From the NCBI RefSeq assembly GCF_014356525.2, contig NC_052518.1, positions 34,432,017 to 34,496,016 on the forward strand: DNA of 64,000 bases, given 5' to 3'. The notes under the pieces were generated by a model. The model saw nothing but the letters and a program-made list of their open reading frames with translations, did not search any database and was not told the origin of the DNA. This document shows positions 1-64,000 of the stretch, piece by piece. The DNA comes from Nilaparvata lugens. Lineage: Eukaryota > Arthropoda > Insecta > Hemiptera > Delphacidae. Position 1 is the stretch's first letter, and the number at the start of each line of letters is the position of its first letter. A program made the position numbers and the translations under genes.

Positions 1-556
1 AGAATCGAGATATTAGTGATTTGTTAGGAATAAGTGCATTGTAGTAATATCAGAAAAGAAGTAAGTTCTGAAAAAATCATGATTAGAAAAATAAAGAATT
101 GTATCATACTTACATGCAATGAATGATGTGCTGTACTGTCTCTCTCTCTCTCTGCTTACACTCCAACTCTCAGACTAGTTCCTCATACGTCTCTCCTCCT
201 CAAAGACTGGAGTGATTATGCAGTAGTGCACACTCGAACTCTGTGAAATCAATGAACATAATGAAAATCACAATAATATTAAGAAGAAATTTAACAAGTC
301 AACATGTGATGTTGATTATGAGAATTAATGAGGAGATTTGATATTACATCACTCTTATATTCGAAATATTGTTATTTGAGATATTATATCTGGAACTGAG
401 AAATTTTATATTAGTGCATTGTGAGAATTTGATATTTCTTTCTCTGAATGCACCTTGCTGTACGTGTTAGAATGCATTTGTATGTCAAGGATGTGATAAG
501 CGGGAAAATTCACTATCTCTCACTCATCCTAAAACAGAGAGAGAGAAACGAACGAG
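1..556. other. Non-coding 5' flank of virus-like block A
   Basis: No gene is visible here. The stretch is AT-rich, with a short TC dinucleotide run near 139-153 and a GA-rich run near 534-546 just before the TATA-like box of the first gene. I looked for an inverted terminal repeat matching other parts of the window and found none, so the left end of block A is either undefined or outside the window. Confidence 0.5.
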
Positions 557-564
557 TATATAAG
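557..564 (+). promoter_or_regulatory. TATA-box-like element
   Basis: TATATAAG lies about 70 bases before the first usable ATG (635) of the first gene of block A. The same octamer occurs before another block A gene (15688) and its block C copy, and a variant precedes a block B gene, so it looks like a shared core promoter motif. Promoter activity is inferred. Confidence 0.5.
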
Positions 565-634
565 TAGCAGTTATTGGATTTGCCAGCTTCATTTGAGCAC
601 TAGTCACGTTTCTGTTACACATATCCTCGTCATC

Positions 635-2672
635 ATGGACTCATCATCTACGCGTCAGGACTACATTCTTCCAGATACTCCTCCTCATCAACAACAAAGC
701 ACTTCCTTCCCATCTTACTGGGCAGCGCAAGCTGCACAGAAGAAGAAGCTTCCATCTGCCAATAGCAGGGCTGCTCCCGCTGCTGCTGCTGCTGCATCCG
801 ACTGCAAGGACTCACCACTGAAGAGCCATGGTGTCTTTGTGGAGAGAGGGATGAGCAGTGGAGAATTCATTGTACCGGACACACCACCATTTCATCTGGG
901 GTGGGCACCGAGGCATGTACCACTCACAACGATTTCCAACAAGCAACAGGGGAAGAGAAAGCTGCACTTTCTGGAGGAGGATGAGGAGGAAACCAACTTT
1001 GTACCCTCAAAGGTTAGTTATTTCTAATATTATTAACATGTAATGTAAACAGATAATTTTAAATCTTCATATGTTGTCATTAATTTGTTGAAAGCTTGCT
1101 ACTAAAAGCTTGCTAGTATCTGATAAATTTCTTACTTTACTGAGAAAAACTAATTTTCAATAGATCTGTTCACATTACATGTACTCACATTGTGATATTA
1201 AATGATTAGAGTTCAATTTATTGTGAGAAATTGATGAATCTGATTTGAAAGACAATTTCAATCAAGAATTATTTCTTGATAACGAATTGTAATATAGGAA
1301 ATGAAACTATTCAACTTTAGAGTTCAGTTAAGATGTATATTTGAGTTCATGAATATGATGATTACATTGATATATTCATTTGAATTGAGCAACTTCTATG
1401 TTGTTTTATGAAATCAAGGAATATAATTATTTGAAGTAATTAGGTTGAATGCATGCTACTATCTAATAAATTTCTCACTTTACTGAAAAAAAAAACTAAT
1501 TTCCAATAGATGTCTTTGTATTACATGCATGCACAATGTGATATTAAATGATTAGAGTTCAGTTAAGATGTGTATATTTTGAATTCATGAATATTATAAT
1601 GATTACATTGATATGATCATTTGAATCGAGCAACTTCTATGTTGTTTTATGAAATCAAGAAATATAATTATTTGAAGTGATTAGGTTGAATGCATGCTAC
1701 TATCTAATAAATACTTTACTGAGAAAAAAAACTAATTTCCAATAGATGTCTTTGTATTACATGCATGCACAATGTGATATTGAATGATTAGAGTTCAGTT
1801 AAGATGTGTATATTTTGAATTTATGAATATTATAATGATTACTTTTTGAAATTGAACTGATCAAGCTTACTAGTTGATTAGACTTCAGTCAAAAAATTGA
1901 ATAAGATGAATATTTTGATCTCATTATTATGATGCTTACATATTATTTGTACTAATCATGCATACTATTTTTTGCTATAATAGAATATAATATTGAAATG
2001 ATGTGTTAAGAAAATTACTGATTCAGTTGATAGTTATTTGTTGCAATGTACATTGAAAGAGTTTGCTTATTAATTTGATGTATGCATCACTATTGGATTC
2101 TGCAATATGAAGCAAGAAATATTATTTCAATAACTGATATTAATCACTTTGTGTAGAGAATGTCTTGTCAATCTGATGATATCAAGTTGAGATTATGACA
2201 ATGATCTGTTGATCACAAGTAGTTGATAATCTGAAACAAATTATAATAAGTTACTAATCATAGATTTATTTTTATTTAACAGAAACAATGTGCATATGAA
2301 GGTGATAACTCCTCCATGGTTCCACTACTAGAGGAGGAGGCTGCTCGGGATGATGACAATCAGGATGACTTTGTTGCAATCATTAATAGACCCACATCTA
2401 AACCGTGGATGCCTCTCCGCGAGCTGGCAGAAGATGTCCCGCATAGTATCATCTCGGCTCGTGAGGAAACAAACCACCACGGTAGACGAATAATATTAAA
2501 AATAAACATTTCATCTACAAAGAAAATCTCTGAGGTATATCTACCTCAGAGATTTTCATCCATAATTTCCCCCGTAAAAGTTATTAAATTTAATGCTAAT
2601 TGTAAAAATTTAGGAATAGTGGTGAAGCATGTCACCACTACATGGACTGACATTAAGATTGTTAAAATTTAA
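635..2672 (+). CDS. Spliced gene: low-complexity N-terminus plus putative ssDNA-binding-like domain
   Basis: Two exons are proposed, 635-1012 and 2283-2672, joined in phase 0. The intron has a donor GGTTAGT directly after a Lys codon and an acceptor ATTTAACAG at its end, and the reading frame stays open on both sides. The first exon encodes a disordered region with two copies of a PDTPP motif (one reading ILPDTPP, one IVPDTPP), an alanine run and an acidic stretch. The second exon encodes a domain with conserved pieces PLREL, GRRIIL and EVYLPQRF. Block B has a matching single-exon domain at 54485-54850. I associate this domain with a protein family scattered through insect genomes near virus-like genes; an OB-fold, ssDNA-binding role is inference. 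No stop breaks it. An upstream in-frame TTG at 593 is not a plausible start. Confidence 0.6.
1090..1850 (+). repeat. Three tandem units of about 240 bp inside the intron
   Basis: GAGTTCAGTTAAGATGT recurs near 1321, 1556 and 1792 (spacing about 236), and TTGAATGCATGCTACTATC recurs near 1445 and 1687, with a diverged first unit near 1090. The array lies inside the proposed intron of the first block A gene. A related fragment at 49431-49690 has only one unit, so the copies were gained or lost after the blocks diverged. Confidence 0.75.
2522..2557. repeat. Perfect 16-bp inverted repeat inside coding sequence
   Basis: GAAAATCTCTGAGGTA, a 4-base spacer TATC, then the exact reverse complement. It lies within the second exon and covers the codons for the conserved EVYLPQRF segment, so it is both coding and able to form a hairpin in DNA or mRNA. 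Confidence 0.85.
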
Positions 2673-2680
2673 CAATCTTA
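2654..2680. repeat. Perfect 13-bp palindrome over the stop codon
   Basis: TAAGATTGTTAAA, one central A, then the exact reverse complement. The stop codon TAA at 2670-2672 lies in the second arm. It could be a 3'-end or regulatory hairpin; the function is unknown. Confidence 0.8.
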
Positions 2681-3126
2681 TTGTCATACGATGTTGTGGT
2701 GAGATGCTTTACAAGTAGTAGAAGTAGTAGTAGTATATAATGTGAATATTGTAGTGATTAATAATAAATTGTAATATTGTTTTTATAAAAATTGTTTTTA
2801 ATTCTCACCTGTTTGTTGTGACAAAGAAGAAGAAGACGTAGAATAGTACACTGTTCACGCAAGAATAGATCCTCTTGTAACTGAACACTCAATGAATGTA
2901 GAATAGTTCACGCAAGAATAGTAATGCTCTTGTACAGTCAATGAGTGTTCGGTCACAAGAGAAGCTATTATATAGTTGCTGCTGCGCGCGCACGCTCATG
3001 CAGCACATGTCGGTCTTGACCTTGTTGCGAGATTCTCTTCCATCTGTTAGTGCTATACACTCACTATAGATATTGCAATCTATTTTTATCAGTATGCTTA
3101 CAACACTTGAAGGGAGAAGTTGTGCA
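2673..3126 (+). promoter_or_regulatory. Intergenic region with a repeated motif and TATA-like box
   Basis: This holds no gene. GTAGAATAGT followed by TTCACGCAAGAATAG is repeated imperfectly near 2838 and 2899, and GAACACTCAATGA has an inverted counterpart near 2939. TTATATAG at 2968-2975 is a possible TATA box for the membrane-protein gene. A GC-rich run GCTGCTGCGCGCGCACGC follows it. All regulatory roles are inferred. Confidence 0.4.
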
Positions 3127-3555
3127 ATGAAGATAATCGTATGGAGATTTGTATTTGTTCTTCTCTTTATAATATATTGTGTGAATATGCTATTACTTTT
3201 CCATATTGCTTTGAAAAAATATGATTCAATGCAAAATGATAGTAAGAGAATATTGGAATCTATACAAAATGTACGAAATAAGATTAGGGATTTGGAAACA
3301 CCTCAATTGATGCAGGAATCACTGCTAGTAAGAAATCATACATTATCTTATATCAAATCATGTGTCAATTCATCAGATGCTTCTCTTGATGTTAGTCTAA
3401 GACATTGGTATAGATTTATGATTGATGAACGTTCAATTCTTTGCAATTTCTACAAAACTTACAACATACTTAACAAGTGTGTTAATAAGACACATGATGA
3501 TAGAAAATTGTATTCCCTACTGATTAAAACATACCAACTTTGTAGTAATATATAA
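3127..3555 (+). CDS. Small single-pass membrane protein, block A copy
   Basis: About 142 residues. After MKIIVWR comes a hydrophobic helix of about 22 residues (roughly residues 7-30), then a polar, partly coiled C-terminal region with several cysteines and two N-x-S/T sites (NHT, NSS). It reads as a signal-anchor protein with its C-terminus outside. The start is chosen because the ATG-AAG context is conserved in the block C copy (52821-53212), whereas an upstream in-frame ATG at 3094 is GTG in block C. The family was not recognised. Its place between the ssDNA-binding-like and phospholipase genes suggests a virion-membrane or host-membrane role, which is inference. It is open here but broken in block C. 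Confidence 0.6.
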   Translation: MKIIVWRFVFVLLFIIYCVNMLLLFHIALKKYDSMQNDSKRILESIQNVRNKIRDLETPQLMQESLLVRNHTLSYIKSCVNSSDASLDVSLRHWYRFMIDERSILCNFYKTYNILNKCVNKTHDDRKLYSLLIKTYQLCSNI

Positions 3556-3656
3556 AGCACATAGTGAGACAATTTCTTTGTCTCTCGATTGAGGTTGAGT
3601 GTTTGATTAATTAACCTCAGTCGATGTTCAACTATTGTGTTGAAAGGTAATGAAAA

Positions 3657-4379
3657 ATGGTATGTAGGAGAAAGTTATCTTCTAGGAAACGAGGGAGAGG
3701 AATCTTGAGTTCAGCTAGCAAAATTGTCAAATGTATAGCAGGTACTGCTGGGGACATTACATCAACTATTATAAATAAATTGATAAATGCATCCCCCATT
3801 GAATGTTACATCCCCGGCTATCAGTGGTGTGGACCTGGCACAAAGGTTAATGAAAGGTTAAAGAGAGGTGATCAAGGTATAAATTCATTAGATAGAGCCT
3901 GTAAGGTACATGATATAGCATACACTCAAAATAGTGATAATAAGTCTCGAGCGATTGCAGACAGAGCTCTTGCAAACACAGCATGGGAAATATTCAAGAA
4001 TCCAAAAACATCTCTAAGTGAAAAAGCACTTAGTTATCTTAAAACAAACATGATGAAAGCTAAAGCAGCGTTTGGCAGTGGTTTGAGAAAGAAGAAGAAG
4101 AAGAGCACAAGTGTTAGGAAAACTCATAGCAGCTTGATAAAGAAAAAAGCTATTGCTCAGTTGAAACAGCATATTGCAGGTAGAGGTTACTATTTGAAAC
4201 CGTACCCTCCAATCTCAAGTGGTGGTCGTATTTTGATTGGGCCCAACCCCACATCCTCCTCACCATATGGTGTAAGTTTATTCCCAAAGAAAAAAAGTAA
4301 AAAAGGAGTTAAAAAACATAGAAAGACAAAGAAGGTGAAAAAACGAATATCGATGGTGAATTGTCTAATCACGATCTAA
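3657..4379 (+). CDS. Parvovirus-type phospholipase A2 capsid-associated protein
   Basis: 240 residues, opening with a basic segment and a hydrophobic stretch. The calcium-loop motif WCGPGT is at about residue 60, followed by D-R-A-C-K-V-H-D-I-A-Y at about residues 82-92 with the His-Asp catalytic pair typical of the phospholipase A2 domain of parvoviral VP1. The rest is very Lys-rich, with KKKKK runs and a GGRILIGPNP segment. Related proteins in parvoviruses and adintovirus-like genomes hydrolyse membrane phospholipid during endosomal escape. The frame is intact with an ATG in good context. Its end overlaps the start of the protease frame by about 28 bases. The lipase assignment is fairly firm from the motifs; activity is not shown. 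Confidence 0.8.
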   Translation: MVCRRKLSSRKRGRGILSSASKIVKCIAGTAGDITSTIINKLINASPIECYIPGYQWCGPGTKVNERLKRGDQGINSLDRACKVHDIAYTQNSDNKSRAIADRALANTAWEIFKNPKTSLSEKALSYLKTNMMKAKAAFGSGLRKKKKKSTSVRKTHSSLIKKKAIAQLKQHIAGRGYYLKPYPPISSGGRILIGPNPTSSSPYGVSLFPKKKSKKGVKKHRKTKKVKKRISMVNCLITI

Positions 4380-4705
4380 TAGAATGGTGTAAGTTATTAC
4401 AAATTCCCCTACGAGGTGTATACATGATAGATACATTACCTAATAAAATTCTAAGAAATGAAAATTGTATTGTTAATTTAGACACTCAATCTGGACATGG
4501 TACACACTAGGTTGGTTATAAGAAACGAGGATCAAATGTTTACTATTTTGATCCAATTGGTAATTTACAAGCACCTTATGAATTGAATAAATATTGGAAA
4601 AAAGAAACAGGTGTAAATATTTTTTACAATGTTAAGCACATGCAACCATTACATACAAATATATGTGGACACCTTATGCTCTTGTTTTTTGCAAACCAGT
4701 TGTAA
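4352..4705 (+). pseudogene. Adenovirus-type cysteine protease (maturation protease), interrupted
   Basis: An open frame of about 117 codons holds the hallmarks of the adenoviral maturation protease: a GTH motif with the catalytic-type His, the VYYFDPIGN segment with the acidic residue, and ICGHLMLLFF with the nucleophile-type Cys. It is short compared with the adenovirus enzyme (about 200 residues), as in Polinton/adintovirus relatives. An in-frame TAG at 4508-4510 lies immediately after the His, and no in-frame ATG is seen at the beginning, so I call it a pseudogene. It overlaps the 3' end of the phospholipase gene in another frame and is followed 28 bases later by the penton-like gene, which is compact virus-style packing. 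Confidence 0.75.
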
Positions 4706-4733
4706 TCCAGTATTTGTACCAAAAACATATAAG

Positions 4734-4926
4734 ATGGTTGTTATTACATTACGATCTAGATCAAGTGATCTCTATGAACATTTGCAAGAAATTCTCGATT
4801 TGGATAAAAATAAAAAATGGGAAATTGGATTGATAAATTTCTGTACTTACAATAGCATTGCAAATGTTATAAAAGGTGAAAATTCTACCTTCAAATATGG
4901 TGATAAATTAATTGATCTTGATACAG
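4734..4926 (+). pseudogene. Penton-like (single jelly-roll) minor capsid protein, N-terminal part
   Basis: The frame starts at ATG 4734, with SSDLYEHLQEILDLD and WEIGLINFCTYNSIANV segments that I recognise from insect adintovirus/Polinton-type penton-like proteins. After about 64 codons the frame runs into the LTR element at 4927. The remainder of the gene resumes at 13778 directly after the 3' target-site duplication, so the two parts are one gene split by insertion. Confidence 0.75.
4923..4926. other. Target-site duplication, left copy (ACAG)
   Basis: ACAG here is repeated at 13774-13777, flanking the LTR element exactly. The penton-like frame is in register across the two flanks when one copy is counted, which supports the boundary call. 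Confidence 0.9.
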
Positions 4927-7417
4927 TGTGTGCCTGCACTTTTTAAAAGATAATAGATAAGATAATTTTGAATAAAATTTAGAATTTAGAAATAGGCCGA
5001 CACATCTGGAAAATACCTGAGTCTATACCTAATTCATGCAGGTGAACGGGCTAGAGTCAAGAAAACTTCAATTAATCTTGCCATGCCTGATTTAATAGGT
5101 TTATACTATAGAAAAACACTACAATTTGAAATAATTGAAAAATACAAACAGTTTCAATAAACATTGGCAACTAAAATCGAACAACAGAAACAACGATTTC
5201 ATGTTACTTTGTTGACATTCTTCATCTGATTCGGGGGCGCATTACTATCCCCGTTTAGATAGCAATACGTCACAAAACCAAACAATATCAGTCATCAAAT
5301 AACAAATAATTAACTTCAACATAAAATTACTCTAGAAAGAAAAGCCCGTTGAACCCAAGTTTCGTCGATAGTAACCCATATAACCCATTTCATAATAATT
5401 TTGAATCCCCACTTTTGATTGACATTCTCGAATGAACCTTTGTTTCACTACACTGCACTTTCGTTGGTCTGTACGTTGCTTTATCATCGGGGTTACAGTA
5501 CCTTGTTTTTGGCGGTGAGCTTTTACCGGTTGAATTTGGCTTGACGGCGACGTCCTCTTACGTCCCTAGACCTGTCGTCTGAACGGGTGTCTTGAAGCGG
5601 TGTTACATAAAGTTGCGGAACCAAAGGGGTGGTAGTACAAGAAGTTGGTTTGGGGACACACTTGAACCGCTGTAAATAAATGTATTACAGCATTAATTTC
5701 TAACTCTTCCTACAATTCATCAAAAGCTAAAACAGGAGTTATCTATTGATTACAATTAATTAAATTCTCTCATTCTTTGAATCCTCATTTTATATAGATT
5801 TTTATCTTTAAACTACTGATTCTTTTTATCAGAATTAATGGATCTTTCTTCACAAATAATTCAAATTGAAATGATGCTAACTTATATGATATTTTTCGTT
5901 TGGTTTGTGAAATCAAATATAATTTTTCATATAGTAGCTCGGCTAGTATTGTTGGAAACTTGTGCGCCAGCCAACATTTATTTTATTTATTATTTATGAA
6001 CTATAGGACGCAATCCAAGTGTAAATAACGGGCATTCGCCCAAAACTGCTCAGAACCTTAATTAAAAATGAACATTCCAGAGTTTATGATTTGATTTACC
6101 TACAAATACAAGTCCAAAAACTAGTATCAACTGAAATTATGAATTTATCACCTAATAAAACAAGACACTTTATAACACAATAAAAGAAAAAAATATTGAA
6201 AATTTCAATTTAAGGAAAGATAATGTTTGCCTTATAAGATTCATCTTGTGGAATTTTTACCTTTAATTAAATAAAATTAGTAAACACATAGAAAGTAATT
6301 TAAATTGTATTAAAATTTGAACATTCATTAATATTAATTTCCTGGAAAAGAAAACCTTTCTTCTTCGTCTATTAAGATTTCTATCATAAAAAATTTACTA
6401 AATCATTCGACAGCCTTAATGACATAAGAAAACAGAGTCTGAAAAATATAAATTAAAAAATGTCATAAACTCAATATGAACATAATCTTAAAAGTTTCAT
6501 TCCAATTTAAAGGCTATCTTCCTGACTTTCAGCAATACTCTACGATAATATATCTCCAGAAACAATAACTAAAATGTAACGTAACTGAAAACTTTCTATA
6601 CTTCTGTAGATAAAAATTTATAATTATCTTCCATCACTAATAAAATCAAAAGGATTATTCTCAATCAATATTATTAACTTGAAAAATAACAGGCTTAATT
6701 AATTCAATACTCTTATGGAAGTTTCAATCAATTAAATTCCCTAAATTATATTTTAACCTTATTTTACGTACCTTAGCGGTTATTTGAAGAAACAATTATT
6801 CGTACATGATGAAGAAACACAATTAAACCTTTCAGGACATGGCACTACTAGTAAATTTAAACATTAATAAAAAATAAAACTAGCTCCTACATTAACTACT
6901 GAAATAAACTTATAAACCTGCCCAAAAAGGGGGAAACATAGTGACTACATCTTTACTCTCGTAGTGCTCCTAGCAAAGTGTCCTCCGGAACGTAATCTGG
7001 TCTCTCGACTGGGGAATCCCCACTACTGTATTTAGAAACAGGTCTCCTATTGGGCGAATGGAATCAATTTGACCAATCGTCGCGTGGCTTCTACAGCCTT
7101 TGGACCAAATAGTAACTACAAAATCGGTAGTTTGTTATAATTTCAATGCTTGCTGTTTTCCAACTTATCGCATTTTATGTCGCGACAAGAAGGCTAAGTT
7201 TTAGAGATAATTCCATAATCTACATTCCTCGACGACTCAGAGCCACAATTTTTAAATATCTATCATGGGAAACTCGAAGTCATGGCCGTTCATAATAGAG
7301 AGAGAGAAAATAATTTATTTCGCTAACTCACTTACAATAATGGCTCTAGTCTATTGCGTATTAAATTTACTATTATAACATGGGAAAAGGCCTGAATTAA
7401 AGAGAGTGCCCGGCACA
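4927..7417 (-). repeat. Long terminal repeat, 2,491 bp (3' LTR if the element is on the minus strand)
   Basis: Matches 11476-13773 almost base for base. It starts TGTGTGCCTGC and ends CCCGGCACA, giving short inverted TGTG/CACA ends. It keeps about 193 bases (around 7169-7361) that the other LTR lacks. Confidence 0.9.
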
Positions 7418-7431
7418 CTCCCCTTCCTTCC
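7418..7431 (-). other. Candidate polypurine tract
   Basis: On the minus strand this reads GGAAGGAAGGGGAG and abuts the LTR directly, where a plus-strand primer site is expected. This is the main evidence for orientation. A primer-binding site at the opposite end (minus strand from 11475, beginning ACTGCGCAACTC) lacks a clean TGG start and stays uncertain. Confidence 0.55.
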
Positions 7432-10400
7432 GGTGTGAAACACGCAAAAAGAAATCTAATCAGGATATGTTACCATAGAGGCATTCTGTATGATTTGGAG
7501 AGTCGAATTTCTGGATTGATAATAGGATCCAATTTGAAGCGGGCCCTCTTCAAAAGAAATCTCTTTAATCATTCCGAAATTCAGCAAAATGTATAACTAA
7601 TTGAGATTTGTGGCAAGAGTCTTTAAAACTGTGGCAAGAGTCAGGACAAAACAATATGGACGTGTCCACCTTTTAAGTAGGTACTAAAGACGGACCGAGT
7701 ATAATAATCTTGAATACTTCAATCACTTTATTGAGTCCCTGGTTATTTTCTTGGCAAACTCTAACAAGGGAAAACGTTTAAAAGACATCATAGTTTTAAT
7801 TGGTTCTATGTTACTCTGCTGTTGTAAAATATGAAGTACGTTTGATAATAATAGTAAAGGATGAAACTTTTTCACTCAGCTGAATGTATTGAAATCTAAC
7901 TATCATTACTATAGAGTTGAGAGTGCAATATATTTTCAACAATATAAAGCAATTCAATAGGCAATACTATTCTACATCGACTACGATTGAGAATAGTAGT
8001 CGAGAGATAATAATGGTTGAAACTGCAACGCTAGCGAGCCATCGGAGAGCAATGACACACGCTTGATGTACATTCCGTAGCTATGAAAATTTCTATCCAT
8101 TATTGTATTCCAGCAGGAAATCTCCATCACTGAATTATATTAAGTGAACTAAAACGGAAGCAGTTAAACTGAATACACCTATGATAAGATTATAATTGTA
8201 TTAATCATGGAAGGTAAACTAATAAAGAATAGGGATATCAACAAAATAATATGAAATATAAAGCGAATAGAATATAAAATATGAGGCCTTAGACATTATT
8301 CTTATTATTTTATGAATTGGAATATATATTATCTATATTACTAACTCCTAACTATGTGAATGTATAATTCTTAACTATGAATGGATGAGTATTAAGCTAT
8401 TGAAAATGGGTATAGTATAGAATATTATGATAAATCGTCTTATGCTAAATAACTTATTATTATTATTATTATTAGAGACATCATTTACATACATAGTATT
8501 ATGACTGTTGATGACTTCAAAAATTGATCATCACCCGATTTACCAAACAATCAATTATCTACTACCGTGGGAAAACTGTACAATCATTTACCACGAGTAT
8601 GCAGCCGATCAATGAAATAAAATTAAACCTAATTCACCTACCTAAATATATTTAATATTACGAAGCTAATAACATAATTTAATGACTAATCTAGTTGCGC
8701 AAGTTATTTACATTCCGGAATTTCTTCTATATACTTTATATTGTCACGTAACAAAATCTTTGACTAATAAACCCTTCATGAACCCGTAATGAATCCTTCT
8801 AACAAAAACGGTAAATATCTTTATCATAACTCCTTTTCTCTTTTCTCCTTCTCATTCATTAGGAATCATCTCGTTGAGTGTATAGAGACAAGGCTATAGA
8901 GTGGCACCATACTCACAAAAACTTATCCAATTATAACTCACGACAAAAAATCTTGTCTCCAATAGACTGATCTGTTTCCTATTTTTTTTCTGATCTGTTT
9001 CGGATATTTTTCAACATGACTCAAGCGTGATTTTGCATTCTACGATCATGAGAAAAACACTTTTCATTATAATATTCCAGTAGGAAACCTTTACGACAGA
9101 ACGCTAGTCAAAACAAAACTATGATCGAGTGCCAGGCTATCGACAATAATAATTCTGTATTTTGCTTCTCACTAGAGTACGTGACATTTTCTCTAAATAC
9201 TGGAAGCATACTTTTCATCGCATGATTTAATAATATGAAAATTCAACTCGATCAACTAGCTTGGGACTGCTAATGCTTGACTTCTGAATATCAACATTAT
9301 GAAATTTACCAATACATTAACGCATTAATAGACTACTATTACACTATTACTGATTCTCAAGTTCACTGACATTTTCAACCTTACTGGAGCCTCACATAGT
9401 TATTCCTCAACTATAAACTTCATATTCAACTAGTTTCAATTACTCTACTAGATCTTAAAATATCTCAACTTATTCACATGGAAAACTCTCTCACTCTTCC
9501 TTCTCCGTTTTCCTTTGAATTAGACCAAGACTCCTACATCAGTTCACCCGGCATTTAACTACTACTGGCCAAGATAAGATTTCTACTATACTGTTAATTA
9601 CTTTAATTTAATTTTTCCCAACAAAATTATATTTCCTTGTGACACGAATTTTCCTACATATTTCTACTTTATATCCCCATTTGAATTTTTAATCAACCTT
9701 TCAACTCTCAACTACAGAATAATTTAAACTCATGCTTAACTCAAGAGATTTTCCCTTTTCATTTCAAATTCAACTAGAAGAATTTCACTGTTAATTTTGT
9801 TTTAATTTAACCCGTTCAGTACTGTTCCAATATTTATTTCTACTTTCACTGATAACCATTTTAACATTACCTAGGTACTCGAAAAAGTTTCTCTGTTATT
9901 TTATTTGTATACCTCAACTAATCACTTTAAATATTCATTGTCTAAAACCTTCAATTTTCGTTACCATGCAAAATTTCTAAGCAACTTTAAACTCAATAAT
10001 ACCCCTTTTTTACCAATTATTACTTGTGTTTTTGCGGCTGACTTTCCTACCAAACATTAACGAACCTTTTGACTGGGCTTCCCTAAACTGCATTACGCTG
10101 ATTGTTTTCCTTACAATCACTACGAAGACTCACTAAATATTCTAGATTTCGGTTTACGTTATTCTACTGACGAGCCCCATAACTCTCGAATGAACCAGAC
10201 CGTTTACTAGATACAAAAAAAAATCTTAGCTCACACCATCTTCGGTGCCTTTCGCTAAAATTATACAATTCCACCGTACAAATTTGCAAGGTTAGTCACA
10301 GCTAAATTCCTTGATTTGTTACATGGACAACTTTCGGGCAGTGCTCCGTTCTCTCTGGACACGGACCTACACTCGCGCCGACTACCTAAATTCAACAACA

Positions 10401-11475
10401 ACACACACAGGCAGGACATCCCCTTGTCCTCAACTAAATCTTGAGTCTCAACTAAACAAAAAAATTCCCCACAGTCTACAGGACACGTCATCAACACAAC
10501 GGATCTTTACACTATCACTACGCATGCCTACCGCAAAAATCACACCCTAAAAAAAAATATTTCCAATAATAAAACTGATTCACCTTTTCGAGAATAAACA
10601 TTACTGATAAAGGGACTTAACAACCTCATCTGAATCAACTTATTTTCATACAAATTCCCAAGGATTTGATTATCGTTTCAACTTTAATCTACAATACCCA
10701 ATTATTTAGTTTAAACATCTCAAGGCCAAAACTACTCATCAACTTTTCAAAACTACATATCAACAATAACTAATAAAACAGTTTCCTATTTATTCTCTGA
10801 TTACCTTCGATTTACCTAAACTTTTCAAAAGTTTTCCCTATTTTCCCTAAACATTCTCACATAATAATTTCCAAATTTTCCTAATTTACTTGGGTTGACC
10901 TTTAAAATCTCAATATTCACTTTCACTACTACTATACTATGATGTTCAACTACCAGACGTGAGACCAGAATACGTACGTTGACATTACAATAATTTCTAT
11001 CATCATTCACGGAATTACAGAATACAAAAATTTATTCAGCACTTAGGATCAGTTGTTTTTCACCTATGCTAGTTTCTTCTACCAATTTTTATTCTACCGT
11101 TAAACCTTCAATTTCTCAAAAATCAATTTCAATATTAAGTTTTAGAATACTTTCAACTTAAGCATCAATGATACCTAACTTTATCTTTAAGCACTTCAAA
11201 AGATTTTCATTTTGATGGATTTACTGAACTTAATAACTTCCCTATTTCATCTACAATTATTTAAACTTCAGAAAAATAGGAGTAGCAACTATAAATTATT
11301 CATTCAACTCCAAACCTAAAATATTGAGAGTTAACACGTTCACAGAATGAATTATTAAGTATAGACTCAGAAAAAATGATCTAGTATTATTAGAGTAAGT
11401 TATGAAAAATTTAATTTTTTTTGGAAATTTGAATTCCAGAGATTCAAATATCTCTAGGAAGCAGAGTTGCGCAGT
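7432..11475. other. Non-coding interior of the LTR element
   Basis: About 4 kb of AT-rich sequence with frequent stops in all frames. A small ATT microsatellite lies near 8454-8474. I see no recognisable protein domain, tRNA or internal tandem array. Confidence 0.6.
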
Positions 11476-13773
11476 TGTGTGCCTGCACTTTTTAAAAGAT
11501 AATAGATAAGATAATTTTGAATAAAATTTAGAATTTAGAAATAGGCCGACACATCTAGAAAATACCTGAGTCTATACCTAATTCATGCAGGTGAACGGGC
11601 TAGATTCAAGAAAACTTCAATTAATCTTGCCATGCCTGATTTAATAGGTTTATACTATAGAAAAACACTACAATTTGAAATAATTGAAAAATACAAACAG
11701 TTTCAATAAACATTGGCAACTAAAATCGAACAACAGAAACAACGATTTCATGTTACTTTGTTGACATTCTTCATCTGATTCGGGGGCGCATTACTATCCC
11801 CGTTTAGATAGCAATACGTCACAAAACCAAACAATATCAGTCATCAAATAACAAATAATTAACTTCAACATAAAATTACTCTAGAAAGAAAAGCCCGTTG
11901 AACCCAAGTTTCGTCGATAGTAACCCATATAACCCATTTCATAATAATTTTGAATCCCCACTTTTGATTGACATTCTCAAATGAACCTTTGTTTCACTAC
12001 ACTGCACTTTCGTTGGTCTGTACGTTGCTTTATCGTCGGGGTTACAGTACCTTGTTTTTGGCGGTGAGCTTTTACCGGTTGAATTTGGCTTGACGGCTAC
12101 GTCCTCTTACGTCCCTAGACCTGTCGTCTGAACGGGTGTCTTGAAGCGGTGTTACATAAAGTTGCGGAACCAAAGGGGTGGTAGTACAAGAAGTTGGTTT
12201 GGGGACACACTTGAACCGCTGTAAATAAATGTATTACAGCATTAATTTCTAACTCTTCCTACAATTCATCAAAAGCTAAAACAGGAGTTATCTATTGATT
12301 ACAATTAATTAAATTCTCTCATTCTTTGAATCCTCATTTTATATAGATTTTTATCTTTAAACTACTGATTCTTTTTATCAGAATTAATGGATCTTTCTTC
12401 ACAAATAATTCAAATTGAAATGATGCTAACTTATATGATATTTTTCGTTTGGTTTGCGAAATCAAATATAATTTTTCATATAGTAGCTCGGCTAGTATTG
12501 TTGGAAACTTGTGCGCCAGCCAACATTTATTTTATTTATTATTTATGAACTATAGGATGCAATCCAAGTGTAAATAACGGGCATTCGCCCAAAACTGCTC
12601 AGAACCTTAATTAAAAATGAACATTCCAGAGTTTATGATTTGATTTACCTACAAATACAAGTCCAAAAACTAGTATCAACTGAAATTATGAATTTATCAC
12701 CTAATAAAACAAGACACTTTATAACACAATAAAAGAAAAAAATATTGAAAATTTCACTTTAAGGAAAGATAATGTTTGCCTTATAAGATTCATCTTGTGG
12801 AATTTTTACCTTTAATTAAATAAAATTAGTAAACACATAGAAAGTAATTTAAATTGTATTAAAATTTGAACATTCATTAATATTAATTTCCTGGAAAAGA
12901 AAACCTTTCTTCTTCGTCTATTAAGATTTCTATCATAAAAAATTTACTAAATCATTCGACAGCCTTAATGACATAAGAAAACAGAGTCTGAAAAATATTA
13001 ATTAAAAAATGTCATAAACTCAATATGAACATAATCTTAAAAGTTTCATTCCAATTTAAAGGCTATCTTCCTGACTTTCAGCAATACTCTACGATAATAT
13101 ATCTCCAGAAACAATAACTAACATGTAACGTAACTGAAAACTTTCTATACTTCTGTAGATAAAAATTTATAATTATCTTCCATCACTAATAAAATCAAAA
13201 GGATTATTCTCAATCAATATTATTAACTTGAAAAATAACAGGCTTAATTAATTCAATACTCTTATGGAAGTTTCAATCAATTAAATTCCCTAAATTATAT
13301 TTTAACCTTATTTTACGTACCTTAGCAGTTATTTGAAGAAACAATTATTCGTACATGATGAAGAAACACAATTAAACCTTTCAGGACATGGCACTACTAG
13401 TAAATTTAAACATTAATAAAAAATAAAACTAGCTCCTACATTAACTACTGAAATAAACTTATAAACCTGCCCAAAAAGGGGGAAACATAGTGACTACATC
13501 TTTACTCTCGTAGTGCTCCTAGCAAAGTGTCCTCCGGAACGTAATCTGGTCTCTCGACTGGGGAATCCCCACTACTGTATTTAGAAACAGGTCTCCTATT
13601 GGGCGAATGGAATCAATTTGACCAATCGTCGCGTGGCTTCTACAGCCTTTGGACCAAATAGTAACTGCAAAATCGGTAGTTTGTTATAATTTCAATGCTT
13701 GCTGTTTTCCAACTTATTAAATTTACTATTATAACTTGGGAAAAGGCCTGAATTAAAGAGAGTGCCCGGCACA
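11476..13773 (-). repeat. Long terminal repeat, 2,298 bp (5' LTR if the element is on the minus strand)
   Basis: Direct repeat of 4927-7417, with about 13 substitutions seen by eye. The length difference is one deletion of about 193 bases at 13718, where CAACTTAT meets TAAATTTAC; a short TAT is shared at the deletion ends, consistent with a small-homology deletion. Confidence 0.9.
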
Positions 13774-13777
13774 ACAG
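13774..13777. other. Target-site duplication, right copy (ACAG)
   Basis: Second copy of the 4-bp duplication found at 4923-4926. Coding sequence of the penton-like gene resumes immediately after it. Confidence 0.9.
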
Positions 13778-14274
13778 GTGCATATGAAGTTGATGACATT
13801 ATATTAGCTTTAAAGACTTAATTGAATAGTGACGAAAAGAAACTTAATATACAAGCAAACACGAATACTATGAAGCTCGAAATTCGTTCTGATAAGCCTA
13901 TTGACTTTACATCATCCACTTCAATAGGAAAAATGCTTGGTTTTGATAATGTTATATTACAACCAAATAAATGGTATTATTCTCAGCATTTAGTTAGCAT
14001 AACAAATATTGACTCTATTGTAGTTGAGTGCAATATAGCGTGTGGTAGTTACTCTGATGGCAAACAGAAACATATTATATACGAGTTCTCACCTAGAGTA
14101 CCTAGTGGGTATTTGATGAATGAAACGCCTAATCCAATAATCTATATGCCTTTAAACACACATAGAATTCAAAGCATTAATGTAAAGGTAACCGATCAAG
14201 AAGGATTGTTTATTGATTTCCGGGGAGATATAATTACAATTAGACTTCACATTTGTGAAAAACAAAGAACTTGA
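13778..14274 (+). pseudogene. Penton-like (single jelly-roll) minor capsid protein, C-terminal part
   Basis: Continues the frame cut at 4926. Recognisable segments include SIGKMLGFDN, VECNIACGSYSDGK, HTIYEF-like HIIYEFSPRVPSGY, and the end DFRGDIITIRLHI. These match my memory of the penton-like protein found in insect adintovirus/Polinton-type loci. Besides the LTR insertion there is an in-frame TAA at 13819-13821, so this copy carries two independent breaks. From 13822 to 14274 the frame is open. It is followed within 2 bases by the next ATG, as expected for compact virus genes. Confidence 0.75.
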
Positions 14275-14275
14275 A

Positions 14276-14452
14276 ATGGGATTCCTCGTTTTCAAACCTC
14301 ACACTAGCATTTGCTCACAGAAGCTCATTAGAGACTTGAACGTGATAGAGTCAACACCTAAAAAGCAACGTGCTATATCACCAAAAAGCGTGAGAATATT
14401 GGAAAAGTTGGGATTTATAGTAGATTGGCGTCATGTACGGCGCAGCAATTAG
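14276..14452 (+). CDS. Small basic protein between the penton-like and hexon-like genes
   Basis: 58 residues, starting MGFLVFKP and ending in a Lys/Arg-rich region with SPKSVRILEKLGF. Short proteins with a KFLxxLGF-type motif at this position accompany penton- and hexon-like genes in related loci, as far as I recall; the function is unknown and might be a core or cement protein. It overlaps the hexon-like frame by 20 bases. The block C copy has lost this region. Assignment rests on position and the short motif only. Confidence 0.5.
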   Translation: MGFLVFKPHTSICSQKLIRDLNVIESTPKKQRAISPKSVRILEKLGFIVDWRHVRRSN

Positions 14453-15667
14453 TGAAATTCTTGATGTTGAATCTCAACTCGAGTTCTATAATGATATTAC
14501 TAAATTTCAGTTCCATACTCATACAGTATATTTGGGTCAAGAAATTAAACCCTCAGATGAAGCTCGCATCCATGTGGCTTCTATGGATCAGTACAGTCTT
14601 CCATGCAAATCATTTATATTTTTATTGAGGGGGAGGTGAAGTGTACAAAACCAGCTGCGAAGGCTGGGGATGATCCGATAGAAGCTAAGTATATATTATC
14701 CAGTAACCTCATTGGAAATCTCTTTGATGAAATTCGATATGAATTGGCTGGACAACAAATTTCTAAATCAAGACTAATTGGATTAACATCAACAATTAAA
14801 GCTATACTAGTGAAAAATATGTTTGATAAGAACACATATCACTTGGCTGGGTTTGACAGAGCAGGATATACACTAAAAGATAATAAGTTCACATTCTGTG
14901 TACCTCTTAAATTAGTTTTAACATTTTTTGAAGACTTTCAAAGAATAATTTTAAACTTGAAACAAGAACTTGTATTATTAAGATCACCAACAGATCTCAA
15001 TTGCATCGAGTCTACAGAAGCAACAAACATTAATATAAAAATAATGAAGCTTCAATGGAGAATTCCCTATATTACTTTAGAAGATCATGTGAGGTTGAAA
15101 TTTTTGAGATTGCTTGATGCTGATACACCGCTGAAGCTGAGCTTTTGTCATTGGGAGATTTCAGAATTACCAAATTTACAAAATAGAACTGTTCATTCTT
15201 GGGCAGTAAAAACTGCATCCCATCTCGACACACCAAAGTATGTTGTTTTAGCATTTCAAACAGATTGTAAGAATAAAATTAATAAATCAATCTCGGAATT
15301 TGATAGTTGTAATCTTCAGAATGCGGAGGTCTACTTGAACTCTGACTATTTTCCTTATGAAAACCTCCTTGGTAAACAAGAATTGGTGTACCGTATGTTT
15401 TTGGATTTTTCGTCGGCATACTATAACCATAGTATCAATACTGAGCTTGGAACAGAGATTGATTTTGACACATTTTGTACTAAAACACCCCTGATTGTAA
15501 TTGACTGTTCACATCAATCTTCTCATTTGAAATCCTCCACAGATATTAGAATAGATATGGAATTTAAGGAAGTTGTACCTCCAAATACCTCCCCTTATTG
15601 CATTTTAATCAGTGATCGTATCATGGAGTACACTCCTCTTACTTCCATGGTGAAGGAAGTTCAGTAA
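14433..15667 (+). pseudogene. Hexon-like (double jelly-roll) major capsid protein, frameshifted
   Basis: Starts MYGAAISEIL at 14433. The first 63 codons run in one frame and the rest, to 15667, in another; the break is at the T-run 14619-14623 inside the segment around SFIF. After the break the frame is open for about 345 residues, with FDEIRYELAG, SRLIGLTSTIKA, FFEDFQRIILN and a final MVKEVQ. Block B (56760-57893) encodes a homologue about half identical, ending LVREVQ. I recognise the family as the major capsid candidate of insect adintovirus/Polinton-type elements. The break could be a true pseudogene lesion or an error in a homopolymer. Confidence 0.7.
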
Positions 15668-15687
15668 TTTCTCGATAGAGCACAAGC

Positions 15688-15695
15688 TATATAAG
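15688..15695 (+). promoter_or_regulatory. TATA-box-like element conserved with block C
   Basis: TATATAAG about 60 bases before ATG 15756. The surrounding 70 bases, including GTTTTAGCTTTGATCGG, are almost identical upstream of the block C copy, which supports a functional promoter in the ancestor. Confidence 0.6.
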
Positions 15696-15755
15696 TATTG
15701 CATTTTTCAAATTTTACTCATTTGAGGTTTTAGCTTTGATCGGTTAACATCTACA

Positions 15756-16710
15756 ATGTCTTCTAATTCTGAGAAGAAAACACGCTCTATCAGGATACAG
15801 TGTGATCTTGATGAGGAGGAGGAAGACAGCATCTACTATGACTCAAGATGTAGTACACCTAAACCACAGGAGGAGAATGGAGGAGGAGGAGGAGAAGGAG
15901 GAGAAGGAGGACAAAGGAGGACAAAGGAGGACAAAGGAGGACAAAGGAGGAGGAGAAAACAGAGCACATCATCAAACAGAAGGAAGAAACTCTCTCCTGA
16001 AAAAAAATTGCAACAGTCGACATGCATTGGTTCAAGGGAAATTCTAATCAAATTATCGTAAAAGAATCGGAATCGTGGATCAGGTAAATAGCTTTGTTGT
16101 GTTACATTTCAAGTTGCCATTTGCAAAGTCGGAATTGAATGCTAAATTGCGTAAGCAAGCAACATGGGCAGAGAACAATTATCACAAATTACGCTGGGAA
16201 GATGGACATTTTATTTATACAGACGAATTATTGATATCTTATCTTAAAGGATATGATAAAATCTACACAAAAGGTACAGAGAAAGCTAAGTTTCTTGGAA
16301 GGTTACACAAAAACGTATGTTGTTTACTGGATGAAATTGAGAAACCAAATTCTAACTACTTTACAAGTTCTTGGTATTATAATGCCTGTGAAATTCATCA
16401 TTGCAATCTGGGCGGGCGATGTGCGCTCTTCGTAGCTGTTCATTATAATTCTTTGATAATGAAAAATATGGACTCATCTCCAAATTTCATGTGCAAAAAC
16501 AATAGAATGCTTAGCATGAAAAAATGTCAATTCTATTCAAATACAGAAAAGTAAAACTTTGCAAGATATGGCTTTTTCTATAATGGACAAGAAATTCAAT
16601 GTGTTTATTGTATGCAAGCATTGAAATATCATACTGCTCGTGTATGTTGCATTGGAGGGAAGGGGCAGGAACCATTTAATTTGTCTATATTAGTACCGAC
16701 ATATGTATAG
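15756..16710 (+). pseudogene. Unknown virus-like protein with BIR-like C-terminus, block A copy
   Basis: Order of parts: an acidic N-terminus (MSSNSEKK, IQCDLDEEEE), a Gly/Arg/Lys hinge encoded by a GGA-rich microsatellite, a core domain (HWFKGNSNQII, HFKLPFAKSEL, WAENNYHKLRWEDG, YTKGTEKAKFLGRL), and a C-terminal segment with NNRMLSMKKC, FARYGFFYNGQ, CVYC and a later His and Cys. The core resembles a family I associate with insect and cnidarian virus-like loci. The C-terminal spacing R...GFFY.G...C-x2-C recalls the first part of a baculovirus-IAP BIR domain, but the gap to the His is shorter. Breaks: a frame change in or after the GGA tract, another near 16060-16075, and a TAA at 16552-16554. 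Blocks B and C carry homologues. Confidence 0.6.
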
Positions 16711-16728
16711 TTTCTTCATTCGCTCATC

Positions 16729-17004
16729 ATGGACCCGTGCAAGTGGATGCAAGCTGATAGTGAATTGGAAATGAGGTTAGAACAGTGTATTGATTGGTAT
16801 GATGCCTGTAAAATTGCAATTAAACATTAAACTCATGAAAATCATCATTTGGTAAAACAACCAAAAGACATTTTCTTAATCACAGTGAATTTGAACGATA
16901 TAAATGATTATCTATGCTATTACAGTCCCCATAAACTGTCTGTTAGTAAACTAATAAAAATTGAAGAGGAAGTGATGAACAATTGTAGTGAATTGTGTAA
17001 ATAA
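16729..17004 (+). pseudogene. Small unknown protein (WYDAC type), block A copy
   Basis: Begins MDPCKWMQADSELE 18 bases after the previous stop and would run 91 codons but for a TAA at 16828-16830. Conserved parts shared with the block B homologue (55126-55521) include W-Y-D-x-C, INDY/ISDYL and KLIKIEEEV. It is likely mostly helical. No known domain was recognised. It always follows the BIR-like gene in the three blocks, so the pair may work together. Confidence 0.55.
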
Positions 17005-17219
17005 ATTTCTAGTGTATACTCGATTGTTTTCATTTTCCATTGTACCTGCAATGTCTAGGTTTAATCGTTCAGTATCGCTTTGTTAGTTGAGCTGTAAAGA
17101 TCTCACATGCGTTGAAGCTCAATTCTATTTATAGAAGTGTGTAGTATAGTGTGCAGATACAAGTTCATTCAAATAGTTTCTTATCACATTTTACCTGTAC
17201 ATACACTCAACTGAAAAAT

Positions 17220-17565
17220 ATGGTTGATTGTTATAGCTTTTCAAAGTTCAAGAAACTATCTCATCTCTTGATGTCAATTTCATTCAATGAATTTGATCTG
17301 ATTGCGAAGAATATTAAATTTTCAACAGGTGATGAGGTGAGTGATCTTGCATTAATAAAAACAGAAAATCTCCACTTTCCAATTTTATCTGAAATTTTTG
17401 AATTACTCGATATACTAGAAACCGGACATTTCCATTATGGTTGTTCAAATAATGATGAATCATTAGCTATTGTTAATAATTCTAATGATCTCTGGAAATG
17501 CTTATATGACATTGCCAATAAAATCTACAAAAAGATTGTGGCTAAAAACATATCTATGTATTCCC
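17220..17565 (+). pseudogene. Unknown protein beginning MVDCYSFSKF, cut by a retrotransposon
   Basis: The frame opens at ATG 17220 with LLMSISFNEFDLIAKNIKF and continues about 115 codons until it meets the 3' end of a minus-strand non-LTR element near 17554-17570. A TATA-like CTATTTATAGAAG lies about 90 bases upstream. A small piece of a second copy occurs on the minus strand at 49700-49795. No known family was recognised, and the true C-terminus is missing. Confidence 0.5.
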
Positions 17566-20415
17566 ATTCAACAGAGCAACAAGCCTGGACCTGAACGTAC
17601 CCAAGGTTGCCGCAAAAATAACATCATTGGGCAGATCGTTCCAAAGTCTTGAGGCCGTGACCGTAAATGAGTTATTATACATAACTGTGCGGTGACGAGG
17701 TATTTGAAGGAAGTATTCATGCTGTCTCGTGTTCCTGCTGTGAATATGAGCCAGGAGTGTGAATCTTTCCTTCAAATACTGAGGACCTCTCCCCCTGACA
17801 ATCAGCTGATAAACAAGACTCAACATGAAGTATTGTCTCCTCTCTTTCAACTTCATCCAATTTAACCTCCTGTAATATGGAGTGATGTGGTCATCTCTTC
17901 TCGCATCAAAAATAAACCGAATTGCGTAGTTGAGCGATCGTTGTAATCTCAAATTCAGCTCCTCAGTAATGTCGTTATAAACGATGCTGCAGTAATCAAT
18001 GATGGGAATTACCAAGCTCTGTACTAGTGAAACACGAAGGTGGGTTGGAAGGAAATTTTTCAACCGTTTCAATTGATGCATAGTGGCAAACACTCACTTT
18101 GTCAGTTCACCAATCTGATTCGACCAATTCATATTTTTATCAAGCTGTATGCCCAAGACTTTCACACAACTTTCAAAGTGCAGAGCATGATTGGCCAGCA
18201 TTACTCGAGGAAGTGTATTAAAATCTATTTGGTTATACAACCGACCATAATCGATAATGATGCTTTTGCATTTATTTGCATTGAGTCTCAAGCAGTGCGC
18301 ATTAGCCCAAACAATCAAATTCTGAATGTTAACATTCATTGCGGCAATATAGTCAGCAGCACTGTTGGAAGGAAAGTGATTGTAACACACAAGGTCATCA
18401 GCATAAATATGGTATGATATGTCATGAAAAATTCGAGGGAGATTATTCATATAAATAGAGAAGAGGAGGGGACCAAGTATTGTTCCCTGAGGAACGCCTG
18501 CTACAACAGGTAACCACTCTGAAGTCTTGCCATCAGCTCCTCTCACACGTTGATACCTATTGCTTAGGTAGGATTCAAACCAGCAGAGACATGAACAAGA
18601 AAAATTACATTGATTTGCAAGTTTATGTAGCAGAATTGAATGGCAAACGTTATCAAAAGCTTTAGTGAAATCAAATGTGACAAGGAGAGAGAACTTACGG
18701 TTGTCCATGGCATTACGAATGTCATCTGTTATTTTCAAAAGAGCTGTAGATGTACTATGCGATGGGCGATAGCCAGACTGATTTTGATCAAAGAAATTGA
18801 ATGAATTCAGGTATGATGTCGTCTGCTCATGTACCACCCTCTCAAGCGCCTTAGAAATAGTGCAAACTATGCTGATAGGACGGAAGTTTTCAGGGGAGCA
18901 AGGACTACTTACTTTAGGGACGGGACATATTAAAGAATGCTTCCAAAGTGAAGGAAAAACTCCCATTTGTAGGGAAAAGTTGAAAATGTGTGTAATTGCC
19001 GGAAGGATAATGGGTAATATGATTTTATAGAACGTTATTGGAATGCCATCAACACCTTTATTATTTTTCCTAATTGAAAGGATAATTGAGGAGATTTTCT
19101 CAGGAAGGATGTAAGCAAAGAAGAATTTTTCACATGGAAGTGTGTGATTGGTTTGATTTATCATGGCATAGTTCAATAAATGGTGAGAAAATGAAGAGGG
19201 TGGCGACGGAGTGGAGAAGAACCTATTTAGTTGGTCCAAGGACACATTTACAGCTGCAGTTCTTGACTTGGGAGGGACAATCTCAACCTTCCGAATGTTC
19301 TTCCAGAGATCTGAAGTAGATTGCTTACCATCAAATAGCCGATTATAATATTGGATTTTAGCTCTCCTACAAACTGACCTCAACTGGTTTCTCAAAGTCT
19401 TATACCTTACAAAGTCTACACTGCAGCCGGTCCTCGAATGGTCGCGCCTAGCTTTGTCTCTCTCACGCCTCAGTAGAGATATCTCCCTATTAAACCAAGG
19501 GCATGGTCTACGCTGGACCTTGAAGTCACGTTCCGGTGCATGTTGATCGAAAATTGACAAAACCATGGAGTTGAAAGCATTCACCTTATCATCGATATCA
19601 TCCAAATGCACAATATCGTGCCAAGGCTTTTCCACAGCATCAGCAAAGCAACGGTCCAGATCAATATCCCTCAGATTCCTGCCTTTACTATTTGAAGTAT
19701 ATCTGATGTTATGTTCAAGACTATAGATGATATAGATCAAATCATGAGCTGACATACTGAATGACATTTGACCATTCGATAGGACAAAATCTGGATCACT
19801 GACTATCGCAAGATCAAGCAACGTGTGGCAAGTCTCAGTATGGAAAGTGGGTGAACTATCGAGAATTGTCATATTCATCGACTCGAATAGGGACCTCACC
19901 TGCCTACTTTCAAATGTATCCTTCATCTGGTCTGCATTGAAATCCCCCAGAGTGATTACATGCTGATACCTATGCATAACATTAACCAGGTCGCTTTCAA
20001 GGATGAACAATCTACCTGCTTTGGGAGGTCGATATACAACCACAACCAACAAGTTCTCTGAGCCAACCGTCACTTCAACCATCAGAAATTCAGGTGAACA
20101 TGAGTATAATTGGGGTGACGATGCAACTACTTTGGCCGGAAACTGCGATCGAATGTACACAGCAACACCTCCGCCACCCTTACCGGTTCGGTCGTTCCTG
20201 AATAGGGTATACCCAGGGACCTCAAAATAGCTAGACAGAAGACTTGGCTTCAAAAACGTTTCACTTATGGCAATAACATCAATATTAACACGTGAGAGCA
20301 TCAATTTGAACTCATCAAAGTGCGCCGGTAGAGATTGGGCGTTGATATGACACATCTTTAGTGCGTTTGAATGATCACAAAAAACTGACTTCAGCTCGTT
20401 TATGAAATCAGACAT
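17554..20415 (-). pseudogene. Non-LTR ORF2: AP endonuclease plus reverse transcriptase, one stop
   Basis: About 953 codons in a single frame with one in-frame TGA at 18094-18096. The endonuclease occupies about residues 15-235 (HINAQSLPAHFDEF, ISETFL, GGGGVAVYI, GDFNAD, SAHDLIYI). The reverse transcriptase follows, with GVDGIPITFYK, FRPISIVCTISKALE, FDFTKAFDNV (about residue 580), GVPQGTILGPLLF and the catalytic YADD (about 672). The C-terminal part after the stop has the usual WNDLP-type thumb/connection. Length and motifs fit the Jockey/CR1 group. The single stop suggests fairly recent activity. Confidence 0.85.
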
Positions 20416-21810
20416 ATTAATAATTAAGAAATGAGAAAATTTATATATCAGTACAAAAAACCGTATGCAATGACACTATGAATAGTTTTCCAATTGAGCA
20501 ATTTGAGAAAATAATAGTTTATTTGATAATTGAGTTATTTTAGAGATATAGATGTTACGTGACTATGAAGAGTCACTGATAATTGATTAAAGTATTTTAA
20601 ATGAAAAAATTAATAAAATAAAATAAAAATGAAATTAAGACAAGAAAGTTTATATTTATATGTATGTAATCTACTACATATTCAGACTTGAACAAAGTGG
20701 AGCTCCCACTAAATATCTAATTGTACAAAGATATACAATCTGAGCTATTTCCGCAAATAAATCTGTGAGAAGCAAAATGCATTAGTTTTATGAGTACTAG
20801 ACATTACTGTTGTTGTGATAATATGATAAAAAAAAGGTATGACAATTCTCAACGTTGAAAAAAAAAATTAAAGATTTGAAAAATAAAAATACACACATGT
20901 GAGATCACTTCTTGAAACCTTCAAGCACTCTTCATTCTCTTGAATCGTTGTAATACATCATGCATTCGAGATTCATATTAAACGAAATCAACGTTGAAGA
21001 GATAAGAAAAATTAAATAACGTAAAGAAAAATGGAATAAACAAATATGAACATGTTGGAACACTTCTTGAAACTTTCAAGCATCCTTAAGTCATTCAAAT
21101 TATGCTAGTAAGGAATGGATTCAAGATTCATATCTAAGATATCAGTATAATAATTGAATTAAAAATAAAAATACATTGCACATGCGAAATTCCTTCTTGA
21201 AACCTTCAAGCACTCTTCATTCTCTCAAATCGTTATAATACATAATGAATTCGAGATTCATATCAACGTTGAAGAGAGAAGAAAAATTAAGTAACGTAGG
21301 AAAAATGGAATAAACAAATATGAACATGTTGGAATACTTCTTGAAACTTTCAAGCACCCTTAATTCATTCAAATTATGTTAGTAAAGAATTGATTCAAGA
21401 TTCATATCTTCAAGATATCAGTATGATAATTAAACAGGAAGAATCTCCGATTGATCACATATTGAAATAAGGATTCTGGCCATATAAATCATGATCGAAA
21501 ATGAAATTATAGCAGATTGAGGTATAGTAATTGAAATTCCCCCCTCCAGGAAACCGCAATAGAAAGTAAAGCATGTTTTCTTTGAGAAAAAAGATAAAAT
21601 ATTATTGGACTGATATACGCTGTTAAAGTATTCATAATTTAATGAGAAGGATTCAAAAAAGGTATTCATGCAATTCTGCATTAATAAAAAAATTAAATAA
21701 AAACTTATAATAAAATTCAAGGGAATACATATTATCACTTGATGAAGAGAATTTAAGAAAACAGTTGCAACTCACCAAATTTCCTATTCAGTTTCTCACT
21801 TCCTCAGTTT
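20416..21810 (-). repeat. Inter-ORF spacer with a tandemly duplicated segment of about 285 bp
   Basis: Segment 20890-21173 is repeated with changes at 21177-21440. Both contain CTTCTTGAAACCTTCAAGCA, GAATAAACAAATATGAACAT and CAAGATTCATATCT. Inside each unit there is also a half-repeat (CTTGAAACCTTCAAGC and CTTGAAACTTTCAAGC). No coding frame was recognised. Confidence 0.75.
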
Positions 21811-22704
21811 CTATGAGTTTTCTAGTTGTATTCTATCATTTGGGTCATTGAAAGTGTGTGTAAAAATTTTACCATTTTCTCTCCAAATCACTTTGCCATC
21901 ACGGGACCACACGTTCTTGTAGCCGACTTTGTCAGCCACTCGCCTTAAGAAGATGTGTCTTGGCTTGGTAAGGTCCTCGTGGATTGAAATTCCGGTGCTC
22001 TTGAGCTTGTGCCTGGATGAAATTACACTGCTGCGGCGCTGATAGCTGATGAATTTAATGAGCACCTGCCGAGGTCGGGGTGGTGCACCAGACTGCTCGT
22101 TCGCCCTTGCTTTGCGCCCGACGCGGTGGCACCGGTCGATGTCATCCGGCCTTATCGCCAACCCCAGCTTGGAGTTGAGGAGGTCCGCCATGGCCACCAC
22201 ACTCGTCGATACTTCGTCGTTCTCGGTCTCCGGCACGCCAGACACTCTCACGTTATTTCGCCGCTGATACTGAGCGAGACCATCCAAACGGCTGTCACTG
22301 GCTATTTGTAGCTGCTCCACATTTTTTCTTAGAGCTTCATTCTCCTTGGAGAGTATGTCAATCCTCTCAACAGCAGCCTGAAGCTTGCCCTCCAATGCAG
22401 CGGTGACGGTCGCGCATAGGCTGTCACGCAGACGGTCTTCTATTCTCGCCGCAAACCGATCGCAGAAGTCATCGCAGAGCAGCAGCGCTTCCAATGCCTC
22501 GGTGATTTGACTCTGGGTCGTCATGGCAACGGGGACGCCGTCTGCAGCCGACGAGCAAGACGAAGAGGAGTGAGGCCGGCTAGTATCCCCTCTCTGTTGT
22601 TGTTTGTTCTGTTGCGCACGCTGCTGCTGCTTTTGGGCAGGTGACGATGTAGCCTTATCACCAACAACGGCCTTGGATCCGAAACGAGTGTTCGGTTTAG
22701 ACAT
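21811..22704 (-). CDS. Non-LTR ORF1, nucleic-acid-binding chaperone type
   Basis: 297 residues. A disordered Gln-rich N-terminus (KQQQRAQQNKQQQRG) is followed by a coiled coil around residues 95-140 (ILSKENEALRKNVEQLQ), then LAQYQRRNNVRVSGVPE, IDRCHRVGRK, VLIKFISYQRR, and a C-terminal IHEDLTKPR and NVWSRDGKVIW. This is the L1-ORF1p-like architecture (coiled coil, RRM-like, C-terminal domain) common in insect non-LTR elements. The frame is intact with ATG at 22704. The base composition is more GC-rich than the flanks. A related, frameshifted ORF1 lies at 58194-58899. Confidence 0.8.
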   Translation of the reverse strand: MSKPNTRFGSKAVVGDKATSSPAQKQQQRAQQNKQQQRGDTSRPHSSSSCSSAADGVPVAMTTQSQITEALEALLLCDDFCDRFAARIEDRLRDSLCATVTAALEGKLQAAVERIDILSKENEALRKNVEQLQIASDSRLDGLAQYQRRNNVRVSGVPETENDEVSTSVVAMADLLNSKLGLAIRPDDIDRCHRVGRKARANEQSGAPPRPRQVLIKFISYQRRSSVISSRHKLKSTGISIHEDLTKPRHIFLRRVADKVGYKNVWSRDGKVIWRENGKIFTHTFNDPNDRIQLENS

Positions 22705-22799
22705 TAATGTAAAACTTTAAAAATGGATTATACACGCTTCTAAAAGAGATTTCCACTATCAAATCACACGATCGGCTGTAATACTATTCAAAGCACACC

Positions 22800-23330
22800 T
22801 TGTCAAGATTTGAAGAAAAACTTTTTGCGGGTCTGAAAACCGCGACTGGGACGATCTCCAGTCTGGAACTGAGATCCTGATTTGAATAGGGTTTTCCCAA
22901 GCTTTTCACTGGTCTGAGAACCGCGACTAGGACGATCTCTGGTCTGGAACTGAGATCCTGATTTAAATAGGGTTTTCCTAAACTTTTGGCTAATCTTACA
23001 ACCACGACTGAGACGATCTCTAGTCTGCAACTGAGGTCCTAACTTAAACAGGGTTTTCCTAAGCTTTTTGCTGGTCTGAGAACCGTGACTGGGTTGATCT
23101 ATAGTCTGCAACTGAGATCCTAATTTGAATAGGGAAAATTGGTAGAGAGTAGGAGTAGGTTTGTTGCAGTATGATGACTTTGACCGGGAAGCTCTCAAGC
23201 TGTACCTGAGAGCCTGGACGATTTTAAAATAGGGGAAGTTAAGAGAAAGTATGTCACAATCTGTTAACTTCTTTAGGTACAAACTCAAGCTGCACCTGAG
23301 TTCTCTAGGAGAAGGATTGGGATTTTCCTA
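22800..23330 (-). repeat. Tandem repeats of about 86 bp upstream of ORF1
   Basis: AATAGGGTTTTCC or a close variant, followed by a GACGATCTC...CTGAGATCC motif, recurs near 22880, 22970 and 23055, with a diverged unit near 23137 and weaker echoes to about 23330. They lie directly 5' of ORF1 on its strand, like promoter monomers in the 5' UTR of some LINEs. Confidence 0.65.
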
Positions 23331-25254
23331 CTAGGAGCTATAGCCAGTCTGAAACTGCTAAGCAGAGATAAATACAGGGACCACTCTACAATATGGAAAC
23401 TGAGCAAGAGAAATTTATTCTCCAAATTTAAGGCCACCTTACTACAGAGAAGGAAACACATATAAGCAATCAGTCCTAACATACAGTTACCTGAATTGCC
23501 ACAGATCCAAATACAGAGAATTACAAGCCGATTCTCCATTCCAGTATTATACTCAAAACTGTCGTGAAGCAACAGATTAGAGACTTATAAATTAAGAACT
23601 CTGAAAGAACCCACTACAATCCATGAATGATGTGGAACCTACCATTAACTAACCGAATAGAGCCTAGTTGAATTTCCCACTTAACTATTTGTAGCACAAT
23701 CTTAAAATCCCTCCAGGCTTCTAAACCAAGGATAACTCGTTCACCCCCAGTGATTGAGTTGGGAGAAATAACTATCAAGAAAGAAAATCCCCAAGGAAGA
23801 TCTAACTTTGAGTTGTCCGGAACTCGCCCTACAATATTCTATTCTAACACAAAAAATAGAATAATTCCCTAGTAATAAACTAGTACCGGGAATGCCATAA
23901 GGAGAGGAGATAGTGACCTGTTCACACACCCGACTACCAAACAACTGACTCTATCCTGGGTCTCCTCGAAGCAGTACAGATCACTCCAATGATATGGCTG
24001 CTGCTGCTGCTGTAATGTTAGATAACAGAGTGCTCAAACTAGTAAACAAGATCTGGAAATTTCTGGTTCAGATGAATCTGCTGCTGATAATTTACAGGGG
24101 TTGTCGACGATGATGATGATGTACACACTCGACTCCAAGTTCAACAAAATAAATCCAACTGTCGACCCCATTCCTTCATCAAAATAAAGAAAATTCACTA
24201 AATTATATGCTGAATGACAATTCTCCATTCATCACAAAATTTAATTTGTGACACCCCACTCATACTATATAGTGGGGGGGGGGGTTTGGTGTTGAATGTA
24301 CAAGGCGACGACAGAATTACCAGCTAGGAGAATGACTCATCACATCTGAGAGAAGGAAAAGTCAGGGAATAGAGAGTCGGCGTAAACGGTATCGTACTCT
24401 GAAGAAATGAGAATGAGGTTGAAGATTACAGTGAGAATAGTGTTATAAGACTAAAATTCCAATGTATCCGGAAGCAGCAGCTGTAGTAAAGAAAACTGCA
24501 TTGTCCTCCGGGTCAGCTAGCAGCTCATCCTTGTTCTTAGTTGGGACCGGGGATACTGCTTCTGGATATGGGAATGCCAGGGACGAATTTGATGAGCCAC
24601 CAGGTGGAAATATGTTTACCATGGAACAGAAAGAAGAAAATCTGGAAATATCTAATTCCGGGATACTCTGACCAATCTCTGACACCACCTTGAGCAACGG
24701 TGTTGATAGTGCATATGGTAAGTAGCACAAATGTATATTCAAGTGAAAAATAACATACAAAAGAGCATCGGATCAAGAGAGTGGAGTATGCTGAAATGGA
24801 TGGAATTGAAAATGAAACGCTGGAGCTGGAACCAAATTTTTCAACATAGTGTGATCATGTATGAGCCACACTATACAAGCCCTAAGTGCCGCATCAGCCA
24901 GCCGACAAGGGTCAAAGAGTAACATGGACGAGTCGGACCGGTTTACAAGGGCAACTACCACCACACCCATAATTTCTATGGAAATCGCCCACTGCACTTC
25001 AGCATATATATGGCAGAAAGTGCTGCGCTGCTCCTTTTCCAACATGTTCCAATGTCGCACCTTCAAACCACGGAACGACACACCTGGGGAGGAGGCTCCC
25101 TACTCTTCACGTTATGGGAATGAACTCCAGAGATGGATAAAAACTGATCAAGTGGACTGAGATGAGGCACCATGCTGCTGCGAGAATTAAAGCACTACTG
25201 AAGTAATAGAAAGACATCTAGATTGATTTTCACAAAAACATTCAAGAAACAACA
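23331..25254. other. No recognised gene
   Basis: Short open frames occur but none shows a known domain. A GCT run (23998-24011) and an 11-base G run (24274-24284) are visible. A pair of overlapping frames at 24443-24776 (both strands) has protein-like composition but no recognised family. Confidence 0.4.
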
Positions 25255-25480
25255 GTGTAGAAAGGGGTCGATGTCAACCGACGGTAGAGACATGCGACAT
25301 TTGAGGCCAGCTATGGTAGAGGACTCCTGAAACAGAGGCCTCAAATGTAGCCTGCGTTAGGCGACAGTTGAGGCCTCTCTATTTTTTGTACAGCCCCAAC
25401 AGTCTAGACCTGCAACCGTAGAGGACTCCTGAAAAAGAGGCCTCCACTGTCGCCTGCGCTAGGCTCTCCAGAATGCCAGA
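25255..25480. repeat. Dispersed repeat rich in GAGGCCT and GGTAGAGGACTCCT, copy 1
   Basis: GGTAGAGGACTCCTGAAA...GAGGCCT occurs twice within this copy, and AAATGT(A/C)GCCTGCG and TTTTTTGTACAG pieces recur. The same phrases, in similar order, form the copy at 36960-37235. It is internally repetitive and partly palindromic, which suggests a mobile or satellite-like family. Confidence 0.65.
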
Positions 25481-27149
25481 CAGCACCAAAAAAAATTATC
25501 ATTAAATTAGTATGGATTTACCAGCAATTGAATAATATATTATATCCCATTATTCCTTCCATCTTATGAATAAGTATTGCAACTTTACAACTGTAAATAT
25601 ACCTTAGTTGCTTCTTTATAAAAAACGAAATTTTCAAACTTGTAAATACCTTTTTGATACTTGGATGTCAGATTCTCAGTACATTATAGATGTAGGATAT
25701 CATTCTACAAATCAATATCCTGTTACTAATCAATAATTTTTATTAATTTCACACATTCACATTTTACATTTTCTTGATCTATACATTTAGATTTTCTCGT
25801 GAAAACTAAATTGTTTATTTATTTCATTAACGATGTTGCTTATGAAATTAATCATATGATTACTTTCATATGATGATAGCATCATACGGAATTAACAACA
25901 TGATTACTTTCATATGATGATAACATCATACGTCAAAATAGAATTAACATCGCTACAATCTCATAATTATCCTAGACTCGGCCATTCTGACAAATTGGCT
26001 TGCCCTCAAGCCATAAAATAAATGAATATGAAAAGGATTACAAACATAAACAAGACATGGAAGATAAAACAAACATAAACAAAGCACACAAAATGAAACG
26101 AACATGAACAAAACAACACTGCATTACACACAACACTGTTTGATAAGACTGACTTTCTTTGGCTGTTGCGGTACTTTGAATTGCTATTTCATTGATTTTC
26201 TTCTCCTTGTTAAGTATGCAACAAGGACATACATACATATTCTTCATTCTATAATCATTCTCATCAATTTCATTTTTTCCAATACTAGCCAATATTTCTT
26301 TTTCATTTCTTTCTAAATTCATACCTCGACTTTCTTCCATTTCCACATCTTTCTCATCTCTTCTCATTTTTTGTACATTCTCATTCCGTTTTCCAAGTTT
26401 TTCCTTAATTTCACAATTTGATTCAATTCCATTTCCCTCTCCACTATTCCATCTAAGTTCCCTTCCCCCCTCATTATCACCCTCTTCCTCCCTCTTTTCA
26501 CCATTTCCAATGTGCAGATGATTGTGGGCTACAGATTTCAAACTGAGTTAACCATTAATACTTTCGAGTTTTTTATCATAAATTTTCAATAATTCTCCAC
26601 TGCAAGGATTTGACAAGTTATCATAACAAGTGATCAGATGAAATGCTTGTGAATTTTTAGATTGATTTCGGTATTCAAATCTAGGTTTTGAAAAATGTTC
26701 CAACTTACCATGGTTAGAAATCAACTCCGCATCAAGACTAACTTCTTGATTGTGATTATAGTTACCACAAACTCTGTTTCGAATTCTATGATACTAAAAG
26801 AGATCCTATGAAAAATTCTACGAATTCTATGAAGATGAAGATGATGCATGATAAACAATCAACAATGAAGATGATGCATGATAATGACTATAAGAGTTAA
26901 GTGTATGGATTTAATGAAGCGAAATAGGTTGGAAGTATTGATAGTATTTTTGGATAGATTAAACTGCACTTAACCAGTAAAACACATCTCAGTTCTTCCC
27001 AGTTCTTTGGGTCTATAATTATTAGATTGATGTTGTCAGTTAGCAGAATAAATTCAATTGTATTGGTATTGTGCAGTCTTCAAGTTCACCATGTCTGCTC
27101 ATATTTCGAGAAGAGAAACTAGTACAATCAATATAGACATAGAAAAGGG
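25481..27149. other. No recognised gene
   Basis: AT-rich. A local duplication near 25850-25930 repeats a TGATTACTTTCATATGATGAT phrase (written here as approximate) with palindromic CATATG. A minus-strand open frame at 26038-26541 has an acidic/basic low-complexity body and a Cys-rich tail, without a recognised family. Confidence 0.4.
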
Positions 27150-27330
27150 GGTGTGCTTGCAATTTATATTGTAGTAATGATTTTTCAATATATTATTTGG
27201 GTACATAAGAGAAGTCCAGAACCAATTTTTTCATGCAAAATTTCCTTGTGCTAGATACAGGGTGGCCCAAAAACCTCGTATTTTCGGCTCATTTTCCAGT
27301 TTTCAGCTATTTCTGTCAAATCTCCTTATC
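27150..27330 (+). repeat. Arm 1 of an inverted dispersed repeat
   Basis: Contains GTGCTAGATACAGGGTGGCC and AAAACCTCGTATTTTCGGCTC. Its reverse complement, about 85-90 percent identical, is at 31090-31290. The ACAGGGTGGCC phrase resembles the ends of short insect DNA transposons, but no target duplication was found. Confidence 0.65.
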
Positions 27331-28542
27331 GGACAGAAAAATTTTCTCTTGCCTTTTTTTAAGATTATAAAATTCTGAATAAAATGGATTTGAATCATTT
27401 GGAACTCTCTATCTCCAATGAGTACTGAGTTATGATTTTTCAAAAATGAGTGAAATTTGAAGGAAAAATTAATTTTGATGAATTTTAGTTTTTGATCAAC
27501 AATATCTTCCGATTGTTACCATTTGGATGTATAATTCAAAATCCCTCTGGGCGTTTTTCGTGCTCTACAATCTTAGATCAGGTAGAGCACTCCATCTCAT
27601 ATAGATCTCCAGGTACACCTGACAACAATACTCCTTGTATTGTGAAAAACACTCAATTTTCAGCTTCAACCATCATTACCAACTACATAGTCTTCACATT
27701 GATAATTCGCACAATGACATGAGATCATGAGATTATGTTCTATGAGAATCACCCATTAGATGCACTTCATTTCCGTATTTCCTAGAGGAGAGGCTCGCTT
27801 AAGGACACCTCAAGGATCAAACTCTACTGTATCTGGATCATGAATTTCAATTTCAATAGTCTTAAAGCGTTTAACCATCATTGCGATTATAGGGAATGTG
27901 AAATCTGCTTTTTAGAATGGGTTTGTAATTGCTCTTATCAATTCAGATGAGAATTCATATCCATCAATGATAAATTCATCATTGTTTGAAATTGAAATTC
28001 ATGATTCAGATAGAGTAGACATGTATTATTGTACTGTTCATCAACTCAGACATTGGAAATGTATCTAACTAACCTGGGGAATTCCCGAGACATCTAACAA
28101 TAAACGAGATGTGTAGGAGCAGTAAAGCTAGACAATAGAAGAGTTTTGATGACACTTGTCCAGGTAGAAATAGCAAGTCAGGAACAATGCTATTCTGTAC
28201 CATCAGTTTACAATGACCCAGAAAAAGAAAGGAATTTCTTGGAAAATAATATTCTCATTTTTTTTAATTTGTCATGTGGTGTAACTGTAAATAACTTCCA
28301 TGATCCCCCAAGAATATAAGTGGAAGATCCAAATTGACAGGTTTTTAGAGTCTAAGAAGGATATGCAAAAATTAAATAAACAGAGGCAGATTTACTAATC
28401 AGAGCAGGGCTACAGAATCATTGAAGTTGATGTTTTCCCAGAAGAACCCAGAATTGGAACTTGGTTGTTAGAAAGACGAATCGCTCAGAGTGTGAGGATG
28501 AAGAGTATTGGAGGCGAAAGCGGAGTATTGGAGACCAACGTA
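27331..28542. other. No recognised gene
   Basis: Non-coding AT-rich sequence between the inverted-repeat arm and the AAT microsatellite. A plus-strand open frame of 76 codons at 27492 has no recognisable domain. Confidence 0.4.
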
Positions 28543-28578
<36 letters not shown>

Positions 28579-28579
28579 C
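28543..28579 (+). repeat. AAT microsatellite, left of the R2-group element
   Basis: About 12 uninterrupted AAT units. A matching tract at 30770-30801 ends the element on the other side. Confidence 0.95.
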
Positions 28580-28629
28580 ACCTGCCTGAATGTCTGCTAC
28601 AAGATCCTTACAAGGATCATAAGTGATCG

Positions 28630-30657
28630 AATATTGCAGCACATTCAGGCAGTATGGCAGCAGTGTTTTGAGCAGCGGGGCAGTAAAAGGAACATGGCGG
28701 GCTGCAAAGAAAATTTGATTACTGATAGATGCATCATGCAAGATTCAGTTCAATATAAACGTAACCTGTCCATGGCCTGGATTGATTACAGGAAGGCATT
28801 TGATACCACATCACAACAGCTAATATTGCACTTATTACATGCCTTTCTGTGCCTCCAAGCATAGTGAGATGCCTGGAAGATCTGTTTGCCCTGTGGAAAA
28901 CCCATTTTGAGGTCAGATCACAGCAGAGAATGGTGTCAACTGGAGTGGTAACTTATAGGAGAGGTGTCTTCCAAGGAGATTCATTGAGCCCTCTCCTATT
29001 CTGCATTTCACTGCTGCCATTGTCTGCCGCCCTGAAGAAAACAAAGGGCTATTGCTGTGGCACACCAGGAAACAGGATCCATAGAGTGAGTCACCTTTTC
29101 TATATGGATGACTTGAAGATTTATGCAGCTAGCAAATCTGACCTCAAGTTGGCTGTAGGTGTGGTGCAGCGATATTCAAATGATATTGGCATGTCTTTCG
29201 GGTTGGACAAGTGTGCAGTAACTCATCTCCTGAAAGGAAGGTTACAGGGCCTGGTGCAGGAAATGGAGCTTATTGATGGAAGCATAATAAGAGCCCTGAG
29301 AGCTGGAGAGTCATACCAGTATCTGGGATTTGATCAGAATCAAGCCCAGGATACTGTAAAAATAAAGATGGCTCTCTGCAGTGAGTATAAGAGGAAACTC
29401 AGGAGGCTCTGGTCATCTGAGTTATCTGGTAAGAATAAAGTTGAAGCCACCAACATGCTCGCTGTGCCAGTTCTCACCTACTCTTTTGGAGTGGTTAAGT
29501 GGAATCGAAATGAGCTCCAGGACCTGGATAGGGAAACCCGAAAAAGGATGCACATGGAGAGAAGTTTACATTGTGCTCTTCTGTTGCCCAAATACACCTG
29601 CCAAGGCATGAAGGGGGCAGAGGTCTACTTGGTTTGGAGAATCTGCACAACAGGGTGGCCTTACAGTTTGCCTGCAGCATACAAAGATGCTCTGATCCCC
29701 TTATGCAGCTGGTCCATGACCATGAAGTTGCAGGGGTTGGGGCCTTCCTATATAAGGCAGCACAGCATGTGGCAGATACCCTTGGTCTCGATTTTCGCAC
29801 CGATCGGGAGGAAGAGCATGAGCCTAATCAGCTCAAGGCTAGAATAAAGACTGCTGAGTCCAGACTCCTGTTGCAGCAACATGAGGACAAGTCCTTGCAT
29901 GGTGTTTTCTACAGGCATGTTGAGGAGCAAGGCTTGTCCAAGCCACTGACTTTTGCTTTTCTGAAGTCAGCAGCCCTGAAATCTGAGACTGAGAGTTTCA
30001 TACTGGCATGTCAAGATGGTGTCATCAACACATTGTCATACCGCAGCAGAGTAATGCACATGGATGTTCCTGATATCAGCTACAGGGTGTGTCATAGAGC
30101 ACCAGAGACGATCATGCACACCCTGTCTTCTTGTTCTGTGCATGCAACTGCAGGCTACATCCATCGACATAATGCTGCTCTGCGAGTGCTCTATTACCAT
30201 CTTAGACACTCATATGGTATCGACAAAACACCAGTGCTGCCTTATGCCCCAGAAGAGATTGAATCTGTTGTGGGGAATGAGAGGTGCCGAATTTATTAGA
30301 ATTACTCCAATTGTCCTCCAGTTGTCCTCCTTGACATCACTTCGAAGACAATGTATGTCATTGAGTTTTCAGCACCAGCTGAGGGTAACATTGTCACCAA
30401 AGAGGAGGAAAAACAGACGAAATATCATGACTTACTAATGGAGCTGCGCAGGCTAAACCCAGGCTACTCTGTGAGAATGGTGATGTTGATTGTAGGTGTA
30501 CTGGGAGGCATGAGACCTTCATTTTTGGCCAACCTTAGAACGATTCCAGCCTGTGAGAGACCTGCTGCTGTGCTTGCAGGTCAGATGCAGAAGGCTGTCA
30601 TTCTTGGTTCATTACGTCTACTCAGAGCAAACGATTCAATGGTAATGGACCCAGTAT
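28630..30657 (+). pseudogene. Reverse transcriptase with C-terminal restriction-like endonuclease, decayed
   Basis: Readable parts in several frames: WIDYRKAFDTTSQQ (about 28782), GVFQGDSLSPLLFCISLLPL, HLFYMDDLKIYA with the catalytic YMDD (about 29106), FGLDKCAVTHL, YQYLGF, RKLRRLWSSELSGKNK, then from 29571 LPRHEGGRGLLGLENLHNR. The C-terminus has VCHRAPETIMHTLSSC, where a Cys expected for a CCHC knuckle is replaced by Tyr, and VVLLD...VIEFSAPAEGN...KEEEKQTKYHDLL, which matches the order of the restriction-like endonuclease of R2/R4-type elements although the usual R/K-P-D is altered. Frame changes occur near 28850, 29570 and 30300. Confidence 0.7.
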
Positions 30658-30769
30658 GATTGTTTACCACATGGACATGTGGAGCAGTCACTCTGGAAAA
30701 ATCGCTTGTCACTCTTCCTTGGGGGTCGGAGCCCAGGGAAAGGGTGGTCAAGCAAAACCTCAAACAGGG

Positions 30770-30801
<32 letters not shown>
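30770..30801 (+). repeat. AAT tail
   Basis: About 10 AAT units at the 3' end of the R2-group element, the usual place for a simple-repeat tail. Confidence 0.9.
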
Positions 30802-30803
<2 letters not shown>

Positions 30804-31089
30804 TAGCGTTTATGATAATGGTTAATGGTGAATTAATGTGGTCCTTAGATGGCCTATACAAAATAAATGAATGAATTGTGTTGTACATTTCTTTCTTTCT
30901 CATAGTTAATCTAGAGTTTAGGGTTGCAGCTGTCGCATAATCACTTTTGTAGCATCATGATCGTTGGTTCATAATTATTCATAATATCAACGATACAGCT
31001 AACTTCAATTAATTCTTTGCATTACAATTTGAAAAATGAATTTATTGTTGAGTGTTCTTAAACCCATATACCAATACACAAAAAATTGC

Positions 31090-31290
31090 CAATGCAATAT
31101 TTGCAGAGAGATTTGGCAGAAATAGCTGAAGACTGGACAATGAGCCGAAAATACGAGGTTTTTGGGCAACTCTGTATCTAGCACAAGGAAATTTTGCAGG
31201 AAATTTTGCAAGAAATTGGTTCTGGACTCCTCTTATGTACTCAAATAATATATTAAAAAATCAGAACTACAATATAAATTGCATGCACCA
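31090..31290 (-). repeat. Arm 2 of an inverted dispersed repeat
   Basis: Reverse complement of 27150-27330, including GAGCCGAAAATACGAGGTTTT. It has a small internal duplication (GAAATTTTGCAGGAAATTTTGC) not present in arm 1. The 3.7 kb between the arms includes the R2-group element. Confidence 0.65.
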
Positions 31291-32679
31291 ATGTATATAG
31301 TGACTGGACTAGTATTGAATTATAATTATGTGTCTTATGAAAAAATATCACCGACATGATCAAATTTATAGAGTAGAGAATTGTTCCAGAAATGCTTAAC
31401 AAGCTTGAAAATACTGGAATATAATTAAGTTGACAAAAATATAAATGATTGTCTAAAAACATCAAAACCCAATCTGTGTCTAGGAAAGATTCTTGTATCT
31501 GAAAAGATTTTGATTGATTACTGAATGTTCAGAAGAGAAATTATAAATGTTTGTTAGTTTTTAGCTAAAGCATCCATTATTTCATTTCATCGATAGTGTA
31601 GTGAGATTTTCTTGGAAAAAATTGTAGGTAATTTCACGATCTACAGCTCAAAAACTTGCGCGCCAATAGATCGATTCAAATTTCCCACTTTGACTAGCAC
31701 TCCTGGTTCTCTTCGCAATTGGCCAAACTTTTGCGCCAAGGCACATGATTCGTCGACCGTGAAGGCAAGTCGGCGTGCTTTTATATTATATTCTTATTTA
31801 CTCAATTAATTACTGAATAAGACATATTGATTATCAATTTAATTTTTCTTATTGCTAGTGCATTTGGAAGATGACAAATTGAGAGTGTTTATCTGAACTT
31901 ATTATGTTGTATCCTATTACATAATCTTCACAATTTTTGTTCAGAGAAGTACACTCATCCTTCTTTCTTTTTCTTCTTCCGTTTCTTTTCATTTTCTCTT
32001 CATCCTTCTTCTTCTGATTCTTGTTTCCTCCTTTCTTGTTCTTCTTCCCTTCGGTTTTTCGGTGTCATCCTTTCCTCCTCATGTCTCTTCTTCTGTTTTC
32101 TGCCTTCTTCTTTTCTTGTTCTCCTCTTCCACCTTTTTTCTCGTACAAGCTAGCTTGGTAGACTATTCTTCTGTATTATTTCATGCTTTGTTACATTACC
32201 TCTTTTCGTATACCAGGCTTAATATGTTTCACTATCTTCTATCAATTTTTCTATCCCCATTCAATTCACTTTTTCTATGTATCTATTTACTATTTGTCCC
32301 AATACCTTTTCGTCTGATTCCTTTCTACTTCTTCATGAATCTATTCTTCTTCTCTCTTTTCCATTTTTTATACTAAACATGACGGAAAAAAAGTAGATCA
32401 TTAACGTTACACATTCTAAGGACATCATGAATAATAATTATATTCAAGATTCGCTTCATCATCAAAACGTTTTCTTCAATATTCAATCTACATCTACCAA
32501 TAAATTTCATTCACTCAGATGAGCGAGAAGAATAATAAGAGTTTAAAAAGTTGAACTGTATGAAATTATTTTAAATTTTCCTTGCTCAAGTATAAAGTGA
32601 TGAATGAGAACAAAGAGATTCTAGCTAGAGCATGTCAGCATTAAGTCTTCCGAGAATCCGACTCTCACACGCGCATGTA
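31291..32679. other. No recognised gene; pyrimidine-rich tract
   Basis: From about 31945 to 32150 the plus strand is dominated by TTCTTC/CTTTCTT runs that create a spurious open frame. Nothing else stands out. Confidence 0.5.
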
Positions 32680-33268
32680 CAGGCCCGGCCCCAGGGGTGG
32701 GCGGACCGGGCGGCCGCACAGGGCGGCAGATTTTTGGGGGCGGCAAATTTTAAGGAACAGAACATTTTTAAATGCAAATAAATAATAAATTTCATGTGAA
32801 TAGTAAAATTTTATAAGAAGCTTTTCCAAACTCAAGCTAATAAAGACATATATCTAAGATCAACAATGTCCCAGGAACGTCTGAGTGGTCTAGCGAACAT
32901 AAAATATCTCAGTCCCTAGATCTTGAAGAACTAGAGAAGGAATTTTTCTATGCAAAGGTCAGAAGAATTCTACTTAATTAAACAAGTGTGTTGAACAAAC
33001 TCGTGTTGTAGCAATTGTAGTTTTGATTACTTAGCAAGTTAAATCGGACCAATACTCTGTTGCAGTCTCTTGATTTAGAACTACCATCTTAATTATGATT
33101 TCTTATTGTGTACCATATCTGTTCCTAACATAAAAATCTGGTGTGGTACACTCACACAACTTTCCTTGCTCATTGAACTGTAAGCCTCATTCTTAAACGA
33201 GAATAATTTAGGGGAATAACATAATGATGATTGGCGGCAACATATTTGAAACTACGATCAGACTACTG

Positions 33269-33334
<66 letters not shown>
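33269..33334. repeat. TA microsatellite
   Basis: About 30 TA units, almost uninterrupted, inside the hAT-like element. Confidence 0.95.
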
Positions 33335-33337
<3 letters not shown>

Positions 33338-33499
33338 GTTTTCAGAGTACTTTTTTCTTTGTGTAAATTGTGAAATTCGATGATTTTTTAAAAGTCGTCA
33401 AAACAGCTGTTCTACAGATGAAATATCTCGACTATGTGTTCTTTCAATAAACTGCTCTAACTACCTACCTCATGCACGAGAGGGAGTTTATAAAGTCCA

Positions 33500-34170
33500 T
33501 TTCACAAGGATGGGGTGGACCCCATCAAATTCTCAGGAAAAAGACTCATGCCAGTTGATAGAGCTGATAAATAAGTATATAGTGTATGAATTTGAAATAA
33601 ATCAGTCAAGTCATTTTTGAGAAAATCGTGAAAAACGTGGTTTTTTAGTAACTATCCGTCATTTTTCTCAAGAATATTACGGAGCCCCTGCAATTTTCCA
33701 GAAATGAGACTCATGTCAGTTGATAGGGCTTATAAATAGCTATCCATGGTATAGATTTGAAGAAAATCGTTAGAGCAGTTTTCAAGAAAACCGTGAAAAA
33801 CATGGTTTTTTAGAAATCATCCGCCATTTTTCTCAAGAATGTTACGGAGCTCCTGCAATTTTCCTAGAAATGAGACTCATGTCAGTTGATAGGGCTTATA
33901 AATAGCTATCCATGGTATAATTTGAAGAGAATCGTTTCAGCCGTTTTCGAGAAAACCATGAAAAACATGGTTTTTTAGTAATTATCCGCCATTTTTCTCA
34001 AGAATATTACGTAGATCCTGCAATTTTCCCAGAAATGAGACTCATGTCAGCTGATAGGGCTTATAAATGGCTATCCATGGTATAAATTTGAAGAAAATCG
34101 TTAGAGCCGTTTTTGAGAAAATCGTGAAAAACATGGTTTCTTAGTTATCATCCGCCATTTTTTCTGTCAT
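33500..34170. repeat. Tandem array, about 4 units of 165-166 bp
   Basis: GAGACTCATGTCAG or a close variant starts at 33541, 33706, 33872 and 34037, giving spacings of 165, 166 and 165. Each unit also holds ATTTTTCTCAAGAAT, GGCTTATAAATAGCTATCC and a GAAAAACATGGTTTTTTAG segment. It is followed by ACACACACAGACC and ATGTTTTTGGACTCAGGGG, a phrase I associate with an abundant planthopper repeat. Confidence 0.85.
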
Positions 34171-34494
34171 CTTGAATTGAATTTTATTGAATTTCTTATT
34201 GTCGGGTCCTCATGGTATAAGAACCTTAAGTTAATAATTTCAAGTCAATCGGTTAATTAGGAATTATCGTGTTTACAGACATACACACACACAGACCAAC
34301 ACCCAAAAATCATGTTTTTGGACTCAGGGGACCTTGAAACGTATAGAAAACTTGAAATTGGGGTAAATTAATTTTTTTTGGAAAGCAATACTTTCCTTAC
34401 CTATGGTAGTGGGGCAAGAAAAGTAAAAATAGTTTAATCAGATATTTTGTGTTACTGTTCTAGTCCAGTCAATTTAAGATTATAGAGTGAAATG

Positions 34495-35285
34495 TTTGGA
34501 ACACAATTTTCAACTCCAGAGCTCTTTTAAGGATAGTAAGAGGATAACATATCAAAAGTCCTCACCCCTACCTCATGTGCTAAAGGAGTGGAGGTGGTTT
34601 GAAAGTACCATTTTTCTCATATATCTCGGAAACTATGCATCTTATGGACATTTATACTGTACAAAATTGAAGCTCACAAAATTACCAACAAGTTTTGTTC
34701 TCTACATTTTATCTCTTATAGTTTCTGAGATATCAGCTCTTGAAGGTGAGACATTTTTTGAAAAAACACTCCTGCCTCCAATTTTTTCATCTTTTCGGCC
34801 TTATAATTTTTGAACGATTGATGAAAAAAATCCGTGCTGATTATAAGCTGACGGAGCATCAAATTATATTCAATTTGATGTATATTTTCACTATTTTACG
34901 CATTTCCCTACGACTGTTGCAGCAGTTTTAGTAGCATCACCTTAGAACATATATATCTCAAAAAGTATCAGATTTATAGAAATCCTCTACCAAACAAAAC
35001 TTTTACTCTCAACATTAAAACTGAACTTCTGAGATATGACTACTTTGAGATATGAAGAAAATCTAGAGAAAAAATCTTGTTGGTAATTTTGTGAGCTTCA
35101 ATTTTGTACAGTGTACAAATGTTCATGAGATGCATAGTTTCCAAGATATATGAGAAAAATGAAAAAATTGTACTTTCAAACTACCCCCACCTCTTTAGTC
35201 CATGGGGTAAGGGTGAGGACTTTTGATATATTAATCCTCTTACCATCCTTAAAAGAGCTGTAGAGTTGAAAATTGTGTTCCAAAA
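34495..35285. repeat. Long palindrome: arms of about 205-215 bp, loop of about 370 bp
   Basis: The left arm (34495-34700, GGAACACAATTTTCAACTC...) reappears as its reverse complement at 35070-35285 (...GAGTTGAAAATTGTGTTCC) with roughly 10 percent differences; weaker pairing continues into the loop (TTTCTGAGATAT). It could fold into a long hairpin, and lies wholly inside the hAT-like element. Confidence 0.8.
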
Positions 35286-35502
35286 TTTTCCCTCGATACC
35301 TTTATTTGAGCATTCGTTGCCTACACTTATTCCTCAATATTTATATTTGTCAAATATTTGTTTAAATGTAATTTTTAACTTGAACAGCTGATAACCTTCC
35401 GGCAAATTTTTAAGTAAACAATTATTAGACGGGATACCTGGTGGGGGGGGGCGGCGTTTGCTGATTTCGCCCAGGGCGGCAAAGTCCCTAGGGCCGTGCC
35501 TG

Positions 35503-36959
35503 CGCATGTATGTTTTTACATTGTAGATCGTCTCGACTTATGGAGTGCAGTGTACAGTTCATTTTCATTGCTGATACAAATGTAGTGAATAGCGAGAAAA
35601 TTACAATGATCAATTTGAGGAGGAGACTTTATATAACTATAACTTTACCTTGTTATATTTACGTACGGTAAGGTCACCATAGATTTTTAATTTACAGCCT
35701 AGTATAATGATTAAGTTCTGTCATAGTTTGAAGATGAAATTATTCAAGTTCACAGGTGGAACAAACATGTGTTTACTTTCAACGTGTATCTGTCCACAAA
35801 CAATTATTGAAAGAGTAATGTCAACCCAAGTAAGAAGCTGCACCAATGATATTTTATAGAGATAACAGGTTGTGAGTCTGATTCATTGAGTACTGCTTTT
35901 TAGTGATGAAGAAAAGAGAAGTAGCCTCTGACAAGGAGGAGAGTCTACACTCCCAAATTACAAAAAAAAGATTATAAACCAGAAAAACATTTTTTCATGG
36001 GTGCTGCGGGTGAAGCCCCGTGCCGAGCGCAAAGTGCGAGTTATAAGTACTAGGCAAAGGAATAATCTTAGAACTGAATTTCTACGAATTGCAAGATATC
36101 AAAAAAGTGGCTTTACAAAGGTACAAAATTATCTGTCTGATTATATATAGTAATTGCTTGAAATCTTTCGGGTATATTTTTCAAAAACATAGTGAAAATA
36201 TTTTCAAAGAAGAATGTTTATATAAAGTTGTCGATTTTTCACATCAACTTCCTAGATTATATAAGAAGGTTATTACTCTAATCATCGTACTATGTAACCT
36301 CTCTGATTCTCTGAAGCTTATTAATTTTGTAACTTTCAAATTGTTTTGATGTTGACCATGCATTGGAATATGTTTTCAATAAATGAACTTCCATTTCTAT
36401 TAAGTTCAGCATTTAAAATAAAGAAACCCGCATCTTTTCACCCTCCAATTAAGTTTCGTCAACAAAGGTGGTCAGGTCTTATCAAATTGGAAAAAGCATT
36501 CAGTTCACCCGGTAGTATGTTTGATATGATATACATTCCAGTACTTGGATGGTGGTCCCTAAACATATTTTCAAGTAATAGGAATCCATTACTACTGCAT
36601 TATGCCTCCTTCATTGACAAATCTATACATCCATCTATCTTCTATCTATATATGAGAAGAGATGGTGTCTGTCTTTCTGTCTGTGAGCTTATCACGCTTG
36701 AAATATTTGACTGATTGAGCTGTAATACTTCACAAAGATGGCCTGTATACCGACAAGTGTCATAGGACTATTTTCGTTCTAAAAATCCTAAAGATAAGCC
36801 CTATGATCCTTCAAAGTTCATATGCTTTTTTCATGAAGGAAGTTTCCATTATTTGGTTTTCAACAAATCAGATGTTATAATCATTACAAAATGTATTTCA
36901 TAACATCTTATTATACACTAGATAAAGATGCACTATTGACCCATTAGTACAGGTAAAGT
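35503..36959. other. No recognised gene
   Basis: Begins with the right hAT target duplication (35503-35510). Open frames at 36089-36349 and 36346-36714 show no known domain and have composition like the flanks. Confidence 0.4.
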
Positions 36960-37235
36960 CTGGTATCGCAGTAGCGAGGATGTGTCCTCTGCTGCAAGCG
37001 ACTCTGTATTTTTTGTACAGGCCCGACAGTCGAGACCTTCGACATTCAAGGCCAGCGACGGTAGAGGACTCCTAAAAAAGAGGCCTCAAATGTCGCCTCC
37101 ATTAGACGACAGTAGAAGACTCTTCAATTTTCGTACACTCCCGACAGTCGAGGCCTACGACCGTAGAGGACTGGAAAACAGTCCTCTACTGTCGCAGGCC
37201 TTGACTGCCGTCGGTCTCGACTGTCGCGCCCCCAT
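36960..37235. repeat. Dispersed repeat rich in GAGGCCT and GGTAGAGGACTCCT, copy 2
   Basis: Shares GGTAGAGGACTCCTAAAAAA, GAGGCCTCAAATGTCGCC, TTTTTTGTACAG and CGACCGTAGAGGACT with 25255-25480. It contains at least two internal subunits with GACAGTCGAGGCCT. An open frame through it (36982-37245) is a by-product of its repeats. Confidence 0.65.
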
Positions 37236-38142
37236 AGAAAGATAATATTATCCTATCGGGAACACGATTAAGAGCGACCCTACAATAAACAGATAACGAG
37301 AATATCCTGAAAGAAAGATTCGAACATCTTATACCCTGCAAGAACAAAGGAGAAAGCAAGAGATCACTGAATCAGCCCTGTCACGGCATCTTGCGGGAAA
37401 CGTAATGACTAGTTGAATAAAATACTCCCCCCCCGTACATTGCGCCATCTGAGACTAATATAGGCAACCTTGAGGTATCCAAAAGAAGTTTACCCTACTT
37501 GCAAGTCAAATGAATTGAAAGTCGAATCATGATTCAGATTGAGTTGGTGAAAGCACAAGTGGGTGTACTATATTGTTGAGAGAAGCAGCAATTATTTGGC
37601 TCCTCTATCACATTGCTATCAGGCAAGAAACATAAGCTACAACTAGGTGAGTAGAGATTTTTGAAAGCCACAGAGACATTCAGGGAACAGCAACTAGCAG
37701 AATTTGAAAAAGAAATACAAAATTTGAGAGAGGAACTTGAAGCACTCACATTGACTGTATTTTGATCAAAGTAACTTGTGATCACAATCCCTCACACTGA
37801 CGAAGGAGATTTGTCTATCAAGAGGAATTTGTGTATTATTTACGCTCAATGCTATAAGGAACATAGATTTTCTATCAATTGAGTTTCTGTCACAAGCATG
37901 GGAAACCTTTTATCGAATACTGTAATAACACCACAATGCTGGAAAATTAAGATTACAATATTAGCAATCTAATTATTGATGTAAGATACTCTTTGCTTGA
38001 GTAAACTCAACACTCGGCTTCAAGCAATAGAATATTGTTGGAACAAATTTTTTGTTGTCAGGATCCTTGTCTAGTTGGATGTACATTTTTCGACATAAAT
38101 TAGATTACAGTAAATTATATTTTCATCACTCTCCAGAATAGC
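37236..38142. other. No recognised gene
   Basis: Mostly unique AT-rich sequence. A short plus-strand stretch near 37650-37765 could encode a coiled-coil-like peptide (EFEKEIQNLREELEAL), but it has no context to support a gene. Confidence 0.35.
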
Positions 38143-38241
38143 ATGTAGTAATTCTATGAGAGCTAGGAGGACCGCGAATTTAGAACTGGTTAACATGTAT
38201 GATATATGAGCTGTGTGAAGGTAACAAAAAAGAGAGCTTTT
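38143..38241 (-). repeat. Extra BEL/Pao LTR fragment
   Basis: Nearly identical to 38917-39010 inside the adjacent LTR (GCTAGGAGGACCGCGAATTT, GAAGGTAACAAAAAAGAGAG). It abuts the LTR end, so the element sits next to or inside an older copy of its own LTR. Confidence 0.7.
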
Positions 38242-39363
38242 CACTTCCCAGTGGTGTAGAGAGCACAGAGCTGTTTGTAAGGTGAGCAGTCTGTGATACT
38301 GTATAGAAATACTGTATCAAGATACTGTATAGAGATACTGTATCAAGATACTGAATGAGTAAACAGGCCTTAAACACGAAGATACTGTATCAGACAGGTT
38401 CCTGTTGCGTTGCTGATGGGTGAGTGCGGATCTGCACCTAGAGTAGAATGGGTGCCTAGAAATCCAACTGCGTCTTCACGTGACTGTGCAGGCGTGGTTG
38501 AGATTGCGTGGTAGAGCTGCGCAATGACTGAAGTTTGAATTCAAGGTGAATAATTCTTGAAGAACCGTTGTTGACCATTGCGGTTGTGATAAAACATGCA
38601 GTTTATAACTTGTAGATTGTAGGATTGTCACAAACACAATGCCACAAACGACGAAAATGGCAGATGGCGTCACTCAATACGAACACGAAATTGAGGAAAT
38701 CGAAATAAATTGGAAGTGAGAACTCCGAGAGATAAGAAGTTTTTGGCTTTTTGAGAGTTCAAACACTGAGCACACGTGTTCACACAGCTCTAGCGAACGA
38801 ATTTTAAAACGAAACGCGAACTATAGGGAACCAGTTCATACACTAGAGAATAGTTTTTTCCTTTTCTCCATGGGCACTAGTACCGAAAATCCACAACCGT
38901 GGGACCAAGTTTGGTAATTCTATAAGAGCTAGGAGGACCACGAATTTAGAACTGGTTAACATGTATGATATATGAGCTGTGTGAAGGTAACAAAAAAGAG
39001 AGCTTTTCAGCTTTACTTACGAGAGATGGTTGTTTATGGGTCAGCCGAGTGCTGAAGACTGAGGTTGTGGAGGGAGAAGCCTTCTTCTCCAACAGCAATG
39101 ACGGTGAAGCGGGGGGAGGGGAACTGCATGAACAATTCTGTCTTTCTTATCTCTTGAGTATTCTTAACATTCCGCCCACCAAACGAAGCATGAGTTTAAT
39201 AATTTTGAAACTGTAGCACATGAGAAGTAACACAAGAAGTATTGCACAAACTTGATGAAGAGATGATGCACATAATTAATTATGATGAATTTAAAACATA
39301 AGCGGTGAACACATAATATTCAGTCTCTATTTACAAAAAATGTCTCTCAGAGAGAGGGTGCCA
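38242..39363 (-). repeat. BEL/Pao 3' LTR, about 1.12 kb
   Basis: Direct repeat of 45934-47030. On the minus strand it starts close to TGGCACCCTCTCTCTG after the pol stop and ends at about ACCACTGGGAAGTG. It contains several GATACTGTAT repeats (one more than in the other LTR). Exact ends are uncertain by a few bases. Confidence 0.75.
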
Positions 39364-39365
39364 AA

Positions 39366-40888
39366 TTAAGCTATTGGCAACACAATGAGTTTATTTACAG
39401 GTCGCGTGAGGTGGCCGCAGGTGGCGCAAATCAATGCCACTCTTACTAATTGGTCTTGTCCGGGAAATATTTTTTCGACTATGCCCAGAGGCCACAATGT
39501 GGGCGCGGTACTCGTACTCTTGATAAGCACTATGTGACCCACTTTCAGGGGTTCTGAGGGGGTCTTCCACTTGTTTCGCTGCATAAGCGTATTCTGTATT
39601 AGGTATTGTATATTCTGTATTGTATATTCTGTACTCCATCGATTCCAAAACGTCTGCACAATTCGGCGTAGATGAGTCCCTCGCTGCCGTACGGGGGTGG
39701 TAGTATCCAGCGGGATCTCCACAGCTTGTAGCAACGGTCGGCCGATAAGAAAGTGACCGGGTGTCAGCAGAGGTGAAGTCTCATTGGGGTCCTGTGAACG
39801 CTCCAATAGAGGATGACTATTCATAATTGATTCAATACGAGAGAACACTGTGAAATATTCCTCCATTGTCATTGGATTATCACCAATTTGATTTTTCAAC
39901 AGTGTTTTTGACATAATGAGATTCATCGATATGAATTGATCACTTGATGCAATATGAATATAGCAGACAGCACTGTAACCCTTTCCAGATGCGTCGGCAA
40001 ATCCTATCAATGAGATATTGACATATGTAGTGTCAATATGATGAGGAATTTGAACATTTGAGAGAGTCAGCATTGTACTAGAAATATGATTCCACTGACT
40101 AGTCAAGTCTTCATCAAGCGGCTCATCCCAATCAAGGTTGGATAGCCAGAGTAATTTCAAAAAATATTTGAATGAGAATATTACAGGAGACAATAGTCCA
40201 AGCGTGTCGAACAATTTAGCTGTATACGATAGTATGGATCGTTTTGTTGGCAGTTCAGCGAACGGTGTAACAGTGTAAGAGAAAGCATCTGATGCAGGAT
40301 TCCAACGAAAACCAAGAACTTTTATTTTTTGAGTCATATCAGAAAATGCGAGAGGGTTTTCCAACATCTCGATGGGAAATTCTTCAATTACTTCTTGCAT
40401 ATTAGATGACCATTTTCTCAATAGGAGTTCTCCTTTGGACATAAGTTCATTCAGCTGTGATATGAGTAATTTCGCTTCACATAGGCTAGAGGCGCCAGAT
40501 ACAATATCATCAACATAAGTGTGTTGGCGAATCGCATTGACAGCTAATGGAAATTCATTTTCATAATCATGGGCTAATTGAAGAAGTGTTCTTCGAGCTA
40601 GAAAGCTGCTTGACATCATTCCATACGTGACTGAGTTGAGTTCGAATTCTATCAGCTCTTCTCTTGGGGTGAACTACGATAGAATATGTGCTGAAATTTT
40701 CTATCTTCTTTTCTGATTGAAATTTGCCTGTACATCATTTTAATTTCGGATGTAATGGCTACTTTGTGAGTTCTAAAACTCATTAATATGTGAGTAAGAT
40801 CATGCTGTAATTTAGGCCCAACATGAAGTGATTCGTTCAGCACAGTTCCATTATTACAAGGCGCTGATGCATTAAAGACTACTCTCAA
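39366..40888 (-). pseudogene. BEL/Pao pol, C-terminal part (reverse transcriptase, deletion, integrase tail)
   Basis: From 40888: VVFNASAPCNNGTVLNE, HVGPKLQHDL, AITSEIKMMYRQI of the palm. After a frame change at about 40650: TYVDDIVSG with the catalytic YVDD (about 40521), LLRKWSSN, VLGFRWNP, LSPVIFSFKYFLK, FADASGKGYSAVCY of RNase H. Sequence then jumps (about 39905) to IESIMNSHPLLERSQDP and LTPGHFLIGRPL, the integrase C-terminal region, so RNase H remainder and the integrase core are deleted. It ends with a C-terminal domain (HIVLIKSTSTAPTLWPLGIV) typical of BEL/Pao. Confidence 0.85.
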
Positions 40889-43554
40889 ATTTCAAATTCA
40901 AATTCTTTATTTAAAAAAAATAATTAAACAATCAAATGCATTCCAAAAATCAAATACAATATTGTTTCCTAATTTCTAATATGTGTTCCCTATAGGCTAC
41001 CCTGTGTGGGGACACTTGAATATATATAATAGAATATTTATATACAAATTTGAATATTATATCATGAAAAACATAATAATTGAATATGGTATTATATTGA
41101 AATAAGTTAATATGTCAATATTTATAATCATTCTTGCACACATTCATACGCACACACATTCACATATGTGCACACATTCATACGCACACACATTCACACA
41201 TGTGCACAAACACACACACACACACACACATACACTTACACAAAACTTAAAACTATGTACGGAGTGGTTGCTGTTTTTTTTTCATATTTAGTTCAATTTT
41301 ATTCATAGTTAATGTTTCGTTTTTTTTCATAGTGCTGATGTAATTAGACCATGAATGAATGTGTTTTGAAGAAAGAGACAGTGATTGAAATTTGATACTG
41401 TCTTACTGTTTACGCATACCGGACGGGATTTGGGAGTTCAATGATCTTTGATTGTTGCAGTGTTCATGTCGTGTAATGTGTAAATTATACTAAATTTAGA
41501 CCTATATTAATTTAGTAAAAAAATCATTCGGGTTGTCTAGTTGTAGAATGTATTTCTTGATTTCTTTCCTAAATAACTGATGTGACGTTATTTTTCTTGT
41601 TGTTACTAGAAGTGAATTGAATATTTTTATAGCTATGTATTTGAAGTGTCGTCTGGAATGTTCTAATCTTGGTTTTGGGAGGTTAATGTCCTGTGAATTC
41701 CTGAGGTTCATTCTTTCTCTCATCTGTTGAATATCGAAATTATTTTCAGCTAAATCCAGCAATGCTTTGAATAGAAAAGAATGTCTCACTGATAATATTG
41801 ATATTTCTCTGAAGAGCATCATTGAACTATATTGTTTAGGTTTATTACAAACTATTTTTAATATTTGTTTCTGACCAGTAATCACAGGTTTAATATGAAC
41901 ATTGTATGCACTCCCATAGCATATTATTCCATAATTTATTCTAGAACCAATAATTGCATGGTATAATCGTAACAATACTTCTTTTGGACATAACTGTCTG
42001 AGGTAGTACGTGCTTGTTTTATTGTTTCACATTTACACAATATATTATTCACCTCTTGCGCACAATCTAATTTATGGAAGTGAATACCAGTTAACTCCTG
42101 ATCCGTGTTTTGAAGATTAAATTGTATTATATTAGATTTGTCTGTGTTGATAGTTAATTTATTTTCGCAAAACCACCACCTAAGGTGCTTAAGATCCATT
42201 TCTAATTTATTTTTAAGTTCTTGATTTGTTTTGGCCGAATAAAATATAACTGTATCGTCTGCAAAAGATGTAATCTTTCCCTGTGAGTCACCATCCGTCA
42301 AATCGTTAATAAAGACCAGGAATAAAGTACTTGATAACACTGATCCTTGAGGAATACCTATGGTAATGTCCCCGGGTTCACTCAACGTATCGTTGATTCT
42401 GACCCTTTGACTCCTATTAGATAGGTAGCATCTTAACCAATCATTAGCAATTCCTCTTACTCCTGATAAATCAAGTTTTTTTGAAGCATGTTTTTATCAA
42501 TAGCATCATATGCTTTAGATATATCAAGAAACAGAGCTGCACACTTATTATTAACACTAAAACTGTCATTTATTTCTGAAATGAGATTTTTAATTGCCAC
42601 TTCTGTACTTCTTCCTTCACGGAAACCATATTGGTTATCACTAAAAAAGTTATTATTTTTATAAAAGTTTTCAAGTTTAATCTTGAATATTTTTTCTAAA
42701 ATCTTGGAAAAAACCGGTAAAAGTGAAATTGGGCGGAACTGATCTATGTTTTTACAATTTGGCTTTTTAGGAATAGGTATAACTACGCTGTGTTTGAACA
42801 TGCTTGGGAATTTTCCTTTGGCAATACTCAGGTTAATTAGATCGGTTAATTTGTTCAAATAATTCATGTAAGTTTTTTTAATCATGCTTGTGCTTATTCC
42901 ATCTACACCTGGCGAAGATTTATTTTTCAATTTTCTTATTATACTTGCTACTTCCTCCGGATTTGTAGGGTGGAGAAAAATTGAATTTGTTGGAGATTTA
43001 TATGGAAACCTTATTTTTGATATTCTAGCAGACTCTTTCCTGGTTTGCAATGTGGTTTGTTCTAATTCATCATTCATTTTATTCACAACATTTAGAAAAT
43101 AACAATTAAACGAATTGAAAATTTTATTACTATCATGTATGCTATTTCCCTGCTCATCAACAATCAGTTTTAGTGGTTCTTTATTTTTTTTCAATCCTAT
43201 TAACGCGTCAATTGTTTTCCACATCTTTCTAATGTTTCCCTGGCTTTCTCTAAACAGTTTTGAATAATAATATTGTTCTCTTTCTCTCAGTTCATTACAT
43301 AAGTTATTTTTGAATGTATTGTATATTTGTTTCAAGTCGTCATTATTAGGTTGTTTGATTACATTCTTGTATAACTCATTTCTTAAGTTTATTTGCTTGA
43401 TCAGATAACTATTTATCCATGGCGACCTATATTTCTGTGTCAAGTTATTTTTTAAAAGAAGATTTTCTTGTGAATCTTTGATAGTGCTTTTTAAATGTCA
43501 ATGAAATTTTCCCATCCCTCATCAACTGATACTGCTGGTATTTCTCTATTCCAA
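40889..43554 (-). mobile_element. 5'-truncated Jockey/CR1-like element nested in BEL/Pao pol
   Basis: Inserted between two neighbouring codons of the BEL reverse transcriptase (after the STTKL segment and before RVVFNAS). The minus-strand 3' end has a GAATTTGAATTTGAAATTT-type tail (about 40889-40915). The 3' UTR region (40889-41500) contains a CA/CATACGCACACA-rich tract at 41140-41235. The endonuclease half is missing. Confidence 0.8.
41502..43443 (-). pseudogene. Non-LTR reverse transcriptase, broken
   Basis: Reading on the minus strand from 43443: SPWINSYLIKQINLRNELY, KSSPGVDGISTSMIK, FRPISLLPVFSKILEK, QYGFREGRSTEVAI, FLDISKAYDAID; after a frame change near 42457, GIPQGSVLSSTLFLVFINDL and SFADDTVIF with the FADD catalytic motif (about 42262); after another change near 41975, a C-terminal AIIGSRINYGIICYGSAY thumb-like part ending 41502. 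Group assignment to Jockey/CR1 is by motif resemblance. Confidence 0.8.
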
Positions 43555-45820
43555 TCAATTTGGTTGTTGAACTGTCTTCTTTCTGAACACAGTGATGCGG
43601 GATAACATAATTAGATGAGTGTGAAGTTTTGGACATGTGTTCTAATTCCACGTACTGTCTCATGAAATCATGATATTGTTTATGAACATTTCCGTTTGAT
43701 GCTAATTTTTTCTCTAGTGAGGTATATTTCTTCATTGAGGAGGTGCGGTTGTCACCAAATGACACATCTTTAGTTTTGAAAGGCAATGCGACTTCATAGC
43801 GACCAGACGGCCACCGAGTGGTGGTTTATGTGTAGAGATTTCCGCAATATGCATGAGAAGGATTCTTTTCAACTTCTACTGAAACCTCTTCAGTCTCCCA
43901 AAATGTTTCAATCAACTGGTTGATTGGTTCAACATAGGTGAGCAAGCTTGTAGCCTTATTGACACTTGAGACAGGTTCATTAGAATCAACTTTGCCAATG
44001 ATAATATACTTAAATACTGTGCTCAATGCTCCAGGCGAATTGGGATATGATTTAGTAATTCCATGAGATTGAGCAGATAACGTTTGGAGAAAAGAGTCAG
44101 CTCCTAATAACAAGTCAACTTTATTAGATATGTGAAACTTATCATCAGCCAGTTTCAAGTTTGAAAAATGCTCAAATACTTCAGGGTTCAATGAGACCAT
44201 GGGTTGGTTACATGTGATGACTGATAAGACAGTGGCTTTATTACTTGATCTAAATTCTGGTTTGAGCCTCGAGGATATAGTGAGATGAACTTCACCATGA
44301 GTTTTAGTAGTTTCAGAGTCAATACCGATGAGTTCTCGATCAGTGTAGCTAGACTTCAAATTCAATTTATCCACTAACTCCTTAGTGACAGCTGTTATCT
44401 GTGAGCCTGAATCTATTATGGCTCGGGCAATGTGAGGCCGATTGAAAAGATCAAATACCATGACATTAGCGGTACCCAACAGACAAGAGGATTTATCTGA
44501 GGTCGATAGGCTAGAAGTATTGCATACAGCACCAGATGTAGGAGCGCTATCCTTCTGAGAACGCACATTAGTAGGCTCAGATGAGCTAGAATACCTCTTT
44601 TCATTATACAATAATGTATGATGCTTAGATGAGAAACAAGTTTTACATACATTTGTAGATTTGCAGAACTCTCTTCTGTGAGAAAATGAAAAACATGCTA
44701 GACATAGGTTATTTTCTCGAACAAACTTGTATCGTTAGTCAACAGACATATTATAGAATTTTTTGCATGCATAGATATTATGATCCATAGATTTACATAC
44801 AATACACAGTGGTTTAGACTTGACATTCAGGTTATTAATCTTAGACTGAGTCTGATCATTTGCGACTAATGAAAATCTCTTAGGTTTATTTTCATATGAA
44901 TGAGAAACTTTAGTTTCAACCTTACTGTTCATTTGAATTGCAGTGGAAGGTTGTACAAGTTCGTACGTGCGGCACTTAGCTGTAAGAAGTTTCATTAAAT
45001 CTTCATAAGATGGGTTACTGTCAATAGCCTTTTTCTCAAATTCAAGGCGAGTTCTTGTGTCTAAATGTTTCAAACACAAGGATAGCAAAATGAAGTCAGT
45101 TAAGTGAGGGAGCTTTTGTGCTTTCAAAGCAGAAACACAATTGCTGTGCACATCTAGAAATGTTCTCAAAGATGCATGATCAGATTTCGTGATTGCCTTA
45201 AATTCAAGCAATTGATCAACGTAATGAGCACACAATCTTCTTGGATTGGAGAATCTATCACATAGCAATTTGTAAGCTATAAGATAATTTTCATCAGAGA
45301 GCGATAAATTAGCTATCATCTGGGTTGTGGTACCTGAAATGCTGGCTTTCAAATAATGAAACTTTTCAATATTGCATAATGAATCATTGTTGTGTATTGA
45401 AGCATCAAACATATTTATAAATTCCATCCAACTTTCTATTTCACCGTTAAATTTAATTGATTTGACTTGAGGGAGATGAATATTATTAGAACTGTTTCTA
45501 ATCACAGTGTCAGTGGTTGATGGCTGTCTACATTTTGCCGTGAATTGAGAGTACAAATTGTTGTAACGCTCTATCATGATATCATACTCCTGATCCAAGG
45601 AATCTGAATTTAGAGCAATTTCTGTAATTTTGTCTTGTAAAGAATTGAAGGTTCTAAAATCATTTCTGACATCTTGGATAATAAAATCCGAGGGGACAAG
45701 TGGTAGATTTGAGATTGCATGAAATAATCTATCAATGAGTCTTTTCCTTTTTACCATCAGTATTTTCAAAGCAGAGGAGCCTTGACTTTCATGAGTGGCT
45801 TGCTGAGTGGTTTCATTCAA
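43445..45820 (-). pseudogene. BEL/Pao gag, protease and start of reverse transcriptase
   Basis: A single frame from ATG 45820 to the nested insertion, with in-frame stops at 44735 and 43826. Gag has the DUF1759-type region FNGEIESWMEFINMFDASI and IEKFHYLKASISG, followed by cysteine/histidine knuckles (CIVCKSMDHNIYACKKF; then after the first stop CLACFSFSHRREFC and CKTCFSSKHH). The aspartic protease has AIIDSGSQITAV. After the second stop come a LEKKLASN and VIPHHCV segment typical of the BEL reverse transcriptase N-terminus (to about 43555); the remaining frame to 43445 belongs to the nested element. Confidence 0.85.
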
Positions 45821-45917
45821 TCTTGACTCTGATAGAGAGTTCTCAGCCTCACCGTGATTTGATATTGTAATATTATAAGAGATATTTGAGGTTATGGCAT
45901 TTGTTTACATTTACAGA

Positions 45918-45935
45918 GCCGAGACGTTGTTCCCA
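45918..45935 (-). other. Candidate primer-binding site of BEL/Pao element
   Basis: On the minus strand TGGGAACAACGTCTCGGC directly follows the 5' LTR end. The leading TGG fits the 3' CCA of a tRNA primer; the tRNA was not identified. Confidence 0.55.
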
Positions 45936-47030
45936 CTTCCCAGTGGTGTAGAGAGCACAGAGCTGTTTGTAAGGTGAGCAGTCTGTGATACTGTATAGAG
46001 ATACTGTATCAAGATACTGAATCAGTGAACAGGCCTTAAACACGAAGATACTGTATCAGACAGGTTCCTGTCGCGTTGCTGATGGGTGAGTGCGGATCTG
46101 CACCTAGCGTAGACTGGGTGCCTAGAAATCCAACTGCGTCTTCACGTGACTGTGTTGGCATGGTTGAGATTGCGTGGTAGAGCTGCGCAATGACTGAAGT
46201 TTGAATTCAAGGTGAATAATTCTTGAAGAACCGTTGTTAACCATTGTGGTTGTGATAAAGCATGCAGTTTATAACTTGTAGATTGTAGGATTGTCACAAA
46301 CACAATGCCACAAACGACGAAAATGGCAGATGGTGTCACTCAATACGAACACGAAATTGAGGAAATCGAAATAAATTGGAAGTGAGAACTCCGAGAGATA
46401 AGAAGTTTTTGGCTTTTTGAGAGTTCAAACACTGAGCACCAGTGTTCACACAGCTCTAGCGAACGAATTTTAAAATGAAACGCGAACTATAGGAAACCAG
46501 TTCATACACTAGAGAATAGCTTTTTCCTTTTTTCCATAGGCACTAGTACCGAAAATCCACAACCGTGGGACCAAGTTTGGTAATTCTATGAGAGCTAGGA
46601 GGACCGCGAATTTAGAACTGGTTAACATGTATGATATATGAGCTGTGTGAAGGTAACAAAAAAGAGAGCTTTTCAGCTTTACTTACGAGAGATGGTTGTT
46701 TATGGGTCAGCCGAGTGCTGAAGACTGAGGTTGTGGAGGGAGAAGCCTTCTTCTCCAACAGCAATGACGGTGAAGCGCGGGGAGGGGAACTGCATGAACA
46801 ATTCTGTCTTTCTTATCTCTTGAGTATTCTTAACATTCCGCCCACCAAACGAAGCATTAGTTTAATAATTTTGAAACTGTAGCACATGAGAAGTAACACA
46901 AGAAGTATTGCACAAACTTGATGAAGAGACGATGCACATAATTAATTACGATGAGTTTTAGACATAAGCGGTGAACACATAATATTCAGTCTCTATTTAC
47001 AAAAAAATGTCTCTCAGAGAGAGGGTGCCA
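45934..47030 (-). repeat. BEL/Pao 5' LTR, about 1.10 kb
   Basis: Direct repeat of 38242-39363, differing at a modest number of positions and by one fewer GATACTGTAT unit. It lies between the gag leader on one side and another pol fragment on the other, so it is shared with or fused to a neighbouring copy. Confidence 0.75.
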
Positions 47031-47032
47031 AA

Positions 47033-47446
47033 TTAAGCTATTGGCAACACTATGAGTTTATTTACAGGTCGCGTGAGGTGGCCGCAGGCGGTGCAAATCA
47101 ATGCCACTCTTACTATTTGGTCTTGTCCAGGAAATATTTTTTCGACTATGCCCAGAGGCCACAATGTGGGCGCGGTACTCGTATTCTTGATAAGCACTAT
47201 GTGACCCACTTTCAGGGGTTCTGAGGGGGTCTTCCACTTGTTTCGCTGCATAAGCGTATGTAGATATTCTGTACTCCATCGATTCCAAAACGTCTGCACA
47301 ATTCGGCGTAGATGAGTCCATCGCTGCCGTACGGGGGTGGTAGTATCCAGTGGGATCTCCACAGCTTGTAGCAACGGTCGGCCGATAAGAAAGTGACCGG
47401 GTGTCAGCAGAGGTGAAGTCTCGTTGGGGTCCTGTGAACGCTCCAA
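47033..47446 (-). pseudogene. Second copy of BEL/Pao pol C-terminus
   Basis: 137 codons (ERSQDPNETSPLLTPGHFLI to KLIVLPIA) nearly identical to 39366-39800, minus a short AT-rich insertion present in the other copy. It sits upstream of the 5' LTR on the same strand, giving the order pol-end, LTR, gag, so two elements are arrayed in tandem sharing one LTR. Confidence 0.8.
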
Positions 47447-47451
47447 TAGTG

Positions 47452-47516
47452 GTGAAGCGGGGGGAGGGGAACTGCTTGAACAATTCGGTCTTTCCTATCT
47501 CTCGAGTATTCTTAAC
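47452..47516 (+). repeat. Short third LTR fragment
   Basis: GGTGAAGCGGGGGGAGGGGA and the following CAATTCGGTCTTTCCTATCT match LTR interior at 39103-39165 with changes, fused directly to the pol fragment. Confidence 0.65.
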
Positions 47517-49350
47517 AGCATGAATAGCTTTTTCATCTTACATCTTACAAGCTTTTTCATGAATAACTTTTTCACTACTCTTACCCCACACTCAAAGTTA
47601 GAGTGAGAGTGAAAAGTCAAGTGTGAATAAACACTATAATATAATTTCATTGGCTTTAGCTGTTGTACAATATTCTCACTCACATTAAGTGTAAGATAAT
47701 TTCTTCCTTCACTATGCTTGGAGGAGAAGGAACAATCAAACATTTATGAAGTGTGATATTTCATAGTTTGGAAGCTACTGACACACAGTAACAAGAAAGA
47801 CTCTGAGAAGCCAAACATAGATTTGAATTATAAAATTAGAATCAAACTGGGTGTTTTGAAAAAGATTCATGCATGAGGAAAGAGATACTGATGTAAATCA
47901 TTTTATGGTATGAGTCATTTCTCAAGTGACCTATTTAGAAATAGCATTGCTAACACTTTCAAATCAAGTTTATACCTATGACAGTAGTAGACACATGAGA
48001 ACAAGGAAATGCAAAAGCATTGAGCAATTGGTATAGTTTGCTCTCACTCCCTACATTGTTCTGACAAACAAACAGAAATGATTTTTATTTTCTGTAACGA
48101 ATTTTCAAAATTGAATTTTATAATGTAGATACTATGTGATTCATCAGATAGAACTCCATGTGACAAGGCTTGCTGCTGACATGGGTTAGAATCATTGTTG
48201 CGAAACAAATCCTTCCATATCAATGCCTACTGCGTTTTCCATGAGATCAATAAATCAATTTTAATGATCATTCCAGTCCTCTCATGGTTACATTATGTGT
48301 TAGAGTATAAAAACACATACACATACAATCTGGACTAGCATGCACTTCTCTTTGGACTATCAGAATCTGAGGAATGACTAATATAATTTTCACAAAATGC
48401 AAAACTTTCAAAGATTTCAGTCTTTGAAGTTTGTAATCCCTCCTTACACACACACCATGTGATTGATCTAAAAACTTGTCACAAGCACTGTTATTGCGGT
48501 TTTGGTTAGCTCTAGGAGTGAAGATGATAAACTTTTTCTCAGCTGAACTTATGCTTCTCTCTCTCTCTATAAGCTGATGTGATCTGATGTGTTTGAATTC
48601 AGTGTATACTGCATACTGTTACCATGTTTGATTCTAAAAAACAATCAATTATGAGAACACCAGGAGTAAATTTCATTTCTTGTTTGTTTTGGCGAAAATT
48701 GCTATTTATTCTACACTTGTCTTTTCCTTTCACTCTGACGACTCTATTCGTTCTTATACAATTAGAATGATCTAACAAATAATATTAGAGGAAGGTGGGA
48801 TGACATTATGGGAGAGATATCTTGAGGAATATTAATCAATGAAAGAGATGTAGATGGGAGTCAACCTATAGGAAAATTTCAATTCAAAAGGAAGAACCTC
48901 CAAAGATTTGGATTACCGAATCTTGAATGATTTTTCGAATGAAATCCCACTCTGTCTGTTCAGCTTTTGCTTCTTCCTCTATCAGAATTATTAGGAAAAC
49001 TACACATTTATGTCCTTGACGACTCAGTCCATGTGCAATCTGAGCATAAATTCAGCCTTAAAAATGCAAGTATATTATTCAAATTATCTGAAAGATTACA
49101 GAAGTCTTGACATGAAAAAATATGATGCATAACAATGATCCCGAGAGGAAACAGTTATTTTGTGTGTAGATTGTAAATTACTTACATCGTAGGGGGAGAG
49201 AGTATGTGCATGTGCTATTTTTACTCACAGCATATGCTCCAAAATCAACTCAACTTAAAAAAGAGATCTAACACTGAGTGGATTTTGTCATCATAATTGC
49301 AACTTTTCTTCTCTCATAACATGAGAAGCAATCAGCAGAGTTAGAGTGGT
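47517..49350. other. No recognised gene
   Basis: AT-rich, with a short CT run near 48554-48567. Small open frames on both strands lack recognisable domains and homologues elsewhere in the window. Confidence 0.4.
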
Positions 49351-49399
49351 GGAGGAGGAGGAGGAGGAGGAGGAGGAGGAGGAGGAGGAGGAGGAGGAG
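49351..49399 (+). repeat. GGA microsatellite
   Basis: About 16 GGA units, continuing less regularly to about 49420. It stands where the acidic Glu-rich end of the first exon of the block A spliced gene would be, so it may be an expanded remnant of that coding tract. Confidence 0.85.
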
Positions 49400-49430
49400 A
49401 AAGGAGGAGGAAGGAGGACACAGCAAATCG

Positions 49431-49690
49431 AAGGTTAGTTAGTTATTTGATAAATTTCTTTACTATACTAATTTCCAATAGATCTGTTCACATTACAAGA
49501 AGAATTCACATTGTGATTTACTGATTCAGTTAATAGTTATTTGTCACGATGCACATTACAAGAGCTTGCATATTAACTTGATGTTGATGAATCACTGTTT
49601 GATTCTGTAATATGAAAGCAAGAAATTATAATACTCATTTTGAGATTCTGTAGAGAATGTGTTGCTAATACTGATATGGTGTAGCTTTAT
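49431..49690 (+). pseudogene. Fragment of the spliced block A gene (exon-intron junction and intron)
   Basis: AAGGTTAGTTAGTTATTT corresponds to the donor region at 1010, followed by TTTCCAATAGATCTGTTCAC (as at 1155) and then GATTCAGTTAATAGTTATTTG (as at 2022), with most intron repeats missing. It is on the plus strand, opposite to the neighbouring block C genes. Confidence 0.65.
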
Positions 49691-49699
49691 TACTCTATT

Positions 49700-49795
49700 T
49701 GTTATTGCTAGATCATTCACCTATCAAAAATTTAATATTCTTTGCAATCAGATCAAATTCATTAAATGAAATTGACATCAAGAGACGAGATATGG
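49700..49795 (-). pseudogene. Fragment of the MVDCYSF-type gene
   Basis: On the minus strand, LLMSISFNEFDLIAKNIKF matches the block A gene at about 17265-17320 with few base changes; similarity ends on both sides. It lies back to back with the plus-strand fragment that ends at 49690. Confidence 0.7.
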
Positions 49796-50235
49796 CCATA
49801 TTTGACTCTATGTACTGGTAAAACATGACAAGAAACTCTCTCTCTCTCTCCCCTCCATTCATATGCATGTGTACTGAGAGACAGCCTTGGGAGATATGCT
49901 CCAATTCTCCTCCCACTCGAACATTAGCACATTTAACAATATTGCATCATACATCTTGGAAGGTGAAAAGCACTATTTCATCTCACACTCTCATCCAACA
50001 GCATCATGAATCTCCAAGATATAGGAACACAATTCAACTTATACTGACAGATTAAAGTGAATCAATTTAAGACTATGTTGACTCATGGGAGAGAAGCAAT
50101 CCCAGACTGCTATAGATAAGATACTCTTTTGTAGATGTGCTAAAACCCTATTACTCTTTAAGTCTCTCGCTTTCGAGGTAGTGAGTTAGTGGCAAGGATG
50201 TTTTGAATATTCTTTCAAAAGAATGCAAAGAATAC
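49796..50235. other. No recognised gene
   Basis: Includes a CT run at 49838-49851. There is nothing else that I can assign between the gene fragment and the inverted-repeat arm. Confidence 0.4.
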
Positions 50236-50461
50236 AAAGCCCCACCAATTCATGTAGATGCATAATAATATTAGCTACAGCTATTGTCAATTGCTTTTTT
50301 TCATATCATATGCACTTCAAAAATCATTTTCTTAGTCTATATTATGTAAATTCATCTATAATTTACTATATTGTAAGCTATTGTATATAAGTGTAAAAGC
50401 CAGTATATATTGTAATCTACACGAATAAAGCACTCAATCAATCTCTCACTAGCTTTATTCT
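50236..50461 (+). repeat. 226-bp inverted repeat, left arm
   Basis: Starts AAAGCCCCACCAATTCATG at the outer end and ends CTAGCTTTATTCT at the inner end. No difference from the other arm was found. It contains TATATAAG and AATAAAG phrases, so it could carry promoter or polyadenylation signals. Confidence 0.9.
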
Positions 50462-50678
50462 CAGATAGAAATATGCAAGTAAGGATTTTCTGTTTTTGTT
50501 AAGAAGTTTGATGAAACTCTATAGCAATGATTAAAACTTTCCTTGTCTGACAGCTCGAGAGTTCTGCTCGGTTCACACCAGGTACACATGTACACTTCTA
50601 ATCGCTTAGTGGATACTTAGAACTAACAATATTGAAGGTTTATTGGAATGAGGAATCATTCATGTATACACTTGAAAT

Positions 50679-50948
50679 TTATTTACACAATTCACCACAA
50701 TTGTTCAACACTTCCTCTTCAATTTTTATTAGTTTAGTCACAGACAGTTTATGTGGTTGATAATAGCAAAGATGGTCACATATATATCGTTCAAATTGAG
50801 TGTGTTTAAAAAATGTCTTTTAGATGTTTTACCAGATAATGATTTTCACAAGTACAATAACACTTTCACAGACAATGTTCCAATCCATTCAGCTTTCCAA
50901 GCTCAGCTCCAACTCAGGATCTGCACTCGAGCACTTTGTTGGATCCAT
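50679..50948 (-). pseudogene. Small unknown protein (WYDAC type), block C copy
   Basis: Starts MDP on the minus strand 18 bases after the BIR-like gene stop, as in block A, and has the same terminal TGTAAATAA. The middle is disturbed by stops and frame changes. Conserved function is unknown. Confidence 0.55.
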
Positions 50949-50966
50949 CACGGATGAATGAAGAAA

Positions 50967-51881
50967 CTATACATATGTCAGTACTAATATAGAGAATTAA
51001 ATGGGTTATGTCCATTTCCGCCAATGCAGCATACACGGGCGGTATGATATCTCATTGCTTGCATACAATAAACAAATTGAATTTCTTTTCCATTTTAGAG
51101 AAAGCCATATCTTGCAAAGTTTTTTTTTCTGTATTTGAATAGAATTCACATTTTTTCATGCCAAGCATTCTATTGTTTTCACACATAGAATTTGGAGACA
51201 AGTACATATTTTTCATTATTAATGAATTATAATGAATTGCCGCGTAGAGGTCACATCTCCCCCCAGGATTGTGATGATGAATTTCACAGGCATTATATCA
51301 CCATGAACTAGTGAAGTGGTTGAAATTTGGTTTCTCAATTTCATCCAGTAAACAACATACATTTTTGTGTAACCTTCTAAGAAACTTCGCTTTCTCTGTA
51401 CCTTACATGTAGATTTTATCATATCCTTCAAGATAAGATATCAATAATTCGTCTGTAAAAATAAAATGGCCATCTTCCCAGCATATTTTGTGATAATTGT
51501 TCTCTGCCCATGTCACTTGCTTACGCAATTTAGCACTCAATTCCGACTTTGCAAATGGTGACTTGAAATGCAACACAACAAAGCTATTTACTTCATTTAT
51601 GATAGCAATTTCTTTCAGTATAATTTGATTGAAATTCCCCTTGAACCAATGCATGTTGACTGTTGCGAATTTTTTACAGGAGAGAGTTTCTTCCTCCTGT
51701 TCGATGACGACGCCTGTTTTGTCCTCCTCCATCGTCCTTCTTTGTCCTCTGTTCTCCTCTTCCTCCTCCTCCTGTGGTTTAGGCTACTACATCTTGAGTG
51801 ATAGTAGAAGAAGTCTTCCTCAGCATCAACATCACACTGTATCCCGATAGACCAGGGTTTCTTCTCAGAATTAGAAGACAT
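50967..51881 (-). pseudogene. Unknown virus-like protein with BIR-like C-terminus, block C copy
   Basis: Starts MSSNSEKKPW and follows the block A copy closely: IQCDVDAEED, a GGA-encoded hinge, HWFKGNFNQIILKE, VNSFVVLHFKSPFAKSEL, WAENNYHKICWEDG. It is continuous through the region where block A is frame-shifted near 16065, but changes frame in the hinge and again near 51410. The C-terminal NNRMLGM and CVYC region survives in pieces near 51170-51030. Confidence 0.65.
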
Positions 51882-51941
51882 TGTAGATGTTAACCGATCA
51901 AAGCTAAAACCTCAAAAGAGTAGAATTTGAAAAATGCAATA

Positions 51942-51949
51942 CTTATATA
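51942..51949 (-). promoter_or_regulatory. TATA-box-like element conserved with block A
   Basis: On the minus strand TATATAAG about 60 bases before the start at 51881, in the same conserved context as 15688. Directly upstream the hexon-like gene is gone except for its last dozen bases or so. Confidence 0.6.
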
Positions 51950-52185
51950 GTTTGTGCTCTATCGAAAAAACAGCATGGAAGTAAGCAGTTTGTACAACAT
52001 TCCCAAATCTTCACACATTTTCAAACATGAATCTTATCTTGTCAGTGTTTTTTATCTGTTCTATCATCAATGAAATAACACATTTGAATATTTAACCAAC
52101 CTAATGAATTACAGTAGTAAAGTTCATGCATTTCATTTAATTACAATATTGCACACATACACTTATATGTTTTGATCTTTCTTTG

Positions 52186-52689
52186 TCAATCCTGTTCTAA
52201 CCCTGTCTCGTCTGCAGAATCTTGTAAAAAATTCCAGATAAGTTGATTTGATTGTTCTTCTGTCAAATGAGCATTTTTTTCTATGATAGCTTTCTTAATT
52301 CTATTGATAGACTGTTCAAGAATTGCACACTCACATTTCTTGTGAAATGTCTGGGCGGTCGCCCTTCCCCCAGTATTCATCATATGATGTACCATATAAA
52401 TCACAAACATCAATATGATCATATCCTTCACTGAACCAAAAACCTAATTTTTCATAATCTCTCACAAAAATTAAATATTGTAGATTTGTCCATCCTTTTT
52501 CTGCTAAATGCTGCAATATATCTAGGTGCGTGTCCAAGAGTTCACTTAATTTATATCAATAACTAATTTTTTCTGAAGGAACAGAATGTCACTTAATTGA
52601 TTAAAATGTCTATCTATAATGAATTGAACACACAAATCTGAAGACTTTAAGTCAGACTCCACTGATGCCACACCAAACACATTATCCAT
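52186..52689 (-). pseudogene. Unknown gene present in block C only
   Basis: On the minus strand: MDNVFGVASVESDLKSSD and HFNQLSDILFLQKK (from 52689), a frame change near 52545, then LDILQHLAEKGWTNLQYL and FWFSEGYDHIDVCDLYG, another frame change near 52365, then LEQSINRIKKAII and LTEEQSNQLIWNFLQDS, stop at 52186. The protein would be about 165 residues, largely helical by appearance. I do not recognise it, and no counterpart is seen in block A. It may be a gene lost from block A or one captured by block C. Confidence 0.45.
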
Positions 52690-52820
52690 CTCAGTACAGT
52701 AGCTTGATGTTGTATCACAAAAGACAAGATCACTACTGACAGATTACCTTGCTCTAGCTTATTATTATTATGAAAAGCACACTCTAGCAATAATTTATTG
52801 TACTTCTCTCACCAAGCGCT

Positions 52821-53212
52821 CTATATATTACTACAAAGTTGATATGTTCTAATCAAAAGGGAATACTATTTACTATCATCAATAGAGACTTGTCAAGTAT
52901 GTTGTAATTTTTTGTAGAAATTGCAAACAATTGCACATTCATAAATCTATCTCTTAGACTAACATTGGGAGGAGTGTCTGATGAATTGACACATGATTTG
53001 ATATAAGATAATGTATGATTTCTCACTACCAGAGATTCCTGCATTAATAGCAGTGTTTCCAAATCCCTAATCTTATTTCATACATTTTGTATAGATTCCA
53101 ATATTCTCTTACTATCACACTTTTTTGAAGAAATATGGAAAAGTAATAGCATATTCACACAACATATTATGAAGAGAAGAACAAATATTATTCTCCAGAT
53201 GATTATCTTCAT
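52821..53212 (-). pseudogene. Small single-pass membrane protein, block C copy
   Basis: Begins MKIIIWRIIFVLLFII with the same membrane anchor as 3127-3555, then has a stop after the ESIQNV segment and later frame changes (LMQESLVVRNHTLSYIKSC is still readable). About 85-90 percent identical in the anchor region to block A. Confidence 0.7.
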
Positions 53213-54104
53213 TGCACAGCTACAAGTGTTGTAAGCACACTGATAAAAATTTACTGTTGCTAACACTGGTGTTATTCAATTTTTACTTGTGGAAAGATAC
53301 AATAAGTTGAGGTGAGCATATGCATACCACATAATTTCATTTTTATTGAAGTTCATGCAGTGAATAAGCCCATTTTCTATTATTATAACTACAGAGTGAG
53401 AGTTCACTTTCATCAAGATAATTCTTCAATATTCATTTTTATATAGTTGACTAATCGTTTAAGCTTCAATATTTTTTTAGCAACGACATCATCTACTAGT
53501 CATGATGAATCACTCAGACAGAATATTATTATTATTGATTTTTCCCCCCACAGAAAACTAGCTATTTTCCATTAAACATTATAGGTTTTTAATGCTGAAT
53601 CTATCCAACAGTTGAGCTGTCTTGACTGCTCACTCTGTTCAAAGCAAGCTCCCTCTGACATTGAGTTGCTGATTAGCTACTAGTACTAGAACAAGGTAAG
53701 GATAAGGATCAAATATTCAAGATATATATACATTTATTTAGACACACAAGATTTTTCTAATCAATTCACAAATAGTAATTAACCTGAACAAACACCAGTT
53801 TCACAATAGTTACTCAATTTATACTAATTCCAGATCAGTGAATTTGTTAGTCTGACAAAAATCGCAAACTAATATAGTTTTCATTCAAATCTAATTAGTG
53901 ATCACATTCAACTTATTAGGAAGAAAAAAATCTTCTCACTCTGTCCTTACAAATAGAAACAAGAATCGTTATTTTCAAAATAGTTATTTGGGATAAAGTT
54001 ATTTTTGCAGGCTAATGTGAATTTTACTGGGTGAAATAACCACTGGAGAGATGTAGGCATGATTACATTGAAACATTGCCGAACCGTTTTTTCCAAAATT
54101 TTCC
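53213..54104. other. Non-coding upstream part of block C
   Basis: Holds no gene. A TTTATATAG phrase lies near 53440. There is no evident homologue in block A. Confidence 0.4.
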
Positions 54105-54330
54105 AGAATAAAGCTAGTGAGAGATTGATTGAGTGCTTTATTCGTGTAGATTACAATATATACTGGCTTTTACACTTATATACAATAGCTTACAATATAG
54201 TAAATTATAGATGAATTTACATAATATAGACTAAGAAAATGATTTTTGAAGTGCATATGATATGAAAAAAAGCAATTGACAATAGCTGTAGCTAATATTA
54301 TTATGCATCTACATGAATTGGTGGGGCTTT
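54105..54330 (-). repeat. 226-bp inverted repeat, right arm
   Basis: Exact reverse complement of 50236-50461 as read by eye. Confidence 0.9.
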
Positions 54331-54436
54331 TTTTAATGTGCTATCCCCATATTGAGAAAACTCTAATTGAATGTCACTTAGTTATTCAATACAAAGTATT
54401 AATCTACATTAGGCCTATTGCACAATCAATGATGGG

Positions 54437-54485
54437 AATGGGTTTTTTTTTTTATTTTTTTTTTTATTTTTTTTTTTATTTTTTT
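54437..54485. repeat. T-rich tract with repeated TTTTTTTTTTA
   Basis: Three to four runs of 9-12 T separated by single A. It lies immediately after the stop of the block B ssDNA-binding-like gene; on that gene's strand it is A-rich, which could be a retained poly(A)-like tract or a simple repeat. Confidence 0.8.
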
Positions 54486-54850
54486 CATATATTCCTTTCT
54501 TCTTCTAGAAGAACAAGAGGCGATTTACCTTCTCGCTGTACACACTTCAGATAGAGTTTTTGTTTGTTGAAATCCTCAAGTGTTTGAAGATTCAATACAC
54601 TCAGAAATTTCTCAGGTAAGTAAACTTCGCAATAATAGTCACCATTGCTGTCATGATCGTATAACCTCATTATGATTCGCTGACCCTGCTGTGTTCTCAC
54701 CAATCTAGCGTGTACAACACGGTACCACGAATCATGGTCAAGATCTTTGAGTGAGACCGTTGGATATTCAGTTTTCGAAATATAATTGAATGACTTCATA
54801 CTAAAAAGTCTATCATTTCCAGTGTTGCTTCTCTGCAGATGGTGATCCAT
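54485..54850 (-). CDS. Putative ssDNA-binding-like protein, block B copy
   Basis: 121 residues from ATG 54850 (MDHHLQRSN). Segments SLKDLDHDSWYRVVHARL, GQRIIMRLYD and EVYLPEKFLSV match the second exon of the spliced block A gene (PLREL, GRRIIL, EVYLPQRF) at about 25-30 percent identity. Single exon, no low-complexity N-terminus, and the frame is intact. It follows the WYDAC-type gene on the same strand, whereas in block A it is the first gene; this order difference is a clue to a circular or tandem arrangement. Function is inferred. Confidence 0.6.
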   Translation of the reverse strand: MDHHLQRSNTGNDRLFSMKSFNYISKTEYPTVSLKDLDHDSWYRVVHARLVRTQQGQRIIMRLYDHDSNGDYYCEVYLPEKFLSVLNLQTLEDFNKQKLYLKCVQREGKSPLVLLEEERNI

Positions 54851-55125
54851 AATAATAAGAAAAGCTTACCGCGAGCGCGATCGAGTGCAAGAATAACAAA
54901 GCAGCTATATGCTTGCGTGGGTTGTCGGTTGAAGACTGAGCAAACCTGTTAAGCCGTCAGCCCCCCACAACCCATTCCGTTTCCTGTCGACTCCTTCCAC
55001 ATTCCTTCTGTTGACTCGTTCTCCCCTCCGCCTCCTCACACCTTTCCTTCTGTTGACTTCCCGCCATTCACCTTTACACGCACTCTCGCTTTCTACCTTC
55101 TTCTTCTTCTTCTTCTTCTTCTTCT

Positions 55126-55521
55126 TTACATGTAGTCGCATTCCTTTCTTCTCCCCTCTTCTTTACAGCAGCTAGTCGCTTCTTCTTCTTTACATGTAGG
55201 CGCATTCCTTTCTTCTCCCACCTCTTCTTTACAGCTAGTCACCGCATCTTCTTCTCCTCCTCTGTTCACCTCTAGCGATCTTAAAATTTCTTCTTCAATT
55301 CTTATTAGCTTGTTTACATTCAAACTAAAGGGTCTGTAATAAGCTAAGTAATCACTGATATCGTTAATATTAACTGTATTTAGAAATATTGCTTTCAATT
55401 GTCTAGCAATACTACTGTTTTTTGTCTCTATTGCTTTTTGACACAAATCATACCATTCAATGTAGTTTTGTAATTTAATTTCTAAACATTCTGGCGCATA
55501 AGACCAAGTTTGTGGATTCAT
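55126..55521 (-). CDS. Small unknown protein (WYDAC type), block B copy
   Basis: 131 residues from ATG 55521, 34 bases after the BIR-like gene. The first 95 residues (MNPQTWSYAPECLEIKLQNY, W-Y-D-L-C, ISDYLAYYRPFSLNVNKLI, RIEEEILRSLE) align with 16729-17004. The tail repeats a CKEE-type motif three times, encoded by a local tandem duplication (TTCTTCTTTACATGTAG units at 55116-55260 on the plus strand). The frame is intact, so this is the best-preserved copy of the family here. Confidence 0.6.
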   Translation of the reverse strand: MNPQTWSYAPECLEIKLQNYIEWYDLCQKAIETKNSSIARQLKAIFLNTVNINDISDYLAYYRPFSLNVNKLIRIEEEILRSLEVNRGGEEDAVTSCKEEVGEERNAPTCKEEEATSCCKEEGRRKECDYM

Positions 55522-55555
55522 TATAGCTCTTCAATCTGCTGCTAGCGAAGGTACA

Positions 55556-56664
55556 CTAAATGAGTGGTACTAGAACAGTGAAATTTATTGCTTTTCGCTT
55601 CTCCCTTCCACCGCTACCTACATTTTCGCTACAGGTCAGACTGCATACTCTCGCTTTATGCGAAATCAAATCAAATCCACAATAAACACATAGTATGCTT
55701 TCCCCATCAAAATAAAAACCTTGTCGGGCATAGTTGCGTTTTCGTTGTTTAGTTAACAGCTTACAATGTTTCATACTTTCCATTCTATTATTTTCGCATG
55801 TATAATCGATATCAGCAGCAGCATTACGATTCAATGAACTCATATTTTTTGTAGGCATTGAAGCAGCAGCAGCACTATTCTCCTTTGTTTGCTTGTTACA
55901 CATCAAGATTGTCAAATAATGATACGCACTGAACAGCGCACACCGCCCATTGGACGATTTGTTATGAATTTTGCATACACTAAAACACCAAGAATTTTCA
56001 AACATTGTATAGTCTGCTTTTTGAATATCCTCCGGCATAGTAAGCACATTGTCGTGTAACCTTTTCAAAAACTGTGTTTTTTCTCTTCCCTTTGTATAGA
56101 TTGTGGTATATTTTGCAAATATGAAGCAAGCAGCGCGTCAGTGTAAATTAAGTCGCCTTGGTCCCATCTAATTTTATGATAGTTATGTTCAAGCCAGCTG
56201 ACATCACGGTACATTTTTCTACTCAGTAATGTTTTCGGAAATGGTGATTTAAAGTGTAGCACAATATGTCGTAGTTTGTAATCGATTATGGCTACCTCTT
56301 TAATAATGATAAAATTATCATCACTTTTGAAAAAATGAAACTCGACTACAGCAAAATCAATGTCATCATTTTTCCTGTCCCATTCTTCTTTACTCTTCTC
56401 CTCCTCCTTAATTCTTGCTGCCTCCTTCTCCAATTCTTCTTCTTTATCCAAGTCGCATTGTATGCCAAAGTCTCGAAATTTTGTTGATACTTGCTCATCA
56501 TCATCCATTTTCTGTTGTCCGTCGGTGCATGCACACATTCTATGTACAAATGCATCAAATTTTGCTTTTGTCAATGATGACAATGATGATGATGATAATG
56601 ATGATAATGACGACGACGACGACTGAGGAATATCTATGTTATTATTCAAGCTATTAGAACACAT
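55556..56664 (-). pseudogene. Unknown virus-like protein with BIR-like C-terminus, block B copy
   Basis: Starts MCSNSLNNN at 56664, with a Ser/Asp-rich stretch, then FRDFGIQCDLDKEEE, a Glu/Lys helix, VVEFHFFKSDDNFIIIKE, HFKSPFPKTLL, WLEHNYHKIRWDQGD. A single frame change lies at about 56085-56100. It continues KRLHDNVLTM, RCALFSAYHYL and the C-terminal ENNRMESMKHCK, YARQGFYFDGESILCVYCG, then H and C. The BIR-like consensus (R...S/T-M, GFYF-x-G, C-x2-C) is clearest in this copy. Apart from one frameshift it is well preserved. Confidence 0.65.
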
Positions 56665-56703
56665 TACAACTGAACACTGATGTAATTACTGTTCATACAC
56701 GCA

Positions 56704-56713
56704 CTTTTATATA
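56704..56713 (-). promoter_or_regulatory. TATA-box-like element
   Basis: TATATAAAAG on the minus strand about 40 bases before ATG 56664 of the block B BIR-like gene, in the same relative place as the conserved box in blocks A and C. Confidence 0.55.
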
Positions 56714-56759
56714 CCCCCCTCCTCCTTCTTTGTAATGCATAGCTCGCTCTTGCGTCAAA

Positions 56760-57893
56760 TTACTGTACTTCACGAACTAATGCGCTCAATGGTTTGTATT
56801 CTACTAATGTGTCACTTATCAAAATACAATATGCAGTCGTTAAATTTGGCACATTTTCTGTAAACTCCATTTCCAATCGAATGTCTGTTGACGATGTTAA
56901 ATGATCAGCTTGATGTGAACAATCTAGTACAATTATTGGACAGCAATCAGTAAAAGTTTTATAATCTACAACTGTACCATAATCAGTATGAAGTCCTAAA
57001 TTATAATAGCTGGGCGAAAATTCAATAAACATTTTGTACAAAAGTTGATTGTTTCCATTTATACGATCATACGGCAGATATTCACTATTCAGGAAAAGTT
57101 TAACATCGTGCAATTTGCACATATCAAATTTCGACATTGACTTTCCCATTACATTTTTCCTGTTTGTCTGAAATGCTAATATTACAAATCGCAGTGTATC
57201 AGCTTTTGAAGCCGTCTTTATAGTCCAAATCGTGCTAACACTGCTCGGCAGCTGAGGATATTCGTGGATATCCCATTTTCTGAATGCAATTTTCAATGGC
57301 CTATCCTGATCGACAATTTTCAGAAACTTCAATCTTAAATGATCATCTACATGAATATAGGGCACTTTCCAAAGCAATTTTGTTATTTCCAACGACATTG
57401 ATGTTGCTTGCAACGACTCAATACAATTAATATCTGTTGCAGACCTCAAAAGCACAAGCTCTTGTCTCATATTCAAAATTACATGTTGAAAATCTTCGAA
57501 AAATGGCAGAAGTAATTTTAACGGTACGCAATAAGCAAAAGTATTATTAGTTAGTGTTGATGCACTATCAGTGAAACCTGCTAAATTATATGTATTTTTA
57601 TCGTTTAGTTGTTTCACTAAATATGATTTAATAGTAGAAGTAATACCTACTAGTCGACTCTTTGCAACGACTGTACCTGCCAACTCAAATCGTATCTCAT
57701 CAAACATATGTGCTACTGCATTTGAACTGAGCGTATATACAGCCTCGACCGGCGGATCATCAGGTTTGTCTTTTGCCGGCGGTTTTGTACATGTAATTTT
57801 CCCCTCAACAATAAGAAAAGATTTTGCAACTAATGAAATAAGGTCATGAGACGATTTCGACAAACGTATTTCATCATTGTTATTAAATTTCAA
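56760..57893 (-). pseudogene. Hexon-like major capsid protein, block B copy, 5'-truncated
   Basis: The frame is open for 377 codons and ends LVREVQ, but it begins after a stop with no ATG before the conserved core; about 35 residues at the N-terminus relative to block A are missing. Conserved segments: FDEIRFELAG, SRLVGITSTIKSYLV, CVPLKLLLPFFEDFQHVILN, ELVLLRSATDINCIES, LKFLKIVD, SSTDIRLEMEF. About half to 60 percent identical to the block A protein, so the two blocks come from different lineages. The break at about 57895 is where sequence leading to another retrotransposon begins. Confidence 0.7.
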
Positions 57894-58193
57894 TTACCAT
57901 ACGGCGCATGCGTATGATAATCAAATTTTGTTATATCTGAATAATCTCTGAGTTATGTCGAGTGAGTAAACGTGTGTCAGTTCGGCTCCGTCTTCTAACA
58001 GATATTTCGTAGGGTTATACAGTTCAATTCACTTCAATTATACATCTAGTTATTCAGTTTCTCGAGCTTAATTCAATAGTGAAATTATATTTTTGATTAA
58101 CTCACACTCTTTTTATTTATCTTGAAAAAACATTCCTAAATCTTCAGTTCACCTTCTCGCCTATAAAAGTGTAAATCCACCTAACGGTACACG
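57894..58193 (+). other. Probable 5' leader of a non-LTR element
   Basis: Non-coding, between the truncated hexon-like gene and an ORF1 on the opposite strand. It likely belongs to that retrotransposon; no start hallmark was recognised. Confidence 0.35.
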
Positions 58194-58899
58194 ATGGTTC
58201 GACCGAATAGAGGCACACCGAAGAATGAGGTCAATGCTCCGAAGCCAGCTATTTCTGGAGCATTGTCCGAAGAGACCCTCCTCATTATTCGACAGCAAAT
58301 CGAAGAGTCTGTCCACAGTGCTGTATCAATGGCTGTGAAATCTATTTTCGAGGAACTTCAGGCATTAAAGGATGAGAACAAACAGCTGCACGATAGAATT
58401 CGTGAGCTGGAGGTGTCTTGTCACCTGAAGGTCGACGACCTCGAGCAATATGGGCGCCGACATTCTATACGTATTTTGGGATCCCGGAGAGTGACAAAGA
58501 AGACACGGACCTGCTGGCGCTCGATGTCTTTAACAAGAAGCTGAACGTGCCCGTGACTTTGGCGGATGTCAACCGCTCGCATCGCGTTGGAAGGCGTCAA
58601 CCACCTCAACAAGGGCAAGCTAAACCCAAGGACCGACCCATCATAGTTCGACTCTGCAGCTACCGGACCAGGAAGATGATCTTCACGCTAAGAGGAAGCT
58701 GAAGGGTTCCGGCGTCACCATTCGCGAGGATCTGACTGCGGAGCGCCTCAAGATCCTCAACGCTGCGGCCGACCGTCATGGGCATAGGAATGTTTGGTCA
58801 TCGGACGGGAGGATCAAGATCTCTATCGGCGAGGGAGGATCCAAGAGGGTCCACACAGTCGAGAGGATGACCGACCTTCAAAAAATAAAGGTAAATTAA
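58194..58899 (+). pseudogene. Non-LTR ORF1, frameshifted
   Basis: From MVRPNRGTPKNEV: a coiled coil (FEELQALKDENKQLHDRIREL), DLEQYGRRHSIRI, then after a frame change near 58480 a FGIPESDKED, VNRSHRVGRR and IIVRLCSYR region, and after another near 58695 VTIREDLTAE and HRNVWSSDGRI. Same architecture as 21811-22704 but a different element. No ORF2 follows on this strand. Confidence 0.75.
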
Positions 58900-59746
58900 A
58901 TCATTTCAGGATTCGATTACTAAGGTGCCCTTCACTACAAAAATAGGAAATTCGTATTAAAACATTTCACAATAGATATACCTTGGCATTTTTCATGAGC
59001 TGGCTTTCTGTTCTATAAATGAATCTTTCCACTGCTATTTATGATTATGTATGAGACAATTATTTCAAACTAAGGAGATCCACATTTGTTAATACTGATT
59101 AATAATTTATCTTGATATTAATTCCCAAAACTACGTTCAATGCATCAACTACTATACTCCAGAGGGTACTTAGAGAATCATTATCTCTATTCTTACTAAT
59201 AATTATTACATCTCTTACCAAAATTATTTCCATAATTAATAATTTTCGAAATGCTGAATTTCAAATAAATTGGATGATTAACATACGTTATAGATATGGA
59301 TGTAATCTATAGGTAAAGATAGTAATCTCTTCTATATTAGGTGTACATAATGATATCTCCTACTGTTGCCACAGCTCGAGCAATAGAAGCAAATGTGTGA
59401 AGAATTATTGATAGAACGGAGGGGTGGGTAGTCTGTTCATATGCTTATATAGGGGCTGTGTTTCATTTAATGTTATCTTAGACATTCATCACTAAATATT
59501 ACAGTTCTCAATTTACTACTTTTATTGTTATTGCAACTCCCAATAGTTAATTATACTTCTAATACTATATAATATTTTTCACACTTCACCGTTCAATCCT
59601 ATTTAAAACTCATCTAAAATAATCTAGCACTTTCTCCATCGTCTCCTCTACTTCTTATTTTTCTTTCTAATTTCTCTTCTTGATCTTATATTTGTAATGA
59701 TTACTTGAATATTGTTGTTTGCGATGATGATTATTATTCTTTTCTA
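58900..59746. other. No recognised gene
   Basis: AT-rich. An expected ORF2 endonuclease after the ORF1 is not readable here, so the element is truncated or rearranged. Confidence 0.4.
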
Positions 59747-59918
59747 TTCTTCTTCTTCTTCTTCTTCTTCTTCTTCTCTTCTTCTTCGTCTTCTTCTTCT
59801 TCTTCTTCTTCTTCTTCTTCTTCTTCTTCTTCTTCTTCTTCTTCTTCTTCTTCTTCTTCTTCTTCTTCTTCTTCTCTTTCTTTTTCTTTTCTTCTTCTTT
59901 TCTTCTTCTTCTTCTCTC
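59747..59918. repeat. CTT microsatellite
   Basis: More than 40 CTT units with a few interruptions. It produces long Ser, Leu or Lys open frames on both strands that are not genes. Confidence 0.95.
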
Positions 59919-60088
59919 CTTGATTAATTCAAGATCACAATACGATGTTCTATTTCTTATTCTATAGTTCAGTTTCATAAGTTCTTCTCAATTTGTGCAC
60001 ATTCCTTCTTTCTCTTCTTTTCTTCCCCATTGTTATCATTATTTTCCCTGTGATTTTTTCACTAGCTATCCAGCATGTTCAAATGTTT

Positions 60089-60188
60089 NNNNNNNNNNNN
60101 NNNNNNNNNNNNNNNNNNNNNNNNNNNNNNNNNNNNNNNNNNNNNNNNNNNNNNNNNNNNNNNNNNNNNNNNNNNNNNNNNNNNNNNN
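60089..60188. other. Assembly gap of 100 N
   Basis: Exactly 100 unknown bases, the usual placeholder for a gap of unknown size. It lies in the non-LTR fragment on the minus strand. Confidence 0.98.
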
Positions 60189-60189
60189 T

Positions 60190-61003
60190 TTATTTCAAAA
60201 CAGTTTTCTACCGAACCCCAATCCGCATTCTGGAGAGCCTGTGCTAATAGGCCTTTATTTACAATAGTATAGGTCTTAGCCGATTCAGCCGGTTTTTGTA
60301 CTGGAAATGAAATATTAAGAGCTATACTGAAATGATCTGTTATTGCAGTATGCAACACGGCCGCCTTCATCTGATCCTGATCAGCGTATCTTACAAAAAT
60401 GTGATCAATAAGAGAAATGAGTCACCATCAATTCTAGTTGGCTTATTTATACACTGTACAAGACCAGCACCGACCAACCAGTTCAAGTACCTGTTCGCGA
60501 TTAGGTCATCTGAGAACAAATTTATATTAACATCTCCTACCAGTAAGCAGCTTTTATTAGAATTTAAAGCATAGTAATAATTTTCCAACTCATCTAGAAA
60601 TAAATTAATGTTACTATCGAATGTTCTATAAATTGCTAGGAGAGAAAGGACTTGTTCAGTATCTGAAAATCCACCGTTAAACCATAAACATCTGCCAATG
60701 TTGTTTGTTTAACGCTATAATTTATTGTGCTATTAATGTATATAATCACGCCATCATTTTGATTGCGCTGTTTATCAGTAGCTACCAAATCAAATCCATC
60801 TTTGGCCTTCCCACCGCCCCATCTTTAAGCCAGCATTCGGTCAACACTATTAAATCCAACCGTGTGTTCAAAGAATCTATATACACCAACAATTCATCGA
60901 AATTTCTAGAAATACTCCTTATATTAGTACATAATATCTTAAAGCTTAAATCCACGGAATCAAAGAAAGAAACAAATTCTTCTGAATGCACCATTCTGAG
61001 CAA
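60190..61003 (-). pseudogene. Non-LTR endonuclease-domain fragment
   Basis: Minus strand, N to C: FKILCTNIRSISRNFDELLV and VLTECWLKDG (from about 60945), GDVNINLFSDD (about 60540), then ITDHFSIALNISF (about 60340), the order of an AP-endonuclease of Jockey/CR1-type elements. Several frame changes and stops. The gap cuts it before any reverse transcriptase. Confidence 0.7.
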
Positions 61004-61925
61004 TTGGAAAAATTTAAACTGTCAACGTCATCATTTGATACTAGCAGCCTAGCCACAGCTAGGAAAATATAAAAAATAAAGTGTAATTATTAATTTTACG
61101 ATTATAAGTTGATATTGAAAAAGCAAATAAATTGAGAGAGAATATGAACGATTATAAAATAAGAATAGATAATAAAAAAGAAGAGAATATTAGGAATATG
61201 AATAATAATTAAGAAAAATATATATATATATAGGTGTGGAAAAAAAGAAAATTACATATAGAATCCCCCGTGCACAACCAACATTGTTATTTATCCAGGA
61301 CTGGATTAATATGATTCTAAGAATGAGTATTTTATAGACAAAAACTTCATTACTTACTGTATAATAATGCAAACAACAAAAATATTAGCCCCCCCCCATT
61401 CTACTCAATGATATGCTATTTCTCACACACACATACTCGTCAGTCTACAGGCAAATATAATTCATTTAAACTGAGAAACCCAGTATTTAAAGATTAGCAA
61501 GAGAAGATCGAGATAACGGAATTCAGCTCTAATACTTTCTACCAACTTCAAAGATTAGCGGTTCAAAATAGCCAGTTATCATTATCGATAAAAGGTCCAA
61601 TAGGTACTTTACTTGACAAAATAACAATAGACACCTCTATCTCACGAATCTAGTTTATCTAACGAATTGAATTCGTTTCTCCTAATCTACTGTATTCTAA
61701 TAACGAACTATCATTCAAGTAAGCTTGGATGGGAGCAATGAACAATTATTTAAACTTATTATACAGAACAACAACCCATAAATGCATGTCATTCACACTC
61801 TTATTAAATAACTTGATAACTTATAATAAATAAAATGACATTAGTTTTAAAATACTCCTTCTTCAATGACATTTTACTACGCTCAACTATATTGTTTACG
61901 CTAAATTGTCTCATTAAAACCAACA
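61004..61925. other. No recognised gene
   Basis: AT-rich with a TA run near 61219-61232 and a C run at 61390-61397. Confidence 0.4.
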
Positions 61926-61929
61926 TTAA

Positions 61930-62173
61930 GTTGGCTCTCCACTAAAATATTTTTGAAATCTCTCAACGCCATCGTTTTGAGCTCGTTTTGAGCTGATTTG
62001 AGCAACTTTTATTTCGTTTTGAGCACCCACCGTTTTCGAGATATGACGTCTCAAAAATTGGAGAGCCAACTTAATGCCAGCTCTCCACTTTTCGAAATCG
62101 AAAAACTAAACACGCCATCGTTTTGAGCTCGTTTTGAGCTGATTTGAGCAAATTTTATTTCGTTTTGAGCACC
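61930..62173. repeat. Tandem pair of about 135 bp bordering the satellite
   Basis: CGCCATCGTTTTGAGCTCG and GAGCTGATTTGAGCAA occur twice (near 61968 and 62112) with TTATTTCGTTTTGAGCACCC. An inverted pair AAGTTGGCTCTCCA (61930) and TGGAGAGCCAACTT (62059) encloses the first unit. The second unit merges into the satellite. Confidence 0.7.
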
Positions 62174-63620
62174 CACAGTTCTCAAGTAATTCCCACTCAT
62201 AGTATGTTCCATGTACTATATGGTAAATCAAAAAATCAATTATAACTCCTGAACTAGAGGTGCTCAAAACGTGTAAACCTGCACAAGAGTAGAGGTCTAT
62301 AAGGAGCTACTCTCAGCAGAAATTGACGTTTTGAGCCATCACAGTTCTCAAGTAATTCCCACTCATAGTATGTCTCCTGTACTATATGGTAAATCAAAAA
62401 ATCAATTATAACTCCTAAACCAGAGGTGCTCAAAACGTGTAAACCTGCACAAGAGTAGAGGTCTATGAGAAGCTACTCTCAGCAGAATTGACGTTTTGAG
62501 CCATCACAGTTCTCAAGTAATTCCCACTCATAGTATGTCTCCTGTACTATATGGTAAATCAAAAAATCAATTATAACTCCTGAACCAGAGGTGCTCAAAA
62601 CGTGGAAACCTGCACAAGAGTAGAGGTCCATGAGAAGCTACTCTCAGCAGAATTGACGTTTTGAGCCATCACAGTTCTCAAGTAATTCCCACTCATAGTA
62701 TGTACCATGTACTATATGGTAAATCAAAAAATCAATTATAACTCCTGAACCAGAGGTGCTCAAAACGTGTAAACCTGCACAAGAGTAGAGGTCTATGAGG
62801 AGCTACTCTCAGCAGAAATTGACGTTTTGAGCCATCACAGTTCTCAAGTAATTCCCACTCATAGTATGTACCATGTACTATATGGTAAATCAAAAAATCA
62901 ATCATAACTCCTAAACCAGAGGTGCTCAAAACGTGTAAACCTGCACAAGAGTAGAGGTCTATGAGAAGCTACTCTCAGCAGAAATTGACGTTTTGAGCCA
63001 TCACAGTTCTCAAGTAATTCCCACTCATAGTATGTCTCCTGTACTATATGGTAAATCAAAAAATCAATCATAACTCCTAAACCAGAGGTGCTCAAAACGT
63101 GTAAACCTGCACAAGAGTAGAGGTCTATGAGAAGCTACTCTCAGCAGAAATTGACGTTTTGAGCCATCACAGTTCTCAAGTAATTCCCACTCATAGTATG
63201 TCTCCTGTACTATATGGTAAATCAAAAAATCAATTATAACTCCTGAACCAGAGGTGCTCAAAACGTGGAAACCTGCACAAGAGTAGAGGTCTATGAGAAG
63301 CTACTTCAGCAGAAATTGACGTTTTGAGCCATCACAGTTCTCAAGTAATTCCCACTCATAGTATGTTTCATGTACTATATGGTAAATCAAAAAATCAATA
63401 TAACTCCTAAACCAGAGGTGCTCAAAACGTGGAAACCTGCACAAAAGTAGAGGTCTATGAGGAGCTTCTTTCAGCAGTAATTGACGTTTTGAGCCATCAC
63501 AGTTCTCAAGTAATTCCCATTCATAGTATGTTTCATGTACTATATGGTAAATCAAAAAATCAATTATAACTCCTGAACTAGAGGTGCTCAAAACGTGGAA
63601 ACCTGCACAAGAGTAGAGGT
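62174..63620. repeat. Satellite array, nine units of 165-166 bp
   Basis: CACAGTTCTCAAGTAATTCC starts at 62174, 62339, 62505, 62670, 62836, 63002, 63168, 63333 and 63498. Units share GGTGCTCAAAACGTG and CTGCACAAGAGTAGAGG. Differences between units are few, so the array is young or homogenised. Open frames of 65 codons on the minus strand recur once per unit only because the units repeat. Confidence 0.95.
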
Positions 63621-64000
63621 CACTGATGTTTATTTATTTTGAATTTCCACCAGGAGATAGGAGTAAGTCCTTGAATTTATATTTCTTTCAATTTATTTGA
63701 TTGGTTTCATAATATTAGAGGTTTATTGTATTTAAAAAAGAAGTAGAAGGTATTTTTGAAAAAGTTGTATTATTTTCTTTTAATTTTGTATGAACAAAAT
63801 ATAGTTATCAGTTATCAACCGATTAATTCAAGTAATAAATGCCGATGAATAATAATTGATTCCTTCAATAATTGTAATTCTCATAAAAAATTGCTGATGT
63901 CCGGTATTACAAAAAACATTGAGAATTCGAAATCAGAACTTTCCCATCAATGGCCAAGTTTTACAAGCCGCGAAAATTGCTGAGTACAAATTGACTGTAC
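63621..64000. other. No recognised gene
   Basis: Unique AT-rich sequence after the satellite. Confidence 0.45.

What the first reader, a model, noticed from the sequence alone, without database searches (positions are those of the whole stretch)
635..17565. Near-complete virion gene set of an adintovirus/Polinton-type agent in an insect-like genome
In one strand and in compact order there are a parvovirus-type phospholipase A2 (GPGT loop, HD pair), an adenovirus-type protease (GTH, FDPIGN, CGH), penton-like and hexon-like proteins, a membrane protein, an ssDNA-binding-like protein and three unknown genes. The motifs are read directly; the family assignment of the capsid proteins comes from memory of related loci. 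The mixture of parvovirus-like and adenovirus-like functions, plus unknown accessory genes, makes this the best candidate for a poorly described system.
Basis: partly seen in the sequence, partly recalled or inferred. Interest (0 to 1): 0.9.

Follow-up and report, generated by a model that had tools for sequence, protein, structure and literature searches.

The report
Broken Polinton virus in planthopper genome
This is one dead copy of a Polinton (a virus-like giant transposon) in what is almost certainly the brown planthopper genome; it carries a gene set known from other insect Polintons and is split by a later retrotransposon, so the kind is known, although its many copies crowd onto two chromosomes that may be X and Y.

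Summary
The genes are real, but this copy is not intact and its kind is known. The window shows the virion-side arm of a Polinton/Maverick. Polymerase, integrase, ATPase and a BIR gene lie just left of the window edge (L029). Inside are a parvovirus-type PLA2 (Pfam 1.5e-10), an adenain-like protease, a penton-like gene in two pieces, a double-jelly-roll capsid protein (7.2e-84), a degenerate-BIR gene and small unknown genes. An 8,847-bp LTR element (4927-13773, target duplication ACAG) splits the penton-like gene; the site is empty in 10 of 10 other copies fetched. Stops and frameshifts break further genes and both ends are lost. The host genome, almost certainly Nilaparvata lugens by assembly statistics, gave 150 PLA2 matches, the 150 scored of 2,455 candidates. 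Another copy has inverted end repeats and a 6-bp target duplication. Between two subfamilies dN/dS is 0.07-0.22. Insect Mavericks with PLA2, integrase, ATPase and PolB are published (PMC5803895). Least expected: 71 and 19 of 150 matches lie on C15 and C16, possibly X and Y, uncontrolled.

The parts
635..1012 (+). exon 1 of an acid-rich protein
   Evidence: ORF from ATG 635; donor GT at 1013 seen in 9 of 10 other copies, no alignment there in the tenth
1013..2282 (+). predicted intron (GT...AG)
   Evidence: donor in 9 of 10 copies, acceptor AG at 2281-2282 in 9 of 10 copies, no alignment in the tenth; both exons are in phase
2283..2672 (+). exon 2; possible nucleic-acid-binding protein (unproven)
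   Evidence: no Pfam hit in the window copy; related copy weak DUF7377 0.0047; homolog in stretch C 54772-54566, 30%
3127..3555 (+). small protein with hydrophobic N-terminus by eye (membrane protein candidate)
   Evidence: ORF; 94-97% identical in copies a-f, no hit in g-j; homolog in stretch B
3657..4379 (+). parvovirus-type phospholipase A2 protein; frame runs on past the place where 9 of 10 fetched copies stop
   Evidence: PF08398 1.5e-10; (the tenth copy stops early)
4322..4705 (+). adenain-like cysteine protease, broken by an in-frame stop at 4508-4510
   Evidence: motifs; unbroken copies match Peptidase_C5 0.0063 and 0.031, below the curated cut-off
4734..4926 (+). 5' part of penton-like gene
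   Evidence: one open frame with the 3' part in other copies
4927..13773 (.). inserted LTR element, probably non-autonomous; LTRs 4927-7417 and 11476-13773; target duplication ACAG at 4923-4926 and 13774-13777
   Evidence: absent from 10 of 10 other copies; longest frame listed wholly inside 91 aa
13774..14274 (+). 3' part of penton-like gene with in-frame stop 13819-13821
14424..15667 (+). double jelly-roll major capsid protein, frame change near 14600
   Evidence: PF21738 7.2e-84 for 14561-15667; N-terminal piece in another frame
15756..16710 (+). acid-rich protein with degenerate C-terminal BIR (one 357-aa frame in another copy), broken by a frame change and a stop
   Evidence: BIR 0.012 in window piece, 0.00078 in the unbroken copy, below the cut-off
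16729..17004 (+). small conserved gene (91 aa in several other copies), stop at 16828-16830
   Evidence: found in 9 of 10 copies, 60-95% identical
17220..17523 (+). small unknown gene, 3' end lost (about 106 aa in other copies)
   Evidence: found in 7 of 10 copies; 3 database relatives
17554..20415 (-). LINE-type retrotransposon abutting the right end
   Evidence: RVT_1 2.9e-32, Exo_endo_phos 5e-12 for 18097-20475
49713..53250 (-). stretch B: second degraded relative, pieces 82-91% nt identical, no PLA2 to capsid part found
54485..57952 (-). stretch C: distinct lineage (capsid 55% aa to the first), capsid, BIR-like, small gene, homolog of the 2283-2672 exon

Best explanation
The stretch is one degraded copy of a Polinton/Maverick (endogenous adintovirus-like virus) in the brown planthopper. 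Shown by sequence: the element has PolB, integrase and packaging ATPase on one arm and PLA2, protease-like, penton-like and major capsid genes on the other; other copies carry terminal inverted repeats and, in one, a 6-bp target duplication. Inferred: the active ancestor copied its DNA by protein-primed PolB, packed it by the A32-like ATPase into a double-jelly-roll capsid matured by the protease, used PLA2 to cross an entry membrane, dampened host cell death with BIR proteins, and inserted by its integrase. The window copy is dead: an LTR element split its penton-like gene, other genes carry stops or frameshifts, and both ends are gone.
For: Capsid PF21738 7.2e-84 and PLA2 1.5e-10. Own left flank L029: BIR1 92%, PolB 91-93%, integrase 83-94%, ATPase 87% identical to frames of other copies; frames of such copies match BIR 8.9e-22, DNA_pol_B_2 1.3e-12, rve 4e-14 and Pox_A32 6.8e-10. 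Inverted end matches in 4 of 10 copies searched; copy h has the 6-bp flanking repeat CGCTCA and AG-starting ends. Empty site at the LTR insert in 10 of 10 copies. Between-subfamily dN/dS 0.07-0.22 against 0.80 and 2.49 for two frame-shifted capsid controls. Host: genome 1,085,386,871 bases, C5 77,631,935 bases; a published N. lugens assembly has 1087 Mb, 16 chromosomes and scaffold N50 77.63 Mb (PMC11507613, passage and table).
Against: Penton fold not shown (pLDDT 39); protease match below cut-off; no chromodomain hit by Pfam; the 1,004-aa PolB frame of L019 gave no DNA_pol_B_2 hit itself, and the L017 ATPase only TraG-D_C 0.044. Inverted ends were not found in 6 of 10 copies, though for one of them (j) the outer left stretch was not fetched. 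The window copy lacks both ends. No free-virus relative in viral contigs by capsid or ATPase, so 'virus' rather than 'transposon' rests on gene content.
Confidence: 0.93

Rival explanations
1. Recently domesticated virus genes kept by the insect for its own use (for example as an antiviral or secretory system).
For: Within-subfamily dN/dS is below 1 (0.31-0.46), and many copies still have open frames for single genes.
Against: Genes of the window copy are broken and copies are scattered over many chromosomes; the ratio is explained by selection on the replicating element before insertion; end repeats and a target duplication mark mobility.
Confidence: 0.03
2. A new virus type made by fusing parvovirus and adenovirus parts, distinct from Polintons.
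For: PLA2 of parvovirus type beside an adenain-like protease and a double jelly-roll capsid.
Against: PolB, rve integrase and A32-like ATPase lie in the same element, and insect Mavericks with a PLA2 protein are published (PMC5803895).
Confidence: 0.02
3. Copies multiplied only by segmental duplication of one dead insertion, not by repeated transposition or infection.
For: A mirrored set of four matches near C15:78.77-78.82 Mb looks like an inverted duplication (positions).
Against: Similarity of copy a to copies c-f runs on for at most about 0.5 kb beyond the last gene and stops at different points; copy h has its own target duplication; purifying selection continued between subfamilies.
Confidence: 0.05

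Closest known systems
Sf Maverick 1 and 2 of Spodoptera frugiperda (PMC5803895, passages seen)
   Same: A32-like ATPase, rve integrase, PolB and a protein with parvovirus-type PLA2; a protease with a weak adenovirus endoprotease match.
   Different: That paper says its elements encode, instead of the PY (double jelly-roll) protein, the PLA2 protein as the capsid-like one; here PLA2, a clear double jelly-roll capsid and a penton-like gene occur together, so PLA2 is more likely an entry accessory.
Adintoviridae, renamed Eupolintoviridae (PMC12451622 passages; definition in PMC11071296 passages)
   Same: PolB, rve integrase and hexon-type capsid gene.
   Different: Not compared with reference adintoviruses, which were not held; no OTU or chromodomain detected by Pfam.
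Drosophila-associated adintoviruses (PMC8363768, passages)
   Same: PolB, integrase, capsid, protease and FtsK homologs; 13.3-14.6 kb.
   Different: This family spans about 19 and 20 kb in the two copies measured (h and f, by hand from coordinates; f has an internal duplication) and is endogenous in many copies.

Membership tests
Polinton/Maverick | family B (protein-primed type) DNA polymerase | tested here: met
   PF03175 1.3e-12 in L017; 91-93% identical frames in the window copy's own flank L029 to the L019 copy. Protein priming itself not tested.
Polinton/Maverick | retrovirus-like integrase | tested here: met
   rve 4e-14 (L017); L029 pieces 83-94% identical
Polinton/Maverick | FtsK/A32-like packaging ATPase | tested here: met
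   Pox_A32 6.8e-10 (L033); L029 87% identical to the L017 copy
Polinton/Maverick | double jelly-roll major capsid protein | tested here: met
   PF21738 7.2e-84
Polinton/Maverick | single jelly-roll penton near the capsid gene | tested here: inconclusive
   gene lies directly upstream of the capsid gene, one of the two positions given in PMC4028283 (passages); model pLDDT 39; no meaningful Pfam or PDB match
Polinton/Maverick | adenovirus-like cysteine protease | tested here: inconclusive
   only Pfam hit Peptidase_C5, 0.0063 and 0.031, below cut-off; motifs present
Polinton/Maverick | terminal inverted repeats | tested here: met
   4 of 10 copies (e, f, h, i) gave inverted end matches; 235 bp 99% in f, 617 aligned columns 88% in h. 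The window copy itself has lost its ends.
Polinton/Maverick | 6-bp target-site duplication (recalled) | tested here: met
   CGCTCA on both sides of copy h; ends of e, f and i could not be delimited; not testable in the window copy
Adintovirus (Eupolintoviridae) | hexon recognisable by BLASTp against adintovirus references | not tested
   reference sequences not held
Adintovirus (Eupolintoviridae) | PolB with N-terminal OTU-like domain | tested here: inconclusive
   no Pfam OTU hit; the domain was published from structure models (PMC11071308 passages)
Adintovirus (Eupolintoviridae) | integrase C-terminal chromodomain | tested here: inconclusive
   no Pfam Chromo hit; a chromodomain-like tail seen by eye
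Parvovirus/densovirus | NS1 helicase and parvovirus capsid beside the PLA2 | tested here: not met
   none among the 18 window frames scanned

The most novel reading that the evidence does not exclude
A Polinton family with one clear and one degenerate BIR gene and a PLA2 has multiplied in the brown planthopper and piled up on its sex chromosomes: 71 of 150 scored PLA2 matches are on C15 (14.6 expected by length) and 19 of 150 on C16 (1.4 expected), the C16 matches being 18 of 106 in the closer subfamily but 1 of 44 in the other. That would be a case of virus-derived transposons shaping an insect Y chromosome.
Probability: 0.35. Interest if true: 0.55.

Novelty: new member of a known kind. Interest (0 to 1): 0.35.

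Why it matters
It shows PLA2, a double jelly-roll capsid gene and a penton-like gene together in one insect Polinton, which argues that the PLA2 protein is an entry accessory and not the capsid. The family also gives a well-populated fossil record of a Polinton invasion in a major crop pest, with two subfamilies for dating, and a chromosome bias that can be tested with existing reads.

Tried and rejected
Death-effector-domain idea for the 17220-17523 gene: raised by eye from the sequence, not supported (no Pfam hit; model pLDDT 56; best Foldseek E 6.0; no PDB sequence match). A low-confidence model cannot exclude it. Penton fold: no usable model. Search for free relatives: capsid and ATPase in viral contigs, capsid relative P0005 in genome contigs: none confirmed. 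Repeats at 20871-21409 as the lost right end: no match to the right-end stretches of copies a, d, e, f, h. My alignment of the two LTRs placed an end gap wrongly (K2P 0.0163); I use the BLAST counts instead (12 differences in 2,246 plus 1 in 59). My first capsid dN/dS run was out of frame and was replaced, where shifted frames serve as controls. Genome-wide counts of the capsid and polymerase families and a LINE control for the chromosome bias were asked for but did not complete.
Full report
WHAT IS IN THE WINDOW. Pfam clearly identifies the PLA2 protein (3657-4379, PF08398, 1.5e-10) and the capsid protein (14561-15667, PF21738 double jelly-roll, 7.2e-84). The protease motifs are there (GTH, FDPIGN, CGH); two unbroken relatives match adenovirus endoprotease only weakly and below the curated cut-off (0.0063 and 0.031). 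The penton-like gene lies directly upstream of the capsid gene, one of the positions PMC4028283 gives for Polinton pentons (passages seen), but its fold could not be modelled (pLDDT 39).

THE GENE ROW IS INTERRUPTED. Bases 4927-13773 are an LTR element: long direct repeats (4927-7417 and 11476-13773; 12 differences in 2,246 aligned bases plus 1 in 59), TG...CA ends and a 4-bp duplication ACAG at 4923-4926 and 13774-13777. It sits inside the penton-like gene. In 10 of 10 other genomic copies fetched the site is empty. Taking a recalled insect mutation rate near 3e-9 per base per generation, the insertion is of the order of one million generations old.

OTHER DAMAGE. Stops at 4508-4510, 13819-13821, 16552-16554 and 16828-16830, a change of frame near 14600 in the capsid gene and before 16048 in the BIR-like gene. 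The PLA2 frame runs on past the place where 9 of 10 fetched copies stop. Both ends are lost: on the right a LINE abuts at 17554 and similarity to other copies ends at 17523; on the left, similarity ends near base 2555 of L029. At least five genes are broken.

THE MISSING HALF. The window is C15:34432017-34496016 of a 1,085,386,871-base genome. Its left flank (L029) carries, on the opposite strand, frames 91-93% identical to PolB, 83-94% to integrase and 87% to ATPase of other copies, and on the same strand a BIR gene 92% identical. Frames of such copies match DNA_pol_B_2 (1.3e-12), rve (4e-14), BIR (8.9e-22) and Pox_A32 (6.8e-10). One long PolB frame (L019) gave no such hit on its own, although it is the same gene by similarity.

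THE FAMILY. The PLA2 search scored 150 of 2,455 candidates in the genome, and all 150 matched, at E <= 5.2e-94: 106 at 76-100% identity including the window copy itself, 44 at 68-73%. I fetched ten of them, picked by me from the list: six of the first group (a-f) and four of the second (g-j). Inverted matches between the two ends were found in 4 of 10 (e, f, h, i). Copy h has ends beginning AGTAGTT, the flanking hexamer CGCTCA on both sides and spans about 19 kb (by hand from coordinates). Mean dN/dS between the two groups is 0.07-0.22 for PLA2, penton 3' part, capsid, integrase, PolB, ATPase and BIR1; within the first group 0.31-0.46; window copy against the first group 0.20-0.61. Two shifted frames of the capsid gene give 0.80 and 2.49 between groups and 0.52-0.85 within groups (1.34 and 0.62 for the window copy); the within-group contrast is thus weaker, one control (0.52) lying close to the in-frame value of 0.45. 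Pairs with fewer than 60 shared codons were left out, saturated values were dropped from means, and between-group dS is high (0.70-2.37), so those ratios are rough. The reading is that the genes evolved under constraint while the element was replicating and decayed after insertion.

A SPLICED GENE. The first two frames (635-1012 and 2283-2672) are in phase across a GT-AG intron. The donor GT is kept in 9 of 10 copies and the acceptor AG in 9 of 10, the remaining one in each case having no alignment there; the second group, only about 71-83% alike at these places, keeps the donor in 4 of 4 and the acceptor in 3 of 3 that align. Transcripts were not available.

THE HOST. Genome length and C5 of 77,631,935 bases fit a published N. 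lugens assembly of 1087 Mb, 16 chromosomes and scaffold N50 77.63 Mb (PMC11507613, passage and table). Among the 90 capsid relatives, the one named as planthopper is also from N. lugens (P0005, 57%). I could not test P0005 against this genome. In a tree of 92 capsid proteins, the window's A and C capsids fall in a fully supported group of nine with P0001-P0007.

WHAT IS KNOWN. Polintons encode such capsid proteins (PMC4028283, passages). Insect Mavericks with A32-like ATPase, integrase with chromodomain, PolB and a PLA2 protein were described in Spodoptera (PMC5803895, passages); there the PLA2 protein was taken for the capsid in place of the double jelly-roll protein. Adintoviruses are reported from Drosophila samples (PMC8363768, passages) and in over 1,000 contigs of potato beetle data (PMC9963324, passages). 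A lipase class of membrane-active capsid-core proteins is named in PMC11071296 (passages). Searches (4 papers; 6 papers) showed no title on Polintons of planthoppers; I saw the listings, and passages of one of the papers (PMC12567637). The founding adintovirus paper was not held.

SMALL UNKNOWN GENES. The 357-aa acid-rich protein with a degenerate BIR has 3 relatives in the database search and the 106-aa gene has 3, none with an organism name. A death-effector fold for the latter was considered and not supported.

THE UNEXPECTED PART. Of 150 scored matches, 71 are on C15 (9.7% of the genome) and 19 on C16 (0.9%). Of the contig lengths I saw, C2 to C7 fall from 99.8 to 65.1 Mb, while C15 has 105.7 Mb and C16 10.1 Mb; in an assembly of this species 14 autosomes, X and Y are described. 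That C15 and C16 are X and Y is inference. Cautions: the query copy is itself on C15, only 150 of 2,455 candidates were scored, a mirrored group near C15:78.8 Mb is probably a duplication, and no other transposon could be counted as control because the genome search did not complete again.

Noticed in passing
C15 and C16 of the host genome (table): 71 and 19 of 150 scored PLA2 matches lie on these two chromosomes, against 14.6 and 1.4 expected by length; possibly X and Y. No control was possible.
   Followed up: partly
window 54485-57952: A second Polinton lineage (capsid 55% aa to the first, 97% to P0006) in which the homolog of the 2283-2672 exon follows the 16729-type small gene instead of preceding the membrane and PLA2 genes.
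   Followed up: partly
window 50236-50461 and 54105-54330: A 226-bp perfect inverted repeat around stretch B; 84% copies, also an inverted pair, occur in L036 at 400-617 and 2105-2322.
   Followed up: partly
C15:78766730-78825542: Four PLA2 matches placed as a mirror image, suggesting a large inverted duplication or palindrome.
   Followed up: no
window 38148-39816 and 45934-47517: Two copies, about 95% identical, of a stretch with retroelement-like frames (by eye, not tested).
   Followed up: no
window 62161-63621: Tandem array with a unit near 165 bases.
   Followed up: no
L029:519-2604: Gag-like frames with zinc knuckles (by eye; no Pfam hit for 1344-2099) where the left end of the window's element should be.
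   Followed up: partly
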